Positions 1 through 61,570 of a stretch of DNA of 61,570 bases are shown here, in pieces. Origin of the DNA: Methylocystis sp. (GTDB lineage: Bacteria; Pseudomonadota; Alphaproteobacteria; Rhizobiales; Beijerinckiaceae); contig JALHNQ010000018.1 of NCBI GenBank assembly GCA_022843405.1, positions 1-61,570 of the forward strand. The letters are read 5' to 3'. Numbering within the stretch: the stretch's first letter is position 1; each line of letters begins with the position of its first letter. Below the pieces are notes generated by a model. That model was not told the origin of the DNA and made no database searches. It saw only the letters and a program-made list of their open reading frames with translations. The translations under genes were made by a program, and so were the position numbers.

Positions 1-228
1 GGGGGTGGTGGCGGCGGCTGGGGAGGCGGCGGTCATCATGGCGGTTGGGGCGGTCACGGCGGCGGGCATGGCGGCGGCTGGGGCGGTCACGGCGGGCATG
101 GCGGCGGTTGGGGCGGTCACGGCGGCGGCTGGGGGCGAGGACGCTACTGGGGCGGTCGCTGGTATCCCTATGGCGTAGGTCAGTGCTGGAGATGGACTCC
201 CGCCGGCTGGATTTGGATCTGCTATTAA
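1..228 (+). CDS. Gly/His/Trp-rich protein, C-terminal part
   Basis: Reading frame 1 is open from the window edge to the TAA at 226-228, so the gene is cut at its 5' end. The 75 visible residues are an imperfect repeat of the type GGWGGHGGGH followed by a conserved-looking tail with Trp, Tyr and two Cys (YWGGRWYPYG, then QCWRW, ending WICY). Small secreted glycine-rich proteins of this type are common in Hyphomicrobiales; the His and Trp repeats might bind metal or fold into a surface layer, but nothing here proves a function. The start and any signal peptide lie outside the window. Confidence 0.6.
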   Translation, partial: GGGGGGWGGGGHHGGWGGHGGGHGGGWGGHGGHGGGWGGHGGGWGRGRYWGGRWYPYGVGQCWRWTPAGWIWICY

Positions 229-365
229 GAGCGATATCTGACCGCCCCAATCTCCAGACATTCGCCATGCAAGGGATGACGAGGAGATCGGGGCTCGGAA
301 CGCCACAAGTGCGCGGGGCCCAAAAGCCCCGGGCCCGACAACAGCGCTCGGGGCTTCGTTAACAA

Positions 366-845
366 TTACGCCCTGTGGTAGGGATGGCCGGACAGAATCG
401 TCATCGCCCGATAAATCTGTTCGGCCGCCAGAATGCGCGCCAATTGATGCGGCAGCGTCATTGCGCCAAAGGAGAAGACCGCGCTCGCGCGAGCGCGCAG
501 GCTCTCATGGAGCCCTTCGGCGCCGCCGATTGCAAACCAGAGCGCCTTGCGACCCTTGTCTCTTTCTGCTGCGATGAATTGCGCAAAGTCGGCGCTCGTC
601 GCCGCTTGGCCGCGCTCGTCGAACACCGCAAGTCGCGAGTCAGGCGGCAACGCCGCGAGCAGTTCCGCGCCTTCGCGCGACGCCTGCTCGGCCGCAGAGG
701 CGGCCTTGCTCTCGTCGATCTCTTTAAGCTCGAGGCCTTCGAGACCCAATCGGCGAAAGGCGCCGATACGCTCGGCGTATCGCGCATAAAGCTCCCGCTC
801 CGGACCGACCTTCAGGCGGCCGACGCAAATCAGTCCCAGTTTCAT
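366..845 (-). CDS. rlmH: 23S rRNA (pseudouridine1915-N3)-methyltransferase RlmH
   Basis: A 159-residue SPOUT-class methyltransferase that methylates N3 of pseudouridine 1915 in helix 69 of 23S rRNA, using S-adenosylmethionine. Length is that of the family. The C-terminal half carries the trefoil-knot signature seen in RlmH: LWFAIGGAEGL, then FSFGAMTLPHQLARILAAEQIYRA, the SAM-binding and dimer-forming segment (split here for length as LPHQLAR and EQIYRA), and the end GHPYHRA. It lies 64 bp downstream of rsfS on the same strand, the usual rsfS-rlmH order of Alphaproteobacteria, so the two are probably co-transcribed. Confidence 0.95.
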   Translation of the reverse strand: MKLGLICVGRLKVGPERELYARYAERIGAFRRLGLEGLELKEIDESKAASAAEQASREGAELLAALPPDSRLAVFDERGQAATSADFAQFIAAERDKGRKALWFAIGGAEGLHESLRARASAVFSFGAMTLPHQLARILAAEQIYRAMTILSGHPYHRA

Positions 846-909
846 CCGGCGCCAAGCAGCATGAGAAGACGGACGAGCAATCCAAAAGGGAAAGCTCGAT
901 CAGCTCCCG

Positions 910-1338
910 TCAGACCAGGCGAATCTCCACCGGACGGTCGCCGCCCCACATCTTTTCGAGATTGTAGAACTGGCGCACTTCGGGACGGAAGACGTGGACG
1001 ATGACATCCCCGGCGTCGATCAGCACCCAGTCGCATTGAGGCAGGCCTTCGACGCGCGGCGCAACCACGCCAGCGGCCTTCAACGCCTTGATCGCCTTGT
1101 CAGCGATGGCGCCGACATGCACGGTCGACCGACCCGTCGCGATGATCATGTCATCGGCGAGAGCCGTCTTTCCGCGCAGATCGATGGAGACGATGTCCTC
1201 GGCCTTGGTTTCGTCCAGGCTGGCGAGAACCTTTTGCACGATTGAGCCGGCTAACGGCGCTCCTGCGCCAATTCCCGGCCGGAGCGGACGAGTATCCGCA
1301 CCCGGATGAACACTTGTCGACAGCGTTGCAACCCTCAT
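910..1338 (-). CDS. rsfS: Ribosome silencing factor RsfS
   Basis: A 142-residue protein of the RsfS/Iojap family, which binds ribosomal protein uL14 and blocks subunit joining in starvation. Family signatures are visible: KAEDIVSIDLRGKTALAD, MIIATGRSTVHVGAIADK, then GLPQCDWVLIDAGDVIVHVF and YNLEKMWG. The first ~30 residues are not conserved in the family, so the true start may be an internal GTG at about 1239 (VQKVLASLDE). The usual upstream neighbours nadD and proA are absent; upstream is a long non-coding stretch ending in a terminator. Confidence 0.93.
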   Translation of the reverse strand: MRVATLSTSVHPGADTRPLRPGIGAGAPLAGSIVQKVLASLDETKAEDIVSIDLRGKTALADDMIIATGRSTVHVGAIADKAIKALKAAGVVAPRVEGLPQCDWVLIDAGDVIVHVFRPEVRQFYNLEKMWGGDRPVEIRLV

Positions 1339-1760
1339 GCTTCGCGGCCCAAGCCCGCGAGTACGGCGGGCCGCAACGCAAGGATGGGGCGCTTCCCGAA
1401 AAATTGCAATAGAAACGGCGGTGTTGCAGAGCGCCGAAAAGAAAAAAACCCGGCTCGGGCGCCGGGTTTTTGAAGGCGGTTCGGGCTAATCGAGAGGCGG
1501 GAGGAACCTCAAAGCCGGAACAAGGGAAGCATAATCGATTTGCGCCGAAAGCGTAGGGCGAATTTCACGCCGCCCGGTTTCGCGAGGCGAAAAGCGGGGA
1601 AAAGCCGGTGAATCGGGACCCGAAAATCGTTTCGCCCACGTAGAATCTGATCATCTTAACAATGTTTTAGGAAGCGCCACAGGCGGTCCGTGGTCAAATT
1701 GCAACACATGTCCAGTTTGTTGCTGGAGCGCTGCTTTTGGCGCGGTCCAATATGGCGAAA
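1339..1760. other. Intergenic region, 422 bp
   Basis: Between the start of rsfS and the stop of the quinone oxidoreductase gene, both on the minus strand. It holds the terminator-like hairpin at 1442-1471. I see no coding frame with family similarity and no RNA gene. The promoter for rsfS-rlmH should lie in 1339-1440. Confidence 0.6.
1442..1471 (-). terminator. Bidirectional-looking rho-independent terminator
   Basis: Stem CCCGGC (1449-1454) pairs with GCCGGG (1461-1466) around a 6-nt loop. It has seven A on the left and TTTTT on the right, so it could work in either direction. On the minus strand it would end the pcs-qor transcript. Confidence 0.7.
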
Positions 1761-2732
1761 TCATGGAATTAGCACCATAGCGCCGCTGGTGGCGCGTGAT
1801 TCGAGCGCGGCATGCGCCTTGGCCGCATCGGCCAGCGGAAACCGCGCCGGTTCGCCCAGAGTCACGAAGCCCTGCTTCGCCGCATGGAGGAGATCGTCCA
1901 CGATCTCCTCATAATCGCGCCGCCGCGCGATATGCGTGAACAGCGACGGGCGCGTGGCGTAAAGCGAACCTTTGAGCGCCAGAAGGCCGATGTCGAAAGC
2001 TGCGATCGGACCTGACGCCGAGCCGAAGCTAACGAACATGCCGAACGGCTTCAAGCAATCGAGCGAAGCCGGAAAGGTCGCGCGCCCGACGCCGTCATAG
2101 ACGACGTCGCACAGCTTGCCCTTGGTCAATTCCCGAACCCGTTCGACGAAGTTTTCCTCCCGGTAAAGGATCGTATGCCTGGCGCCCGCCGCCTCCGCGA
2201 TCTTCGCCTTGTCCGGAGAGCCGACGGTGGCGATGACCTTTGCGCCGAGCGCGTTCGCCCATTGGCAGAGGATCTGTCCGACGCCGCCGGCGCCCGCATG
2301 GACGAGAACGCGATGGCCTTTCTTCACCTTGAATGTCCTGCGCAGCAGATATTGCGCGGTCAGCCCTTTCAGCATCATCGCCGCGCCCTGCTCATAGCTG
2401 AAGGCTTTCGGCAGACGGATCACTGAATCGGCGGCGATGTTGCGCGCCTGCGCATAGCCGCCGAGCGCGCCGACATAAGCGACCCGCTCCCCGACTTTGA
2501 AAGACTTCACATTTTCGCCGACGGCGATCACCTCGCCGGCGCCCTCATGTCCGGGGATGAAGGGATAGTCCGCCGGATAGGCGCCGGTGCGGCGATAAAT
2601 GTCGATGTAGTTGACGCCAATGGCGCGCTGGCGGATCTGCACTTCGTCGCCCGCCGGCGCCGGCAGATCGACGTCCTCCATGACGAGCATTTCCGGTCCG
2701 CCGGGCTGATGCACGCGTATGGCCTTAACCAT
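1761..2732 (-). CDS. qor: NADPH:quinone oxidoreductase (zinc-free MDR family)
   Basis: A 323-residue medium-chain dehydrogenase/reductase of the quinone oxidoreductase group. Visible features are the N-terminal GroES-like fold with GVNYIDIYRRTGAYP, the PGHEGAGEV segment, and the Rossmann nucleotide-binding motif HAGAGGVGQILCQWA near residue 148, plus YDGVGRATFPASLDCL. The structural-zinc cysteines of alcohol dehydrogenases are missing, as expected for Qor. The best start is the ATG at 2732; it overlaps the last codons of the upstream pcs gene (stop 2725-2727), so the two genes are probably translationally coupled. Confidence 0.9.
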   Translation of the reverse strand: MVKAIRVHQPGGPEMLVMEDVDLPAPAGDEVQIRQRAIGVNYIDIYRRTGAYPADYPFIPGHEGAGEVIAVGENVKSFKVGERVAYVGALGGYAQARNIAADSVIRLPKAFSYEQGAAMMLKGLTAQYLLRRTFKVKKGHRVLVHAGAGGVGQILCQWANALGAKVIATVGSPDKAKIAEAAGARHTILYREENFVERVRELTKGKLCDVVYDGVGRATFPASLDCLKPFGMFVSFGSASGPIAAFDIGLLALKGSLYATRPSLFTHIARRRDYEEIVDDLLHAAKQGFVTLGEPARFPLADAAKAHAALESRATSGAMVLIP

Positions 2733-3438
2733 CAACCTCTCCTTTCGCGATCGCGCCGCCCTCGCGAAAAAGCGGCAAAGCCAGAAAATAGCATCCCGTC
2801 GCGACTAAAGCCGCCTTTACGCCGAACGAAGCGGCCGCAAGATCCTGCGCAACCGCCGCGATCGCCGCCGCGGCCCAAACGGCGGTGACGGCGATCGTCA
2901 CGAGGCGCAAGCGCTTGACGCGCAGCGGATGAACGAAAACGACCGGCGCGAACATGAGAGCCGTCCCCGCAAAAACCACCGCAAGGCTCGCATTCGTCGA
3001 TGGCCGCAGCACAAGAAGATAGAACACGACGACATTCCAGAGCGCCGGGAATCCGCGAAACCAGTAATCCGACGTCTTCATCCGCCGATCGGCGAAATAG
3101 AGCGCCGAACAGGCGCAGACCATGGCGCAAACAGCGTCTGCGAAGGCCGGCTCGAGAAGGCCCGAACGCCACATTGCGACTAGCGGCGTGACCACATAAT
3201 TGAGAAAATCGACGACGAGATCGAGCGCCACGCCGTCGATGAAGGGCGCCGTCTCGGTCACTTTGAAGCGTCGCGCCAGCGCGCCGTCGACGGCGTCGAC
3301 GAAGAGCGCGACGCCAAGCCAGCCGAACATCGCAGCGAAACGCCCATCGGCCGCAAGGGACAGCGCAATCATGCCGAGCGCCGCGCCGCTCGCCGTAAAG
3401 AGGTGGACAGAAAAGCCGATGAGCCGGGAAGAAGTCAC
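2725..3438 (-). CDS. pcs: Phosphatidylcholine synthase
   Basis: A membrane enzyme that condenses choline with CDP-diacylglycerol to phosphatidylcholine in one step, known in Alphaproteobacteria. From the probable GTG start at 3438 the protein has 237 residues, the size of the family. Diagnostic stretches are FSVHLFTASGAALG, the CDP-alcohol phosphotransferase motif (GVALFVDAVDGALARRF, then APFIDGVALDLVVD, the DG..AR..D..D pattern), RRMKTSDYWFRGFPALWN, and FVHPLRVKRLR. Six to eight hydrophobic helices are evident. The longer open frame running to 3954 overlaps an opposing gene and its extra N-terminus is low-complexity, so it was trimmed. No strong ribosome-binding site precedes the GTG, so the start is uncertain. 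Confidence 0.87.
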   Translation of the reverse strand: MTSSRLIGFSVHLFTASGAALGMIALSLAADGRFAAMFGWLGVALFVDAVDGALARRFKVTETAPFIDGVALDLVVDFLNYVVTPLVAMWRSGLLEPAFADAVCAMVCACSALYFADRRMKTSDYWFRGFPALWNVVVFYLLVLRPSTNASLAVVFAGTALMFAPVVFVHPLRVKRLRLVTIAVTAVWAAAAIAAVAQDLAAASFGVKAALVATGCYFLALPLFREGGAIAKGEVDG

Positions 3439-3559
3439 GGGGCGCAGAAGGGCTGGAGAAGCGGGACGCAAGACTACACCGGCGCTCGCGCCAGTCCAAA
3501 GGCGCCCGGCTCGCGCTCCGAAGCGTCTCCCGCTATAACGAGCCGTGGAGACGGCTGAG

Positions 3560-4837
3560 ATGGAACCGGCGCAAGAAGGCACGACATCGGAAATTCTCGT
3601 CGCTGGCGCCGGCGCGACCGGCCTTGCAGCGGCTTTGGCCTTTGCGCGCGCGGGTTTCAAAACCACGCTCGCCGGGCGGATTCCGCCGCCGCTGCCGGGC
3701 CGCACGGTCGCGCTATTCGAAGCATCGGTCCGCTTCCTCGACGCGCTCGGCGCGCTGGAGCGCGTCAGGGCGCGGGGCTGCGCAGTGGAAGCGATCCACA
3801 TGATCGACGACACCGACCAGTTTCTGCCGGTGCCGGAACTCAGCCTGCGCGCCCGCGAGATCGGCCTGCCGGCGCTGGGCGTCAATGTGTCGAACGACGA
3901 CCTCGTCGCGATCCTGCTCGATCTCTGTCGCGATCGGCCTGAAATCGAAATCATCGACGCCGATATTGCCGATTACGAATTCAACAGCGACGGCGCCGTC
4001 GCCATTCTTGCCGACGGGCGACGGCTGACGGCGGATTTCATCGTCGCGGCGGATGGCCGCAACAGCCGCGCCCGCGCCGTCGCCAGCATCGACGTGAAGG
4101 AATGGACCTATCCGCAGATCGCCCTCACCATGGTTCTGCGCCACGAGTTTCCTCACGAAAATATCTCGACGGAATATCACACGCGCTCGGGGCCCTTCAC
4201 GCTGGTGCCGCTGCCCCCGCGCGACGACGCGCCGCATCGTTCGAGCCTCGTCTGGCTGATGAGCGTCGCCGACGCGCGACGGCGCCTCGCCAAACCGCGC
4301 GAGGAGCTCGAATTTGAAATCGAGGATTACGCCAAGTCGGAACTCGGCGCGATGCGCATCGAAGGCGACATTGGCCAGTTCCGGATGGGCGGCATGCAGG
4401 TGTCGAAACATGCGACGGCCCGCCTCGCGCTCGTCGGCGAGACCTGTCACATCTTTCCGCCGATCGGCGCGCAGGGATTGAATTTAAGCCTGCGCGACGT
4501 GGCCGACCTCGAGGATTGTCTCGCCAGCGTCGATCTCAAGAACGCGCGCGAATTATCGCGGGCGCTCGCCCGCTATGACCGTCACCGGCGCGCCGATATC
4601 GGCTTTAGAACCCACGGCGTCGATCTGCTCAATCGATCGCTGATCATTCCCTATCTACCGGTCGATCTGCTGCGCGGCGCGGGCTTCATCGCCATGGCGG
4701 CGCTTGGTCCGCTGCGACGCGCGGTCATTCGCGAGGGTGTGCTGCCGCATCTCGTGCTGCCGCGGCTGATGCGCCGGCCGGCGCATAGCCAAAACAACGC
4801 CGGCGCTCCGCAAGGGCGCGCCGGCTGGCGATCCTAG
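3560..4837 (+). CDS. UbiH/COQ6-type FAD-dependent monooxygenase
   Basis: A 425-residue flavoprotein hydroxylase of the UbiH/UbiF/VisC/COQ6 family, which usually hydroxylates the ring of ubiquinone precursors. The N-terminal FAD-binding motif is VAGAGATGLAAALAFARAG, the middle DG motif is VAADGRNSRAR, and the second FAD motif is VGETCHIFPPIGAQGLNL, where the usual GDAAH is changed to GETCH. ATG 3560 has GGAG nine bases upstream; an in-frame GTG at 3545 would add five residues. It diverges from pcs by about 120 bp. Which ring position it acts on cannot be told from sequence. Confidence 0.85.
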   Translation: MEPAQEGTTSEILVAGAGATGLAAALAFARAGFKTTLAGRIPPPLPGRTVALFEASVRFLDALGALERVRARGCAVEAIHMIDDTDQFLPVPELSLRAREIGLPALGVNVSNDDLVAILLDLCRDRPEIEIIDADIADYEFNSDGAVAILADGRRLTADFIVAADGRNSRARAVASIDVKEWTYPQIALTMVLRHEFPHENISTEYHTRSGPFTLVPLPPRDDAPHRSSLVWLMSVADARRRLAKPREELEFEIEDYAKSELGAMRIEGDIGQFRMGGMQVSKHATARLALVGETCHIFPPIGAQGLNLSLRDVADLEDCLASVDLKNARELSRALARYDRHRRADIGFRTHGVDLLNRSLIIPYLPVDLLRGAGFIAMAALGPLRRAVIREGVLPHLVLPRLMRRPAHSQNNAGAPQGRAGWRS

Positions 4838-4867
4838 CAAGACGAGATTGGCGCCGCGATTGCGGCG

Positions 4868-5377
4868 CTACTTCGCGGCGATCTCGATCTTCTTTTCGTC
4901 CTTCTTGGACTCGGGCGTCTTGGGCAGCCTGATTTTCAGCACGCCCTTCTCGAAGTCCGCCGTGATCTTGTCCACGTCGACGCCTTCGGGAACTCTGAAG
5001 GCGCGCCGGAAGGAGCCGTAGCGGCGCTCCGAGCAATAATAGCCTTCCTTCTTTTCTTCCTTTTCTTCGCTCTTCTCGCCGGAGATCGACAATACGCCGT
5101 TCGAGAGCTTCACATCGACGCTTTTTTCGTCAAGGCCGGGAAGTTCGGCGCTGATTTCATAGCCGCCGTCCTTCTCGACGAAATCAACGGGTGGGGTCGC
5201 CGACCATTGCGACATCATCCGGTCGAACGGCTGAAAATCGGCGAGACTCCGACGCGACGGCAAGTCGTCAAACAGGCGATCGAACTGGCGCCGGAACGTT
5301 TCGAAAGGATGCCAATCAAGAATGCCGGGGTTCTGCGCAGAATCCTTTGACGCTGGCAGTTTGCTTTCTTCGGCCAT
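4868..5377 (-). CDS. Small heat-shock protein, Hsp20/alpha-crystallin family
   Basis: A 169-residue ATP-independent chaperone. The alpha-crystallin domain spans about residues 55-165, with the typical start PPVDFVEKDGGYEISAELPG, the middle LSNGVLSISGEKSEEKEE, and the conserved end of the domain GSFRRAFRVPEGVD, followed by FEKGVLKIRLPK. The N-terminal arm has the WHPFETFRRQFDRLFDD helix typical of alphaproteobacterial class A proteins. It converges with the UbiH-type gene (30 bp apart) and stands upstream of the stop of putA on the same strand. No clear CIRCE or ROSE element was recognised in the 95-bp upstream gap. Confidence 0.94.
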   Translation of the reverse strand: MAEESKLPASKDSAQNPGILDWHPFETFRRQFDRLFDDLPSRRSLADFQPFDRMMSQWSATPPVDFVEKDGGYEISAELPGLDEKSVDVKLSNGVLSISGEKSEEKEEKKEGYYCSERRYGSFRRAFRVPEGVDVDKITADFEKGVLKIRLPKTPESKKDEKKIEIAAK

Positions 5378-5472
5378 GCTGATCTCCCTCTTGGATGGTC
5401 GATCGCGGGCAACCGCAAATTCAGCAACGATTAGTCCGACGATCGGAATGGAAACATTAGTGACGTGGCGCG

Positions 5473-8400
5473 TCAGTCGCGTGACTTCAAGCCGCGCGTT
5501 TGCGCCAATTTGTCGCGATCAAGCTCGTCGAATTCATCAAGCGACAACAGGCCGGCGTCGCCGCCCGATGACGCGGTATTGATCGTCAGCGTCGTCTCAT
5601 GAAGGAATCGCAGCAGATAATCCGGCCCGCCCGCCTTGGGACCGGTGCCGCTTAAGCCAAACCCGCCGAACGGCTGACTGCCGACGACGGCGCCGATCAT
5701 ATTGCGGTTGACGTAAATATTGCCGGCCGGCGCTTCGCGCGACAGCGCGCGAATGCGCTGTTCGATGCGCGTATGCATGCCAAGGGTCAGCCCATATCCG
5801 CCGGCTTCGATGTCAGCGAACAGTCGCGGCAAGCGCGCCGACCGCCAGGTCGCGACATGCAGCACGGGTCCGAAGATTTCCTCCTGTAACGCCTCGACGC
5901 GCGCGATCCTGACGATATGCGGCGCGACGAATGTTCCCGTCGTCGGCGCTGCCCCGGCGTAGAGAATTCGCCCCTCCGCGCGTTGACGCGCCAGATAGGC
6001 GTCGAGCTTCGACTTCGCTTCGGCGTCGATCGCCGGGCCGACATGAGTCGCGATCTCGCGCGGATCGCCGACGCGCAATTCGCGCGCCGCGCCGATGAGC
6101 GTCTTCAGACAGGCGGGCGCGATCTCCTCTTGCAGGCATAAAAGCCGCAGCGCCGAGCACCTCTGACCGGCCGATCGAAAGGCCGAAGTCAGAACATCGT
6201 CGACGACCTGTTCGATCAGCGCCGTCGAATCGACGATCATCGCATTGATCCCGCCAGTTTCCGCGATGAGCGGCGCAATCGGCCCGTCGCGCCCGGCGAG
6301 CGAGCGGTTGATCCGATGCGCGACCTCGACCGAGCCGGTGAAGACGACGCCCGCCGTCAGCGGATCGGCGACAAGCGTGGCGCCGATTGCGCCGTCGCCG
6401 GGAATGAACTGCAGCGCATCGTTCGGAACGCCCGATTGGCGCAGGAGTTCGATCGCCATCGCGGCGATGAGCGGCGTCTGCTCGGCGGGCTTGGCGACGA
6501 CGACGTTTCCGGCGACGAGCGCCGCGGCGACCTGGCCGATGAAAATCGCGAGCGGAAAATTCCACGGCGAGATGCAAAGGAAGACGCCGCGCCCGTGACG
6601 GCGCAGGACATTGATTTCGCCCGTCGGCCCTGGCAGCGCCGCGTCGGCGCAGACGATCCGCGCCTGACCCGCATAATAACGGCAAAGATCGGCCGCTTCG
6701 CGCGCTTCGGCGAGCGCGTCGTCGAGAGTCTTGCCCGCTTCGTTTTGCAAAAGGGCGATCAGTTGCCCGCGCCGCGCCTCGATGAGATCGGCCGCGCGTT
6801 CGATCATCCGCGCGCGCGCCTCATACGGCGTGCGGGACCATGCTGGAAAGGCGCGCGCCGCGGCGGCCATAGCGGCATGCGCCGCAGCTTCATCCGCTTC
6901 GACGACCTCGCCGATGATCGCGCCGTCGATCGGCGACAGGACGGGGCGCGGCGCGGCTCCCGTTGCGACGCTTGGGCGCGCGCAAGGCGACGGAACAGGC
7001 GCGCGCGTCTCCTCGATCAGCGCCGCAAGCGCGGTGCGATCGCCAAACTCCACGCCTTTGGAATTGGCGCGAAGCGGCAAATAGATTTCGCTCGGCGTCG
7101 ACAGACGCGGATGGCGCGCATGAGCGCCGATCGTTTGGTAAGGGTCCGCGACAAGCGCGCGTTCAGGCGTGTCAGGATCGGCTGCGCGCGCGACGAATGA
7201 GGAATTGGCGCCGTTCTCGATCAAGCGCCGCACGAGATAAGCGAGGAGATCGCGATGCGGGCCGACCGGCGCATAGACGCGAACGGCGGCGTCGCTCACT
7301 TCGGCAAGCGACTCGTAAAGCGGTTCGCCCATGCCGTGCAGGCGCTGAAACTCGAAGTCGCGCCGCCGCTGCGCCATCGTCAGAACGGCGGCGACGCTGC
7401 GGGCGTTATGCGTGGCGAATTGCGGGAAAAGACGCGGCTGCGCGAAAAGCTGCGCCGCGCAGGCGTCGAAATTGAGATCGGTCATCGCCTTGCGGGTGAA
7501 CACGGGGTAGTCGGCGAGGCCGCGCTCCTGCGCCCGCTTGATCTCGCCGTCCCAATAGGCGCCCTTGACGAGCCGAACCATGAACCGCCGATCGTGAGCG
7601 TCCGCGAGCGACGCGGCATAATCGATCGCCGCCGACGCGCGCTTTTGATAGGCCTGCACGGCGAGTCCAAATCCGTCCCAGCCCGAAAGCGAGCGATCCT
7701 CGATGACGCGCGCGACGACATCGAGAGAAAGCTCGAGCCGATCCGCTTCTTCCGCGTCGATGGTGAAAGCGAGATCGCGGTCCTTGGCGAGGCGGGCGAG
7801 GTCGAGCACGCGCGGCGGCAACTCCCGCAATACGCGTTCGCGCGAAATCGCCTCGTAGCGCGGATGCAGCGCCGAAAGCTTGATCGAAATTCCGGGGCGC
7901 GCCGGCAAAGGCGACGTCCCGGCCGCATCGCCGATGGCGCGAATGGCGTGGGCGTAGGCCGTAAAATAGCGCTCGGCGTCTTCGGCCGTGCGAGCGCCTT
8001 CGCCAAGCATGTCGTAGGAAAAGCGTTCGCGCCGTCCGTGCGCGCGTGCGACCGCCGCTTCGATGGTTTCGCCGAAAACAAAATGGGCGCCCATCAGCCG
8101 CATCGCCTGACGGGCGGCGGCGCGCAGCGCGGGCGCGCCAAGGCGGCGCGCAAGATCGGCGACGAGCCCTCGCGGCTCCGTCACGTCGACGATGCGCGCC
8201 GAAAGCCCCAGCGCGAAAGCGCAGGCCTGGACGAGAAGGGCGTCGCTCGACGCCTCATGATGAGAAAAATCGCCTTCAGCGAGCTTATCGGCGAGGAGCT
8301 GATCGGCGGTGGCGTCGTCGGGAACGCGCAGCAACGCCTCGGCGAGCGCCATCACCGCGAGACCTTCACGCGACGAAAGTGAAAATTCGTGCAGGAAGTC

Positions 8401-8583
8401 TTCGACGCCGCCAATCAGATCGCGCCTGGCGCGCAGGCCGCGCACGAGCGTCAGCGCGGTTTCTTCTGTCGCCAGCGAGGTCGCGGCGTCCGGACGCGAC
8501 TTCAGGAAAGCCTCGGCGAAGCTCTCGTCAGGAGGCGCGTAAGGCGCCGCAAAGGGCGCCGGCCGATCGTCTGTCCGATTCAT
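5473..8583 (-). CDS. putA: Bifunctional proline dehydrogenase / L-glutamate gamma-semialdehyde dehydrogenase
   Basis: A 1,036-residue enzyme that oxidises proline to glutamate, first with FAD and then with NAD. The proline dehydrogenase barrel lies at about residues 170-470 (FMVRLVKGAYWDGEIKRAQ, FPQFATHNARSVAAV, FQRLHGMGEPLY). The aldehyde dehydrogenase domain fills the C-terminal half: SPWNFPLAIFIGQVAAAL, the FTGS motif, the Glu motif LIAETGGINAMIVDS and the catalytic Cys in SAGQRCSALRLL. The N-terminal ribbon-helix-helix DNA-binding domain of enterobacterial PutA is missing, so it should be a plain enzyme and not its own repressor. Stands alone on its strand. Confidence 0.96.
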   Translation of the reverse strand: MNRTDDRPAPFAAPYAPPDESFAEAFLKSRPDAATSLATEETALTLVRGLRARRDLIGGVEDFLHEFSLSSREGLAVMALAEALLRVPDDATADQLLADKLAEGDFSHHEASSDALLVQACAFALGLSARIVDVTEPRGLVADLARRLGAPALRAAARQAMRLMGAHFVFGETIEAAVARAHGRRERFSYDMLGEGARTAEDAERYFTAYAHAIRAIGDAAGTSPLPARPGISIKLSALHPRYEAISRERVLRELPPRVLDLARLAKDRDLAFTIDAEEADRLELSLDVVARVIEDRSLSGWDGFGLAVQAYQKRASAAIDYAASLADAHDRRFMVRLVKGAYWDGEIKRAQERGLADYPVFTRKAMTDLNFDACAAQLFAQPRLFPQFATHNARSVAAVLTMAQRRRDFEFQRLHGMGEPLYESLAEVSDAAVRVYAPVGPHRDLLAYLVRRLIENGANSSFVARAADPDTPERALVADPYQTIGAHARHPRLSTPSEIYLPLRANSKGVEFGDRTALAALIEETRAPVPSPCARPSVATGAAPRPVLSPIDGAIIGEVVEADEAAAHAAMAAAARAFPAWSRTPYEARARMIERAADLIEARRGQLIALLQNEAGKTLDDALAEAREAADLCRYYAGQARIVCADAALPGPTGEINVLRRHGRGVFLCISPWNFPLAIFIGQVAAALVAGNVVVAKPAEQTPLIAAMAIELLRQSGVPNDALQFIPGDGAIGATLVADPLTAGVVFTGSVEVAHRINRSLAGRDGPIAPLIAETGGINAMIVDSTALIEQVVDDVLTSAFRSAGQRCSALRLLCLQEEIAPACLKTLIGAARELRVGDPREIATHVGPAIDAEAKSKLDAYLARQRAEGRILYAGAAPTTGTFVAPHIVRIARVEALQEEIFGPVLHVATWRSARLPRLFADIEAGGYGLTLGMHTRIEQRIRALSREAPAGNIYVNRNMIGAVVGSQPFGGFGLSGTGPKAGGPDYLLRFLHETTLTINTASSGGDAGLLSLDEFDELDRDKLAQTRGLKSRD

Positions 8584-8617
8584 TCGTCCTGGAATCGACC
8601 GCGCCCGCAGGCGTCGA

Positions 8618-8833
8618 TCAAATCTTGTCGCCTTCCGCTCCGGGCCGCGCGCAACGCCATTTGGTGACGGTGAGTTGCGGATGTTCGCCGCACCACTGAG
8701 CGATATAAGGCATCGCCTGCATCATGCAATTATTGGTCGAGCCCGTGGCGGACTCAAGAACGATCTTGCGTTCGTCGCAGGCGGCGGGCTGCGCGAGCGC
8801 GCAGACGGTAAGGATGAGTTCGACGAAATTCAT
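8618..8833 (-). CDS. Small secreted cysteine-containing protein
   Basis: A 71-residue protein with a short hydrophobic N-terminus (MNFVELILTVCALAQPAAC) that looks like a signal peptide. The mature part has four Cys (CDERK, NNCMMQ, QWCGE, RCARP), suggesting two disulfides in the periplasm. A strong ribosome-binding site, AAGGAGATTACG, precedes the ATG. It lies 62 bp downstream of fhcC on the same strand, after a hairpin at 8851-8867, and may be read from the fhc transcript. I do not recognise the family. Confidence 0.6.
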   Translation of the reverse strand: MNFVELILTVCALAQPAACDERKIVLESATGSTNNCMMQAMPYIAQWCGEHPQLTVTKWRCARPGAEGDKI

Positions 8834-8850
8834 CGTAATCTCCTTGCTAG

Positions 8851-8871
8851 CGCCCGCTCAGCGGGCGTTTT
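8851..8871 (+). terminator. GC-rich hairpin between fhcC and the small secreted gene
   Basis: CGCCCGC (8851-8857) pairs with GCGGGCG (8861-8867) over a three-base loop, followed by TTTT on the plus strand. No plus-strand gene ends here. On the minus strand, the direction of the flanking genes, there is no T run, so it could be a processing or partial-attenuation hairpin just before the ribosome-binding site of the small gene. Confidence 0.45.
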
Positions 8872-8895
8872 GCTTCTTAGCAAGGGTAATGCCGG

Positions 8896-9705
8896 TCAGT
8901 CCGGGGTCAATATCTCGCCCTTGCCATAGACCGCCGTGTCGCCGCCATAGCGGCGCAGCCTGCGCGACAGGACCTCGGCCGCCTGGGCGCTATGATTTCT
9001 CAGTCTGCGCGCAAAAAGCCGCGCGAAGTTCAGCTCATGCGCGCCGCAATCGACATAGGTCGAACCGAAACAGCCGCCGCGCGCCAGCACGATCGAGCCG
9101 CGCTTGTTGAGATAGCCGATCCGGCCCCTGGCCTCGCCCAAGCAGAAGATCGTGCCGGCGATGACGCGGGCGCCGAAGTCTTCGCCGGCGTCGCCTTCGA
9201 TGATGAGAATGCCGCGGCGCAGCCGGTCGCCGGCGCGTTCGCCAGCCTTGCCGCGCACGATGATCCGGCCTCCGGCCATGCCGGCGAGTTCGCCGGCAAG
9301 CGGACCGGCGAGAAAATCGCCGGCGTCGCCCTTGATCTCGATGTCGGCGCCGAGGTTGCCGGAAGCCGCGTGGGGACCGGCGCTGCCAGCGACGGTGATC
9401 GTACCGCCCTTGGCGAGACGGCCGCATTGCGCGCCGACGTCGCCTTCGACATGGATCGCGAAGCCGGGCAGAAGTTTCGCGCCGACAAGATCGAAGCGCG
9501 TCGAGCCGCCCTCAAAGCGAACATTTTTTAGATCGCCTTCGGAAATCTTGAAGAGATCGCCGACTTTGGTCGAAATCCGCGTTACGCCGATCTCGATCTC
9601 TTCGATCTGCGCGATTGACTTGCCGGCGAGACGATCAGGCGTCAGCGGCGAAAGATCGACGCGCTGGGGCGGCTCCTGGCGAAGCGCGAAGGTAAACGGC
9701 TTCAC
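8896..9705 (-). CDS. fhcC: Formyltransferase/hydrolase complex subunit C
   Basis: A 269-residue subunit of the Fhc complex, which releases formate from formyl-tetrahydromethanopterin in the C1 oxidation pathway of methylotrophs. It is homologous to subunit C of archaeal formylmethanofuran dehydrogenase, a beta-helix made of glutamate-synthase-like turns; the repeating G-A/G-D pattern is seen at GNLGADIEIKGDAGDFLAG, MAGGRIIVRGKAGERAG and GILIIEGDAGEDFGARV. The C-terminus (AQAAEVLSRRLRRYGG) matches the end of the family. Its ATG shares bases with the stop of fhcD, and it is the last gene of fhcBADC. Confidence 0.96.
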   Translation of the reverse strand: MKPFTFALRQEPPQRVDLSPLTPDRLAGKSIAQIEEIEIGVTRISTKVGDLFKISEGDLKNVRFEGGSTRFDLVGAKLLPGFAIHVEGDVGAQCGRLAKGGTITVAGSAGPHAASGNLGADIEIKGDAGDFLAGPLAGELAGMAGGRIIVRGKAGERAGDRLRRGILIIEGDAGEDFGARVIAGTIFCLGEARGRIGYLNKRGSIVLARGGCFGSTYVDCGAHELNFARLFARRLRNHSAQAAEVLSRRLRRYGGDTAVYGKGEILTPD

Positions 9706-10610
9706 GGCAGCAAATCCTTCAAATGATAATGGAACGGGCCGAGCTTGCCGCCGTAATTGCCGGCGCCGACGCGTTTTGCGCCCTGCTCCGGCCCCATCTC
9801 GATGATGGCGCGCAGCCCGGCGCGCATCGCCTCGCGCACGGCGTTGTCGGTCAGCCCGTCGATGACGATTTCGAGCACGCAGCCGATATCTTCGTCGAGC
9901 GCGCTCTTGGTGACGCCGCGCAAGGCCGGACAGTAGGCGTCATTGGTCGACGCGCTCATGCCCTTATATTGCGAGCCGACCTTGGAGCCCGAGCGCACAA
10001 TGCCGCCGGGGAATGGCGCGATGGCGTCGGCGACGCGGTCGAGCGCCGATACGGCGGCCTCGGTCGCGCGCATGGTCTTGTCCCAGTCAGCGCCCATGAT
10101 CAGAAGATTGCCGCCGCCAACGGATTTCTTGGTCAGGCCGACCTTGCCTTCGCAGAAGAACTCGCCGTCCATCACCGGCACGCGCCAGTAACGCCTTCCG
10201 TCGATGACCTTGGACATCTGCCACTTGTCGCCGAATTGGCGCACCGCGTCGCCGACCTTGATCTCGAATTCGCCGGCGACCGTCGAATAGACCGCCGAGC
10301 CCGGACAGGTCAGCACGCATTGGCCGAGTCGATTGACGAGTTGCTTCTCGGCGTCCTTCGACGACATGGCGAAGAGCAGCACGCGCACGCCGGGACGGCC
10401 GTCCGGCGTATCTTGCGGCGAAACTTCACAATCGATCCCGGCCTCGCAGCCGCAGCCGATAACCGACGTGGCAAAGCCCGTCATCGTCAGCGCGGCCTGT
10501 CGCGCCCATTTGGGGTTCGGCGCGGTGATCAGTATGCCTGTCCCGCTCATCGGGAAGGCTTCGGCGAAATTGTCGTCTATCGTGACGCCATTGCGGACTA
10601 TATCCGGCAT
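9702..10610 (-). CDS. fhcD: Formylmethanofuran:tetrahydromethanopterin formyltransferase
   Basis: A 302-residue homologue of archaeal Ftr; in methylotrophs it is the Fhc subunit that moves the formyl group between tetrahydromethanopterin and the methanofuran-type cofactor. Family stretches include NGVTIDDNFAEAFPM at the N-terminus, GCGCEAGIDCEVSP, QCVLTCPGSAVYS, and MGADWDKTMRATEAAV. Length is that of the family. Its start overlaps the end of fhcA by 13 nt, and its stop overlaps the fhcC start by 4 nt, so the operon is tightly coupled. Confidence 0.97.
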   Translation of the reverse strand: MPDIVRNGVTIDDNFAEAFPMSGTGILITAPNPKWARQAALTMTGFATSVIGCGCEAGIDCEVSPQDTPDGRPGVRVLLFAMSSKDAEKQLVNRLGQCVLTCPGSAVYSTVAGEFEIKVGDAVRQFGDKWQMSKVIDGRRYWRVPVMDGEFFCEGKVGLTKKSVGGGNLLIMGADWDKTMRATEAAVSALDRVADAIAPFPGGIVRSGSKVGSQYKGMSASTNDAYCPALRGVTKSALDEDIGCVLEIVIDGLTDNAVREAMRAGLRAIIEMGPEQGAKRVGAGNYGGKLGPFHYHLKDLLP

Positions 10611-12235
10611 GGAACCTCCGCAAAGGCGTCCTTGTGCGGTAGCGCCGCGTCGGGCACGTCGAAGATGCTGCGCGGCAGGCCGTAAAGGTCGTCGTAATAG
10701 GAATCGAGGCGCTTGGTAATCCGCTGGTCGTAGCGCGGGCGAATATGCAGCGTCTTGCCGCGCGTGTAATGCGAGACTTGGCCATCGCGCACGACGAGAT
10801 TGCCGTCCTTGAACACGAGGGCCGCGCGGCGGAACATGCCCGCGACGTCGCGTCCGGGCTTGTAAACGGCGATGTCGGCGACCGCGCCGGCGCCGAGCCG
10901 GCCGCGGTCTTCAAAGCCGAAGAGCTTCGCCGCGCCAGAGCGGCTCATCTGCGCGATCTCGTAAAGCGTATATTCGCGCGAGATCGACGGCAGCGTGGTG
11001 TGCTCCAATACGTCGGCCGGCAGGCGCGAGAGATATTGCGCGCGAAGGTCGGCGCTCATCAGCAGCGCGAACAGTTCCGGATAGGTCGTGAAGGGACCGC
11101 CGTTCGGATGGTCGGTGGTGAAGAACACCTGCTCGGGATTGTTAATGAGCAGGAACAGCTCCAGCCCCGCCGCCCATTGAATGGCGTTATAGTAGTTCGA
11201 AATCTTGTAGACGTAGGGCACGATGCCGCCGCCATTGGCGTCGCCGTCGAAAATCGCGCCCTTTTTCGGGATCGCGCCCGGCAGGCTGTTGAATTGCTTC
11301 AGAACGTCGGACGAGATCGTCACCGTGTCGGAGAACATCACCTGGCCGACGTCAACGGAAACATTCGGATTGGCGTTAATTTTCTCCGCGAAGATCGCGC
11401 CGGCAGACGAGAAGCCGTTCTTGCCTTCCTTGCCATAGGCGTAGAACTGCACATGGGCGAGATGGAGCGGCAGACCCTGCGCCGCGTCGATCGTCGCCAG
11501 CGCCGTGTCGATGTTTCCCGCGATGCCGAGATTGTTCATGTGCAGATGCAGCGGGTGGGCGATGCCCACCGCCTGAGTCGCCTTCTGCAGCGCCTGAAAA
11601 ATCTGGCGCGACGTCAGCCCGTAAAAGGGCACGACATCGTCAAGCCCGAAGGCGCGCATGTTCTCCTTGAAGGCCTCGACCCCGCCGGGATTGATGCATT
11701 TTAAGCCGAGCGAACGGGTATTCTCGACGGTCTGAGCGACATAGTCGTTGATCGCGCCGTCCGTCTCGCCGTCGCGCAGCATGCCGAGCAGAAAATCATC
11801 ATTGCCAAGCACGGTGAGCGCGCCCTTGTCGATGATCGGCACGTCGTTGAATTCGAGATGGGTCTGCAAGGCGTGATGCGGCGCCATCGCCGGTTCGACG
11901 ACGGTGGTGAAACCCATCTGCGCATAGAGACGCCCGATCTCATAGCTCGACCATTTGGCGGTCGACAAAGGCGTGCCGGCGAGCCGCGCGCGTATCGCGC
12001 GATGCAGTTCCGGCAGCAGCAGCCGCGCCGTGTTCACATTGCCGCCGGCGATGTGAGAGTGAATGTCGATCGCGCCGGCCATGACGATATGGCCTGAGAC
12101 GTCGATCTCTTCGTCGGCGCTGCGGCCCTCGGGCCGCTCGACAATGCGGCCGTTTTCGAACCAGACGTCGCCGATGGCGTCCTGCCCGGTCGCGGGGTCG
12201 ACGATATGGCCGCCGCGCAAAACTGTCAGCGCCAT
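10598..12235 (-). CDS. fhcA: Formyltransferase/hydrolase complex subunit A (amidohydrolase)
   Basis: A 545-residue amidohydrolase-fold protein homologous to FwdA/FmdA, thought to be the hydrolase of Fhc that frees formate from the formylated cofactor. The metal-site motif is visible near residue 57 (AIDIHSHIAGG), with further His at HPLHLHMNN and LAHVQFYAYG and an Asp at TDHPNGGPFTTYP. It overlaps fhcB upstream (10 nt) and fhcD downstream (13 nt). It lies in the order B-A-D-C, as known for methylotrophic Alphaproteobacteria. Confidence 0.96.
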   Translation of the reverse strand: MALTVLRGGHIVDPATGQDAIGDVWFENGRIVERPEGRSADEEIDVSGHIVMAGAIDIHSHIAGGNVNTARLLLPELHRAIRARLAGTPLSTAKWSSYEIGRLYAQMGFTTVVEPAMAPHHALQTHLEFNDVPIIDKGALTVLGNDDFLLGMLRDGETDGAINDYVAQTVENTRSLGLKCINPGGVEAFKENMRAFGLDDVVPFYGLTSRQIFQALQKATQAVGIAHPLHLHMNNLGIAGNIDTALATIDAAQGLPLHLAHVQFYAYGKEGKNGFSSAGAIFAEKINANPNVSVDVGQVMFSDTVTISSDVLKQFNSLPGAIPKKGAIFDGDANGGGIVPYVYKISNYYNAIQWAAGLELFLLINNPEQVFFTTDHPNGGPFTTYPELFALLMSADLRAQYLSRLPADVLEHTTLPSISREYTLYEIAQMSRSGAAKLFGFEDRGRLGAGAVADIAVYKPGRDVAGMFRRAALVFKDGNLVVRDGQVSHYTRGKTLHIRPRYDQRITKRLDSYYDDLYGLPRSIFDVPDAALPHKDAFAEVPCRI

Positions 12236-13326
12236 GCGCCCTCCGAAACTTCCGCCATGATGGAGTCGATCGTCTGCGCGACGCTCGGCGCGTCGGTCGG
12301 CGCGCTGGCTTTGCGCAGCGTCATGCCGCCGGTTTCCTGACTCATCAGCACCGAATCATGGGTGACGCCGGGCTGACCGACCTCGATGAAGAGTCCCTGC
12401 GACGCCGCCGCATGCGCCGGGGCGAGCGTAACGAGCGGAAGATCGGCGCGAGACCAGGCCGGCTTCTCGCCGTCGAAGGCGGAGATCCACAGCGCCGCGT
12501 CGGCCTCGCCGCTGTCGACGAGGCGCGACGCCTCGAAGCGCCACGGGTCATGCTCCGGATAGCCGCGGCCAAAGCCGGTGCGCGGCGGAAATCCCGTCAT
12601 CCAGCCGGCGGCTTGCGTAACCCCCGAAGCGCCGCTGCGGGCGCCGATATGAACGCCGGTGAAGCGCGTCGTGGCGTTGAGATCGATCACGAGGCCCTGC
12701 ATCATCTCGATCGCCAGCGGATCGAGCGTCGACGCCGACCAGACGAACACGCCAAAACGCGCAGCTCGCAGCGTCTCCACGAGTCCGTCAATGAGGCTCA
12801 CTTTTTCAGGGTCGAGCGCCACCGGGCGTCCGCCAAATCGGGCGCGCCATGCAGCGAGCACGCCCGAGAGCTCCTGCGCCGAGGCCGGGATCGCCTTCGC
12901 GCCAGGCACGGCGCTCGCTTCATCGCCTTCGGGCCCGACCCAAATCACCTTGCGCGGCTGCTGCGCCTGCGCGCCACGGCGTGGCGGCTGATCGAGCGCA
13001 AGCCGCTCCAGCATTCCAGGCCAAGCACGCGTCAGCCCTGGGCCGATCAGCACGACGCAGTCGCTGCGAATGCGCGCCTCATTCGCGGTCGTCGTAAACA
13101 TGGCGAATGAACGCTTGACGTCGATGTCGGCAAGCGTTTCGCGGGACGCCAGATGATCGAAAACGCCCTTCAGCCGCTCGGCCAGAAGGACGGCGGCGCG
13201 CGCGCCGGCTATGTCGGCGCCAAGGCCGGCGATGAGCGGAAAGGCCGCTCTGTTGAGAATTTTGGCGGCGTGTCGATAAGCCTCGTCAAGCGCAATCGCC
13301 TTGCCGTCGAGCGTCGCTGTCCCCAT
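12226..13326 (-). CDS. fhcB: Formyltransferase/hydrolase complex subunit B
   Basis: A 366-residue relative of the molybdopterin-binding FwdB/FmdB subunit. Bacterial FhcB is shorter than the archaeal subunit and in known complexes is not a redox enzyme; the usual N-terminal 4Fe-4S cysteines are not seen here, which agrees. Recognisable parts are FPLIAGLGADIAGARAAVLLAE, RIRSDCVVLIGPG, GVFVWSASTLDPLAIEMMQG, and TGFPPRTGFGRGYPEHDPW. It is the first gene of the operon; its promoter must lie in the 347-bp gap shared with pqqA. Confidence 0.95.
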   Translation of the reverse strand: MGTATLDGKAIALDEAYRHAAKILNRAAFPLIAGLGADIAGARAAVLLAERLKGVFDHLASRETLADIDVKRSFAMFTTTANEARIRSDCVVLIGPGLTRAWPGMLERLALDQPPRRGAQAQQPRKVIWVGPEGDEASAVPGAKAIPASAQELSGVLAAWRARFGGRPVALDPEKVSLIDGLVETLRAARFGVFVWSASTLDPLAIEMMQGLVIDLNATTRFTGVHIGARSGASGVTQAAGWMTGFPPRTGFGRGYPEHDPWRFEASRLVDSGEADAALWISAFDGEKPAWSRADLPLVTLAPAHAAASQGLFIEVGQPGVTHDSVLMSQETGGMTLRKASAPTDAPSVAQTIDSIMAEVSEGAWR

Positions 13327-13673
13327 CCCTACCCCGATTTGCGACCCGTCCCGGCCAAGCTCAAAAGCGTGATGGCCAATTTGGCGCTATCCATTTGTTT
13401 TTTAGCGCCTACTCGTCGAGCCGGGCGGCTCCTCCCGCGTTTTGCTATGCCTAGCAGCCGTCAAGTCGCCTGTCGAGACGTTCGGCTGCGTCATTTGCAT
13501 CCGAGGCTTCCGCAGCATGACTCTGACGGCGCCGTGGAACAGTTGCATTGTGCGCCGCATCCCATTTGCGAAGCGGCGACGATCATGTTAAATGCTGCGC
13601 CGAGCTTAAACCTGCGGGGGCCACGCCCATATAAGCAGGGCAGAGCCGTATAAAGTCCCAGACGGAGGAAAAA
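13327..13673. promoter_or_regulatory. Divergent promoter region between fhcB and pqqA
   Basis: A 347-bp gap between the first gene of fhcBADC (minus) and pqqA (plus). Both directions need a promoter here, so shared C1 regulation is plausible. Near pqqA there is a TATAAA-like box at about 13649-13654 and a ribosome-binding site GACGGAGGAAAA directly before the ATG. I could not identify a convincing -35 box or an operator, and saw no other gene. Confidence 0.5.
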
Positions 13674-13751
13674 ATGGCCTGGACGACCCCCGTGATTGTC
13701 GAAGTTTGCGTCGGCATGGAAATCACCAGCTACGAGTCCGCCGAGATCTAA
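13674..13751 (+). CDS. pqqA: PQQ precursor peptide PqqA
   Basis: A 25-residue peptide, the ribosomal precursor of the cofactor pyrroloquinoline quinone. It begins MAWTTPVIVEVCVG and ends MEITSYESAEI. The Glu and Tyr that become PQQ are in the invariant E-x-x-x-Y pattern (E16 and Y20, EITSY). The PqqE/PqqD maturation machinery cross-links them. The start has a strong ribosome-binding site (GGAGG at 13664-13668). No pqqB, C, D or E gene follows; the next gene codes for a di-haem protein. High PqqA expression from a separate promoter is known in methylotrophs, so this may be a stand-alone copy. Confidence 0.95.
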   Translation: MAWTTPVIVEVCVGMEITSYESAEI

Positions 13752-13911
13752 AGACCGGGGCGGCCTTCGCTTCGGCGAGGGCGCCAAAGAATTCCCGAAT
13801 CGAGCCGGCAAGAAGAGCGCTGCGCAGAGCGGTTGCGCTTTTCGAAGCGCCGGCTCGAATCATTTTGGCCCAGATCGGCGGCGCGGCCGGCCGCGAGCAG
13901 GAGGCGTCGAC

Positions 13912-14949
13912 TTGCGCTCGTCTTCGCTTTTCATCGTCTTCCCTTTCGTTCTGTTCGCCGCGGCGACCGCCCGAGCGGAAAGTCCGAACGCCAAGGCGCT
14001 CCTTGACGACGCGAAGCGGATTTTCCAGCCGATCGCCGTTCCCGCCCCCGCCAATGATTCCGTGACGGCCGCGCGCGTCGAGCTCGGCCGACGGCTGTTT
14101 TTCGAGAACCGCGTGTCGATGGACGGCAATGTCAGTTGCGGTCATTGCCATCCGGCCGACAAGCAGGCGAGCGACGGACTGCCGAAGGCGATCGGCGTCT
14201 TCGGCAAGGAGAACCCCCGCAACGCGCCGTCGATCTTCAACGCCGCGCTGAATTTCAAGCAACACTGGCGCGGCGATCGCGAGTCGCTTGAAGACCAGGC
14301 CGAAAAATCGCTGCTTGGGCCGGTAAGCTTCGGCAATCCCGATCAGGCGACGGCGATGAGCAAGCTCAAGGCGATTCCCGCCTATGCCGACGCCTTCGCC
14401 AAGGCGTTCCCCGGCGACAAGGATCCGATCAATTCGAAGAATTGGGGCGTCGCGGTCGGCGCCTTCGAGCGCACCTTGCTGACGCCTTCCAAATTCGACG
14501 CGTTCCTCGCGGGCGACGTCTCGGCGCTGTCGAAGCAGCAGCAGGCGGGACTGCACAAATTCATCGATCTTGGCTGCGCCTCTTGCCACAATGGCGCGGG
14601 CGTCGGCGGCAATTCCTTCCAGAAATTTGGCGTCGTCAGCGACTATTGGAAGGAAACCGGCGTCGCGACGCCCGACAAGGGCCGCGCCGACGTCACCAAG
14701 AACGACGCCGACCTGTATGTGTTCAAGGTCTCGAGCCTGCGCAACGTCGCGAAAACGGCGCCCTATTTTCACGACGGGTCGGTCGACGATCTGAGCAAAG
14801 CCGTGAAAATCATGGGCAAGACGCAGCTCGGGCAGGATTTGTCGGACAAGGATTCAGCCGACATCGTCGCTTTTCTCGGCGCGCTGAACGGTCCCGTACC
14901 GGCGAATTACGCGCCGCTGGAGCCTTTTCCGGACGCGGAAGCGAAATAG
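13912..14949 (+). CDS. Di-haem cytochrome c peroxidase / MauG family protein
   Basis: A periplasmic protein with two c-type haems. From the TTG at 13912, preceded by GGAGG eight bases upstream, it has 345 residues with a clean signal peptide (SLFIVFPFVLFAAATARA). Haem sites are CGHCH (about residue 75) and CASCH (about residue 223). Family segments LGRRLFFENRVSMDGNVSC, DGLPKAIGVFGKENPRNAP, KYPYFHDGSV-like APYFHDGSVDD and the distal Met region KIMGKTQLG are present. Members either reduce hydrogen peroxide or, like MauG, do oxidative maturation of other proteins. Its place right after pqqA suggests a PQQ- or C1-linked role, but no substrate can be named. Confidence 0.88.
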   Translation: MRSSSLFIVFPFVLFAAATARAESPNAKALLDDAKRIFQPIAVPAPANDSVTAARVELGRRLFFENRVSMDGNVSCGHCHPADKQASDGLPKAIGVFGKENPRNAPSIFNAALNFKQHWRGDRESLEDQAEKSLLGPVSFGNPDQATAMSKLKAIPAYADAFAKAFPGDKDPINSKNWGVAVGAFERTLLTPSKFDAFLAGDVSALSKQQQAGLHKFIDLGCASCHNGAGVGGNSFQKFGVVSDYWKETGVATPDKGRADVTKNDADLYVFKVSSLRNVAKTAPYFHDGSVDDLSKAVKIMGKTQLGQDLSDKDSADIVAFLGALNGPVPANYAPLEPFPDAEAK

Positions 14950-14969
14950 GCCGGACACACCCTCCCCTC

Positions 14970-14999
14970 GCAAACCGGGTGTTCCCGGTTTGCGCTTTT
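14970..14999 (+). terminator. Rho-independent terminator after the di-haem gene
   Basis: Perfect 10-bp stem GCAAACCGGG (14970-14979) with CCCGGTTTGC (14984-14993), loop TGTT, then GCTTTT. It would end the pqqA/di-haem transcript. Confidence 0.75.
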
Positions 15000-15006
15000 A
15001 GATTGG

Positions 15007-15032
15007 CCGAAGTCGGCAACAGCCGACTTCGG
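15007..15032. repeat. Second hairpin in the convergent gap
   Basis: CCGAAGTCGGC (15007-15017) pairs perfectly with GCCGACTTCGG (15022-15032), loop AACA. Together with the preceding hairpin it is flanked by CACCCTCCCC on the left and AGGGTGAGGGTG on the right, an interspersed palindromic unit typical of GC-rich alphaproteobacterial genomes. Confidence 0.6.
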
Positions 15033-15061
15033 CAGGGTGAGGGTGAATACGAGCTCTCGCC

Positions 15062-15682
15062 TCACGTCAGCCTGTGCTCCAACGCGATGCGCAACAGCTC
15101 CATCGGCGTGCGGGCGCCAAGCTTTCGTTTCATGATCGAGCAGCTGTTGGCGATCGTCTTGTAGGAAACTTGAGTCGCATCGGCGATCTCCGCCATTCCA
15201 AGCCCGCGTCCGAGCATCCGCAGAATCTCCAATTCGCGCGCGGTCAGCGCGGAGAGCGGACTGGCGGCCGCGCCGCCTTTTTCGAACGCAAGCCGATTGG
15301 CGATTTTGGGCATGAGAAACACGCCGCCCGACGCGACTTCGCGCACCGCCGTCAGCAAGAGATAGGGGTCGTCGTTCTTCGTCACATAGGCTTTGGCGCC
15401 CATCTGAATCGCCCGCGCCGCGAAAATCGGATCGTCATTCATGCTGAAAACGACGATGCGCGCGCCCGGATCGGTTTCCAGAATCCGCCGCGCCAACTCG
15501 AAGCCGGAAACGCCCGGCAAGCCGATGTCGACAACCGTCACGTCCGGCTTTTCCGCTAGGAAGGCGGCAAGGCCAGTCTCCGCGTCGCGCGCGTCGACGA
15601 CGTCAATGTCGCCCTCGCCGGCGAGCATCGCCGCGCAGCCGGAAACGATGATCGGATGGTCGTCAACGATGAGAACGCGCAT
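15062..15682 (-). CDS. NarL/FixJ-type response regulator
   Basis: From the ATG at 15682 the protein has 206 residues: a receiver domain (residues 1-120) with the acid pocket DDH, the phospho-acceptor Asp in VTVVDIGLPGVSG and the conserved Lys in AYVTKNDD, then a LuxR-type helix-turn-helix (LTARELEILRMLGRGLGMAEIA ... SYKTIANSCSIMKRKLGA). The open frame upstream of 15682 runs into the divergent kinase gene and is not needed. It stands back-to-back with the histidine kinase at 15790, its obvious partner. Confidence 0.93.
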   Translation of the reverse strand: MRVLIVDDHPIIVSGCAAMLAGEGDIDVVDARDAETGLAAFLAEKPDVTVVDIGLPGVSGFELARRILETDPGARIVVFSMNDDPIFAARAIQMGAKAYVTKNDDPYLLLTAVREVASGGVFLMPKIANRLAFEKGGAAASPLSALTARELEILRMLGRGLGMAEIADATQVSYKTIANSCSIMKRKLGARTPMELLRIALEHRLT

Positions 15683-15789
15683 TTTCCGGCTTGGCTCCGT
15701 AAGTTCGAACGTGCTGGGACGACAAGCGGCGAACATTGACGGCATCGCAGCCTTTCGTAAAGTCTTCGGCTTCTTTACAGAATTTGCTC

Positions 15790-17121
15790 ATGCTTCGAAG
15801 GCTCTCCCTGCGCCTGCGCCTGTCGCTGCTGCTCGGCGCCGTGTTGGCGCTGGGATTGGCGCTCGGCGTCGGTCTGCTGGTCTTGCATGCGGGCGCGCGC
15901 GTTCGCGCCGAGGCCGACGGGTCGACGCGCCTTGCGCGCGATCTGGTCGAAGCGACGTTGCCGCGACTTGATGCGGCGCCAGATCCGCAAGTGGAAATCG
16001 CGCGACTTCTCGCCGATGCGCGCCGACTACGCCATGTCCGCGTCACGCTCGCCGGAGAGGAGGCGCCCGCCGCCGAGAACGACGGCCGCGCGCCGCAGTG
16101 GTTTTCGCGGCTCGTTCTGCCGAACGCCGCCGCCATGCGGATCGAAACCGGCCGCGGCGCGATCCTGATCTCCCCCAATCCTGCCGATGAAATCGCCGAG
16201 ATTTGGCAGGAGATCGTCTGGCTTGCGATCGGCGGCGCTGGAATCGCCGTCGCCGCCTTCGGCCTTGTGTCGCTCGCCGTGTCGCGAACGCTGCGTCCCA
16301 TCGCGATTCTCGCGGATGGCCTGCAGCGTCTGGAGCGCGGCGAACATTTGGTGCGCGTTCCCGCCGACGGCTCTGCCGAATTCATCATCATAGCCGAGCG
16401 GATCAACGCGCTGGCGGCGACCCTGCAACAGCTCGATGAAGAAAATCGCCGGCTGGTGCGGCGTATGATCCATGTCCAGGACGAAGAGCGCAAAGACATC
16501 GCGCGCGACCTGCATGACGAGATCGGGCCTTTCCTGTTCACTGTCCGCGCGGGCGTGGGCGCGCTGGCGCGCCGCGCCACCGCTCCAGGGGCCGAGCCGG
16601 CGCGTCTTGCCGAAGATTGCGCACGCATCGACGCGCAGATCGCCGCCTTGCAGCAGGTCAACCGGCGCATTCTCGGGCGGCTGCGTCCGGCCGCGCTCGA
16701 GGAGATGGGACTCGCCGACGCTTTGCAGGCGCTGGCCCAAGGCTGGCGCGAGGCGAATCCTGGCGTCGCCATCGCGCTTTCGCTCGACGGCGCGTCCGGC
16801 GACCTCGAAGAGGCGACCGCGCTCACCGCCTATCGCATCGTGCAGGAAGGCCTCGCCAATGCGCTCCGGCATTCGGGCGCCGATCAAGTCACAGTGATTG
16901 TCACGCGCGCCAAGGGCGCCTTGCATATCGTCGTGCGGGACAATGGGGCGGGTCTCGACGCTAAGCGTCACTCGCCGTCGAGCGGCGGTCTTGGGTTGCG
17001 CGGCATGAGCGAAAGAGTCGGCGCGCTGGGCGGCGCTCTCATGCTTAATAACGAGCCAGAAGGCGGCGCGAGGCTGACCGCGTCGTTGCCCTTGCGCGAT
17101 GACGTCGCGACGGACCGCTAA
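15790..17121 (+). CDS. Sensor histidine kinase, HisKA_3 (NarX/UhpB) type
   Basis: A 443-residue membrane kinase. One N-terminal helix (LSLLLGAVLALGLALGVGLLVL), a periplasmic region of about 115 residues, a second helix (WLAIGGAGIAVAAFGLVSLAVS), a HAMP linker (LRPIAILADGLQRLERGE), the HisKA_3 His site (EERKDIARDLHDEIGPFLF) and a HATPase end (VQEGLANALRHSG, VRDNGAGL, GGLGLRGMSERV). The in-frame TTG at 15736 would add 18 residues; the ATG fits better. Its partner is the divergent regulator. Similar pairs control PQQ-dependent alcohol oxidation genes in other bacteria; here this is an inference from the neighbours. Confidence 0.92.
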   Translation: MLRRLSLRLRLSLLLGAVLALGLALGVGLLVLHAGARVRAEADGSTRLARDLVEATLPRLDAAPDPQVEIARLLADARRLRHVRVTLAGEEAPAAENDGRAPQWFSRLVLPNAAAMRIETGRGAILISPNPADEIAEIWQEIVWLAIGGAGIAVAAFGLVSLAVSRTLRPIAILADGLQRLERGEHLVRVPADGSAEFIIIAERINALAATLQQLDEENRRLVRRMIHVQDEERKDIARDLHDEIGPFLFTVRAGVGALARRATAPGAEPARLAEDCARIDAQIAALQQVNRRILGRLRPAALEEMGLADALQALAQGWREANPGVAIALSLDGASGDLEEATALTAYRIVQEGLANALRHSGADQVTVIVTRAKGALHIVVRDNGAGLDAKRHSPSSGGLGLRGMSERVGALGGALMLNNEPEGGARLTASLPLRDDVATDR

Positions 17122-17229
17122 ACCGCGATCCAGGCGCGCGCCTTATCGGGCGCGGCCCAAACGGCGCTAGTCGATCTGACGGCGCCCGCGCTATATTCGT
17201 GGTGATGACCTTATTCAAAGGAGTCGCAA

Positions 17230-17631
17230 ATGAAGAAAACAATGCTGCTCGGCGCGCTGGCGTTCGCCGGCGTCATGGCGCTGCCGGCGACGTCCGCGCT
17301 CGCCAAGGCGACCGGCCCTGTCGCCGCGCTCGACACCGACAATGACGGCACCGTCGACCTCAACGAAGTCAAAAAATCCGCCACTGAGCTTTTCACCCGC
17401 CTCGAGAAGGACTCGGACGGGACGGTCGACATCAAAGAAATGAAGGGCCGCGTCTCGAAAAAGGATTTCAAGACCGCCGATCCTGACAATGACGGCACGC
17501 TGTCGAAGGACGAGTTTCTCGTCATGGTCGCCGGCATGTTCAAGGATGCGGACCCCGACAGCGACGGCACGCTCGACGCCAAGGAACTCGCCTCCAAAAA
17601 GGGCAAGGCGCTGCTGCGCGTGACGCGGTGA
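17230..17631 (+). CDS. Secreted four-EF-hand calcium-binding protein
   Basis: A 133-residue protein with a signal peptide (MKKTMLLGALAFAGVMAL, cleavage after SALA). Four calcium loops follow with the DxDxDG pattern: DTDNDGTVDLNE, EKDSDGTVDIKE, DPDNDGTLSKDE and DPDSDGTLDAKE. A strong ribosome-binding site (AAAGGAG) precedes the ATG. PQQ-dependent dehydrogenases bind calcium or lanthanides in the periplasm, and EF-hand proteins in methylotrophs can bind lanthanides; in this neighbourhood a metal-carrier or buffer role is plausible but unproven. Confidence 0.85.
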   Translation: MKKTMLLGALAFAGVMALPATSALAKATGPVAALDTDNDGTVDLNEVKKSATELFTRLEKDSDGTVDIKEMKGRVSKKDFKTADPDNDGTLSKDEFLVMVAGMFKDADPDSDGTLDAKELASKKGKALLRVTR

Positions 17632-17697
17632 TGGGCAGGGGCGCGCGGGAGCGCCGAGCAACTTGATCCCGCGCGCCAAAGCGGCCATTTAGGCGAT

Positions 17698-18876
17698 ATG
17701 AAGAGCTTGGTTGCCGCCTTCTGTTTGCTGCTTCTCGCCGCGCCGGCCGCGGCGGAAACGTTAAACGTCAAAGTCGGCGTCCTGCGCGAAACGCATTCGC
17801 GCGAGACAATCTCCATTCTCGACATTCCCGCCGCCGACGACACGCTGGCCGGCGCCTTGCTGGGAACGGCCGACAACAACACCACAGGAAAATTCACCAA
17901 CCAGACGTTTGAGGCGATCGACGCCAGGCTCGAGGAAGGCGACGATGTGGTCGTGGCGCTCGACTCGCTTTTCGACAAAGGCGCGCTTTTCATCATCGCC
18001 GACCTCTCGCCCGAACGCCTGCTTGCGGCCTCTGAGCGCGCCAAACCGAAAGGCGCGCTGCTCTTCAACGTCTCCGCGACGGACGACAGGCTGCGCGAAG
18101 ACGACTGTCGCGCCAATGTCGTCCATGTGGCGCCGACGCGTTCGATGCTCGCGGATGGTCTGACGCAATATCTCGTCTGGAAACAGTGGCGACGTTGGTT
18201 GCTGATCAAGGGATCGCATCCGAAAGACGAACTCCTGGCGCAGGCTTTGCGCAACAGCGCCAAGAAATTCGGCGCGAAAATCGTCGAAGAGCGCCTTTAT
18301 GAAGACACCGGCGGCGGACGGCGCAGCGACTCCGGCTCGGTGCAGACGCAGCGTCAGATGCCTTTGCTGACGCAGAATGCGTCCGCCTATGATGCGCTCA
18401 TCGCCGCCGACGAGAGCGACGTCTTTGGCGGCTATCTTCCTTACCGAACCTGGGACCCGCGCCCTGTCGCCGGCTCGGCCGGTCTGACGCCGACGAATTG
18501 GGACCCGGCGCATGAGCAATGGGGCGCGCTGCAATTGCAGAACCGCTTCATTCAGACGTTCCGGCGCTTGATGAACGCCCGCGACAATGCGGCGTGGCTG
18601 GCGATGCGGATGATCGGCGAAGCGGCGACGCGCACCGCTTCCAACGACCCCGAGAAGCTGCGCCTCTACATGCTCGGCAAGGACTTCTCCATCGCCGCCT
18701 TCAAAGGCGTGCGGCTGACGCTGCGGCCGTGGAACCTGCAACTGCGCCAACCGATCCTTCTTTCCGACGGACGGATCATCGTCTCGGTTTCGCCGCAGGA
18801 AGGCTTCCTCCATCAAACGAGCGAACTCGACACGCTGGGGCTCGACCAGCCGGAGACGAAATGCAAATTGAATTGA
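17698..18876 (+). CDS. Periplasmic binding protein of the PQQ-dependent catabolism ABC system
   Basis: A 392-residue protein with a signal peptide (LVAAFCLLLLAAPAAAE). The fold is that of branched-chain amino-acid binding proteins, but it belongs to the variant found beside PQQ-dependent alcohol dehydrogenases; seen in LNVKVGVLRETHSRETISIL, LFNVSATDDRLREDDCRANVVHVAPTR (split), and the C-terminal LRPWNLQLRQPILLSDGRIIV. It starts a plus-strand run with the beta-propeller, ATPase and permease genes, the standard gene set of this system. The ligand is unknown. Confidence 0.85.
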   Translation: MKSLVAAFCLLLLAAPAAAETLNVKVGVLRETHSRETISILDIPAADDTLAGALLGTADNNTTGKFTNQTFEAIDARLEEGDDVVVALDSLFDKGALFIIADLSPERLLAASERAKPKGALLFNVSATDDRLREDDCRANVVHVAPTRSMLADGLTQYLVWKQWRRWLLIKGSHPKDELLAQALRNSAKKFGAKIVEERLYEDTGGGRRSDSGSVQTQRQMPLLTQNASAYDALIAADESDVFGGYLPYRTWDPRPVAGSAGLTPTNWDPAHEQWGALQLQNRFIQTFRRLMNARDNAAWLAMRMIGEAATRTASNDPEKLRLYMLGKDFSIAAFKGVRLTLRPWNLQLRQPILLSDGRIIVSVSPQEGFLHQTSELDTLGLDQPETKCKLN

Positions 18877-18883
18877 CGAACGC

Positions 18884-18925
18884 CCCCTCCCCCACCCTCC
18901 CCCGCTGGCGTGGGAGAGGGAGCAG
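18884..18925. repeat. CT/GA-rich palindromic repeat
   Basis: CCCTCCCCCACCCTCCCCC followed by GCTGGCGTGGGAGAGGGAG, an interrupted palindrome in the gap between the binding-protein and beta-propeller genes. Units of this kind are scattered between genes in GC-rich Alphaproteobacteria. Confidence 0.55.
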
Positions 18926-18957
18926 ATTCGGCCTTTCCACAATGCTTGCTCGCTTGC

Positions 18958-19039
18958 CGCGTCATGGCCGGGCTTGTCCCGGCCATCCACGCGTGGGTCC
19001 CAACGCCGTGGATGCAAGCAACAAGCGCGGGCATGACGC
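18958..19039. repeat. Interspersed palindromic repeat, copy 1
   Basis: GCGTCATGGCCGGGCTTGTC at the left and ACAAGCGCGGGCATGACGC at the right form an imperfect inverted pair about 80 bp long, with an inner CCACG...CCGTGGATG hairpin. The same unit recurs at 26536-26624. It sits inside the gap just before the beta-propeller gene. Confidence 0.7.
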
Positions 19040-19061
19040 GAGTTATGCGATTAGCGTGACT

Positions 19062-20015
19062 ATGGCTGCTTCGCTTTGCGCTGCGTTATCCGTCACGCCC
19101 GCCCACGCCTACAAGGCTTATGTCAGCAACGAGAAGGGCAATTCGATAACGGTCATCGACACAGACAAGCTTGACGCGACGGCGACCGTGAAAGTCGGCC
19201 GGCGCCCGCGCGGCGTCGCGCTGAACAAGGACGGCTCCGAACTTTACATCTGCGCCGGCGACGACGACGCGATTCAGGTGCTCGACACGAAGACCTTGAA
19301 AATCACGGGCAAGCTGCCGTCCGGCCCCGATCCCGAGCTTCTGGCGCTTAGTCCCGACGGCAATGTCATCTACGTCTCAAATGAGAACGACAATCTCGTC
19401 ACGCTCATCGACGTGAAGAAAAAGGAGATGATCGGCGACATTCCGGTCGGCGTCGAACCAGAGGGCATGGCGGTTAGTCCTGACGGCAAGCTGCTGGTCA
19501 ACACTTCGGAAACCACCAATATGGCGCATCTCATCGACACGCAGTCGAAAGAAATCGTCGCCAATATTCTCGTCGACGGAAGGCCGCGTTTCGCCGAATT
19601 CAAGAAGGACGGTTCGGAGCTTTGGGTTTCGTCGGAAGTCGGCGGGACCGTCGCCGTCATCGACCCGGCGAAACGCGAACTCAAGCAGAAGATCAGCTTC
19701 GAGATGCCGGCGATGTCGAAGGAAGCGATCCAGCCGATCGGCATTTCATTCACGCGCGACGGAAAGCGCGCCTTCGTCGCGCTCGGGCCGGCCAATCGCG
19801 TCGCGGTGATCGACGCCGAAACCAAAAGGATAGAAAAATATCTGCTCGTCGGCCAGCGCGTCTGGCACCTCGCTTTCACCCCGGACGAAAAATATCTGCT
19901 CACCGCTAATGGCGTTTCCAACGACGTCTCGGTGATCGACGTCGCGTCGCTCAAAGTGGTGAAGTCGATTCCCGTCGGCGCCTTTCCATGGGGCGTCGTC
20001 GTGGCGCCGCAATGA
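19062..20015 (+). CDS. PQQ-dependent-catabolism-associated YVTN beta-propeller protein
   Basis: A 317-residue secreted protein; from ATG 19062 it begins with a signal peptide (MAASLCAALSVTPAHA). It is made of about seven 40-residue blades of the YVTN type: KAYVSNEKGNSITVIDTD, PRGVALNKDGSELYIC, YVSNENDNLVTLIDV, WVSSEVGGTVAVIDP, FVALGPANRVAVIDA and LTANGVSNDVSVIDV. Proteins of this group are found beside PQQ-dependent dehydrogenases and may act in the periplasm with them. A longer open frame back to 18519 is an artefact that crosses the repeat region. Its TGA overlaps the ATG of the ATPase gene. Confidence 0.88.
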   Translation: MAASLCAALSVTPAHAYKAYVSNEKGNSITVIDTDKLDATATVKVGRRPRGVALNKDGSELYICAGDDDAIQVLDTKTLKITGKLPSGPDPELLALSPDGNVIYVSNENDNLVTLIDVKKKEMIGDIPVGVEPEGMAVSPDGKLLVNTSETTNMAHLIDTQSKEIVANILVDGRPRFAEFKKDGSELWVSSEVGGTVAVIDPAKRELKQKISFEMPAMSKEAIQPIGISFTRDGKRAFVALGPANRVAVIDAETKRIEKYLLVGQRVWHLAFTPDEKYLLTANGVSNDVSVIDVASLKVVKSIPVGAFPWGVVVAPQ

Positions 20016-20758
20016 TCCCCGCGCTCGCGGTCAGAAACGTCAGCCATTCCTATGGCGCGCGCAAGGCGCTCGATGATGTGAGCTTCTGCGTGCCGCCGGG
20101 CAGTTTCACCGTGCTTCTCGGCCTCAACGGCGCCGGCAAAAGCACGTTGTTCTCGCTGATCACGAGGCTTTACGCGGCGCGCCACGGCGAGATCGACATT
20201 TTCGGCCATAACGTCATGCGCGAGCCCGGCGCGGCGCTACGCCAGCTGGGCGTCGTCTTTCAGGCACGCACGCTCGATCTCGAATTGAGCGTGATGCAGA
20301 ATCTTATCTACCACGCCGCCTTGCACGGGATTGGCCCGATCGAGGCGCATCGCCTCGCACAGGCGGCGCTAGCGCGGGCGGGACTCGCCGACCGCGCCAA
20401 GGACAAGGCCCGCTCCCTGTCTGGGGGACAGATTCGCCGCGTCGAAATCGCCCGCGCGCTTCTGCACGATCCGCGGCTGCTGCTGCTCGACGAGCCGACG
20501 GTCGGACTCGACATCAAGGCGCGCGCCGATCTTCTCGTTTTGGTTCGCGACCTGGTGCAGGAAAAGAGTCTCGGCGTCTTATGGGCGACGCATCTCATCG
20601 ACGAGATCGCCGACGACGATCAGGTGGTTATTCTGCATCAGGGCAAGGCGCTCGCGAACGAACGGGCTCAGACGATCGTCGCCGCGCAAGGCGCCGCGAA
20701 CATTGGCGACGCTTTCGCGCGAGTGACGAACGTCGCTCCGGAGAAGCTCTCGGCATGA
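20012..20758 (+). CDS. ABC transporter ATP-binding protein (PQQ-dependent catabolism system)
   Basis: A 248-residue ATPase. Walker A is GLNGAGKSTL (about residue 39), the signature is SLSGGQIRRVEIARALLH, Walker B is LLLLDEPTVGLD, and the switch His is in WATHLIDEIADDD. It resembles the drug/polysaccharide exporter ATPases paired with ABC2 permeases. ATG 20012 overlaps the stop of the beta-propeller gene (ATGA), and its own TGA overlaps the permease ATG, so the three genes are coupled. What is moved is not known. Confidence 0.93.
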   Translation: MIPALAVRNVSHSYGARKALDDVSFCVPPGSFTVLLGLNGAGKSTLFSLITRLYAARHGEIDIFGHNVMREPGAALRQLGVVFQARTLDLELSVMQNLIYHAALHGIGPIEAHRLAQAALARAGLADRAKDKARSLSGGQIRRVEIARALLHDPRLLLLDEPTVGLDIKARADLLVLVRDLVQEKSLGVLWATHLIDEIADDDQVVILHQGKALANERAQTIVAAQGAANIGDAFARVTNVAPEKLSA

Positions 20759-21585
20759 GCGAAATCACCGCGCCCAGTGGCTTCACGCCGCGTCAATATC
20801 TCATCTGCCTCTCGGGCGTCGTCTGGCGCGAAGGATTGCGCTTTCTGCATCAGCGCGAACGCTTCGTCTCCGCCCTGGTGCGCCCGCTCGTTTGGCTCTT
20901 CATCTTCGCCGCGGGATTTCGGCAGGTGCTCGGCGTTTCGATCATCCCGCCTTACGAAACTTACGTGCTCTATGAAGTCTATATCGCGCCCGGGTTGATG
21001 GCGATGATCCAGCTCTTCAACGGCATGCAGTCGTCGCTCTCGATGGTCTACGACCGCGAGATGGGCAATATGCGCACGCTGCTCGTCTCGCCCTTCCCGC
21101 GCTGGTTTCTGCTCGGCTCGAAACTTCTGGCCGGCGTCGCCGTCTCGATTCTGCAGGTCTACGCCTTCCTGCTCATCGCCTATTTTTGGGAGATCGAGCC
21201 GCCGACGAAATGGGGCTATCTGACGGTGCTGCCGGCGCTGGCGCTCAGCGGGTTGATGCTCGGCGCGCTTGGCATGCTGCTCTCCTCGCTGATCAGACAG
21301 CTCGAAAATTTTGCAGGCGTAATGAACTTCGTGATCTTCCCGATGTTCTTCGCCTCTTCAGCGCTGTATCCGCTTTGGCGCGTGAAGGAGTCGAGCCCCT
21401 GGCTCTATTACGTCTGCGAAGTCAATCCATTCACGCACGCGGTCGAACTGATCCGTTTCGCCTTTTATGAAAGGATCGCATGGACGTCGCTCGCCCTCGT
21501 CTTCGCTTACACGAGCGCATTCCTCGTCGCCGCCATCGTCGCTTATGATCCGGCGCGTGGCATGCTGATGCGAAGGGGCGGCTGA
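20755..21585 (+). CDS. ABC-2 type transporter permease (PQQ-dependent catabolism system)
   Basis: A 276-residue membrane protein with six hydrophobic helices, e.g. ALVRPLVWLFIFAAGF, AGVAVSILQVYAFLLIAYF and VIFPMFFASSALYPLWRV. The segment YDREMGNMRTLLVSPFPRW is the conserved ABC-2 cytoplasmic motif. ATG 20755 overlaps the ATPase stop. It ends the five-gene plus-strand run from the EF-hand gene. The PQQ alcohol dehydrogenase that normally belongs with this set is not in the window. Confidence 0.92.
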   Translation: MSEITAPSGFTPRQYLICLSGVVWREGLRFLHQRERFVSALVRPLVWLFIFAAGFRQVLGVSIIPPYETYVLYEVYIAPGLMAMIQLFNGMQSSLSMVYDREMGNMRTLLVSPFPRWFLLGSKLLAGVAVSILQVYAFLLIAYFWEIEPPTKWGYLTVLPALALSGLMLGALGMLLSSLIRQLENFAGVMNFVIFPMFFASSALYPLWRVKESSPWLYYVCEVNPFTHAVELIRFAFYERIAWTSLALVFAYTSAFLVAAIVAYDPARGMLMRRGG

Positions 21586-21606
21586 GAGGCGCTGACGCTG
21601 TCGGCG

Positions 21607-21807
21607 TCAGCGCCGGCGATAGTGATAGCTGCGCGTATCGTGACGATGCGCGCGACCTTCAGGACAATTGCCGTAGCAGTCCCAGCGACCGTGCCGCGCG
21701 CCATGCTTGAACCACTCGGCCTGTCCCTCGGTCCAGGGACTCGCCGTGACGACGTGCGGCGAGAGGAGCATCGCCAGAAAGATTGTCGTCGCGGCCAATC
21801 TCGACAT
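21607..21807 (-). CDS. Small secreted His/Arg-rich protein
   Basis: A 66-residue protein with a signal peptide (MSRLAATTIFLAMLLSPHVVTA). The mature part has two Cys (WDCYGNCPEG) and a basic, His-rich end (RAHRHDTRSYHYRRR). It ends 21 bp from the permease stop, tail to tail, and lies 26 bp downstream of the next secreted protein on the same strand. I do not recognise the family. Confidence 0.55.
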   Translation of the reverse strand: MSRLAATTIFLAMLLSPHVVTASPWTEGQAEWFKHGARHGRWDCYGNCPEGRAHRHDTRSYHYRRR

Positions 21808-21833
21808 TGCGCCCCTCCGTTTCCTTCTCGCGC

Positions 21834-22751
21834 CTATTTCTTAGCGTCTTTCTTGGCGCTCTCGGCCGCGATCTCTTCCGCGACTCCCGGCGGCAGCTTG
21901 ACGCCCGACGCAAGCTGAGCGCCGAGCGCGATCGCGCGCGCCTCGGTCAATCGCAATGCGCAATAGCCGAAATCCGGCTCGCGCGCGTAGGAGCGGCAGA
22001 CTTCCTCGCGCCAGGAGGAGAAACCCGCCTGCTCCTTGACGATGTAATTGCGGATCGGCTTTTCCTTCTTGTTGCGGTCGTAGAGTTCGCGAAACGTGTT
22101 GCGAACCGTTTTTTCGACGCGCGCGCGGGAGCCGAGCATTTCTTCGCCCTTCTTGGGATCGATTTCGTCAGCGCCCATCCCCCAGAGCCCTTCGGGATCG
22201 GCGCGGCACCCTGCTTCCTTCAGTTCACAGGCCTTGCCCTCATTGGTGACGAGGATCGCGCCGTCGAGAACGCTGAACGCAAAGGGACAGGCGGGAAAGG
22301 CGATTTGATAGCGACGCAATCCGTTGTCGCTTTCGCGCGCCGTAAGTTTCAGCGGCATGCCCGCGACCTCGACCCGGCAGGATTCGCCGGAACGCCGCAA
22401 ATCGTCCCCGACGAGCGTGAGTTTTGCGACCTGCAGCTCGGCGCCGGCGCGGGAGAATTCGATGGCGCTCCCCACGCCGTCGCGCTTGAGCGGTTTTCCG
22501 ACGATAGCGTCTTCAGTCGGCGCCTTCGGCATAATCGCGGGGCCAGCGGCCGCGCCCATCTCGCCGCCCACGTTTTTTTTCTTCGCGGCGCCGGCGACTG
22601 TCCCCTCAGGTGTGGGGGCCACCGCTCCGGGGAGCGCAAGCTGCGCACTGGCGGAGGCCGCTCCCGCCACGATGAACGCCGCTGCGCCGAACATGCGGGC
22701 GCGGCGCGCGGCGAGAGTTCGAAACCCCGATGTCAACATGGCGATCGCCAT
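21834..22751 (-). CDS. Secreted protein of unknown function
   Basis: A 305-residue protein with an N-terminal signal segment (MFGAAAFIVAGAASASAQ). A proline/alanine-rich linker is followed by a domain with paired Cys (ESCRVEV, FPACPF, KACELKEAGCRA) and a C-terminal helix-rich part with two Cys (EEVCRSYAREPDFGYC), which recalls lysozyme-inhibitor LprI-like domains. It lies 44 bp downstream of infC on the same strand. Function unknown. Confidence 0.65.
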   Translation of the reverse strand: MAIAMLTSGFRTLAARRARMFGAAAFIVAGAASASAQLALPGAVAPTPEGTVAGAAKKKNVGGEMGAAAGPAIMPKAPTEDAIVGKPLKRDGVGSAIEFSRAGAELQVAKLTLVGDDLRRSGESCRVEVAGMPLKLTARESDNGLRRYQIAFPACPFAFSVLDGAILVTNEGKACELKEAGCRADPEGLWGMGADEIDPKKGEEMLGSRARVEKTVRNTFRELYDRNKKEKPIRNYIVKEQAGFSSWREEVCRSYAREPDFGYCALRLTEARAIALGAQLASGVKLPPGVAEEIAAESAKKDAKK

Positions 22752-22795
22752 CCCCCGGCCGCAGCCCGGCCCCTGCCTTCGCGGCGAGGCGCGCG

Positions 22796-23335
22796 CTAAC
22801 GAGGCGCGAGCACCATCACCATCTGCCGTCCTTCCATGGACGGTTCGAGTTCGACCTTGGCCAGCGTGGCCGTTTCCGCCTTGACGCGCGACAGAAGCCG
22901 ATAACCGATGTCCTGATGCGCGATTTCGCGGCCGCGAAAGCGAAGGGTGACCTTAACCTTGTCGCCTTCTTCGAAGAAACGGCGGACCGCCCTCATTTTC
23001 ACGTCATAGTCATGGTCGTCGATGCCGGGCCGAAGCTTGATTTCCTTAACCTCGACGACCTTCTGCTTTTTGCGCGCCTCGGCGGCCTTCTTCTGCTCGG
23101 CGAAGCGAAAACGCCCGTAATCAAGAATTTTGCAGACGGGGGGAGTGGAATTCGGCGCGATTTCGACGAGATCGAGCCCCGCCCCCTCGGCCAAGGCGAG
23201 CGCATCCGGCAATTGGATGACGCCGTGATTTTTCCCCTCGGAATCGATTAGCTGCACTTCTCGCGCGCGAATTTCTCGATTTGTGCGCGGCCCTTCCTTC
23301 TGGGGGGCTGCGACGCTCTTCTGTGGACGGCGAAT
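22796..23335 (-). CDS. infC: Translation initiation factor IF-3, predicted AUU start
   Basis: A 179-residue factor that proofreads the start codon and fMet-tRNA on the 30S subunit. The N-terminal domain shows [17 protein letters not shown] and the C-terminal domain [20 protein letters not shown]. No ATG, GTG or TTG gives the whole conserved N-terminus: the first such codon (GTG, 23257) falls inside the conserved block. An ATT at 23333-23335 stands seven bases after a perfect AAGGAG, with an in-frame TGA two codons upstream. This is the AUU start known for infC of enteric bacteria, by which IF-3 represses its own translation. No rpmI-rplT genes follow. Confidence 0.9.
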
Positions 23336-23487
23336 GGATCATCTCCTTCTCTTGGCCAAAAGCCGGCCGCCGAGCCATAGGCGCAAAACGGCGACCGCCG
23401 GACTCGCAGGTCCGGGACCATGGAGAGAGATTCCCACGCCAGCGCGCCAAGTCAACCGTTCGAGGCTCCCCGACGCCGCTTTTTGCG

Positions 23488-24384
23488 CTACAAGCGTCGA
23501 ATATTCTCCACAAAATCCAAAATCAGCGCGTTAACCCTTCCCGGCGCGTCTTCCGGCGTCCAATGCGACGCGTCCGGCAGAAGTTCGATCCTCAGATTGC
23601 GGACGAAGCGTTCCGCGCCATTAAGACAGGATTCGCCGAGCGCGGCGTCGCGAAGTCCCCAGACGACAAGCGTGGGCGCATCGATCGTCGAATCGAGGTC
23701 TTCCGCTTCGAGAATCTCGCGGCCCGCCGCGCGATACCAATTGAGCATCGCCGTCGCGGCGCCGGGGGACGCGACATTGGCGCGATAGATGTCCATCGCG
23801 TCTGTCGAGAAGACGCCGTCGCGGCCCGCCGACCACCGCATAAGCCTCTCAGTGAAAGCGCCGCCGCGCGCGGACAACAGCCGGTCAGGTAGCCAAGGCA
23901 GTTGAAAAAAGGCTGCATAGACGGATTTGAGCTTTTGTCGCCATTCCTGTTCGAGCGCCCGTCGAAAGCATAAGGGGTGCGGAATATTCACAACGACGAG
24001 AGCGTCGATCGGGCGCAGTTTGCGAATAGCGATGACCCAGGCGATGAAGCCGCCCCAATCATGGCCGACGAGCGCGACCGAAGCGGGACGGGCGGCGTCG
24101 ATCAATCCGGCGACGTCGCCCGTCAGCGCGTCGAGCGAATAGGCTTCCTTTGCGAGCGGCCGAGCGGTCGCGCCATAGCCGCGCTGATTGACCGCCCAGA
24201 CCCGATAGCCCGCCGCGGCGAGCGGCCCGACGAGATGGCGCCACATGACGGCGTGCTGGGGAAAGCCGTGCAGAAGGAGCGCGAGCCGATCGCCCGCGCC
24301 CGCCTCGAAAACCTCGAATTCAATTCCATTGGCTGGAATGATGATGCGACGCGCGCCGAGAAGGGTCGCCGCCGCCGAGGTCAC
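23488..24384 (-). CDS. Alpha/beta hydrolase (epoxide hydrolase / haloalkane dehalogenase-like)
   Basis: A 298-residue hydrolase. The oxyanion motif LLLHGFPQHAVMW, the nucleophile elbow VALVGHDWGGFIAW (Asp nucleophile, as in epoxide hydrolases and dehalogenases), the acid region VVWGLRDAALGESC and the His motif LLPDASHWTPEDAP are all present. The start is a GTG at 24384 whose bases overlap the TGA of the FmdB-type gene, showing coupled translation. The substrate cannot be told from sequence. Confidence 0.9.
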   Translation of the reverse strand: MTSAAATLLGARRIIIPANGIEFEVFEAGAGDRLALLLHGFPQHAVMWRHLVGPLAAAGYRVWAVNQRGYGATARPLAKEAYSLDALTGDVAGLIDAARPASVALVGHDWGGFIAWVIAIRKLRPIDALVVVNIPHPLCFRRALEQEWRQKLKSVYAAFFQLPWLPDRLLSARGGAFTERLMRWSAGRDGVFSTDAMDIYRANVASPGAATAMLNWYRAAGREILEAEDLDSTIDAPTLVVWGLRDAALGESCLNGAERFVRNLRIELLPDASHWTPEDAPGRVNALILDFVENIRRL

Positions 24385-24605
24385 ATCTGTCCCGCCAACG
24401 CGGGGCAACTGGGACAGGGCGCGCCGCCCGACATCGCGGCGCAGCTTTCCGCGGACTCTCCGCCCGCGGCCGGACGCGCGATCAAGGACAACTGGCGCTC
24501 GACATGGGCGCCGCCACAAGCGGGACATTCGGGCGTTTCATCGAAACGCGACAGTGTCTCGAACTCATGCGCGCAATCATTGCAGCGATAGGCGAAAAGC
24601 GGCAT
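24381..24605 (-). CDS. FmdB-type zinc ribbon protein
   Basis: A 74-residue protein with one zinc ribbon: MPLFAYRCNDCAHEFETL and then ECPACGGAHVERQ, the CxxC...CxxC pattern of the FmdB/RPE family. The C-terminal tail has three more Cys (SCAAMSG, PCPSCPAL). It starts at ATG 24605 and overlaps the hydrolase gene. The role is regulatory or unknown; family members are often next to amide or C1 genes. Confidence 0.85.
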   Translation of the reverse strand: MPLFAYRCNDCAHEFETLSRFDETPECPACGGAHVERQLSLIARPAAGGESAESCAAMSGGAPCPSCPALAGQM

Positions 24606-24751
24606 TAGCCCTCTCTGGCGGCTCATTAGACGGATAGGCGATTTTACCGGTCCGCTCGCTGGGCGCAAGGCGCGTCGGGGAAAGCAAGCCGGTCCCGCCC
24701 TTCAGGCGGCGCGCTAAAGTCTGCTTATCGATTCGCAACAGGGACATTGGG

Positions 24752-26491
24752 ATGACCTATCGCGCGCCGCTCGACGACATTCTCTTCGCCCTCCGCCTCG
24801 CGGCCGGCGAAGGCGCGATCGAGCCGGGCGGCGTGTACGGCGACATCGCCGACGGGGTCGCCGAACAGACTTTGACCGAGGCTGCGAGATTCGCCGAAGA
24901 GGTTCTGCTGCCGCTCGACGGGATCGGCGACCGCGTCGGCGCGACCTACGCCAATGGCGCCGTCACGACGCCGCCAGGCTGGCGAGAGGCCTACGCCCAA
25001 TGGCGGCAAGGCGGCTGGAACGCCATCGCGGCCGGCGAGGACTATGGCGGTCTCGACCTCCCCGCCCTGCTCAACGCCGGCTGCACCGAGATTTGGAACG
25101 CGGCCAATATGGCCTTCGCCGTCTGCCCGCTGCTCGGCCATAGCGCGATCGAGGCTATGGAGGCGCATGCGACCGACGCCCTGAAAGAAACCTATCTGCG
25201 CAGGATCGTCAGCGGTGAATGGACCGCGACGATGAATCTGACCGAGCCCGGAGCCGGCTCCGATCTCGGATTGATGCGCGCGCGCGCCGAACGCGCCAAC
25301 GACGGCTCCTACCGCCTCTTCGGCCAGAAGATATTCATCACCTATGGCGAGCATGATCTTGCGCCCAATATCGTGCATCTCGTGCTCGCGCGACTTCCCG
25401 ACGCGCCGGCGGGCACGCGCGGCATTTCGCTGTTTCTGGCGCCGAAATTCCTGCCCGACGAGGCCGGCGCCTTCACGCGGCGCAACGATGTGCGCTGTGC
25501 CGGCATCGAACATAAGCTCGGAATCCATGGTTCGCCGACCTGCACCATGATCTTTGGCGACGAAGGCGGCGCCGTCGCTTTTCTCATCGGCGAGGAGAAC
25601 AAGGGCCTCGCCTGCATGTTCACGATGATGAACAACGCCCGCCTGTCGGTGGGGCTGCAAGGCGTGGCGCTCGCCGAGCGCGCGGCGCAAATGGCGCTTC
25701 ACTACGCCCGCGAGCGCAAACAGGGACGCGCGCCCGGCGCCAAGGAAACGAGCGCGATCATCGAGCATCCCGATGTCGCACGCATGCTGCTGACCATGGC
25801 GAGCAACACGGCCGCCGCGCGGGCGATCTGCTACGAAACCGCCGCATCCATCGACCGCACGCAACGCGAGCGCGATCCAGCGCGCGCAGCGGCGGCGCAT
25901 GAACGTGCTTCTCTACTGACGCCCGTCGCCAAGGCTTTTTCGACCGATATCGCCAATGAGACGACGTCGCTCGCCGTGCAGGTCTTCGGCGGCATGGGCT
26001 ATATCGAGGAGACCGGCGTTGCGCAGCTGATGCGCGACGCGCGTATCTGCGCCATTTACGAGGGCACGAACGGCATTCAGGCGATCGATCTCGTCATGCG
26101 CAAGATTCGCGGCGGCGACGGCGCGGCGCTTGCGCGCGAGATCGACGACATGCGCGCCATCGCGCGCGACGCCGAATTCTCACAGGAGGCGTTGCGCGAG
26201 TCCGTCGAGGCGCTGGCGCAGGCGAGCGCATTTCTGACGAAGGCCGAGGTTACCGACGCGCTCGCCGGCGCGACGCCCTATCTGCGCCTCTTCGCACTGG
26301 CGCGCGGCGCAACGCTGCTCGTGAAAGGCGCCAGGGCCGCGACGCGCGAGAAACATCCCGGCGCGCCGCGCTACGCAGCGCTTGCCCGATTCTTCGCCGA
26401 TCATTTCGCCGTCGCCGCGCCCGGTCTGACGAAGACGGTGATCGAAGGCGGCGCATCAGTGAACGAGTCGCATGCGGCGCTAAACGAATAG
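24752..26491 (+). CDS. Acyl-CoA dehydrogenase, long DmdC-like form
   Basis: A 579-residue flavoprotein, longer than ordinary acyl-CoA dehydrogenases by an N-terminal helix (TYRAPLDDILFALRL) and a C-terminal extension, as in 3-methylmercaptopropionyl-CoA dehydrogenase and related fatty acyl-CoA enzymes. FAD and substrate motifs are WTATMNLTEPGAGSDLG, FITYGEHDL, and the C-terminal QVFGGMGYIEETGVAQLMRDARI with the catalytic acid region CAIYEGTNGIQAIDL. It stands alone, divergent from the FmdB-type gene. True substrate unknown. Confidence 0.9.
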   Translation: MTYRAPLDDILFALRLAAGEGAIEPGGVYGDIADGVAEQTLTEAARFAEEVLLPLDGIGDRVGATYANGAVTTPPGWREAYAQWRQGGWNAIAAGEDYGGLDLPALLNAGCTEIWNAANMAFAVCPLLGHSAIEAMEAHATDALKETYLRRIVSGEWTATMNLTEPGAGSDLGLMRARAERANDGSYRLFGQKIFITYGEHDLAPNIVHLVLARLPDAPAGTRGISLFLAPKFLPDEAGAFTRRNDVRCAGIEHKLGIHGSPTCTMIFGDEGGAVAFLIGEENKGLACMFTMMNNARLSVGLQGVALAERAAQMALHYARERKQGRAPGAKETSAIIEHPDVARMLLTMASNTAAARAICYETAASIDRTQRERDPARAAAAHERASLLTPVAKAFSTDIANETTSLAVQVFGGMGYIEETGVAQLMRDARICAIYEGTNGIQAIDLVMRKIRGGDGAALAREIDDMRAIARDAEFSQEALRESVEALAQASAFLTKAEVTDALAGATPYLRLFALARGATLLVKGARAATREKHPGAPRYAALARFFADHFAVAAPGLTKTVIEGGASVNESHAALNE

Positions 26492-26535
26492 TCATTGCTC
26501 GGCTCCGCTGGCAGTCGCGCGACGACGATCTAACT

Positions 26536-26624
26536 GCGTCATGGCCGGCCTTGTGCCGGCCATCCACGCCAGGAAGTTGCGGAACAATTTTCTGGATGGC
26601 CGCGACAAGCGCGGCCATGACGCG
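26536..26624. repeat. Interspersed palindromic repeat, copy 2
   Basis: GCGTCATGGCCGGCCTTGTG at the left and CAAGCGCGGCCATGACGCG at the right, with an inner CCATCCA...TGGATGG pair. It fills the gap between the convergent acyl-CoA dehydrogenase and glpD genes and may act as a terminator. It matches the unit at 18958-19039. Confidence 0.7.
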
Positions 26625-26634
26625 CGAGAAATCC

Positions 26635-28101
26635 TCAGGCGCCGATAAACTCCCGCAGCGCCTGCCGCTGCGCGTCGCTCATGTGCAGCCCGAGCTTGGA
26701 GCGGCGCCAGAGAATGTCGTCGGCGGTGCGCGCCCATTCCGTTTCGCGCAGATAAACGATTTCCGCCTCGCTCAGGCCGCAACCGAAGTCGCGGCCGAGA
26801 TCGCTCAACGTCCGCGCATTCTTCAAAATCTCGACGACTCGCGTTCCATAGGCCCGCGCAAGGCGAAGCGCGAGAGCATCTCCTAGAAAGGGTTTGTCGC
26901 GCTTGAGATCGTCGAGAAATCTGTCGAAGCCCTCCGGCATGTCGCCGCCTGGAAAGGTCGCGTTCGCCGTCCAACCCCCGCCATGCGCGGCAAGAAAGGG
27001 CGAGAGTTCGCTCAGCGCATGTTCGGCGAGTCGGCGCGCCGTGGTGATCTTGCCGCCGAATATCGACAGCGAGGGCGACGCGGACTCGGGCGCATCGAGA
27101 TCGAAGGCATAGTCGCGCGTCACGACCGACGCCTTGAGCGCGCCGTCGTCATAAAGCGGTCGCAGACCGGCGTAGCTCCACGCGATGTCGCCGCGCGTCG
27201 CCGGCTGGCGCAGGAAATGATTGAGCGAAGCGAGCAGATAATCGGTCTCCGAGTCGCTGATCGCAACGGCGCCGGGCGGGCCGTCATAGGAAACATCGGT
27301 CGTGCCGACGAGCGTGAACGCCCGCTCATAGGGAATCGCGAAGACAATACGGCCGTCGGGGTTTTGCAGAATATAGGCCTGCGCGCCCTCAAAGAGCTTG
27401 CGCAGAACGAGATGCGAGCCCTTCACCAGTCGCACATGTTTGCGCGCAGGGATGCGCAGGGCGTCTTCGATCACCTCAGACACCCAAGGGCCGGCGGCGT
27501 TGACCAATACGCGCGCCTCGATCGTCTCGCCGCTTTCAAGCGTCGCGCGCCAGCGGTCGCCCTGACGCGCGGCGTGAACGAGCTTCGCGCCGACGCTGAT
27601 CGTCGCGCCGCGCGCCGCCGCGTCGCGCGCGTTCAGCACGACAAGGCGCGAATCGTCCACCCAGCAATCGGCGTAAGTGAATCCGACGCGGTATGTCTCG
27701 CGCAACGGCGCGCCGAGCGGATCGCCCGCGAGCCTCACCATATGCGAGCCTTCAAGACGCTTGCGGCGCGCAAGATGATCGTAAAGAAAAAGCCCGAGAC
27801 GCAGCATCCATACCGGCCGCAGCCCCTTCTCGTAAGGCAGAACGAATTTTAAGGGCCAGATGACATGCGGCGCGGCGGCGAGCAGCAATTCGCGCTCGGC
27901 GAGCGCCTCTTGCACGAGGCGAAATTCATAAAGTTCAAGATAGCGCAGGCCGCCGTGGATGAGCTTCGTCGAGGCGGAGGACGTGCCTTGCGCGAGATCG
28001 CCCTGCTCGACGAGTCTGACCGACAATCCGCGCCCGGCGGCGTCGCGGGCGATCGCGCAGCCGTTGATCCCGCCGCCGACGATGAGAAGATCGTAGATCA
28101 T
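26635..28101 (-). CDS. glpD: Aerobic glycerol-3-phosphate dehydrogenase
   Basis: A 488-residue FAD enzyme of the inner-membrane face that oxidises glycerol-3-phosphate to dihydroxyacetone phosphate and feeds electrons to quinone. The N-terminus is the dinucleotide motif YDLLIVGGGINGCAIARDAAGRG, followed by the family signature TKLIHGGLRYLELYEF and, further on, SYAGLRPLYDD and IFGGKITTARRLAE. Length is standard. It is followed on its strand by no partner gene; glpK/glpF are not in the window. Confidence 0.95.
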   Translation of the reverse strand: MIYDLLIVGGGINGCAIARDAAGRGLSVRLVEQGDLAQGTSSASTKLIHGGLRYLELYEFRLVQEALAERELLLAAAPHVIWPLKFVLPYEKGLRPVWMLRLGLFLYDHLARRKRLEGSHMVRLAGDPLGAPLRETYRVGFTYADCWVDDSRLVVLNARDAAARGATISVGAKLVHAARQGDRWRATLESGETIEARVLVNAAGPWVSEVIEDALRIPARKHVRLVKGSHLVLRKLFEGAQAYILQNPDGRIVFAIPYERAFTLVGTTDVSYDGPPGAVAISDSETDYLLASLNHFLRQPATRGDIAWSYAGLRPLYDDGALKASVVTRDYAFDLDAPESASPSLSIFGGKITTARRLAEHALSELSPFLAAHGGGWTANATFPGGDMPEGFDRFLDDLKRDKPFLGDALALRLARAYGTRVVEILKNARTLSDLGRDFGCGLSEAEIVYLRETEWARTADDILWRRSKLGLHMSDAQRQALREFIGA

Positions 28102-28137
28102 GGCCGCCCTCGATTCGAAGCGGCCATGACTATAGCG

Positions 28138-29466
28138 TTATCCCTGCGGACGGCTCGCCTGTTTGCGGCCCGCGCCGCCATTGGCGGGACGCTTCTGGCC
28201 ATTCGGGGCGCCGGGGCGCTTCGCCGCCGGGCGCTGTCCGTCGCGCCGCGGATGCTGCGCGCCGTTTCGATGCGGCGCTGGCGGCTTCGGCCCCCTTTGT
28301 GCCTGGCGCGTCGGCTCAGCGTCGTCGTGGCGCGCGCCCTCAGCGCGCCGGTCGGTGAACTCGAGCGTCTGGCGCGTCAGCTTTTCGATGGCGCGCAGCA
28401 GCGGCCGCTCGCCATTGTCGCAGAGCGAAATCGCCCTGCCGGTCGCGCCGGCCCGCGCGGTGCGGCCGATGCGATGCACATAGGCTTCGGCGACTTCCGG
28501 CAATTCGAAATTGACGACATGGGTCACGCCGTCGACGTCGATGCCGCGCGCGGCGATGTCGGTCGCGACCAGCACTCGCGTGCGGCCCTTGCGAAAGCCG
28601 TCGAGCGCGCGCAGACGCTGGCTCTGGCTCTTGTTGCCGTGGATCGCATCGGCGCCGACGCCGGCGCTTTCAAGATGCTGCGCGACGCGATCGGCGCCGC
28701 GCTTGGTGCGCGTGAACACGATCGCGCGCGAAATCTCGCGATCGCCCATCAACTCGACGAGCAGGTCCCGCTTGGCGCCGCTCGCGACGAGATAAACATG
28801 CTGTTCGACGCGCTCGGCGGTGGTCGCCGCCGGCGTCACCGACACTTTCACCGGGTCGCGCAGCATATCGTCGGCAAGCGCCGCGATTTCGCGCGGCATG
28901 GTCGCCGAGAACAGCAATGTCTGGCGCTGCTTCGGCAATTTCGCGACGATCTGGCGGATCGGGATGATGAAGCCGAGATCAAGCATATGGTCGGCTTCGT
29001 CGAGCACCAGCACTTCGGTCGTCGTGAGCCGCAGGCGGCCGCTGCCGAGATGGTCGAGCAGACGACCCGGCGTCGCCACCAGCACGTCGAGGCCGCGCGC
29101 CAGCATGTCGTTTTGCGGACGATGCGACACGCCGCCGACGATGACGCCGACGCTCGGGCGAAAGAACTGCCCATAAGCGCGGAAACTGTCGGCGATCTGC
29201 GCGGCGAGTTCGCGCGTCGGCGCGAGAATGAGCGCGCGCGCCGTATGGGGCGCCGGGCGGCGGCGATCGGCAAGGAGTCGCTGCAGGATCGGCAGCGCGA
29301 ACGCCGCCGTCTTGCCGGTGCCGGTCTGAGCGACGCCAAGCAGGTCGCTTCCTTGCAGAAGCGCGGGGATGGCCTGCGCCTGTACCGGCGTAGGCATTTG
29401 ATAGCCTTCATGCGCAAGCGCGCGCAGCAGGATCTCGTTCAGGCCGAGATCGGAGAATGTGGTCAC
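28138..29466 (-). CDS. rhlE: DEAD-box RNA helicase, RhlE type
   Basis: A 442-residue ATP-dependent RNA helicase. All core motifs are visible: Q motif region FSDLGLNEILLRAL, motif I AQTGTGKTAAF, Ia PTRELAAQ, II VLDEADHMLD, III FSATMP, V DIAARGIDVDGV and VI HRIGRTARAG. The C-terminal ~70 residues are a basic, low-complexity tail rich in Arg, Pro and Gly, usual for RhlE. It lies 36 bp upstream of glpD's start on the same strand. A role in ribosome assembly or mRNA turnover is expected. Confidence 0.94.
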   Translation of the reverse strand: MTTFSDLGLNEILLRALAHEGYQMPTPVQAQAIPALLQGSDLLGVAQTGTGKTAAFALPILQRLLADRRRPAPHTARALILAPTRELAAQIADSFRAYGQFFRPSVGVIVGGVSHRPQNDMLARGLDVLVATPGRLLDHLGSGRLRLTTTEVLVLDEADHMLDLGFIIPIRQIVAKLPKQRQTLLFSATMPREIAALADDMLRDPVKVSVTPAATTAERVEQHVYLVASGAKRDLLVELMGDREISRAIVFTRTKRGADRVAQHLESAGVGADAIHGNKSQSQRLRALDGFRKGRTRVLVATDIAARGIDVDGVTHVVNFELPEVAEAYVHRIGRTARAGATGRAISLCDNGERPLLRAIEKLTRQTLEFTDRRAEGARHDDAEPTRQAQRGPKPPAPHRNGAQHPRRDGQRPAAKRPGAPNGQKRPANGGAGRKQASRPQG

Positions 29467-29875
29467 TGTTTGTTGCTTTCAGTTGTTGATTCGAGCCCGA
29501 GGACCGGCGCGTAAAGAACGCCGGCTGGCTCCGGGCTAAAAAGAGATCGGGCCCCGCGTAACGGGCCGTCGATATGGGATAAAGGGGGCGCTCGACAGCT
29601 CGTCGACGGTCACGTCGACATACGCGGCTGGAGCGCCTCATGCTGCGGCGCAGCGCAGTCTTCATACAGGAGCGCGGCGTCAGGGTCAATGCGAAGCCCA
29701 AGGGGCGCTCAAGGGGCGCATCGCCGCACGCGACCCCGTCCTCGCGCACGAGCGATTGACGCTGGGCGGGAGGGCGACCCGCCATCGCATCGTCGCTTAC
29801 GATTTGAAATTCGGATTGCGACCACGCCTGACCTTCGTCGGTCGTTACTCTAGCGGTGCGTCGACTCGGCGTCTT
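29467..29875. other. Intergenic region, 409 bp
   Basis: Between the helicase start and the stop of the LysR gene. It has a GC-rich imperfect hairpin near 29497-29540 and should hold the helicase promoter. Open frames here are short, overlap in antisense and show no family similarity. I see no RNA gene. Confidence 0.5.
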
Positions 29876-30841
29876 CTAGTGAAGCAGTCCCACCGCCCCA
29901 CCATCGGCCTTCGCATCGTCTTCGCTGTCGCGACGGCAGATTGTCAGCAGGCGCTCTCGCAGCCACATATGCGCGCGATCCTTCTCGTGGCGCGGATGCC
30001 AGAGCATCCTCAACTCATAGCGAGGCAGGTCGATCGGGATCGGCAGGATTTTGAGCGGAGCGAGCTCTACGAACTTATCGGCCATCCTTCGTGGCAGACA
30101 GAGCAGCAAGTCCGTCTTCTCGAGAATCCAGGGCGTCGTCAGGAAATTCGGCAGGATGAAAGATATGTTTCGACGGAGTCCCAGCTTCGCGAGACAGTCG
30201 TCGATGAGGCCCGTCCCCGCTTCCCGCCAGGTTATCAGAATATGTTTGCATTCCAGAAATTGCGCCAGGGTGATTTCATCGCCCGGAACCGCGGGATTGC
30301 ACTGCCTTGTGAGGCACACAATGCTCTCGGCCATCAACGTATCAGAGCAGATATGCGGCGCGCTGCCGAAGATCGCGTCGAAGCCGATCGCCACATCGAT
30401 AGTGTCCTCCTCAAGCGCAAGGTGAGGCGACCCGACTATAGGCTGGCGAATTTGCACCTCAATGTTGGGAGCGATGCGGATGATCGACTCGGCGAGCTTC
30501 GGCAGCACGGCGAACGCCACATAATCGCTTGTGGAGATCACGAAACGCCGGCGGCTTTTCGCCGGATCGAACTTCGGCGGCGACTGGGCGATCTTTTCGA
30601 TCTCCCGAAGCACCGCGACCGTCGGCTCCAGCAGCGCAAGCGCGCGCGCCGTGGGGACCATGCCCGACACGGACTTCACGAGTATTGGATCATCGAACTG
30701 GCTGCGCAGCCTGCGCAAGACATGACTCATGGCCGGCTGGCTCAGGCAGAGCTTTTCCGCGGCGCGCGACACGTTCTTCTCCTCGAGAAGAGTCTTCAGC
30801 GCGATCAACAGATTAAGGTCGAAGGACTTGAGGTTGACCAT
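29876..30841 (-). CDS. LysR-family transcriptional regulator (NodD-like branch)
   Basis: A 321-residue regulator. The winged helix-turn-helix is at residues 5-65: FDLNLLIALKTLLEEKNVSRAAE, LSQPAMSHVLRRLRSQFDDPILVKS. The effector-binding domain follows (RRRFVISTSDYVAFAVLPKLA). The N-terminal motif DLNLL and the MVPTARA segment are typical of the NodD/NahR/LinR branch. It is divergent from the methyltransferase-SDR-DUF1326-DUF2182 cluster across a 249-bp gap, which makes that cluster its likely target. The inducer is unknown. Confidence 0.92.
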   Translation of the reverse strand: MVNLKSFDLNLLIALKTLLEEKNVSRAAEKLCLSQPAMSHVLRRLRSQFDDPILVKSVSGMVPTARALALLEPTVAVLREIEKIAQSPPKFDPAKSRRRFVISTSDYVAFAVLPKLAESIIRIAPNIEVQIRQPIVGSPHLALEEDTIDVAIGFDAIFGSAPHICSDTLMAESIVCLTRQCNPAVPGDEITLAQFLECKHILITWREAGTGLIDDCLAKLGLRRNISFILPNFLTTPWILEKTDLLLCLPRRMADKFVELAPLKILPIPIDLPRYELRMLWHPRHEKDRAHMWLRERLLTICRRDSEDDAKADGGAVGLLH

Positions 30842-31090
30842 CCTGTCGCCACCTTTTACGAACGATGTCCGCGGTTCCGAGCCCAGTCGAACGAAAGCTC
30901 CTCTAGAGGTTTAATTCCCTGAATGAGCTTATAAGATATTCGAATTTTACTGCGTCGGTCACACTCGATAAAGCTTCGCGGGCCTGGCTCAACCCATAAC
31001 AAGATCAAGTACGAACGCGCGCGAAGCGTCAGAACTTCCGCGCCAGGGGGCGAGCGGCGCGAGCTTCGAGGAAAGCCAAGGAGGACCGCC

Positions 31091-31750
31091 ATGTCCGTCG
31101 ATGTGCCTGCAGACCGTCCGCCGATCGATCCGCATCCGCTCAGCCCTTACGTCGCATGGGCAGGAGATCGGAACCGGAATCCCATCCTGAGAATATTCAA
31201 GGAGATTTTTCCGAAAAGCGGCAATGTGCTCGAACTTGCGAGCGGCGCCGGCAACCACATAAATTATTTCGCGCCGCATTTCCCGAACCTGTCGTTCCAA
31301 CCCTCCGACTATAACGTCGAAGTGTTCGACACCATCAGAAAGAAACGCGCCGAAGCGGGCAGCAGGAATATCTTCGATCCCGTCAAGATCGATCTGACCG
31401 CGCCCGAGACTTGGCCCAGCGCCAGCGATCGGCTCTACGACGTCATTTTCGTCGTGAACCTTTTTCAGGTCGCGCCCGTGTCGATCTGCGACGGCATCGC
31501 TCAAGTCGCTGACCGCGTGTTGACCGAGGAAGGTTTCGTCGCGATCTACGGGCCCTTCAAGGTTGATGGCAGTTATACGACCGAGTCGAACGCCGCCTTC
31601 GATCAGGAAATCCTCGCCCCCAAAATCGCCGAATGGGGTCTTAAGGACGTACGCGACCTCGAGCGCGCCGCCAACGCACATAATATCGCGCTCAAAAAGA
31701 TCGTGGACATGCCGGCGAACAACTTCACTCTTCTCTTTGGACGCGCATGA
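31091..31750 (+). CDS. DUF938 class I SAM-dependent methyltransferase-like protein
   Basis: A 219-residue protein. The SAM-binding motif I is VLELASGAGNHINYFA near residue 50, followed by the acid loop FQPSDYNVEVFDTI and motif IV region YDVIFVVNLFQVAP. The C-terminal NFTLLFGRA is the usual end of the family. AAGGAGG stands before the ATG. First gene of a plus-strand cluster with the SDR, DUF1326 and DUF2182 genes; divergent from the LysR regulator. Substrate unknown. Confidence 0.87.
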   Translation: MSVDVPADRPPIDPHPLSPYVAWAGDRNRNPILRIFKEIFPKSGNVLELASGAGNHINYFAPHFPNLSFQPSDYNVEVFDTIRKKRAEAGSRNIFDPVKIDLTAPETWPSASDRLYDVIFVVNLFQVAPVSICDGIAQVADRVLTEEGFVAIYGPFKVDGSYTTESNAAFDQEILAPKIAEWGLKDVRDLERAANAHNIALKKIVDMPANNFTLLFGRA

Positions 31751-31775
31751 TGGCGACCAAGAGAGTTGAGGCGCC

Positions 31776-32522
31776 ATGACACAAGGGGCGACGGTGAATA
31801 AGGGCGCCGCAATCGTGGTCGGCGTCGGCGCCGAGTCAGGTCTCGGCGCCGCGCTGGCGCGGCGTTTCGCGCGAGAAGGGCTCCGCATCACGATCGCCGG
31901 CCGCACGCCGGAGCGGCTGCGGGTCGTCGCCGAGCAAATCGCCGCGACGGGCGGCGCGGTCGCGATCAAACCCGCCGACGCCACGAGCGAAGCCGATGTC
32001 GCCGGCCTCTTCGAGGAAGCGGATCGCGACGGCGACCTGAAGCTTGTCGCGTACAATGTGGGGAACAATTTCGCCGCTTCCGCTCAGGACACGACGCCGG
32101 AGCTCTTCGAGCGGCTTTGGCGACAAAATGCCCTCGGCGGCTTCATTGTCGGGCGAGAGGCCGCCCGTCGCTTCGCCGAACGTGGGCAAGGCACGATCCT
32201 TTTCACCGGCGCAACCGCATCCTTGCGGGCGCGCCCGCCCTTTCTAGCCTTCGCCGCCGCTAAAGCCGCGCTGCGCGCCGTCGCCCAGGGTCTCGCCCGC
32301 GAGTTTGGCGCAAAGGGCGTTCATGTCGCCCATATCGTCGTCGACGGCGTCATCGCCGGCGAATATGCGGCGACGACTTTCGCCGAATACGCCCGTTCCA
32401 AAGGCGCGGACGGCGTCCTTGCCGTCGACGACATCGCCGACGCCTATTGGGCGCTGCACTGCCAGAAGCGCAGCGCCTGGACTCACGAGATGGACCTCAG
32501 GCCCTTCAAGGAGCCTTTCTAA
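31776..32522 (+). CDS. Short-chain dehydrogenase/reductase
   Basis: A 248-residue Rossmann enzyme. The cofactor motif is VVGVGAESGLGAALARRFA (GxxxGxG, with an acidic residue in place of the usual second Gly region), then AGRTPERL for cofactor choice (Arg suggests NADPH), and YNVGNN as the NNAG variant. The usual catalytic YxxxK is changed: the expected place reads PFLAFAAAKAALRAVAQG, with Phe instead of Tyr, so catalysis is doubtful or different. Lies 25 bp after the methyltransferase gene. Confidence 0.87.
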   Translation: MTQGATVNKGAAIVVGVGAESGLGAALARRFAREGLRITIAGRTPERLRVVAEQIAATGGAVAIKPADATSEADVAGLFEEADRDGDLKLVAYNVGNNFAASAQDTTPELFERLWRQNALGGFIVGREAARRFAERGQGTILFTGATASLRARPPFLAFAAAKAALRAVAQGLAREFGAKGVHVAHIVVDGVIAGEYAATTFAEYARSKGADGVLAVDDIADAYWALHCQKRSAWTHEMDLRPFKEPF

Positions 32523-32558
32523 AGGTCCGCACGTTACCGCCGCGGAGACACCAGAAAA

Positions 32559-33182
32559 ATGGCGACGCGAACAAAGTGGCGCCTTGTCGGCGACTATCTC
32601 GAGAACTGCAATTGCGACATCGTCTGTCCCTGCCTGGTCTCGACCAAGGCGATGATGGCGACGCCGACGCAGGGTTGCTGCGACAACGTTCTGGCGTTTC
32701 ACATCAACCTGGGAATTTATGGCGACGTCGTGCTGGATGGGCTGAACGTCGTGCTTGCGGCGCATGCGCCGGGTCCGATGGCGGAGGGCGACTGGACGCT
32801 CGCCGCCTATATCGACGAGCGCGCGACCGGCGAACAGACGAACGCTCTCGCAGCGATCTTCGGCGGCGATGAAGGCGGCCCGATGGCGGTCTTCGCGGCG
32901 CTCGTCGGGACGCATCTCGGCGTCAGGAAGGTTCCGATCCGCTATGCGATCGAAGGCAAGTCGCGCTTGGTCGAAATCCCCGGCGTGCTGAGCGTCGCCG
33001 TCGATCCGCTCGCCAGCATGCATCCGAGCGGCGAAATCTGGGGCGCGACCGGGCATCCGCTCGCCCCGGAGAAAATCGCCTTCGGCGTCGGGCGCAAGGG
33101 CAACGGCTTCAACGACCACGGCTGGAGCTGGAACAACTCGGGCCGCAACGGCCATTACGCGCCGATCGAATGGTCGAACTGA
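32559..33182 (+). CDS. DUF1326 domain protein
   Basis: A 207-residue protein. The N-terminus carries a Cys cluster (GDYLENCNCDIVCPCLVS, then GCCDNVLAFHI) typical of DUF1326, and the C-terminus has the motif GNGFNDHGWSWNNSGRNGHY. The Cys and His suggest metal binding. It overlaps the start of the DUF2182 membrane protein by 13 nt; the pair occurs together in many genomes. Function unknown. Confidence 0.87.
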   Translation: MATRTKWRLVGDYLENCNCDIVCPCLVSTKAMMATPTQGCCDNVLAFHINLGIYGDVVLDGLNVVLAAHAPGPMAEGDWTLAAYIDERATGEQTNALAAIFGGDEGGPMAVFAALVGTHLGVRKVPIRYAIEGKSRLVEIPGVLSVAVDPLASMHPSGEIWGATGHPLAPEKIAFGVGRKGNGFNDHGWSWNNSGRNGHYAPIEWSN

Positions 33183-33979
33183 GGGGCGCCGCCGACGGCA
33201 TGGAACAGACCCGTCCGGACCCGACCGCCGTTCACCGCAATGCGATCCTCGCCGCGCTGATCGCCTTGTCGATCGCGGCCTGGATCCTTCTGATCCGGCA
33301 GGGCGCAGCTCATGGCGCCGACAGCCGCATGGCGTCCCCGTCGATGGGTCTCGGCGCGCCGCTCTTTTTGGCCGTCTGGCTGGCGATGACGATCGCGATG
33401 ATGTTTCCGGCGGCCGCGCCGATGGCGCTCACCTTCCACAAGGCGCAGAGCGCCCGGCGCCAACGGCGACAAGCCTTCGTAGCAACATGGATATTCCTAG
33501 CCGGCTATCTTGTGGTCTGGGTCGCTTCCGGCGTCGTCGCCTATGTCGGCGCGCTTGCCGCGGAGGCGATCGCGACCCGTTTCGATCTCTCGGCGCAGAC
33601 GTCGGCGCGCATCGGCGGTTTGACCCTCGTCGCCGCGGGCCTCTACCAGCTGACGCCGTTAAAGGATCTCTGCCTGACCAAGTGCCGCACGCCGATGAGC
33701 TTCATCATGACCTCCTGGCGCGAGGGACCGCTCGGCGCCTTGCAGATGGGCGCGATCCATGGCGCCTGGTGCCTTGGCTGTTGCTGGCTGCTGTGCGCGA
33801 TCATGTTTCCGCTCGGCATGATGAACGTCGCCGCGCTCGCGACCGTGACGTTCATCGTTTTCGCCGAGAAGACCCTGCCCCTGGGCGCCGCCGTGGCGCA
33901 GGCCCTGGGCGTTTTCATTTTCGCCTACGGCCTCTTGATCATCATCCAGCCTCAGGCGCTGCCGATCTTCCATGGATGA
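33170..33979 (+). CDS. DUF2182 predicted metal-binding integral membrane protein
   Basis: A 269-residue membrane protein with about six helices. Conserved DUF2182 motifs are FLAVWLAMTIAMMFPAAAPM (split as WLAMTIAMMFPAAAPM), QLTPLKDLCLTKCRTP with two Cys, and GAIHGAWCLGCCWLLCAIMF with Cys pairs that could bind copper or another soft metal; MGLGAPLF and the C-terminal FGYGLLIIIQ-like FAYGLLIIIQPQALP complete the pattern. The ATG at 33170 overlaps the DUF1326 gene; ATG 33200 is an alternative. Probably a partner of DUF1326. Confidence 0.88.
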   Translation: MVELRGAADGMEQTRPDPTAVHRNAILAALIALSIAAWILLIRQGAAHGADSRMASPSMGLGAPLFLAVWLAMTIAMMFPAAAPMALTFHKAQSARRQRRQAFVATWIFLAGYLVVWVASGVVAYVGALAAEAIATRFDLSAQTSARIGGLTLVAAGLYQLTPLKDLCLTKCRTPMSFIMTSWREGPLGALQMGAIHGAWCLGCCWLLCAIMFPLGMMNVAALATVTFIVFAEKTLPLGAAVAQALGVFIFAYGLLIIIQPQALPIFHG

Positions 33980-34122
33980 CGGGGGGTTCGGCGGGTCGTT
34001 TCGCCCAAGCGCTTTACCTGGACCGGCGATCTAGACAAAATCATCGTCCCGTCAGACGCCAAGCGTGAAATTCGATCCAAGCGCGTAGATTACGCCAAAT
34101 CGCCGAATAGGATTTGCGACAG

Positions 34123-34959
34123 ATGATGTTTCAAAATCGTCGTCTCCTGCGCTACACGAAAGACAATATACTGAATCTTGCGGCGAACGCCGCTCACCAA
34201 TTCGCATCACAATATGCGTTGTCCATTTATGCGTCCGATTCGATTTATTCCTTCATTCCAAAAAATGCGTGCTCTACGATGCGATATACAATTGGAGCAG
34301 CGAATGGAGCAATTGCAGGGCCGGAGGACTTCAACTGGATTCACGCCAACAATCAAACCTTTCGAGCGACCTTGGCGGAACTGGCAAAAGCAAAATATAC
34401 GTTCGCCATTCTCCGGGACCCGTATCTACGGGTGGGCAGTTGTTATCTCGACAAGATTGTGGATCAGACAGAGGTCGGCTGGCACTATCACAAATTGACG
34501 AACTATCAGACTGCGCCTGCGATGGTAACATTTCGTCAATTCATAACCTCTCTCAAATCCCGGCTTCGAAGCAACGAACATTGGCGCCCTCAGACAGACT
34601 TTCTTGTTTATCAAGATTATGATGATTTTTTCTGCCTTGAAGCGTTTTCGGAAGCAATTGCAACGCTGCGCGAGCGAATCGGGCTCGAAATCCTTGATGC
34701 GCGCGATCTCACAAAACATGGAGCCGATCGATATGAGCCGCTCGACGGCGACGAACTTTTTGCAGACAAACCCGCTTTCGAAATCGCCGAATTAAAGCGG
34801 GCGGGCAGGATTCCGCGAGTCGCACAGCTCTATGACGCGAGTCTGATCGCAAGCGTCAGCCAAATCTATGCCGGCGATATCGCCTTCTATAGCAAAGTCA
34901 CGCATCGCGCCTGCGTCTTCGACGCCAAGCCCGCCTTGGAGGGCGGCGGCTCGCGCTGA
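34123..34959 (+). CDS. Sulfotransferase-like protein of lower GC content
   Basis: A 278-residue protein. The PAPS-binding pair typical of carbohydrate sulfotransferases is visible: IYSFIPKNACSTMRYTIG (5'-phosphosulfate loop) at about residue 45, and FAILRDPYLRVGSCYLDKI (3'-phosphate loop) at about residue 95. A third motif FLVYQDYDDFFCLEAF follows. The base composition of the first 600 bp is clearly more AT-rich than neighbouring genes, pointing to horizontal acquisition. No PAPS-synthesis gene is near. Sulfation of a surface glycan would fit, and the next intact-in-the-past gene downstream is a glycosyltransferase. Confidence 0.7.
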   Translation: MMFQNRRLLRYTKDNILNLAANAAHQFASQYALSIYASDSIYSFIPKNACSTMRYTIGAANGAIAGPEDFNWIHANNQTFRATLAELAKAKYTFAILRDPYLRVGSCYLDKIVDQTEVGWHYHKLTNYQTAPAMVTFRQFITSLKSRLRSNEHWRPQTDFLVYQDYDDFFCLEAFSEAIATLRERIGLEILDARDLTKHGADRYEPLDGDELFADKPAFEIAELKRAGRIPRVAQLYDASLIASVSQIYAGDIAFYSKVTHRACVFDAKPALEGGGSR

Positions 34960-35183
34960 TGGCGCGACGGGAAAAAAATGGATGTCGCCCGCGATATCGC
35001 CAAAGGCGCATGGTCTCGAAGGACGAGGATGAGGAAACTCTTCGCCCGATTGCCCTGCTGCCGCCTCGACTTGTCTTGCTCTTGACTCCTTTCCCGCTTA
35101 GCCTCTCGCGCGAGTGCCGGTCGATTCGTCGAGTCAGCTGTCGCGGACGCTGTATAAAGTTCGCGCTTTCGAGGGATCAGAAC

Positions 35184-36254
35184 ATGGATCGGGATACGCT
35201 CGGCGATCTTGCCGAGTCCGCCCCTTTGGCGGGCGAAAGCGCCGACGATCGCAGCTCCTCCGCCGCCGCCAGCAAAAATTCGGTCAGCGTTCCGGCGCAG
35301 CTCGTCTCCCAGGGCAAGCACCGCTTTTACGCGCTGGTGCTGCCGAGCGGGCTGCTCGCGCAGACCTGCATGGTCGAGCCGCGCGTCGAAAATCCGATCG
35401 AGGGTTTTCAGCGGCTGCTCGACGAAAAGCGCGCGAAGTCCATCGCCAAATATATCGACGCCGGCTTCGGCACGGTTCCCGGCGCCGTGGTGCTGTCGGC
35501 GCAATCGCGCGCCCATGTGCATTACGACCGCGCGAGCGGAACGCTGACCTTCCGGCAGGACCCCCGCGCCTTTCTCATCATCGACGGGCAGCACCGCGTC
35601 TTCGGCTTCAAGCTTGCAAAACACGCCGTCGACGTGCCGGTTGTGATCTACAACAGGCTGAAGCGTTCGGAAGAGTGCCGCCTGTTCATGGACATCAACA
35701 CCAAGCAGCGCCCGGTCCCCAACGAGCTGTTGCTGGACATCCGCCGCCTGTCGGAAGTCGAGACGCAGGCTGACGCGCTGCTGCACGACGTGTTCGATCT
35801 CTTCCACAACCGCGACGACAGCGCCCTGAAGGGGCTGCTCAGCCCGGCGGAGCGGCGTAAGGGCACGATTTCGCGCGTCACCTTCAACGCCGCCCTGCGC
35901 TCGATCAAGGGCGCCTTCGTCGATGCGCGCGCCGAGGAAGTTTTCGCCGTGCTCAACGCCTATCTGCGCGCCTGCCGGCATGGCCTCGGGTTGCATAACG
36001 CCGACGAGCAGATCGCCCATCCGGCGCTGTTCAAGGCGCTGGCGCTGCTCTTCACCAATGTCGCCGAGCGCGTCGCCGACCGCCATGGCGGAAAATACAC
36101 CGTGGCGAATTTCGAGGACGTGCTCATTCCCTTCTTCAAGCGCTTGAAGAAATCCGATCTGCCGCGCGCCGGCATGAGCCATGTCGCGCTGCATGAACAT
36201 TACAGCAAGGCGCTAAGCGCCGGCTTCCTGATCAAACAATGGCTCTTCTCGTGA
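35184..36254 (+). CDS. DGQHR-domain protein (DndB-like family)
   Basis: A 356-residue protein. The name-giving motif is FLIIDGQHRVFGFKLA at about residue 132, with FMDINTKQRPVPNELLLD after it; both are hallmarks of the DGQHR family that includes DndB, a regulator of DNA phosphorothioation. ATG 35184 follows a spacer of 224 bp after the sulfotransferase stop; an open frame upstream to 34959 is low-quality. No dndA/C/D/E gene is visible. The last 42 bp overlap the end of the split glycosyltransferase gene on the other strand. Confidence 0.75.
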   Translation: MDRDTLGDLAESAPLAGESADDRSSSAAASKNSVSVPAQLVSQGKHRFYALVLPSGLLAQTCMVEPRVENPIEGFQRLLDEKRAKSIAKYIDAGFGTVPGAVVLSAQSRAHVHYDRASGTLTFRQDPRAFLIIDGQHRVFGFKLAKHAVDVPVVIYNRLKRSEECRLFMDINTKQRPVPNELLLDIRRLSEVETQADALLHDVFDLFHNRDDSALKGLLSPAERRKGTISRVTFNAALRSIKGAFVDARAEEVFAVLNAYLRACRHGLGLHNADEQIAHPALFKALALLFTNVAERVADRHGGKYTVANFEDVLIPFFKRLKKSDLPRAGMSHVALHEHYSKALSAGFLIKQWLFS

Positions 36255-37326
36255 CGCGAATGGATCGACTTCCATTTCCACATCAAGAACGCTGCGAACT
36301 GTGAGCCCATGCTCGGTCTTTTCCCAATGGAAGGGACGCCGCCAGAGTTCGTAAACGGCGCGCCAGGCGGCGAGGCTCAGCATCATGAGCCACAGCGGCA
36401 GATAGATCAGCGACGCTCGAAACCGCGTCAGTTCGCGCCAGCGCATGCCGATCGCGAGCGGGAGAATGAGGGCGGCCGCGCCGGCGATCGCCAGAAAGCA
36501 CCACAACGTGCTTAACGTGATTTCAAGCGGCGAAACCGGCGTCAGCAGCGCGCCGAACATCGCGTCATAAGCCATGCGCGCCGCCAGGAACGGACCGAGC
36601 AGAGGCCCGAACAGTCCGGCAGCGAACATCGCCAGCGTCGCAACGGCGCGGCGCGCGCCAAGATCGACGAATAGGCGCAGCGGCCGGCGGCAATGCACCA
36701 CGAAGGTCTGCATCCAGCCCTTGAACCAGCGGGTGCGTTGTTTCACCAGCGCCGTGAAGGTCGCCGGCGCCTCCTCGAAGGTCTGCGAGGCGAGCGTTCG
36801 CACCTCGAAGCCCGCGCGCGCCAGCCGCAGGCCGAGATCGGCGTCTTCGGTGACGTTGAACGCGTCCCAAAAGCCGATCTCGCGTAGCGCCTCGATGCGG
36901 AAATGATTTGAGGTGCCGCCGAGAAAAAGCGGCATCCCCATCAAGGCCAGTCCTCTGTTGTAAACATCGAAGAGCGCGGCGTATTCGATGGCGAACAGCG
37001 CCGTCATCCAGTTGAGGGCGCCATTGTCGATGGCGAGGCTCGCCTGCAGACAGGCGACGTTCGGCGGCGCGCTTGCAAAGCGTGTCGCGGCGCGGCGCAA
37101 TTGACGCGGCTCCGGCAGGTCTTCCGCGTCAAACACGGCGACGAGCGATCCGCGGGCAAACGGCATGGCGACATTGAGGGCGCGCGGCTTGGTGCGCGGA
37201 ACGCCCTCGGGCGCCACCACGATCTCGTGGGGCGCGCGGGGCGGGTGCGCCCGCAACGCCGCTGCCGTCGCTTCATCGTCGGCTTCGGTGACGAATTTTA
37301 CGTCGAGCTTTGCGCGCGGATAATCC
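36213..37326 (-). pseudogene. Family 2 glycosyltransferase, C-terminal fragment (gene split by transposons)
   Basis: This fragment holds the second half of a membrane glycosyltransferase: the DxD-type acid motif VAVFDAEDLPEP, the TED motif NVTEDADLGLRL, the (Q/R)xxRW motif VKQRTRWFKGW, and four C-terminal membrane helices. The frame opens right after a TAA lying in the element-1 inverted repeat and begins DYPRAKLDVKFVTEADD. It has no usable start codon of its own before about 37256. Joined to the N-terminal fragment at 45498-46390, with one target copy, it gives one unbroken 668-codon frame. Last codons overlap the DGQHR gene. Confidence 0.93.
37319..37326 (+). repeat. Target-site duplication, left copy (GATAATCC)
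   Basis: GATAATCC borders the outer end of element 1 and recurs at 41960-41967 at its other end. It is part of the 9-bp odd palindrome GGATAATCC (37318-37326). Eight-base duplications are the rule for the IS1595 family. Confidence 0.9.
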
Positions 37327-37352
37327 CGGCATTAGGTAGCAAGCGCACCTAG
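37327..37352 (+). repeat. Element 1 left terminal inverted repeat
   Basis: CGGCATTAGGTAGCAA, then GCGC, then ACCTAG. It pairs with 41934-41959; sixteen outer bases and six inner bases are identical, with three differences in the GCGC/ATAC block between them. Confidence 0.9.
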
Positions 37353-37396
37353 CGGGATATGGCGGGAGAAGCCGGAATTGAGCGACAATCGGCGGC

Positions 37397-37834
37397 ATGG
37401 CCGATCCGCATGTCCTCACGACTCTTCGTCGCAAGCGCGATGAGATGGAAGCCGCAATTCGAGCCTATGAGAAAAAGACGGAAGTGCTCCGCCGCGATCT
37501 GGCCCATGTGAACGCGACGCTGCGCATGTTCGAGCTAAATGGAGAGCATGAGGTTTTTCCGGTCCATATGGACCTGACTCGGCTGTTCAAGCGCGGGGAG
37601 GTTCATCGAATATGCCAAGAGGCGCTAGCGGGCGCGCCTGAGGGGCTGGACACGCGGGAATTAGCTCTAGCAGTGATCCGAGCCAAGGGCATGGACGAAG
37701 GCGACGCCGTGCTGCGCAAGGCTATCAATTACCGGATCGTGCAGGCGATGCGGATGCAGGAAAAGCGAGGGCGCATCGCCGGCGCAGGAAAGCGTAAGGG
37801 CGTCCGCATCTGGCAGCTCGGCGGGCGCTCCTAA
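37397..37834 (+). CDS. Transposon accessory protein (element 1), basic coiled-coil
   Basis: A 145-residue protein that starts 70 bp inside the left end of element 1. Residues 8-50 are a charged coiled coil (TLRRKRDEMEAAIRAYEKK ... LRRDLAHVNATLRMF); the middle looks like a winged helix (VHRICQEALAGAP ... DTRELALAVIRAKGMDEGD); the end is basic (RGRIAGAGKRKGVRIWQL). Element 2 carries a clear homologue (44975-45430) in the same place relative to its transposase, sharing TLRRKRDE, DLAHVNA, FKR and GKRKGV. Conservation at the same terminus suggests a role in transposition, end binding or target choice. No family name is known to me. Confidence 0.8.
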   Translation: MADPHVLTTLRRKRDEMEAAIRAYEKKTEVLRRDLAHVNATLRMFELNGEHEVFPVHMDLTRLFKRGEVHRICQEALAGAPEGLDTRELALAVIRAKGMDEGDAVLRKAINYRIVQAMRMQEKRGRIAGAGKRKGVRIWQLGGRS

Positions 37835-37926
37835 ACCTTCTGTTCACCATATTCGCAGGTCGCCAACTAGGGTTAACGGCTTCGCCGTTCATCCTTGCGA
37901 ATCTGCGCGCATCGATGGGGCGGGCT

Positions 37927-39600
37927 ATGAATCAGCTTTTTTTTGGCGATAACCTGACCGTTTTGCGAGATCATGTGAAAGACGAGTCTATCGACCTCGT
38001 CTATTTAGACCCACCTTTCAATTCGAATGCAAATTACAACGTGCTGTTTAAAGCATCTTCTGGACAAATGTCTGAGGCGCAAGCCGAGGCATTTATAGAT
38101 ACTTGGCGATGGGGCGAAGCCGCCGAACTATCTTTCGAAGACGTTTTACATAGCCCCCATCAAAACGCTGCAATAATGCTCAGGGCAATGCGTTCTGCAA
38201 TCGGCACTAACGATATGATGGCCTATCTTGCGATGATGGCGTCTCGTCTCATAGAGCTACATAGAGCGCTGATGCCGACGGGATCGCTGTATTTGCACTG
38301 TGATTCAACGGCAAGCCATTATTTGAAAATCTTACTCGATGCTGTATTTGGAAAAACGAATTATGGGAATGAGATCATCTGGAAGCGGACCAGCGCAAAG
38401 GGACTCGCATTCACGCGGTTTGCGCGCAATCACGACGTTATCCTAAGATACACGAAAACAGAGACGTGGACGTGGAACCCTCAATATACGGCGCACGACC
38501 CTGAATATGTGGAAAAATTCTATCGTTATACTGAGCCGGATACGGGAAGGAAATATACCCTCGACAATTTGCTAAACCCCAACAAAAATCGCCCAAATCT
38601 AACTTATGAATTTTTAGGAGTTACGCGGGTTTGGCGATGGACGCGCGACCGCATGGAAGACGCATACGCGAAGGGTGTTGTCGTCCAAACGTCGCCCGGT
38701 TCAGTGCCTAGATTGAAACGATATCTTGACGAACAAGAGGGGACGCCAGTCGGTGACGTTTGGACCGATATTAGGCCCGTTCAGTCTCAGTCCGAAGAAA
38801 CTCTTGGGTATCCGACGCAAAAGCCCGTTTCGCTACTTGAGCGGATCATAAGCGCGTCAAGTAATGAAGGAGACATAGTTCTTGATCCGTTTTGCGGGTG
38901 TGGCACGACGATTGAAGCGGCTTCGAAACTGAAACGAAAATGGATTGGTATAGATGTAACACACTACGCGGTTACTCTCATACAACAACGGCTCGCCCGC
39001 GTTGGCGTGGCTGAAAAAGAATATATTGTGCGCGGCCGGCCAACAGATATTGCGGGCGCACGTGATCTTGCACGGCGCGACAAACATCAGTTTCAGTGGT
39101 GGGCCGCGTGGCGGCTTGGCGCACAGACATACCGCGAGGAAAAGAAAGGCGCTGATCGTGGTGTGGACGGGAACATCTTTTTTGCGAACGGTCCATATGG
39201 AACAGGCCGAATTATCATTTCAGTGAAGGGCGGTGAAAACGTCGGAGTTGCAATGGTCAGAGACTTGCGTGGAGTTATTGAGCGCGAGGAAGCGGAAATG
39301 GGAATCCTCGTTACTTTGGCTGAACCGACCTCGCCGATGATTTCAGAGGCTGCGGCAGCTGGGTTTGTGAGAAAATCGGCACATGGGAAGATTCCACGAA
39401 TTCAAATTGTGACTATCGCCGATATTTTGGACGGACGGACGCCAAAATTGCCCTCGATTCCAGTGCCATCACGATCAAGAGCGCCATCTCGCGCAAAGCG
39501 AAAGAGCGATCAACTCGAAATGCTGCTGCCATTCGAGGGATTGGATATAAAACAAGCCAAAGGAGAGTTTATAGACCCACGCTTTATGAAGTTCGGTTAA
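37927..39600 (+). CDS. Beta-class DNA methyltransferase fused to an Mrr-like nuclease domain
   Basis: A 557-residue protein. The N-terminal two thirds is an amino-methyltransferase with the catalytic DPPF at residues 28-31 before the SAM-binding motif (DPFCGCGTT, about residue 321), the beta-class order; it methylates adenine N6 or cytosine N4. The C-terminal part (about residues 390-500) shows GADRGVDGNIFF ... IIISVKGGENVG, the shape of an Mrr/PD-(D/E)xK domain with the usual Gln or Glu before K replaced by Ser. ATG 37915 would add four residues. Cargo of element 1; it may protect the element or act as a compact restriction-modification enzyme. Confidence 0.85.
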   Translation: MNQLFFGDNLTVLRDHVKDESIDLVYLDPPFNSNANYNVLFKASSGQMSEAQAEAFIDTWRWGEAAELSFEDVLHSPHQNAAIMLRAMRSAIGTNDMMAYLAMMASRLIELHRALMPTGSLYLHCDSTASHYLKILLDAVFGKTNYGNEIIWKRTSAKGLAFTRFARNHDVILRYTKTETWTWNPQYTAHDPEYVEKFYRYTEPDTGRKYTLDNLLNPNKNRPNLTYEFLGVTRVWRWTRDRMEDAYAKGVVVQTSPGSVPRLKRYLDEQEGTPVGDVWTDIRPVQSQSEETLGYPTQKPVSLLERIISASSNEGDIVLDPFCGCGTTIEAASKLKRKWIGIDVTHYAVTLIQQRLARVGVAEKEYIVRGRPTDIAGARDLARRDKHQFQWWAAWRLGAQTYREEKKGADRGVDGNIFFANGPYGTGRIIISVKGGENVGVAMVRDLRGVIEREEAEMGILVTLAEPTSPMISEAAAAGFVRKSAHGKIPRIQIVTIADILDGRTPKLPSIPVPSRSRAPSRAKRKSDQLEMLLPFEGLDIKQAKGEFIDPRFMKFG

Positions 39601-40556
39601 GCGCTACGCTGCCAGTAACCCTTCCACTGGCGCGAAACCGGATGCGTAAGCGCCGCGTTGGCGACCATCAAATATTGCGCGCCATTCGACACGCGGCGGT
39701 GATCCTCGCGCCACGCCATCTCGCGAGCGTAGGCTTTGAGATATGGCCCCGCGATATGGTGATGCGTCCCGATTTCAGCGCGACGAAGGCGAGAGAAGAA
39801 GCTTTCGGCCTTGTTCGTGCAAGCGCCTTCGTCTGAATAGGCCCATTCGTGATTGATGCGCTTCGTCAGGAAGCGAGCATGTAGGCGGTCCCAATGGGTC
39901 GCTTCGTCGGCGTGGACGGTTGCGCTGGCGTCAATACGGGCCTCAAGAGTCGGAACCGACTCCGCTTCGCTCTTGAAAACGAAAGGCAGCGTTCGGCCTT
40001 CGCGCTCGCGCATAATGACGACGACGCGGCGCTTGCCGTTTTGATTAATCGCAAGGCGGCGGTCGCGACGGTTTTCTTTGTAGTTAGCCGGCTTCACGTA
40101 ACCGCCGAAATAGGCGCCGTCGATTTCGACTTCGCCGCCGGCTTTCATCGTCTCGACTTCCGCAGCCATCGCCTCGCGGATTTTGTGGGCTATTACGTAG
40201 GCTGTCTTGTATTGGCAATCGAGGTCGCGAGAGAGTTGCAGGGCGCTATGGCCCTTCGCGCCATTGACGAAGATCGCGATCGCCAAAAGGTAAGTCGAGA
40301 TGGGCAGCTTGCGGCTGGCGAAGATCGTCCCGGACGTGACGCTGAATTGATGGTCACAAGCCTTGCACTTGAAAACCGGGCGGCTCTTATAGGCATAGAC
40401 GCCGAGGCAGCCGCAGTGCGGGCAGACCGGCTCTCCTTCGGTAGAGGCCCAACGGATTTGTTTGAAGGCGTCGCGAGCTTCCTCTTCGGACATGCGAGCA
40501 ACCCGAGCTAGGCTCAGGCTCCTTGCATGTTTCGAGAGAAGGAAGTGCTGCGACAT
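39597..40556 (-). CDS. IS1595-family (ISXO2-like) transposase of element 1
   Basis: A 319-residue DDE transposase. N-terminal zinc ribbon with C45, C48, C64 and C67 (VCPHCG, FKCKAC), then the ISXO2-like catalytic domain: D146 in EIDGAYFGGYVKPAN, D217 in VHADEATHW and E251 in TNKAESFFSRLRRAEIG. It is about half identical to the element-2 transposase; both begin MSQHFLLS. A promoter TTGACG-17-TATAAA reads into it (40595-40623), overlapped by an inverted repeat that may be an operator for the divergent XRE gene. It converges on the methyltransferase gene; the two ends overlap by 4 nt. Confidence 0.95.
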   Translation of the reverse strand: MSQHFLLSKHARSLSLARVARMSEEEARDAFKQIRWASTEGEPVCPHCGCLGVYAYKSRPVFKCKACDHQFSVTSGTIFASRKLPISTYLLAIAIFVNGAKGHSALQLSRDLDCQYKTAYVIAHKIREAMAAEVETMKAGGEVEIDGAYFGGYVKPANYKENRRDRRLAINQNGKRRVVVIMREREGRTLPFVFKSEAESVPTLEARIDASATVHADEATHWDRLHARFLTKRINHEWAYSDEGACTNKAESFFSRLRRAEIGTHHHIAGPYLKAYAREMAWREDHRRVSNGAQYLMVANAALTHPVSRQWKGYWQRSA

Positions 40557-40585
40557 GGTTTGCTGACTGTCCGCGTTTTCCGCTT

Positions 40586-40623
40586 ATGTCAGCTTTTATA
40601 AATGACATTAGAGATGTCGTCAA
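40586..40623 (-). promoter_or_regulatory. Transposase promoter with overlapping operator-like inverted repeat
   Basis: On the minus strand: TTGACG (40618-40623), 17 bases, TATAAA (40595-40600). The inverted repeat ATGTCA (40586-40591) with TGACAT (40603-40608) brackets the -10 box. The product of the divergent XRE gene is the natural candidate to bind it. Confidence 0.65.
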
Positions 40624-40638
40624 CTTAAAAATATGACC

Positions 40639-40667
40639 TTGACGTAAAAAGTTGCAATCGCTATTTT
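40639..40667 (+). promoter_or_regulatory. Promoter for the XRE gene; transcript probably leaderless
   Basis: TTGACG (40639-40644), 17 bases, TATTTT (40662-40667). The ATG of the XRE gene begins only six bases after the -10 box, so transcription should start at or next to the ATG. No ribosome-binding site is present. Confidence 0.6.
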
Positions 40668-40673
40668 CAGCGC

Positions 40674-40928
40674 ATGACGCCGGGACAGTGCCGCGCCGCG
40701 CGCGCATTTCTTCAAATTTCGCAAGACGATTTGGCGAAAGCCGCGAACGTCGGCGTTTCGACGGTTCGCGACTTCGAAGTAGGCAAGCGGGCGCCAATAG
40801 CGGCAACTCAAGCTGCAATGCGGGCGGCGCTTGAGACGAAAGGCGTTCGCTTCGTTGATCGTGGCGATGATGGTGCATTGGGGGTTCTGTATGCGGAACC
40901 GCAAAAGGAAGCTGCCGCCCACGCCTAG
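40674..40928 (+). CDS. Small XRE-type helix-turn-helix regulator (element 1)
   Basis: An 84-residue protein that is essentially one helix-turn-helix: TPGQCRAARAFLQISQDDLA, then ANVGVSTVRDFEVGKRAP. The tail (KGVRFVDRGDDGALGVLY) is common to this small regulator group. It is divergent from the transposase, whose promoter carries an inverted repeat, so a repressor of transposition is the simplest reading. It ends before the terminator at 41020-41048. Confidence 0.85.
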   Translation: MTPGQCRAARAFLQISQDDLAKAANVGVSTVRDFEVGKRAPIAATQAAMRAALETKGVRFVDRGDDGALGVLYAEPQKEAAAHA

Positions 40929-40945
40929 TTATGATAAGGGATAGG

Positions 40946-41014
40946 TGGACCGGAGGGGGATTGGACCCCTGAGACACGGGTGGAAAACCAGCCTCGAATA
41001 CCAATTCCCGGCCC
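40946..41014 (-). other. tRNA-like sequence, degenerate
   Basis: On the minus strand GGGCCGG (41008-41014) can pair with CCGGTCC (40947-40953) as a 7-bp acceptor with one G-U. A T-arm AGGGG-TCCAATC-CCCCT follows the expected distance from the 3' side, and a weak anticodon arm with loop TTTTCCA has one mismatch. The D-arm is too short and the T-loop lacks TTC, so a working tRNA is unlikely. It may be a tRNA remnant carried by the element. Confidence 0.3.
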
Positions 41015-41019
41015 ATGCA

Positions 41020-41048
41020 AAAACGGCCCAGAATTTCTGGGCCGTTTT
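41020..41048. terminator. Strong bidirectional terminator between XRE and higA
   Basis: A perfect 14-bp inverted repeat, AAAACGGCCCAGAA and TTCTGGGCCGTTTT, with a single central T. It has A and T runs on both sides and lies between two convergent genes. Confidence 0.85.
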
Positions 41049-41055
41049 AGGATGG

Positions 41056-41403
41056 TCAGGCTACCCTGACACGCATCCGTCCGGGGCGGTTTCTTCGCGG
41101 ATTTTCCGCGATGTTGATATCCACATCGCGACCGAGGGCGACCAGCATACGGATCAATCTTTCGACTGATAGTCCGCGTAGCTTGCCGCTGAGAATTTTA
41201 GACACTTCAGCCTGATTAGTCCCAATCAAGCTAGCGGTTTCGATCTGAGTAAGGTCACGTTTCCGCACAGCATTGGTGAAGGCGCGCGCGAGCGCGACTT
41301 TCAAAATATCTTCGTCGTTTGACGGCAGGCCAAGATCAGCGAACGCGTTCCCGGCGCTATCAATGACCTCGACGCCCCCAGAAACATCAAGCTCCTTTAC
41401 CAT
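41056..41403 (-). CDS. HigA-like XRE antitoxin
   Basis: A 115-residue protein with a C-terminal helix-turn-helix (RKRDLTQIETASLIGTNQAEVSKILSGKLRGLSVERLIRML). ATG 41403 lies inside the end of the toxin gene, so the two genes overlap by 17 nt with toxin first, the usual order for HigB-HigA of this type. It should bind and silence the toxin and repress the operon. Cargo of element 1. Confidence 0.88.
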   Translation of the reverse strand: MVKELDVSGGVEVIDSAGNAFADLGLPSNDEDILKVALARAFTNAVRKRDLTQIETASLIGTNQAEVSKILSGKLRGLSVERLIRMLVALGRDVDINIAENPRRNRPGRMRVRVA

Positions 41404-41773
41404 GGCTCCGTTCCTTGGCGTTTTTAACATAATGCGCGGCATGATGCCTCTCAGCAGCGTTCAGCCTCGCCTTGATCAACTCGACGTCTGGCTTCGGAGT
41501 CGCGATTCCCTTCACGCTCTTTTTCTGAAAAGCGTGAAGCACATAAATCGCCCCGGCAAGCCTTACGGTGTAGACCGCCCTATAAGTGCTCCTGTCGCTG
41601 TCGATGACAGTCTCAAGAACTTTTGCCCCGCAAAACCCAACGAGAGGCACAACGTTCATCGCCCTATCGCCGCATTGCGCCATATAGAGCGAGAACCCAA
41701 TCTCATCTTTTACCTCATCAGGAAAACCTCGAACATCCTTCAAACTTGATCCCATCCAGTGAAGCGCCTTCAT
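41387..41773 (-). CDS. HigB/Gp49-like (DUF891) RelE-superfamily toxin
   Basis: A 128-residue mRNA-interferase type toxin. Family signature KALHWMGSSLKDVRGFPDEV at the start, then GFCGAKVLETVIDSD, the core YRAVYTVRLAGAIYVLHAFQKKS and the tail ELIKARLNAAERHH. It would cleave mRNA at the ribosome when free of antitoxin. First gene of the pair. As cargo of a transposon it would stabilise the element by addiction. Confidence 0.9.
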   Translation of the reverse strand: MKALHWMGSSLKDVRGFPDEVKDEIGFSLYMAQCGDRAMNVVPLVGFCGAKVLETVIDSDRSTYRAVYTVRLAGAIYVLHAFQKKSVKGIATPKPDVELIKARLNAAERHHAAHYVKNAKERSHGKGA

Positions 41774-41933
41774 AGTTTAGCTCTCCAAACCATCCTTGAT
41801 AGCGATGCGCCATGTGCTTCCTCCTTTTGCTGGCCGTTAAGGCACTTATTATTGATTTTTCAGGATTTCCTCCCCTGACAATATGTATGTTTGCACATAT
41901 TCACGGGAGCGTCAATAGTGTAATGGATTCAGA

Positions 41934-41959
41934 CTAGGTGTATTTGCTACCTAATGCCG
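41934..41959 (-). repeat. Element 1 right terminal inverted repeat
   Basis: Reading inward on the minus strand: CGGCATTAGGTAGCAA, ATAC, ACCTAG. It ends at 41959, immediately followed by GATAATCC (41960-41967). Confidence 0.9.
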
Positions 41960-41967
41960 GATAATCC
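41959..41967 (+). repeat. Target-site copy between the two elements (GGATAATCC)
   Basis: This single copy serves both elements: GATAATCC (41960-41967) closes element 1 and GGATAATC (41959-41966) opens element 2. The first and last bases are also the terminal bases of elements 1 and 2. Confidence 0.9.
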
Positions 41968-41991
41968 GGTATTATGGCGCAAACGCCACAA
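41967..41991 (+). repeat. Element 2 left terminal inverted repeat
   Basis: CGGTATTATGGCGCAAACGC followed by CACAA; identical over 25 bases to the inverted right end. The outer pattern CGGYATTA and the inner GCAA are shared with element 1. Confidence 0.92.
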
Positions 41992-42096
41992 CGGGAGCCG
42001 CTGAATGATCGCGGCTGCCCATGGCGGGTTTTCGGCTAATATTCGGTCCATCGAGGCGCGCTGCGGAATCAGCCGCGCAACGGCAGGATCGTATTT

Positions 42097-42936
42097 ATGC
42101 AGAGAATTTTTGGGATATTTTCTGTCCTTTTCGCTGCTTTCTGGCATTGGATATGGGACGGCATTAAAGGGATGGTATTTGATCGGGGGGTCAGTATGGC
42201 GACCCCTCTGATTGGCCCCATAACGCAAGACCACGTAATAATTTGGCTGCCGACGATAGTGTCGTTATCTATAGGCGGATTATTACTGTGGAAAACACGC
42301 CATAAAAATAATACTAAGACAATCCCTACGTCGGAGAACTTCGAACTTAGGCTAACGACGAGGATTTATGTAGATAGAGGCGGCAGCCACGCAATTGACA
42401 TGTATATTACAAACGGAAGTGCTAGAGATATACTCATACAAGATATGGGCATTTACTATTATATGATCAAAAAGGAACGCTTAAAACAAGGTGATGATTA
42501 CATAAAGTTATGTATTAACCTATCTTTCCATGATATAATTTTCGACTTGGCGTTTGGGGAAACATCGAATGGCTTGCCTCCAGCCGTTTATGTCGACGAA
42601 GGCATATTAGTTTCATTTGCAAGGCCGTTTAGTGCAACCAACAGCGCTGGCAATACAGCAAAACGAAATTTTTATATCTCAACTACGGCTACAAAAAATA
42701 TAGTCGCTAGATTTAGCACTGAAGCGCTGAGAGATGGATACAACATAGCCGTAATATGCCAGCTATTTAAAATAATAGATTCATCCGGCAGTCTCGTAAC
42801 GGTGATTTGTCCCGGCGCATATCTAGAAGAGGTGTATGTTAACGGCAATCTCGGTAAAATAACTAGTTCACAGTATGCAACACATACTCTTTTGCCAATG
42901 TTTTCAGACGCGCAATGTTCGTATTCAAAGGTATAG
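42097..42936 (+). CDS. AT-rich membrane-anchored protein of unknown function (element 2 cargo)
   Basis: A 279-residue protein with two N-terminal hydrophobic segments (IFGIFSVLFAAFWHWIW, residues 4-20, and VIIWLPTIVSLSIGGLLLW at about residues 47-65) and a soluble C-terminal domain rich in beta-strand pattern (FELRLTTRIYVDRGGSHAID, FYISTTATKNIVARF). An alternative start at ATG 42196 would drop the first helix. The gene is far more AT-rich than anything else in the window and uses codons such as ATA and TTA freely, a sign of recent transfer. I do not recognise the family. Confidence 0.6.
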   Translation: MQRIFGIFSVLFAAFWHWIWDGIKGMVFDRGVSMATPLIGPITQDHVIIWLPTIVSLSIGGLLLWKTRHKNNTKTIPTSENFELRLTTRIYVDRGGSHAIDMYITNGSARDILIQDMGIYYYMIKKERLKQGDDYIKLCINLSFHDIIFDLAFGETSNGLPPAVYVDEGILVSFARPFSATNSAGNTAKRNFYISTTATKNIVARFSTEALRDGYNIAVICQLFKIIDSSGSLVTVICPGAYLEEVYVNGNLGKITSSQYATHTLLPMFSDAQCSYSKV

Positions 42937-42937
42937 A

Positions 42938-43168
42938 CTAATCCTCTGATAAACGAATTGTTTTTACGCCCATTGCCGACAGGCACTGGATTAAGAATCC
43001 GGCCGTGAATTTCCCTCTGCTGACTTTGTTCCGCAGATTGCGCTCGTCTTCTGATACGCCAAGCTCGGCGAGCTTGGCGGTTAATTGCGCGTAAGTGACG
43101 CTATTCTTTGCCATTTCGGCGCGGAGAAGGCCGCGCGCCTTGGCTTCCCAGTCTGTTCGCTCTGGCAT
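42938..43168 (-). CDS. DUF6471-type small DNA-binding-like protein (element 2)
   Basis: A 76-residue protein: DWEAKARGLLRAEMAKNSVT, YAQLTAKLAELGVSEDERNL, and KVSRGKFTAGFLIQCLSAMG. The pattern is helical and resembles a helix-turn-helix in which a Q-L-x-x-K-L helix is followed by a recognition-like helix. It is divergent from the transposase, in the same place as the XRE gene of element 1, and the gap between them carries three TGTCATCAT-type repeats. A transposase repressor is likely. It converges with the membrane-protein gene, 1 bp apart. Confidence 0.75.
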   Translation of the reverse strand: MPERTDWEAKARGLLRAEMAKNSVTYAQLTAKLAELGVSEDERNLRNKVSRGKFTAGFLIQCLSAMGVKTIRLSED

Positions 43169-43188
43169 GTCACCCTCTCGCGTGATTT

Positions 43189-43271
43189 TGTCATCATATG
43201 TGATGCAAAAGCGCTTGACAAGGTGACAGTGTGTCATCATATTCCATGCATACGCACTGGAAATGATGACA
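43189..43271 (+). promoter_or_regulatory. Transposase promoter with three operator-like repeats (element 2)
   Basis: TTGACA (43215-43220), 17 bases, CATATT (43238-43243) points into the transposase. TGTCATCATAT occurs at 43189-43199 and again at 43232-43242, over the -10 box, and inverted as ATGATGACA at 43263-43271, just before the ATG. Confidence 0.65.
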
Positions 43272-43272
43272 A

Positions 43273-44256
43273 ATGAGCCAACACTTCCTTCTCTCCCGCG
43301 CCGCCAAGACGCTCTCGCTCGCCGCGATCTTCCGCATGTCCGATGCGGACGCGGAAGCCATGTTCTGCCGCGTGCGCTGGCCAGAGACTGACGGCAAGCC
43401 GGTCTGCCCGCATTGCGGCGGCGTTGACGCTTACGACTGCCGGCGCCCGACTGGCGCACCGCGCTTCCGCTGCCGCGCCTGCGCGAAAGATTTCAGCGTG
43501 ACCTCGGGGACGCTGTTTGCGTCTCATAAGCTGCCGCTGCGGGTCTATCTCGCTGCTATCGCCATCTTCGCCAACGAGGTGAAGGGCAAGAGCGCTCTCG
43601 CCATGTCCCGCGACTTGGGAACGTCCTACAAGGCCGCCTTCGTCCTGTTGCACAAGCTGCGCGAGGCGATGGCGGAAGAGATGAAAGGCCGCGTTGTCGG
43701 CGGAGCCGGCGAGGAAGTGGAAATCGATGGCGGCTATTTCGGCGGCTATGTCAAACCGGCGAATATGCGTGAGAACCGCCGTGATCGTCGCCTTGCGGTC
43801 AATCAGACCGGCAAGCGTCAATGCGTCGTCATCGTCCGCGCCCGCGACGGCCGATCGGTCCCCGCTGTCTTCCGCGCGGAAGGCCACGCGCTCGATTTCA
43901 TCCGCGCCCGTATCGCTAAGGGCTCAATCGTCCATGCCGACGAAGCCGGCGCTTGGAACGCGCTTCACAGCCATTACGAAATGCGCCGGATCAATCACGA
44001 AGAGGCTTACAGCGCTGACGGCGCGTGCACGAATGACGCCGAGTCCTATTTCTCGCGCCTGCGCCGCGCGGAGATTGGCCATCACCATCACGTCGCGGGC
44101 GTCTATTTGCTCCGCTATGCGCAGGAAGCGTCTTGGCGCGAGGATCACCGCCGCATGTCGAACGGCGAACAGGTGGAGCGCCTTGCCGGTCTAATGACGA
44201 AGAAAAAGGCCAGCCCTGACTTCACGGGTTATTGGCAGCGGCATATTGCGGCCTGA
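43273..44256 (+). CDS. IS1595-family (ISXO2-like) transposase of element 2
   Basis: A 327-residue DDE transposase with a zinc ribbon (C45, C48, C67, C70) and catalytic residues D152 (EIDGGYFGGYVKPAN), D223 (VHADEAGAW) and E257 (TNDAESYFSRLRRAEIG). It is clearly homologous to the element-1 enzyme but diverged, so the two elements are relatives and not recent copies. The gene is GC-rich like the host. No frameshift or lost catalytic residue is seen, so the enzyme looks intact. Confidence 0.95.
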   Translation: MSQHFLLSRAAKTLSLAAIFRMSDADAEAMFCRVRWPETDGKPVCPHCGGVDAYDCRRPTGAPRFRCRACAKDFSVTSGTLFASHKLPLRVYLAAIAIFANEVKGKSALAMSRDLGTSYKAAFVLLHKLREAMAEEMKGRVVGGAGEEVEIDGGYFGGYVKPANMRENRRDRRLAVNQTGKRQCVVIVRARDGRSVPAVFRAEGHALDFIRARIAKGSIVHADEAGAWNALHSHYEMRRINHEEAYSADGACTNDAESYFSRLRRAEIGHHHHVAGVYLLRYAQEASWREDHRRMSNGEQVERLAGLMTKKKASPDFTGYWQRHIAA

Positions 44257-44388
44257 CTAGCAGGCGCGCGACAATCCGATTATGTTGGGAGAGGTGAATC
44301 GGCGGGGGCGGAATCCCCGCCTGATTCGCAATATCGACGCGCTTCGTCGTGAGCCTTATGGCTACACGAAACGGGAGCGTTTGTCATT

Positions 44389-45024
44389 ATGCAGAATGAA
44401 TTTTCGCATGAGCAAAAAGCCGGCGCCGCCACCGCCGCCCCCACCTCCACCGCTGCCGCCCCAACCAGGACCGGGGAACGGGACGAAATCGTTTCCGCCG
44501 CCAGTGCGCCCGCCGAAATAGACACAGAACTTGGATTCAAGATTAGATGTTTGTCGAGCGCGCTCTATCATGAGGATCGCGAGAGATTTTTTGCTTGGCT
44601 TCACCGTTGGGCGATGTTTTTTGTCGTCGCGTCAGGAACTGCTGCGTTCTTGCCGATAAAAGCCGAGCATCCTCTTTTGTTGACCGGAATTGCGACCTTC
44701 GCAGGTCTAATTGATCTTGTTTTTGATGTGAGCGGGAAAGCGCGTCTCCACGCTACTTTAAGGAAACAGATTTACGCTGTTCTTGCCGATGTTGGTCATA
44801 TCGATCTAAAGGAATTGGAGCGCAGATTGACGCTCATTTATGCGGATGAGCCGCCATGCATGCACGCGGCGAATGCCGTAGCCTACAATCGCGCTATGGT
44901 TTCATATGGACGGCCAGCAGACGCTTTACTTACAACAGGTTGGCGCGGCTCAATTGTCCGTCACTTTTGGCCGTTTACGCACAATGATTTTCCGACAAAC
45001 GCAGAAGTGAAAGAGGCTCATTAA
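44389..45024 (+). CDS. SLATT-like two-helix membrane protein (element 2 cargo)
   Basis: A 211-residue protein. After a low-complexity Ala/Thr/Pro N-terminus comes a helix (FKIRCLSSALYHEDRERFFAWLHRW), two adjoining membrane helices (AMFFVVASGTAAFLPI and LLLTGIATFAGLIDLVF) and a helical tail (GKARLHATLRKQIYAVLADV, ERRLTLIYADEPPCMHAANA). This order is that of SLATT domains, predicted membrane-damaging effectors in nucleotide-signal defence systems. No SMODS, SLOG or reverse-transcriptase partner is visible beside it. Its 3' end overlaps the accessory gene by 50 nt in convergent orientation. True start uncertain. Confidence 0.55.
   Translation: MQNEFSHEQKAGAATAAPTSTAAAPTRTGERDEIVSAASAPAEIDTELGFKIRCLSSALYHEDRERFFAWLHRWAMFFVVASGTAAFLPIKAEHPLLLTGIATFAGLIDLVFDVSGKARLHATLRKQIYAVLADVGHIDLKELERRLTLIYADEPPCMHAANAVAYNRAMVSYGRPADALLTTGWRGSIVRHFWPFTHNDFPTNAEVKEAH
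44408..44521 (+). CDS. Proline-rich micro-ORF overlapping the SLATT-like gene
   Basis: A 37-residue frame starting MSKKPAPPPPPPPPPLPPQP and ending FPPPVRPPK. It overlaps the first 130 bp of the SLATT-like gene in another frame. The clean Lys-capped poly-Pro sequence looks designed and not random, but there is no ribosome-binding site at its ATG. It may be the real small gene here, with the longer frame's Ala/Thr-rich N-terminus being its shadow, or the reverse. Confidence 0.35.
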   Translation: MSKKPAPPPPPPPPPLPPQPGPGNGTKSFPPPVRPPK

Positions 45025-45430
45025 GCCGCCACACACAAACGCCCTTGCGCTTCCCGTCCATGACGACGCGCCCGCGCATCGCCTGCATCCGCAGCGAGTG
45101 AATGAGGTTGTTGGCCACGGCCTTTGCAAGAACCTTATCGCCGGTGTCGAGACCTTTCTTGCGCATCAAGAACAGCGCGACTTCCTTGGTCGTCATCGGG
45201 CCGCTGGCGAGCGCTTCCCGGCATAGGGCGATCTTCTCAGCCCGTTTAAAGACGCGGTGAATATCGACGTAGGGCCTAACATCGGCGCCAGCATCGAAAA
45301 GGCGCATCGCGGCGTTGACGTGCGCAAGATCGGCGCGAGCCTGTTCTAGCTGGCGCTCATAGAGCTTAATGACGGCAATGATTTCGTCGCGCTTCCTGCG
45401 CAGCGTGGTGACGGTTCGAATCTCGGCCAT
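44975..45430 (-). CDS. Transposon accessory protein (element 2), basic coiled-coil
   Basis: A 151-residue homologue of the element-1 accessory protein: TLRRKRDEIIAVIKLYERQ, ARADLAHVNAAMRLFDAG, HRVFKRAEKIALCREALASG, then MRKKGLDTGDKVLAKAVAN and RGRVVMDGKRKGVCVWRL. Its ATG is 58 bp inside the right end of element 2 and it reads inward, mirroring element 1. The C-terminal ~15 residues beyond the conserved block lie over the SLATT-like gene's end. Probably a transposition helper; not a known family to me. Confidence 0.8.
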   Translation of the reverse strand: MAEIRTVTTLRRKRDEIIAVIKLYERQLEQARADLAHVNAAMRLFDAGADVRPYVDIHRVFKRAEKIALCREALASGPMTTKEVALFLMRKKGLDTGDKVLAKAVANNLIHSLRMQAMRGRVVMDGKRKGVCVWRLNEPLSLLRLSENHCA

Positions 45431-45463
45431 GCCTAGAAAATAAGGCGTTGCCGGCTAGATCGC

Positions 45464-45488
45464 TTGTGGCGTTTGCGCCATAATACCG
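45464..45488 (-). repeat. Element 2 right terminal inverted repeat
   Basis: Identical over 25 bases to the inverted left end at 41967-41991. The interrupted glycosyltransferase frame reads into it and stops at 45455-45457. Confidence 0.92.
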
Positions 45489-45497
45489 GGATAATCC
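45489..45497 (+). repeat. Target-site duplication, right copy (GGATAATCC)
   Basis: GGATAATC (45489-45496) matches 41959-41966 at the other end of element 2. The host gene resumes at 45498. Confidence 0.9.
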
Positions 45498-46461
45498 AGT
45501 CGGTCGATCGCGCGGGTGAGTTGACGCACAACGGCGGCTTCCTGATAGAGCGCGAGCACGATGGTGTAGACCGGCAGTCGCGCATCGGATTCAAGCGGTT
45601 CAACGTCGGCGCATTCCCGAAGACTCGCCGCGCAGGCGAAAAGCCTCAGGAACACGCCGCAAAAGAACATGCTCGCCAGAAGCAAGGCCGCCGCAAAGCG
45701 CAGCAGGAAAATCGGCGCAAAGAGGCTCGCCGCGAGCCCGATCAGCGCAACGAGCAGCAGTCCCGCCTGTCCGCGCTGCAGGCCGCCGCGCGCGCACAGC
45801 TCACTGTCGACGCGTTCAGCGAGAAAAGCTGCGTTGCGGGCGGCGGCGTCGGGATCGGCGCGGCGCACCGCCTCCAGAAACCGCGTTCGCGTGGTGAGGG
45901 TGAACAGCGGCCGGCCGCGCGCCACGCGTCGCGCGCTCATCAGCCGGAAGACGCCGCTGCCGCTCGGCGCCAATAGCCAAAGATAGCCGCTCGACGCGTC
46001 GCGGACCCGGGCATAGCCGCATTCGACCGTCGCGACGCCCGGCGCGGAAACATCGACCGGTCTGTCGATGAAGTCGACGTTGAGATGCTTCGCCAGCGCC
46101 CGGTAGAAGACATCCTCCGAGACCAGACCTTCGGCGAGCAGCGCTTCGTCCGCGCACACGCCTTGACGGCGCGCCGTCGCCGCGGCGAACTGCAGCACTT
46201 GCTCCGGCACGCCATGGCCGGACAGAAAGGCGATTTCGACGGGGATGGGTTGCGGCGCGGTCGCGCGACGCGGCGGCGGTCGGCGAACGGCGGCGGAGCC
46301 GGCGGGCGGACGCCTTCGCGCCGGTTGGCGAAGATCGTCCTTGATCGGCGAAGCGGCGGAAGCGGCACTATCGATCGGAACAAAATTCATGCATTATTCC
46401 GGCAAACGCAGTCAGCCTTCCAACGACTATCAAACTCCAGCAGGGGCTATGCAATAACTTT

Positions 46462-47385
46462 ATGCGCCGTATGAACTTTTTGCGCCGTATCAACAAGTCG
46501 CCCAGATTCGCTCTTCTCGCTTCGCTTCGCGCGGCGCTCGCGGCGTTCGTTCTTTCGTCCTGTCCGCCAGCCGCGAACGCTGGCGACGCCCCGACCGCGC
46601 CAACGCCGCCCGCAGCGACCGCACCGACCGCGCCCTCGTTCTGGGACCCCAGCCGGACTCCGGAAAAGCCGGATCTCACCGGATTGCGACAGATCAGGTT
46701 CCTGACCGAGGACGACTATCCGCCGTTCAATTTCCTGCTTCCGGATGGGCAGGTCGCAGGCTTCAACATCGATCTCGCAAGGGCGATCTGCGTCGAACTG
46801 GACGTCGCCTGCACGATCCAAAGACGACGGTGGGATCTGCTGATCCCTGCGCTCAACGACAATAGCGGCGACGCCATCATCGCGTCGCTCGCGATCAACG
46901 ACGAAACCAGAAAACAGGTTGATTTTTCTGGACCTTACATGATGACGCCGGGTCGGTTCGCGGTGCAGGCCGACACGACCCTTAAATCCGCCTCCCCCTC
47001 CGCCTTCGCCGACCGGCCGATCGCCGTGGTGGCTGGTTCGCGGCACGAGGCTTTTCTCAAGGCCTTCTATCCTCAGTCGACGCTGATGACCTTCGAGACG
47101 CCTGCCTTGGCGCGCAACGCGCTAAAAAACGGCCGCGTTCAGGCGATGTTCGGCGACGCGATCTCTCTTTCATATTGGCTGAACGGCGCAGAAGCGGCCG
47201 GTTGCTGCGTCTTTCGAGACGGACCTTTCACCGATCCGAAATATTTTGGCGAAGGCATTGGCATCGCCGTGAAAAAAGGCAATACGCCGCTGCGCCGCGC
47301 GCTCGATTATGCGCTGTCCCGCCTCGCCCAACGCGGCGTCTTCGCCGAGCTTTATTTGAAATATTTCCCCGTCGGGCCGTTCTAA
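46462..47385 (+). CDS. Family 3 extracellular solute-binding protein
   Basis: A 307-residue periplasmic binding protein of the polar amino-acid type. Signal segment (LASLRAALAAFVLSSCPPAANA), an Ala/Pro/Thr linker, then the domain: LTEDDYPPFNFLLPDGQVAG, FNIDLARAICVELDV, IPALNDNSGDAIIASLAIND, then RKQVDFSGPY. The final AELYLKYFPVGPF is typical. No permease or ATPase gene is beside it, so it may be a sensor or a stand-alone receptor. Its start lies 71 bp from the divergent start of the split glycosyltransferase gene. Confidence 0.87.
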   Translation: MRRMNFLRRINKSPRFALLASLRAALAAFVLSSCPPAANAGDAPTAPTPPAATAPTAPSFWDPSRTPEKPDLTGLRQIRFLTEDDYPPFNFLLPDGQVAGFNIDLARAICVELDVACTIQRRRWDLLIPALNDNSGDAIIASLAINDETRKQVDFSGPYMMTPGRFAVQADTTLKSASPSAFADRPIAVVAGSRHEAFLKAFYPQSTLMTFETPALARNALKNGRVQAMFGDAISLSYWLNGAEAAGCCVFRDGPFTDPKYFGEGIGIAVKKGNTPLRRALDYALSRLAQRGVFAELYLKYFPVGPF

Positions 47386-47801
47386 ACCGCGCGGCCCAGC
47401 AAGTGAGCGATGGCGGCGCGCGCGCTTTTTATGGCAGCGTCGAGCTGATCGCGCTTCTCGCCGGCGCTCGACCTCTCGTCGCGCAGCGCCTGCTCATAGG
47501 CCTCAGCCGCATTTCCAACCCCGAACGCCCCGACCGCCCGCGCCGAGCCCTTGATGGTATGCGCAAGACCGATGCGCCAGTCGCCGTCGCCGACCCTGGC
47601 GGGCGCGCGCAAGCGTTCGGCGCATTGCGCCGCCTGCGCGTCGAAGAGCTCCAGCAGCTCCCGTTCGAGATCATGGTCGCCGAAGGTCTGGCGGGAGAGA
47701 TGAACGAGGTCGATCGGCAATTCCGGCTGCCCGTCTAAAAGCGGCTGCGGCTGAGCTTCGCAGTTCAAAAAGGCGGATTCCGCGAGTTTCGCCATCCCCA
47801 T
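47382..47801 (-). CDS. Hpt (histidine phosphotransfer) domain protein
   Basis: A 139-residue protein from ATG 47801, which is preceded by AGGAGA with seven bases between. The phospho-accepting His is in LAHTIKGSARAVGAFGVGNAAE, the standard Hpt motif (HxxKG). Helices before it (VHLSRQTFGDHDLERELLELF) fit the four-helix fold. It would pass phosphate between a hybrid kinase and a regulator; in Alphaproteobacteria such stand-alone Hpt proteins are parts of relays such as the cell-cycle relay. Convergent with the binding-protein gene (4-nt overlap). Confidence 0.85.
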   Translation of the reverse strand: MGMAKLAESAFLNCEAQPQPLLDGQPELPIDLVHLSRQTFGDHDLERELLELFDAQAAQCAERLRAPARVGDGDWRIGLAHTIKGSARAVGAFGVGNAAEAYEQALRDERSSAGEKRDQLDAAIKSARAAIAHLLGRAV

Positions 47802-48063
47802 TCCCTGTTCTCCTTGATATTTATAGCAGAGCGCGATCCTTCGGGAGGCCTCGACCAATGCGCCAAGCGACGCTTATCCGCTAGACTGGCGCGCGTAACC
47901 TGAAGGACGCGTTAACGAAGTTTCCCGATACGCGCCGCCCCCATGTTTCAATTGCCCGGAATGGGCTGTAAAGTTTGGTTAATCTTTATTCACCGGCAGC
48001 CGTTTAGCGGCAGGCCGTGAATTCGGCCGGACCGCACGGTTCTGCGCCGCCTGGAGTGGGCGA

Positions 48064-51000
48064 ATGGCGACATCGGGAAAAATCCAGGACGCGGCCTCCG
48101 CCGCTCTGTCGGCGGTCGAGGAGGCGCTGGACATCGGCGCAACGCCGAAGGCCGCGGCAGACGCCGCGGACGAGGCGAACGACGGATCGAGCCCGGCTGC
48201 GTCCTCCCGAGCCGACGCGCCAGCCGGCGATAAGCGCCGATCGGCGCCCGCTCACGGCGAGCCGCAAAACCGCGATCCGCACGGGGTCATCGCTCCCGCC
48301 TTTGCGCCGGCCAATGATGATCGCCGCACGGTCGGCGAGTTGCGGCAGGCGCTTCAGATCAAGCCGAACCGCTCGATCATGGCCTTCACATTCGCCGCCA
48401 TGGCGCTGTGGGCGGCCTGCTGGGCGCTGTATCTTTATTTCCATCAGGGAGAACTCCTCGACGGCGAGAGCTCCATGCTCGCGCCGAAGCCGGTGCTGAC
48501 TCTCGCGGCGCTCATCGCGCCTCTCGTCTTTCTCTTCCTCTCCGGATTGATGGCGCGCCGCGCCCATGAGATGCGGCTCATCGCCAATTCCATGACCGAA
48601 GTCGCCATTCGGCTCATCGAGCCGGAGACGGTGGCCACCGAACAGATCGTCTCGCTTTCTCAGGCGATTCGACGTGAGGCCGCCTCAATGGGCGACGGCA
48701 TCGAACGCGCGCTGGCGCGCGCCGGCGAGCTGGAAGTAATCGTGCGCACGGAGGTCACCAACCTCGAACGCTCCTACACCGACAATGAGCGGCGCATTCG
48801 TCTGCTCATCGACGAACTGACGCGCGAACGCGAGGCCATCATCGTCAACGCCGACAACGCGCGGACCGCGCTCTTTGGCGCGCGCGAAACGCTTTCTCAG
48901 GAACTCGCGACGACCTCGGTCCATCTCGCCGAAGCGGTGAGCCAAGCGGGGGCGCGGGTCGCCTCTTCACTCGGCTCGAAGGGCGAGGAGATTCGGCTCG
49001 CGCTTGACGAGGCGGGAGAAGCCTTCGAGTCGACTCTGGCGAGTCATGGCGAACGTGTGTTCTTCACACTCACTCAGACGGGCGACGAGGTCGCGCAAAA
49101 GGTGGCCGGCGCAGGCGACGACGTCAGCCGACGTTTCGCCGAAGGAATCGAGGAGTTCGGCCGCAAGCTGGAAACTGCGGGCGACGCGATCGCCGGCGAC
49201 TTTGGCGCGCGCGGCGCCGAATTGCTCGAACGGTTTGAAGAGATCGGCGCCGGTTTTTCGGAGGCGGTCGGCGGCCAGGGAGAGCGGATCGTCGCGCAAC
49301 TCGCCGAAACCGGCGACGCCATTCGCGAAACGATCGAAACGCAGGGCGGTTCGTTTGAGCGTTCGCTCGCCGAAACCCAGGAACGCCTCACCGCCCGCGT
49401 CTCCGAACATGTCGAACATGCTCGAACCACGCTCGAGACGGCGGAAACGCGAATCGTCGGCCTGCTCGATGAAACGCATCAAAAGGCGCAGAGCGAATTC
49501 GAGCTGCGCGGCCAAGCGCTGCAGGAGGCGGTCGCACGCAGCCTGAACCAGAACTCTACCGCGCTCGTCGAACAGGTCGACGCCCTGCAGGAGCGCTTCG
49601 TCGCCGCCGCCAACGAAGCGGCGTCGGCCATCGGCCAGCATGGCGATCGAGTCACACAAGCGCTCGCCGACAATTTTGAGGTCTTCGAAGAGACCGTGCT
49701 CGGCCGCGGCGGCGAAATCGCCGATCGCATCGCCGAATGCGGCAAGCAGATCGAGACCACGGTCGTCGAGCGGCTGGCGGCCTTTGAAGACGCGGTCGTG
49801 CGCAACAGCGGCGAAGCCGCCATCCGCATCGCTGACCATGGCGACCGCGTCAGCTCCGCCATTTCGGACGGGCTCGCCGCCTTCGAAGACACCTTTGCGC
49901 GGCACGGCGACGAGGTCGTCTCGCGCGTCGCCGAACATAGCGAGAAAGCCGCGACGGCGGTCGCCACCCAACTCGCTGCTTTCGAAAACGCCGTCGCGTC
50001 GCGCAGCGAGGAAATCGCGCAGAGCGTCGGCGAACACAGCGAACGCGCCAGCTCGGCGCTCGTTTCCGGGCTCGCGGCATTTGAAGAGTCGGTCGATCGC
50101 CGCAGCGGCGAAGTCGCCGAGCGGGTCAGCGAACAAGCCGAGCGAACGAGCGCGGCTGTGTCGGCTCAGCTCGCGGCGTTCGAACAGGCGGTGACACGCC
50201 ACAGCGACGAAGCCGCCGCGCGCGTGAGCGAGCACGGCGGACGCGCGACCTCGGCAATCGCCAGCCAACTCGCCGGCTTTGAGGAGATGATCGAGCGGCA
50301 CAGCACGGAAATCGCCCTTTGCGTCAGCGAACAGAACGAGCGTGCAACGTCGACGCTTGCGGCGCAGCTGGCCTCATTCGAAAGCGCCGTCACGCGAAGC
50401 GGCGAACAGATCACGCAACGCGTGGGCGAGCAAGGCGAACGCGCGACGTCGACGCTTTCGGCGCAACTCGCGGCCTTTGAAGAGGCCGTCATGCGTCACG
50501 GCGACGACATCGCCGAGCGCGTCGGCGAGCGTGGCGAACGCGCCGCATCGGGCCTCTCGTCGCAGCTCGCCGCCTTCGGAGAGGCGATCACGCGCCACAG
50601 CGAAGAAATCGTCCAGCAGGTCAGCGAACATGGCGAACGTGCGACCGCAGCCCTGTCTCAGGGCTTCTCGACGTTTGAAGACCTGGTCGCGCGCCAGGGC
50701 GAAGAATTGGCGGCCCGAGTGGCCGCCCGCACCGAACGCGCCGCCGTCGAACTCGGCGACAAGGTCTCCGCCTTCGAAGAGAGCGTCGCCAGCAATGCCG
50801 GACAGGTCAAAGACGCTGTCACGCAGGGTCTCGAGGCCATCGAGAACGTGCTTGTGGGCCGCGGCGGCGAGATCGCCGAACGCCTGGCTGCGCACGCCAA
50901 TCGCGTTGACGTGAGCCTTGCCGAAAAGCTCGGCTCATTCGAAGACTCCATCAAGCGCCATAGCGATAGCGTCGCGTCGGTCGTCGGCGAACATGCGACG

Positions 51001-54000
51001 CGCGTCGATGAATTGCTCGACGAGCGGCTTAACGCGCTGGAGACCGCTGGCATGCTCGTCGCCAAAACGATGGAGACGACGCGCGAACTCGCGCTGCAGG
51101 AATTCGACACGCATGGCGCGGCCCTGCGCGAAAAGCTTCGTCAAAGCGTCGACGACGCCTCTTCGGCGCTCGCCGAAAACGCCGAAACAATGCATGAGCG
51201 CTTGTCGACGACGGCCAGTGACGCCGTTCTGGCGATTGCGACCCAAGGCGAGCGGCTCCATGAACTGCTGAACGACCGGCTCGGCTCCTTCGAGGACGCC
51301 GTCCTGTCCGAAAGCAAAGAAGTTGTGGCCTCGCTGGCCAATCATGGCCAGCGCATTGCGGAGACGCTGGGCAAGCAGCTGACGCAATTCGAACAAGCGA
51401 TGCTGCACGACGGCGACGCGGTCGCCGATCGGGTCGGCGCGCATGCCGAACGCCTCACCGGCGAACTCACGCAAAGTCTCGCCGCCGTCGAAGACGTGAT
51501 CGGCAACAAGGGAACGCAACTCGTCGACGATCTGACGACACGGACGGCCGATGCGGCCGCGCGCCTCGACGCGCAAACACAGCAGATCGCGCGTCAGATC
51601 GACGACCGGTTGCAGTCGCTCGATCAAACGCTGCGCACGGAAGGCGGCGCGCTCGTCGATCGACTGTCGGCGCAAGTCGAGCATTACAACGCCCGCATAG
51701 GCGACAATTCCCGCCATTTCGCCGATGAGATCGATGCGAAATTGGCCGAAATCGACGAAACGATCGAGAACAAGGGCGGCCATCTCCTCGAACGGCTTGG
51801 CGCCCGCGCAATCGACATCGCCTCGACGATGTCCAACAAGATCGAAGCCTTCGAGAGCGTCGCCAGCGCGCGCACGATGGAAGCGGCGGACCGCATCGAT
51901 CAACTGGTCGAACGCGTCGATGCCGGCCTCGGCGGGGGCGGCCAAATTCTGGAAGAGGCGCTCTCCAAACACGCCGCTGAGGTCGCACGCGTGCTGGAAG
52001 ATGGCGGACGCCAAGTCATGCAGACTTTGGACGCGAAGATCAAAGACGTCGACTGGATTCTCCTGTCGCGATCGAGCGAACTCGACCAGGCTTTGACGTC
52101 GAGGACGGAGCAGATCAACGAAACCTTGGGGGGACAGGCCAAGGCGCTGGAATCGACCCTCGACAATCGGATCGAGCTGCTTGAGACGAATGTCGTCAGC
52201 CGGCTCAGCGAGGTCTCTTCGGAGCTTGACGAAAGAGGCCGGCTGGTCGTTGACATGATCAGCGCGCGGCTGCACGACATCAAGGAGATTCTGGCCGACG
52301 CGCGGCAAGAATTCGATGCGACGCTTCTCGCGCACGCCGGCCCTCTCGGCCAGTCGCTCGCCGACCGTGTCGCGGAGATCAGCGGCGCGCTCGACGCGCG
52401 GCTCAGCCAAATGCACTCGGTGCTCGATGAGCGCGGCGGCGCTGTCGCTCAGGAATTGACGGAGATTGCCGATCTGGCGGCGACCGCCGTCGATAACGCC
52501 GGCGCCGCCCTTGTCTCGCGCCTCGGCGCGAAGCGCGACGAGTTGACGGACACGCTCAACGCTTCGCGCGAGGCGCTGGCGTTGACGCTGGAGACCAGCG
52601 CGCAGAACTCGATCGCGACTCTGCTGGCGACGAACGAGAAGATTCGCGCGGAGCTGCCCATCCTGCTCGACGGGCTCGGCCAGACCAGCGCCTCGCTGCA
52701 CGCGATCGTCGACGAGACTGGCGGCAATCTTGTCACGCTTGAGCACGAGCTTGGCAAGCGGCTCGACGAGTTCCGTGGAGCGGTCAACGAAGCCTCGGCC
52801 CAGGTTGAGCAGGTCGCCGCGACGACAGGCGACACGATGCGCGACGCCAACGCCATCGTCGAGGCGCTCGACCAAAGACAGCATGCGCTGGCCCAGAGCG
52901 CCGAGAGACTGGCGCAAAGCCAGCAGGCGCTCGACGCGACGATGCGCGCCCGCCATCACTCGCTCGAAGAACTGACGACGGTCATCGATGGAAGGCGCGC
53001 CGAACTCGAAAGCGCCATCGCGCAATTCAGCGAGCTGATGGAGCGTTCGTTCCACTCGATCGAGGCGCGGTCGCGCGACCTTGGCGGCGCGCTGAGCGAA
53101 ACCTCGAGACAGACTGCCGATCTAATCGAAGCGCGCTTTGCGGCGGTGCGCGCCGCTGCGGAAGGCGAACGCGAGCAGACCTCCGAGGCGCTGAACGCCG
53201 CCTTCGCGCAAGCCAATGAAGAAATCGTCCGGCTGTTTGACGGCGCACGTTCGAAATTCGACGCCGCGGCAAGCGAGATTCGCGGCATGGCGCGCGCCAT
53301 CCATAGCGAGATCGAGAAGACGCGCCAGGAAGTGCGCCGCGGCGCGACCGAGATTCCGCAGGAAGCGGCGGAGCAAGCGGCGATGCTGAAGCGGGTCGTC
53401 AGCGATCAGGTGAATGCGCTGAACGAACTCTCCGAGATCGTTGCGCGTTCGGGCCAGGTCTATGATGCCGCCGAGCAGAGCGCTCCTCCGCCTCGCCGCG
53501 CCGTCTTGGATCAGGCCGCACGCAGGGAAATCGCTCCGCCGCGAGCCGCCGCGCAAAATCTGTCGAACCGCCCGCCGAACGGCGGATGGCTGAGCGACCT
53601 GCTGGCGCGCGCCTCATTCGACGAAGCCGCGAAGCCGCCGCGCCCGGCCCGGTCCTTGGCGAGCGCCGGCGCGCTCGACAGCCTGTCGCTCGACATTGCG
53701 CGAATGGTTGACAACGCCGCCGTGACCGAAATCTGGCGCCGGTATCAGCGCGGCGAGAAGGGGGCGCTTTTCGGTCGGCGTCTCTACACTGCGCAAGGCT
53801 ATCAGACCTTCGAGGAAATCAGACGCCGCTATCGCGTGGATCAGGATTTTCGCGCGACCGCCGATCACTACATCAAGCATTTCGAGGATCTGCTGGTCGA
53901 GACGAGCCGCGGAGATCGCGACGGCGCGAAAGCGCTCGATCTGCTGACTGGCGACGCCGGCAAGGTTTACACAATGCTGGGCCATGCCTCCGGGCGCTTC

Positions 54001-54006
54001 GAATAG
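48064..54006 (+). CDS. Growth pole ring (GPR)-like giant apolipoprotein-type coiled-coil protein
   Basis: A 1,980-residue protein. After an acidic Ala-rich N-terminus come two membrane helices (about residues 107-126 and 143-163), then about 1,600 residues of amphipathic helix. Between about residues 520 and 1,000 a 33-residue unit repeats at least a dozen times, of the form QLAAFEQAVTRHSDEAA plus RVSEHGGRATSAIAS. The C-terminal ~100 residues are globular and conserved in the order (ALFGRRLYTAQGYQTFEEI, TGDAGKVYTMLGHASGRF). This matches the growth pole ring protein of Agrobacterium, needed for polar growth. Length is close to that protein (about 2,100). Confidence 0.82.
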   Translation: MATSGKIQDAASAALSAVEEALDIGATPKAAADAADEANDGSSPAASSRADAPAGDKRRSAPAHGEPQNRDPHGVIAPAFAPANDDRRTVGELRQALQIKPNRSIMAFTFAAMALWAACWALYLYFHQGELLDGESSMLAPKPVLTLAALIAPLVFLFLSGLMARRAHEMRLIANSMTEVAIRLIEPETVATEQIVSLSQAIRREAASMGDGIERALARAGELEVIVRTEVTNLERSYTDNERRIRLLIDELTREREAIIVNADNARTALFGARETLSQELATTSVHLAEAVSQAGARVASSLGSKGEEIRLALDEAGEAFESTLASHGERVFFTLTQTGDEVAQKVAGAGDDVSRRFAEGIEEFGRKLETAGDAIAGDFGARGAELLERFEEIGAGFSEAVGGQGERIVAQLAETGDAIRETIETQGGSFERSLAETQERLTARVSEHVEHARTTLETAETRIVGLLDETHQKAQSEFELRGQALQEAVARSLNQNSTALVEQVDALQERFVAAANEAASAIGQHGDRVTQALADNFEVFEETVLGRGGEIADRIAECGKQIETTVVERLAAFEDAVVRNSGEAAIRIADHGDRVSSAISDGLAAFEDTFARHGDEVVSRVAEHSEKAATAVATQLAAFENAVASRSEEIAQSVGEHSERASSALVSGLAAFEESVDRRSGEVAERVSEQAERTSAAVSAQLAAFEQAVTRHSDEAAARVSEHGGRATSAIASQLAGFEEMIERHSTEIALCVSEQNERATSTLAAQLASFESAVTRSGEQITQRVGEQGERATSTLSAQLAAFEEAVMRHGDDIAERVGERGERAASGLSSQLAAFGEAITRHSEEIVQQVSEHGERATAALSQGFSTFEDLVARQGEELAARVAARTERAAVELGDKVSAFEESVASNAGQVKDAVTQGLEAIENVLVGRGGEIAERLAAHANRVDVSLAEKLGSFEDSIKRHSDSVASVVGEHATRVDELLDERLNALETAGMLVAKTMETTRELALQEFDTHGAALREKLRQSVDDASSALAENAETMHERLSTTASDAVLAIATQGERLHELLNDRLGSFEDAVLSESKEVVASLANHGQRIAETLGKQLTQFEQAMLHDGDAVADRVGAHAERLTGELTQSLAAVEDVIGNKGTQLVDDLTTRTADAAARLDAQTQQIARQIDDRLQSLDQTLRTEGGALVDRLSAQVEHYNARIGDNSRHFADEIDAKLAEIDETIENKGGHLLERLGARAIDIASTMSNKIEAFESVASARTMEAADRIDQLVERVDAGLGGGGQILEEALSKHAAEVARVLEDGGRQVMQTLDAKIKDVDWILLSRSSELDQALTSRTEQINETLGGQAKALESTLDNRIELLETNVVSRLSEVSSELDERGRLVVDMISARLHDIKEILADARQEFDATLLAHAGPLGQSLADRVAEISGALDARLSQMHSVLDERGGAVAQELTEIADLAATAVDNAGAALVSRLGAKRDELTDTLNASREALALTLETSAQNSIATLLATNEKIRAELPILLDGLGQTSASLHAIVDETGGNLVTLEHELGKRLDEFRGAVNEASAQVEQVAATTGDTMRDANAIVEALDQRQHALAQSAERLAQSQQALDATMRARHHSLEELTTVIDGRRAELESAIAQFSELMERSFHSIEARSRDLGGALSETSRQTADLIEARFAAVRAAAEGEREQTSEALNAAFAQANEEIVRLFDGARSKFDAAASEIRGMARAIHSEIEKTRQEVRRGATEIPQEAAEQAAMLKRVVSDQVNALNELSEIVARSGQVYDAAEQSAPPPRRAVLDQAARREIAPPRAAAQNLSNRPPNGGWLSDLLARASFDEAAKPPRPARSLASAGALDSLSLDIARMVDNAAVTEIWRRYQRGEKGALFGRRLYTAQGYQTFEEIRRRYRVDQDFRATADHYIKHFEDLLVETSRGDRDGAKALDLLTGDAGKVYTMLGHASGRFE

Positions 54007-54015
54007 CGCTCGGAC

Positions 54016-55566
54016 CTATTCGACCGCTTCCGGCGCCGCGGCGCCAATGCGCGCTTCAAAATCGGCCTCGGCGCGAAGACTGTCCAGGTCTCGACCGATC
54101 GTCGCGACCGCGAGCAGCCTGTCGCCCTTAAAATACGACACGGCGCAGTCGGCGGCGGGATCGCCCGATATGTCCAGTCGATCCCATGAGGCGGCATGGC
54201 CGACATAGGAGATCGTCTGGTCGTAGTGCTGGCTCCAGAAGAAGGGCGCGGCGTCGAATTTTTCCTTACGGCCGAGAATGTTGCGGGCCGCCGTCTGACC
54301 CTGACGCTCCGCGACCACCCAATGTTCGACTCGAATCCGCTCGCCGGTGATTTTGTCGGGCCAGCTCGCGATGTCGCCGGCCGCGTAAACGTCTGGCGCG
54401 CTGGTTTGCAGATATTCGTCGACGAGCACGCCGCGGTCCACGGCGAGGCCCGCCGACTGGGCCAGGGCGAGGTCCGGCCGGACGCCAACGCCAATGACCA
54501 CGAGGTCGGCATCGAGAGTCGCGCCGCTTTTTAGGATTAGCGTGCGTTCGCCGATTTCGGTCGCCGTATCCTCGAGATGGAACACGACGCCGTGGCGCTC
54601 ATGCAGCTTCCGCACATGCGCGCCGATTTCAGGTCCGAGAATGCGCGCCATCGGGATCGCCTCGGGCGCGACGACATGGACCTCGAGATCGCGGGCGCGC
54701 AGCGCCGCCGCCACTTCAAGGCCGATGAAGCTCGCGCCGATCACGGCGACGCGGCGCGCTCCGGCGCAGGCGGCGATGAGCCGATCAGCGTCGGCGAGCG
54801 AGCGCAGATAGTGCACATGGCTTCGATCGGCGCCCGGCATCGGCAGCTTGGTCGGGAAGGCGCCGGTCGAGATCAGCAAGGCGTCGTATGAGAGCGCCGC
54901 CCCGTCTGCGAGCGTCAGGCGCTTGCCCGCCGGATCGAGCGACTCGACGCGGCGCCCCAGCCGCAGCTGCACGCCAGTGTCCCGATACCAGGCCGGGTCG
55001 CGCAGAGGCAGCCAGTCCGGCCGGGCGGTTCCCGCCAGATAGTCCTTGGAAAGATTGGGCCGGTCGTAGGGCGCGGCCGAATCCGCGCTGATCAGCTCCA
55101 GCAGTCCGTCATAGCCCTCGGCGCGCAACATGTGCGCGGCGGCGAAGCCCGCCGCCCCGCCGCCGACGATGACGACGCTGCGCGGTTGGGCCGCGCCCTT
55201 ATGCGCCGCCGGCCCTGGATCGGGTAGTTTTTCGCGGGCGAAAACCTTGCCGTCGGCCTGTTCGACCCGCCAGCGCGGCAAGGGATCAAAGGCGGGCGCC
55301 CGCAAGGCGCGGCCGCTGCGCAGACTGAAACAGGCGTGATGCCAAGGACAACGGATCGAACCGCCGACCACGAGCCCCTCGGCCAATGGCCCGTGATAAT
55401 GGGTGCAATGGGCGCCGATCACGAAGAACGCGTCGCCCTGTCGCGCCATGACGGCCTCCTCGCCCGCCACATGACCGAGCAAGGGACGATCTTCCGATAC
55501 ATCCCGGAGAGCGACGCCCTGCGAGAAGTCGGGGCCCTCTGGTTGATCACGCCCCTCTTCCGCCAT
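54016..55566 (-). CDS. FAD-dependent pyridine-nucleotide-disulfide oxidoreductase with N-terminal Rieske domain
   Basis: A 516-residue protein. Residues 15-115 are a Rieske domain with the 2Fe-2S ligands in CTHYHGPL and CPWHHACF. The rest is a ferredoxin-reductase fold with FAD motif VVIVGGGAAGFAAAHMLRAEG, NAD motif VAVIGASFIGLEVAAALRA, and the third motif VYAAGDIASWPD. Similar fusions (AIFL/NirD-like) pass electrons from NADH to an iron-sulfur partner. It stands alone, convergent with the GPR gene. The partner oxygenase is not in the window. Confidence 0.93.
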   Translation of the reverse strand: MAEEGRDQPEGPDFSQGVALRDVSEDRPLLGHVAGEEAVMARQGDAFFVIGAHCTHYHGPLAEGLVVGGSIRCPWHHACFSLRSGRALRAPAFDPLPRWRVEQADGKVFAREKLPDPGPAAHKGAAQPRSVVIVGGGAAGFAAAHMLRAEGYDGLLELISADSAAPYDRPNLSKDYLAGTARPDWLPLRDPAWYRDTGVQLRLGRRVESLDPAGKRLTLADGAALSYDALLISTGAFPTKLPMPGADRSHVHYLRSLADADRLIAACAGARRVAVIGASFIGLEVAAALRARDLEVHVVAPEAIPMARILGPEIGAHVRKLHERHGVVFHLEDTATEIGERTLILKSGATLDADLVVIGVGVRPDLALAQSAGLAVDRGVLVDEYLQTSAPDVYAAGDIASWPDKITGERIRVEHWVVAERQGQTAARNILGRKEKFDAAPFFWSQHYDQTISYVGHAASWDRLDISGDPAADCAVSYFKGDRLLAVATIGRDLDSLRAEADFEARIGAAAPEAVE

Positions 55567-55921
55567 GTCGCTCTCCCTCTTCCGCCGGCTCGGCGCGACG
55601 CGCCAGCCAAATCACCGCGTTCTTTAAAAAGGGCGACGCTTGAGACGCGACAAGCCTCGGTCAACGATCGATGCGAGAGGTGATTCGGGGGAGCCGCGCA
55701 TGCCTTGTTACATTTCTGACAATGCGAGCCCATACAAAGTCAACGAAAGACACATGGGCGTACGTAAAAAATGTGACATTGGAGCCACACCAATAAGAAC
55801 AAATATTCGCCAAGGCCCATTTTGCATAATTCTTAGGCAAATGCGCGGACCTTAGACTTGAATGGAACTCCGGTCGCGAGTGATATCAATCAACTTTCGC
55901 CACCAGCCGGAGTTAACAGCA
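55567..55921. promoter_or_regulatory. Intergenic region, 355 bp, AT-rich leader before the outer-membrane gene
   Basis: A divergent gap between the Rieske-FAD gene and the barrel-protein gene. The last 230 bp are unusually AT-rich. TGTTACATTTCTGACA near 55707-55722 and AAAATGTGACATTGG near 55768-55782 are a partly inverted pair that could bind a regulator. GGAG stands about ten bases before ATG 55922. No coding frame is supported. Confidence 0.45.
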
Positions 55922-57550
55922 ATGAAGTGGTTCTATCTTTCGAGCGTTGCTGCGCTCACATTGGCAACCAGCATCACCAGCGCCGCTCACGCTCAATCGA
56001 AACTGTTGGAAGTCGATCCAACTCTGGTTGAGGAAAATCAACCGGCGGCTCCTCCGGCGGTCAAGCGAGCAAAGAAGGCCGGGGCGAAAATCGTCAAGGG
56101 ACCCGCGCCCGCGCCGACGCCGGCCTGGATCGACGCCATCACGATCGACGGCTATATTGAAGGCGGCATCGCCCTCAATTTCAACCAGCCGTTCAACAAG
56201 CTCAGCTGGGGCCATCTCTATACGGACCGCGCCAACTGGCCGACCTTCAACGGCGCCCTGTTGACCGTGCAGCGTCCGCTCGACCCGAAGGCCGAAGGCT
56301 ATGACTTTGGCTTCAAGCTCCAGGGCATGGTCGGCGAGGACATGCGCTACAACCATTACCTCGGCATTCTTGATTACGCGATTGGTTCAAGAACGCAGAT
56401 CGGACCGATCGAGGCCAATGTTACGGCCCATCTCCCCTGGATCAGCGTGATCAGCGAGGGCGGCGTCGACCTGAAGCTCGGCATGTTCGCGACCTACAAT
56501 GGCGCGGAAGTCATCCCGGCCAAGGACAATCTGTTCTACAGCCACTCCTACATTTTCAACTTCGGTCCGTTCATTCACACCGGCGCGATGGTCACCACCC
56601 ATGTCAAGCCCTGGCTCGACGTTTATACGGGCGTGACCAGCGGCGTGAACACCAGCATTGGTTGGCCGGGCGACAACAACGCCGCCGCAGCCTTCCACGG
56701 CGGCTTCGGCTTCAACCTGCTCGACGGCAATCTGACCATTATGGCGATCACCCATACCGGTCCCGAGAACGCGAGGCAGACGGATCCGCTCGGCGTCGGC
56801 TGGCCGGTTGGTTTCGCCAATGGCACCCCCTGGGTGCCGACGGGCTGGCCGAATGTCCTCACGGCGGGTTGGCCCGTTAACCAGGGCGGCTTCGGCGCGC
56901 CGAACCTCTGCGCCTGCAACGTGAATACCGCGATCCGCTCGTTCAACAACCTCACGACGACGTGGAAGGCGACAGAGAATCTGACGCTCATCACCGACAT
57001 GAGCTTCATGCTGGAAACCGGCTGGAATCCGAGCTCCTTCGGCCTGCCGCAGAAAGCCTGGGCCGCGGCCAATGCGATCACCGGCACCGGCTTCTGGGGA
57101 ACGGCTCCGGCCAATCCGATGGGCGCCACCGCCTTCGGCATCGCGCAATACGCTTCCTACAAGATCAACGATATCTTCAAGATCAATGCGCGCGCCGAAT
57201 ACTTCCGGGATAACAATAACTTCTTCGTCGGCGCCTATCCCGGCTATTTTGACGCCGTCAATCTGTTCCATGGCTTCTGGTGCCCATCCTGCCTCAACCA
57301 GAACCTGGGTACCGGCCTTTACGCCACCCGGCCGATCTATTCAGGCACGAGCTATCTGGCGCTCACGCTGGGCATGACGATCACCCCGGAACTGCCCAAA
57401 ATGCCGATCATTACCGGCCTGATCATGCGGCCGGAACTGCGGTGGGATACGTCGGTCAACGGCACGACGCCCTTCTTCAATCGCAACGGCCTGAGCTCGT
57501 CGCAGGGCATGTTCAACATGGACGTGATCATTCCCTTCACGATCCTGTAG
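55922..57550 (+). CDS. OmpL-like (BBP2 family) outer-membrane beta-barrel protein
   Basis: A 542-residue protein with a signal peptide (LSSVAALTLATSITSAAHAQ). The mature part begins with a Pro/Lys-rich linker and then alternating beta-strands: ITIDGYIEGGIALNFNQP, HLYTDRANWPTFNGALLTVQ, and the GYDFGFKLQGMVGEDMRYNHY motif typical of the porin-2/OmpL-like family common in methanotrophs and other Alphaproteobacteria. It ends in Phe-Thr-Ile-Leu, compatible with barrel insertion. The AT-rich leader and the perfect terminator suggest a strongly expressed single gene. The transported solute is unknown. Confidence 0.85.
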   Translation: MKWFYLSSVAALTLATSITSAAHAQSKLLEVDPTLVEENQPAAPPAVKRAKKAGAKIVKGPAPAPTPAWIDAITIDGYIEGGIALNFNQPFNKLSWGHLYTDRANWPTFNGALLTVQRPLDPKAEGYDFGFKLQGMVGEDMRYNHYLGILDYAIGSRTQIGPIEANVTAHLPWISVISEGGVDLKLGMFATYNGAEVIPAKDNLFYSHSYIFNFGPFIHTGAMVTTHVKPWLDVYTGVTSGVNTSIGWPGDNNAAAAFHGGFGFNLLDGNLTIMAITHTGPENARQTDPLGVGWPVGFANGTPWVPTGWPNVLTAGWPVNQGGFGAPNLCACNVNTAIRSFNNLTTTWKATENLTLITDMSFMLETGWNPSSFGLPQKAWAAANAITGTGFWGTAPANPMGATAFGIAQYASYKINDIFKINARAEYFRDNNNFFVGAYPGYFDAVNLFHGFWCPSCLNQNLGTGLYATRPIYSGTSYLALTLGMTITPELPKMPIITGLIMRPELRWDTSVNGTTPFFNRNGLSSSQGMFNMDVIIPFTIL

Positions 57551-57577
57551 AAACCAAACGCTTCCCAAGCGCGTTAG

Positions 57578-57607
57578 AAAGCCGCCCGGTTCGCCGGGCG
57601 GCTTTTT
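57578..57607. terminator. Strong rho-independent terminator
   Basis: Perfect 9-bp stem GCCGCCCGG (57581-57589) and CCGGGCGGC (57594-57602) with loop TTCG, followed by TTTTT and preceded by AAA. It ends the outer-membrane gene and, on the other strand, the convergent secreted-protein gene whose stop lies at 57606. Confidence 0.93.
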
Positions 57608-58595
57608 ATTGCGGTTGTTCCTCGTCGGCGCGGTCGCGCGGATGATCGCGGATCAGGATTTCGACGTCGGCGTCCTTCGTCGACTGCACGCGGAAGGTTC
57701 CCTGAAAGGTCTTGCCCTCGTGGCGCGCGATGGCGACATATTCGCCTTCGGCCAGAACGAGCGAGGGAAAGGCGCCGATCAATTCGCGAATGACGTCGCC
57801 GCCGGGGGTCAGCACCGAGAAGCTCGTATTGGCGAGCGCTTCGCCGCCCGCCTGCTTGACGAGCTTCAAGGTGATCGTCGCCGCGCGATGGCGCAAGGTC
57901 GCTTCGATGAGCTTGCCCGCGGGGATTTTCAAATCCGCCGTCACGACGGAATTGGTTTCATTGGCCCCGCCCTGCGCCCCCTGACCCGTATCGAGTAATT
58001 TGGACACGATGTGATAGGCGCCTTCGGGCAGGCCGATCACCTCGTCCGACTTGGCGTTGGCGAGAATGAGCTTCGCTTCCGAATTGCCGCGTTCGGGCAC
58101 ATAGATCGAAATCGACAGCCGCTGCGCCGGAACTTGCGCGTCGCCGAGCTTGTCGATGAGCCTCAGCCCGCCGGCGTTCAGCGCGACCCGTTCGGAAACA
58201 TTGCTTCCTTCGATCGCGACCCGGCGCGTGACGCCCGCCAGGCCATAGGCGGCGTGAACGATATAGGCGCCGTCCGGCAGCGGCAGAGTCGGCGCCGCCT
58301 CCTCGGATTGCACCACAAGCTTATGCGAGCCATCCGGCTGAGCGCCTTCCTCGAAGACCCGCCAGACGAGACCCGAACGGACCGGCTGCGGATCATTGGC
58401 CGCGAGCGTCGCGCTCAGCCGCAGCGTCGACAGCCTCGCAGGCGGCAGCGGCGGTCCAGCCGCTTCCGGCGGGCCATGCGGCGGGCGGGGATGATGGGGC
58501 GCTTGCTGCTGCGCTTGCGCCAGCGTCGAAACAACCGCCGCGCTCAAGAGCGCCGCTGCGGCCCGGCCAAGCGCGTCCGATCGGACCTTGCTCAT
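57606..58595 (-). CDS. Secreted protein with repeated beta-sandwich (carboxypeptidase-regulatory-like) domains
   Basis: A 329-residue protein from ATG 58595 with a signal peptide (AAAALLSAAVVSTLAQAQ). A Pro/His-rich linker (QAPHHPRPPHGPPEAAGPP) leads to three repeats with the pattern ...LPDGAYIVHAAYGLAG, GLPEGAYHIVSKLLDTG, VLAEGEYVAIARHEGK, each a short beta-sandwich as in CarboxypepD_reg-like domains. A TTG at 58616 would overlap the upstream gene by 13 nt. It lies just downstream of the aldolase-like gene. Function unknown; probably periplasmic. Confidence 0.7.
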   Translation of the reverse strand: MSKVRSDALGRAAAALLSAAVVSTLAQAQQQAPHHPRPPHGPPEAAGPPLPPARLSTLRLSATLAANDPQPVRSGLVWRVFEEGAQPDGSHKLVVQSEEAAPTLPLPDGAYIVHAAYGLAGVTRRVAIEGSNVSERVALNAGGLRLIDKLGDAQVPAQRLSISIYVPERGNSEAKLILANAKSDEVIGLPEGAYHIVSKLLDTGQGAQGGANETNSVVTADLKIPAGKLIEATLRHRAATITLKLVKQAGGEALANTSFSVLTPGGDVIRELIGAFPSLVLAEGEYVAIARHEGKTFQGTFRVQSTKDADVEILIRDHPRDRADEEQPQ

Positions 58596-58603
58596 CGGTC
58601 TGT

Positions 58604-59329
58604 CTATGCCGGGCAATTCGGCTTTTGTCGATTCTCGCCCGCCGGGAAGATGTCGCGGATGGCGGCGACCTGCCCCGGATAACGCGCCAGCGCGCCGGTA
58701 AAGCCGTCGCGGCGCGCCGCCGCATAGGCGGCCTCTTCTCCAGCGTCGATGGGCGGCGCGAGCGCCGGAACGCCGGCCGAGGCCGCCGCCAGCACCACCA
58801 TCGCCCGCGCCGTCTCGATGGCGGCCCCACCCTCAGACAAGCCGAGCCCGGCGCAAAGCCCGGCGTCGTCGAAGGCCAGCGCCGCGAGACGCGGCGACGC
58901 GCCGGCGAAACTGCGCAGCGCCAGCACGCCCGCAGGATCGCCGCCCACAAAGGCGCCGATCCTTGTCGCGCCGTCGGCGAGACCGGCCTGCGCCTCGCGC
59001 ACGGCAAGCTTGACCGCGAGACGCTGCAGCCCGGTGGCGCCGTCGCGGGCGGGAAGAAAGACGCCGTCCGGTCCGGGACCGAACAGGGCGTCGAGATCTG
59101 CCTCGACGAGATCGCTATCGAGCGGCGCGACTTCGACGAAGAGCTTCGGCGCCCCGCGCTTCGCTCGCGCCGCGTCGAAAAACGCACAGGCGCGTGCGCG
59201 GGCGCCGCGTCGCGCGTCATCCTCGGCGCAAGGACCCAGCCGCAACAGCAGGGCGTCGGCGCCGCAATCGAGCGCGGCGGCGAGGTCTTCATCGCCGGCG
59301 TCGGAGTCGAGGATCAGACAGGCGCGCAT
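58604..59329 (-). CDS. HpcH/HpaI aldolase / citrate-lyase beta-subunit family protein
   Basis: A 241-residue TIM-barrel protein of the HpcH/CitE group: MRACLILDSDAGDEDLAAA, GPGPDGVFLPARDGATGL, IGAFVGGDPAGVLALRSFAG and LAALAFDDAGLCAGLGLSEG match the metal- and CoA-site strands of CitE-like proteins (the typical FGxxD is ALAFDDAG here). The protein is shorter than CitE (about 290). In methylotrophs the related malyl-CoA lyase works in the serine cycle, but this protein is distant from that. Substrate not known. Confidence 0.72.
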   Translation of the reverse strand: MRACLILDSDAGDEDLAAALDCGADALLLRLGPCAEDDARRGARARACAFFDAARAKRGAPKLFVEVAPLDSDLVEADLDALFGPGPDGVFLPARDGATGLQRLAVKLAVREAQAGLADGATRIGAFVGGDPAGVLALRSFAGASPRLAALAFDDAGLCAGLGLSEGGAAIETARAMVVLAAASAGVPALAPPIDAGEEAAYAAARRDGFTGALARYPGQVAAIRDIFPAGENRQKPNCPA

Positions 59330-59440
59330 GGGACGGGGCTAATATCCGAAAGCCATCGCCCCGCTTGTAGCATGCGCGCCCCCCGATTGCGGCAAGGGTC
59401 GCGTTGACGGGGCGTGGGACGGCGCGCATAAGCGCAATCA

Positions 59441-61531
59441 ATGATCGATCGTTTTGAAACCTATCTTTTAAAACTGCGCGAAACGCCGCTCGCCGAGCAC
59501 ACCGAGCATACCGGTCGCGCGGCTCTTGAAACGCTGCTGGGCCAATTCGCCAAGGATGCGCATACAGGCCTGCGGGTCCAGCATGAACCCAAGCGAGAGA
59601 GAGACAAGGGCGCGCCGGATTTCAAGATTTCGCGCCATGGCATGATCCTCGGCTATGTCGAAGTTAAGGAAATCGGGACGAATCTCGACAAGATTCTCAA
59701 GTCCGACCAGATCAAGCGCTATCGCGAACTCTCCGACAATATCATCCTCACCGATTATCTGCAGTGGATTTGGATCGACGGCGCGCATGTGAAGGCGCGC
59801 GAAGCGCTCGCCTTCCCAACCGACCTCGACGCCCGCAAAATTCGCATCGCCCCGGAGCGCGCGGAAGCGGTCGGCAAGCTCATATCGGCGTTCTTCTCCG
59901 AAGCGCCCGAAGGCATCGGCCGCGCGCAGCAACTCGCCTTGGCGCTGGCGACGCGCAGCAAGCTGCTGCGCGAATTCTTAAGCGAGGAGTTGATCCGCCA
60001 GGAACGCGAGCATCAGGAGGGCCGGCTCTTCGGACTCTTCCAGATTTTTCGCGATCAGGTGTTTCACGAACTGACGACGGCCGATTTCGCCGACGCCTTC
60101 GCGCAAATGCTGGCTTACGGCTTGTTTCTCGCGCGGCTCAATTCCTACGACAAGCAGGTGACGCTGCGAAACGCCGAGGAGTTCATCCCCGGCTCCTTCC
60201 GCCTCATTCGCGAACTCGTCGATTTTCTCTCGGAACTGGAGAAGGACGACTATCGCGACGTGCGCTGGGTAGTCGAGGAAGTGCTCTCCATCGTCAACGG
60301 GCTCGACCTACCCGCCATCCACGAGGATTTGTCGTTCCGCGCGCGCAGAGCGATCAACCGCAAAGTGCGTGCGGCGGACGAAGAGGAGCATCGGCTCTTC
60401 GAGCGCGATCCCTTCATTTATTTCTACGAAGACTATCTGAAGGCCTATGACGCCAAGATGCGCAAGAGCCGCGGCGTCTATTACACGCCGCCGCCGATCG
60501 TGAATTTCATCGTCCGCGCCGTGGACGATATTTTGAAGGAGAGCTTCGGCATTCGCGAGGGCCTCGCGGATTCGAAGCGCGTCACTGTGCTCGATTTTGC
60601 CTGCGGCACCGGCACATTTCTGCTCGAAGTGTTCCAACGCATCTTCGACAATATCGGCGGCGCCGACAAGGGCCGCGCCGACCCGATCGTGCGCGAACAT
60701 ATTTTGAAGAACATCTATGGCTTCGAATATCTCATCGCGCCCTACACCATCGCGCATTTGAAACTGTCGCAATTCCTGCGCGACAGAGGCCATCCGCTCA
60801 AGGACAATGAGCGGCTGCAGGTGTTTCTCACCAACACGCTGGAGCCGATCGAGCCGCAGAAGAATTTCCTGCTGCCGGCGATTTCCGCCGAAGTGGAGGC
60901 GGCGCAGGCGGTGAAGGAAAAGCCGATACTGGTGATATTGGGGAACCCGCCCTATTCCGGCCATTCGAAAAACAAAGGCGCATGGATCACGACGGCGATT
61001 GCCGCTTATCGCGAGGGTTTTCCCGAACTTTCCAAGCCTGCACAGGGGAAATGGCTACAAGACGATTATGTGAAATTTATCAGGTTTGCACAGATGAAAA
61101 TGGATGCTGTTGAAGAAGGAATTGTCGGCGTTATCACCAACCACTCGTGGCTCGACAATCCGACCTTCAAAGGCATGCGCAAGTCATTGCTCGAGACGTT
61201 TGATCAAATCTTGATAGTGAACCTGCACGGCAATTCGAAGAAGAAGGAGCGAACGCCGGACGGAGATGACGATGAGAATGTCTTCGACATCGAACAAGGC
61301 GTAGCCATCAGCATATTTGTGAAATCAGGATCGGCTAACGGCCGATCCATAAAACATGTCGATCTATGGGGGCGGCGAACAAATAAGTACAAGGCCGCAG
61401 CGAGAGAATCGCTGAGTTCTGTTTTGTGGAAAGAAATTCAGCCAGAAACGCCAGATCTGCTATTGAGACCACTAGAGCGCGTTCGTGATTTTTCGATTCT
61501 GATGGGGATTCCCGAATCGGCCCGAGCATGA
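59441..61531 (+). CDS. Type IIG/ISP-like restriction-modification protein, C-terminally truncated
   Basis: The 696-residue frame has an N-terminal PD-(D/E)xK nuclease (GAPDFKI about residue 56, GYVEVKEIG about residue 70), a helical linker, and an N6-adenine methyltransferase with motif I DFACGTGTFLLEV (about residue 385) and the catalytic NPPY (VILGNPPYSGHSKN, about residue 501). Enzymes of this type usually have about 1,000 residues, with a target-recognition domain at the C-terminus. Here the frame stops at TGA 61529-61531 after a tail that does not resemble the family and seems coded by a repeat (see 61463-61534). Probably inactive or unable to recognise DNA. Confidence 0.8.
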   Translation: MIDRFETYLLKLRETPLAEHTEHTGRAALETLLGQFAKDAHTGLRVQHEPKRERDKGAPDFKISRHGMILGYVEVKEIGTNLDKILKSDQIKRYRELSDNIILTDYLQWIWIDGAHVKAREALAFPTDLDARKIRIAPERAEAVGKLISAFFSEAPEGIGRAQQLALALATRSKLLREFLSEELIRQEREHQEGRLFGLFQIFRDQVFHELTTADFADAFAQMLAYGLFLARLNSYDKQVTLRNAEEFIPGSFRLIRELVDFLSELEKDDYRDVRWVVEEVLSIVNGLDLPAIHEDLSFRARRAINRKVRAADEEEHRLFERDPFIYFYEDYLKAYDAKMRKSRGVYYTPPPIVNFIVRAVDDILKESFGIREGLADSKRVTVLDFACGTGTFLLEVFQRIFDNIGGADKGRADPIVREHILKNIYGFEYLIAPYTIAHLKLSQFLRDRGHPLKDNERLQVFLTNTLEPIEPQKNFLLPAISAEVEAAQAVKEKPILVILGNPPYSGHSKNKGAWITTAIAAYREGFPELSKPAQGKWLQDDYVKFIRFAQMKMDAVEEGIVGVITNHSWLDNPTFKGMRKSLLETFDQILIVNLHGNSKKKERTPDGDDDENVFDIEQGVAISIFVKSGSANGRSIKHVDLWGRRTNKYKAAARESLSSVLWKEIQPETPDLLLRPLERVRDFSILMGIPESARA

Positions 61532-61534
61532 TTC
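61463..61534. repeat. Probable Rhizobiales-type interspersed repeat at the truncation point
   Basis: The stretch beginning ACCACTAGAGCGCGTTC and ending GAGCATGATTCC, with inner GATTCTG...CCGAATCGG, resembles the dispersed palindromic repeats of Hyphomicrobiales (CTAGAGCGCG and GAGCATGATTC cores). It overlaps the last ~20 codons of the restriction-modification frame. Recognition is from memory of such repeats and is not checked. Confidence 0.4.
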
Positions 61535-61570
61535 CTTCCTCGCGATAGCGATGGAGGCGAGAATGGCGCG

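Follow-up and report, generated by a model that had tools for sequence, protein, structure and literature searches.

IS-type transposases are regarded as loose in target choice, and dedicated target selectors are known mainly from relatives of Tn7. The ISNha5-type transporter ISs (tIS) form a subgroup with sizes of about 3.5–7.9 kb and the end motif CGGnnTT. They were reportedly described by Siguier et al. in 2009. In excerpts of the other literature on ISNha5-type tIS, Siguier et al. 2009 aside, there is no mention of a second core gene that is conserved, of target codons that are fixed, or of targeting that can be exchanged; one such excerpt gives ISNha5 as an example of an IS with transcription regulators as passengers (PMC11891212). 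ISApl4, of the IS1016 subgroup of IS1595, is described in an excerpt of its report as a 712-bp element that has a single gene, for the transposase, enters many different sites rich in A/T, and is flanked by 8-bp direct repeats (PMC12561309). According to excerpts of a third source (PMC11406308), Tn7-like elements have a heteromeric transposase, a TnsC ATPase, TniQ, and controlled orientation; the DNA-binding protein TnsD of Tn7 recognizes conserved coding sequence within the host gene glmS; and Tn6022/AbaR elements insert into and inactivate comM, with target selection by TniQ and Orf3.

Here we consider two elements, E1 and E2, in a 61,570-bp stretch of Methylocystis sp. DNA (the window). They show the zinc-ribbon and DDE transposase, terminal inverted repeats, and 8-bp duplication of the IS1595 family, and with ISNha5-type tIS they share this kind of transposase, the 8-bp duplication, and passenger genes. 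The lengths of the elements in our survey, 2704–7348 bp with cargo present (16 of 65 below 3450 bp), are in keeping with the ISNha5-type size range. A search of plasmid records gave 19 matches at E ≤ 1e-40, none of them from Nitrobacter. ISApl4 resembles the elements here in family and in its 8-bp direct repeats, but low-specificity A/T-rich targeting, which is not a strict part of the family definition, is not what we find: 47 of 64 sites lie in four kinds of gene.

Two elements at one site in a GT2 gene

E1 and E2 lie side by side within a host gene for a family-2 glycosyltransferase (GT2). The features are as follows (position, strand, description).

36213..37318, −, 3′ part of the interrupted host GT2 gene
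37319..37326, +, left 8-bp duplication of E1, GATAATCC (sequence)
37327..41959, no strand, E1, IS1595-type element, 4633 bp, ends CGGCATTAGGTAGCAA (sequence, detector)
37397..37834, +, E1 putative target selector, 145 aa, long helix and winged helix; start codon 70 bp from the end
37915..39600, +, E1 cargo, N6/N4 DNA methylase fused to an Mrr-type endonuclease domain
39597..40556, −, E1 transposase, zinc ribbon and DDE_Tnp_IS1595 (profile matches)
40674..40928, +, E1 small HTH protein, divergent from the transposase; putative regulator
41056..41442, −, E1 cargo, HTH_37 antitoxin-like protein
41387..41773, −, E1 cargo, Gp49-like toxin-like protein
41959..41966, +, left 8-bp duplication of E2, GGATAATC; initial base is the last base of E1 (sequence)
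41960..41967, +, right 8-bp duplication of E1, GATAATCC; final base is the first base of E2 (sequence)
41967..45488, no strand, E2, IS1595-type element, 3522 bp, perfect 25-bp ends CGGTATTATGGCGCAAACGCCACAA (sequence, detector)
42097..42936, +, E2 cargo, 279-aa ORF without family match
42938..43168, −, E2 DUF6471 protein, divergent from the transposase; putative regulator
43273..44256, +, E2 transposase, zinc ribbon and DDE_Tnp_IS1595 (profile matches)
44389..45024, +, E2 cargo, 211-aa ORF without family match
44975..45430, −, E2 putative target selector, 151 aa; start codon 58 bp from the end
45489..45496, +, right 8-bp duplication of E2, GGATAATC (sequence)
45497..46390, −, 5′ part of the interrupted host GT2 gene

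An earlier sequence-only reading had recognized two complete IS1595-type cargo transposons with exact ends, and reading the sequence directly bears this out, the E1 termini matching at 23 of 26 bp (16 identical, 3 mismatches, 7 identical). Both elements are also recovered by an automatic detector, defined by 25-bp ends and an 8-bp duplication around a transposase; when loci were mismatched on purpose and their true ends hidden, it still fired in 6 of 186 tests, which puts its false-positive rate at a few per cent. The two duplications do come, as had been proposed, from one 9-bp site. The last C of the right E1 copy is base 1 of E2, and the first G of the left E2 copy is the final base of E1, which means that one of the two inserted at the very edge of its neighbor; the sequence is compatible with either having come first. 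Excision of both in silico restores the GT2 frame at codons for L-D-Y-P. The searches that the earlier reading had called for gave the expected outcome, in that similar ends bound different cargo in many genomes and empty sites exist: the host GT2 gene is empty at this site in 17 of 24 congeners, and E2-type ends are present there in two. No Rfam match reached the gathering score in the whole window, and the element region gave none with E below 3.8.

A conserved core with variable cargo

The transposases of E1 and E2 score above cut-off with PF12762, PF12760, and NF033547, and the matches to DDE_Tnp_IS1595 and Zn_ribbon_IS1595 agree with the zinc-ribbon DDE enzyme first read in each element. 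TnsB-type transposase, TnsC ATPase, and TniQ are absent among the 11 E1 and E2 ORFs scanned with Pfam. Defense or addiction cargo had been attributed to both elements; the attribution stands for E1, with its methylase-Mrr fusion and Gp49/HTH_37 toxin-antitoxin-like pair, and falls for E2, whose two cargo ORFs gave 0 matches to defense or addiction families.

We surveyed the best 80 of at least 491 relatives together with E1, E2, and a third copy, E3. Readable ends had been thought rare for cargo-bearing IS1595 elements, but 65 of these 83 loci can be delimited, with 8-bp duplications identical at 8 of 8 positions in 63 elements and at 7 of 8 in 2. All 65 have a transposase and, near one end, a gene for a protein of ~145 aa, which starts 67–70 bp inside the element end in 32 of the 65. 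Among the 18 undelimited loci this protein is matched in 14, in some partially, and in none of the other 4 (L013, L023, L032, and L062). The branch of E1 and E2 is widespread and mostly alphaproteobacterial, with a core composed of the DDE transposase, a small divergent protein (HTH or DUF6471), and the end-proximal coiled-coil/winged-helix protein. That the end-proximal gene of both elements is core had been missed; all 65 elements have it, whereas their cargo varies from one to the next, and it is ruled out as cargo.

The end-proximal protein, hereafter called the selector after its proposed role, belongs to no known family. A single-chain structure model has a helix at residues 4–45 followed by a winged helix (pLDDT 84.8); a PDB fold search with the protein gave nothing better than E = 0.01, and Pfam found no TniQ domain in it. 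The cargo was scanned as 125 of 130 listed ORFs of at least 140 aa, which are longest-frame calls rather than curated genes, and 41 Pfam families were matched in all, 25 of them listed. Defense as a general theme is not upheld: the commonest family, SocA_Panacea, has only 5 members and the methylase-Mrr fusion 3, and PADLOC hits among the 25 families listed are all methyltransferases, with 3 members each.

Insertion at recurrent codons

The insertion site of E1 and E2 is a recurrent one, which the earlier reading had also missed. Across the family, in classes named after the data had been inspected, the 64 sites fall in comM (30), GT2 (13), dprA (1, E3), and other places (20, including three in one SLBB-domain gene), leaving 17 in none of these four kinds of gene. 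E1, E2, and their relatives are not random cargo carriers. In comM (yifB), identified by TIGR00368 on the empty-site homologue L229, 26 insertions duplicate the identical 8 bases, GARTTYNN, and four more use a second comM codon; one locus (L074) has comM on a single flank, the other resembling, by eye, another element end. Twelve of the 13 GT2 insertions are at two fixed codons. A codon preference at comM was sought and rejected, with GAA in 18 of 26 occupied and 15 of 29 empty sites (p = 0.27; 1 of 30 loci lacks the motif); wobble bases are therefore tolerated, with no preference shown.

The site follows the selector

E1 and E2 have different ends and transposases that are only 60% identical, yet they have the same type of selector and the same site. 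Target labels must change 29 times on the transposase tree and 10 times on the selector tree, where 7 is the least possible. By leave-one-out nearest neighbor, the selector gives the correct site for 46 of 46 elements and the transposase for 33, in a set whose related members are not independent and in which E1 and E2, sharing one site, count as two. The 13 discordant cases all favor the selector (sign p = 0.00024 if elements were independent).

One could argue that the transposase alone prefers these sites and that the winged-helix protein is inherited along with it, as a regulator or a passenger. The transposase score of 33 of 46 might be taken that way, and, in the excerpt of its report, the ordinary family member ISApl4 likewise takes 8-bp targets, with a preference for A/T-rich ones (PMC12561309). 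However, always guessing the commonest site already reaches 26 of 46, and the 13 discordant cases go uniformly the other way. The transposases of E1 and L011 are 97% identical and their regulator-transposase blocks 92% identical in DNA, with no DNA match over the selector gene beyond its edge, and L011 sits at a different GT2 codon. In a local alignment the E1 selector shows 70% identity to its counterpart in L014, an element that occupies the E1 site. We consider a transposase acting alone unlikely.

The small HTH or DUF6471 protein was likewise tried as selector and rejected. In a subset of 44 elements, which drops L051 and L068 (without a regulator or outside alignment A3), the selector is correct for 44, the transposase for 31, and the small regulator for just 30. 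HTH-type elements do lie largely in GT2 (13 of 16, with 0 in comM), and 30 of the 49 others lie in comM; that E2, of DUF6471 type, shares the E1 site counts against the regulator. Monophyly of the selectors of all HTH-type elements is rejected (p-AU 0.002).

A second alternative is that the gene marks the site by linkage or selection, through end-proximal exchange by recombination with the host gene or survival of those random insertions that carry a matching regulator. The position of the selector gene next to the element end is compatible with this idea, but the terminal 60 bp, rejected as site determinant, predict only 27.2 of 46 sites on the selector side and 21.2 on the other. E2 has the transposase type and ends of E3, from dprA, and a selector of the E1 clade. 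The selector of L219 belongs to the GT2 N-H-F-R clade, and the element lies outside GT2 in an 8-mer, CACTTTCG, that L011 also uses; survival leaves unexplained why one exact 8-base stretch is entered in both orientations. We therefore judge linkage or selection to be quite improbable.

The remaining alternative, ordinary cargo elements without target choice whose repeated sites descend from a few old insertions, is barely credible: transposases of closely related hosts do cluster, but comM is mostly uninterrupted (a match in 155 of 190 sampled genomes of the class, nearly all those listed spanning the site whole), cargo differs between elements, and orientation varies even within one tight selector clade (L075 and L078 plus, L086 and L090 minus), the two orientations at the main comM site (14 and 12) excluding a single origin there.

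Newly fetched elements extend the test. From 40 regions, with contig-end and weak partial matches left out, and from L120, the script scored the selector correct for 10 of 18 elements and the transposase for 3. Re-reading by eye of L191 (mapped residue 329, L-D-Y-P) and L201 (mapped 514, N-H-I-R), both mapped outside the script limits, brings the selector to 12 of 18, and leaving out L120, which was found through the site, gives 11 of 17 at the predicted codon for the selector and 2 of 17 for the transposase. L191 and L201 are among the 11 successes, as is L207, with a one-base shift and no more than a fragment of the transposase. Of these 17 elements, whose selectors are 40–95% identical to a reference, the other 6 sit elsewhere, and selectors of weaker similarity gave 0 of 8 at the predicted site. 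These results speak against the selector reading, as do the off-target sites, where the clade motif is matched only partly (in 3 to 5 of 15 cases at p ≤ 0.05), and the 17 of 64 reference sites in none of the four kinds of gene. With L120 included, 8 of 41 regions have no transposase, and 5 more were not delimited or were excluded for implausible ends; L221 and L225 hold nearly full-length selector genes with no such transposase in the stretch fetched, a further point against. Taken over trees, leave-one-out, and newly fetched elements, the phylogenetic association of site and selector is strong.

A proposed division of labor

The repeated sites are exact, every delimited element has a selector gene, and the site tracks it; that the protein binds DNA, contacts the transposase, and causes the choice of site we infer from sequence comparison. 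We think it very likely that the winged-helix protein is an exchangeable target selector with a TnsD-like job in an IS family. Its winged helix would recognize a short coding motif that is conserved in one given host gene, for E1 and E2 the L-D-Y-P codons of GT2, and its long helix would dimerize or recruit the transposase. The transposase would then insert at the motif with an 8-bp stagger in either orientation, and selector genes, swapped between elements independently of the transposase, would retarget the element.

The proposed likeness to TnsD at glmS is that a separate, here putative, protein reads conserved host coding sequence. The differences are that insertion here is within the motif itself and that the selector is a winged-helix protein of ~145 aa with no TniQ match. 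Use of both orientations differs from Tn7-like elements. With Tn6022/AbaR the likeness lies in comM as target and, on the present proposal, in the use of dedicated target-selection proteins, there TniQ and Orf3 (PMC11406308).

More broadly, the elements probably represent a large family of minimal transposons, with one ~320-aa DDE transposase and simple ends, whose interchangeable ~145-aa selectors would each serve their own conserved coding motif (the Walker-B region of comM and another of its codons, two codons of GT2, the SLBB gene, and probably more) and allow retargeting by a swap of one gene. The apparent choice of target by a small extra protein is not expected of this simple transposon family. 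If this is true, a division of labor like that of Tn7 seems to have arisen in a very small system. Both comM and dprA are transformation genes, and the targeting of comM, also disrupted by AbaR/Tn6022, and of dprA (by E3) raises the question of why competence genes are a shared target of mobile elements that are not related. The dozens of natural selector-site pairs could be used to learn how a winged-helix protein specifies insertion, and may open a way, itself open to testing, to small tools for site-specific insertion.

Two abutting elements in one glycosyltransferase gene

The sequence-only reading had described two complete, abutting IS1595-type elements, E1 and E2, and their ends, duplications and transposases all prove real. 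A third copy, E3, lies elsewhere in the same genome, at locus L010.

E1: window 37327-41959
E2: window 41967-45488
E3: L010 5455-9187, 3733 bp, with E2's ends and duplication GGACCGCG

The duplications of E1 and E2 overlap the neighboring element by one base on each side, so whichever element came second inserted at the margin of the one already there; the present sequence is compatible with either arrival order, E1 first or E2 first. When both elements and the extra duplications are removed, the frame of a GT2 glycosyltransferase is open across the junction, with ...DRLDYP on one side and RAKLDVKFV... on the other. The empty site that the earlier reading called for exists: an uninterrupted match spans the position in 17 of 24 congeneric genomes (the window's own not counted), and the region has no match in four of the 24. 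One genome, G014, has an E2-type element of 3819 bp at the identical place (GGATAGTC), a second (G001) has E2-type ends there, close to the ends of two contigs, and in a third (G012) the contig stops at the site. The duplication of E2 is offset by one base relative to that of E1, as it is in the related elements L120 and L189. L120, a relative of E2 from the same genus, matches it across the transposase and the end-proximal gene, but not across E2's two cargo ORFs. E2 also holds an intergenic 40-bp repeat (43189-43228 and 43232-43271, 75% alike) between its DUF6471-type and transposase genes. E3, whose transposase is 88-89% identical to that of E2, carries a distinct version of the end-proximal gene and interrupts dprA (TIGR00732).

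A family of cargo-carrying elements with recurrent sites

The three transposases were compared with named genomes, and the best 80 of at least 491 relatives were kept as reference loci. These come mostly from records titled Alphaproteobacteria; two (L034 and L050) are titled otherwise, and a few only "Proteobacteria" or "bacterium." Matching ends and an 8-bp duplication delimit 65 of 83 loci (the 80 plus E1, E2 and E3), with duplications identical at 8/8 positions in 63 and at 7/8 in two. Transposase and duplication place the elements in the IS1595 family, among the cargo carriers known as transporter IS. The 65 measure 2704 to 7348 bp and include no bare IS, and most share the end consensus CGG(C/T)ATTA(T/G)GTAGCAA.

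All 65 encode a protein of ~145 residues (136-174 by a longest-frame rule), which we refer to as the winged-helix protein or putative selector. Its gene is oriented against the transposase in 60 of 65 and starts 67-70 bp from the element end in 32. Upstream of the transposase lies a small divergent protein gene, of HTH type in 16 elements, of DUF6471 type in 45 by iterative profile search and in one more, E2, by Pfam; none was found in three (L068, L072 and L087). Pfam matched DUF6471 in all three members tested. Given its position, this protein probably regulates the transposase. The cargo is almost entirely different between elements.

When flanks were joined and compared, 64 distinct sites resulted: 30 in comM (TIGR00368, YifB family), 13 in GT2 genes, one in dprA and 20 elsewhere, including three in one SLBB-domain gene. 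At the main comM site, 26 duplications coincide on one 8-base stretch, GARTTYNN, which holds the codons for E-F in the DELPEF motif, with 14 insertions oriented one way and 12 the other; four more use one other codon, some 60 residues upstream. Within GT2 genes, five duplications, including that of E1, cover xGAYTAYC (the L-D-Y-P site), seven cover CAYTTYCG (N-H-F-R), and one insertion lies elsewhere. The comM region was matched in 155 of 190 genomes of a class sample, and nearly all of the matches listed span the site whole, indicating that it is usually empty. By eye, three further elements (L065, L016 and L069) also sit in conserved coding motifs, of mnmE-like (last codons), pyrF-like and another GT2-type gene, respectively, as named by translating the flanks, and the sites of L080, L083, L048 and L072 resemble REP-type palindromic repeats. 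Beside the comM insertion of L074 (left flank of the element and 11190-11420), a second, partial selector gene and an element-like end, both read by eye, suggest another abutting pair like E1 and E2.

The winged-helix protein tracks the insertion site

Target labels change 29 times on the transposase tree (shuffled mean 34.7) versus 10 times on the winged-helix protein tree, the least possible being 7. For the 46 elements at recurrent sites, the nearest relative by winged-helix protein predicts the site in 46, and by transposase in 33; all 13 disagreements favor the winged-helix protein. A constant guess of the main comM site scores 26. On a 44-element subset (L051 and L068 dropped), the winged-helix protein predicts 44, the transposase 31 and the small regulator 30. 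With only the selector's first 50 residues, 43 are predicted, and with only its winged helix 44, so that the halves are indistinguishable as predictors. The site could be tracked through mere linkage of the winged-helix gene to its flank, but the terminal 60 bp predict poorly (27.2/46 on the selector-gene side, 21.2/46 on the other), which argues against such linkage.

As read from sequence, the window with E1 and E2 is a clear natural experiment on site choice. E1 and L011, an element at N-H-F-R, have transposases that are 97% identical, whereas the nearest relative of E1's winged-helix protein is in L014, at L-D-Y-P (70% in local alignment). E2 has the transposase and ends of E3, which is in dprA, but its winged-helix protein falls in the same clade as E1's, and its site is E1's.

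Newly fetched elements

The winged-helix protein was searched in overlapping samples of 199, 190 and 385 genomes (the window's own included), with matches in 17, 9 and 26, respectively. From 40 fetched regions plus L120, 28 elements were delimited, two of them copies of reference elements. The test set, without L120, comprised 17 elements whose selectors share 40-95% identity with a reference. The predicted codon is occupied in 11 of 17 (two were assigned by visual reading and one is offset by a single base); the transposase predicts the site in two. The other six lie elsewhere, none at another named site, and one, L219, has outside GT2 the 8-mer CACTTTCG, also present in the N-H-F-R set (L011). 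With weaker selector similarity, none of eight is at the predicted site. Among 15 off-site elements, only three to five, by width compared, resemble their own clade's motif at p ≤ 0.05, so either the 8-mer by itself does not define what is recognized, or distant selectors have other targets. The latter is consistent with L080 and L083, whose sister selectors accompany a common duplication, GTCATTCC, read on opposite strands. Two fetched stretches (L221 and L225) contain selector-like genes and no IS1595 transposase; they could be decayed elements or reflect another use of a selector-like protein.

Proposed action and related systems

An AlphaFold2 model from 71 sequences (pLDDT 84.8, pTM 0.56) has a long helix (residues 4-45) and a winged-helix domain (60-141). 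The fold name is our reading of the secondary-structure elements and of the best PDB matches, mainly winged-helix regulators such as Fur, with E no better than 0.01; E1's protein matched no Pfam family. In the most economical reading, a dimeric DNA-binding winged-helix protein would mark the target and recruit the transposase to it, target binding and transposase contact both being inferred.

Unlike the recurrent exact sites seen here, the targets of ISApl4, an ordinary member of the IS1595 family, are many different 8-mers, with a preference for A/T-rich ones (PMC12561309). By function, the closest systems are Tn7 with TnsD and Tn6022/AbaR, but the E1 and E2 ORFs scanned include none of their proteins. 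Tn6022/AbaR targets comM with TniQ and Orf3 (PMC11406308). ISNha5 is named as a transporter IS that carries transcription regulators among its passenger genes (PMC11891212); equating the winged-helix protein with such a "regulator" is a guess. In search listings on ISNha5, IS1595 passengers and targets, comM insertion and AbaR, which covered literature available without subscription, neither site-specific IS1595 elements nor a selector role for this protein came up.

Recurrent cargo

A single-chain fusion of an N6/N4 methylase and an endonuclease domain of Mrr type recurs in three of 65 elements, which occupy two different GT2 codons.

Methylase-Mrr fusion: window 37915-39600
Methylase-Mrr fusion: L011 7960-9711
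Methylase-Mrr fusion: L021 8418-10184

Six of 65 elements contain tRNA genes above the Rfam gathering score, Rfam having been run on the window and ARAGORN-positive loci (ARAGORN scan of 60 loci, L089 and L090 left out).

tRNA: L010 7850-7938
tRNA: L010 8409-8485
tRNA: L042 8082-8166
tRNA: L064 8351-8423
tRNA: L066 3868-3940
tRNA: L078 8131-8219
tRNA: L081 9324-9395

The two in E3 (L010) are odd, and between them lies a second small ORF (7960-8361, 134 residues) with no Pfam family match, which by eye reads as a coiled coil followed by an HTH-like segment. ARAGORN assigns the anticodon UUA, which would read the stop codon UAA, to the tRNAs of L042 and L078, and a 4-nt anticodon to that of L081; it alone calls one tRNA each in L077 and L079.
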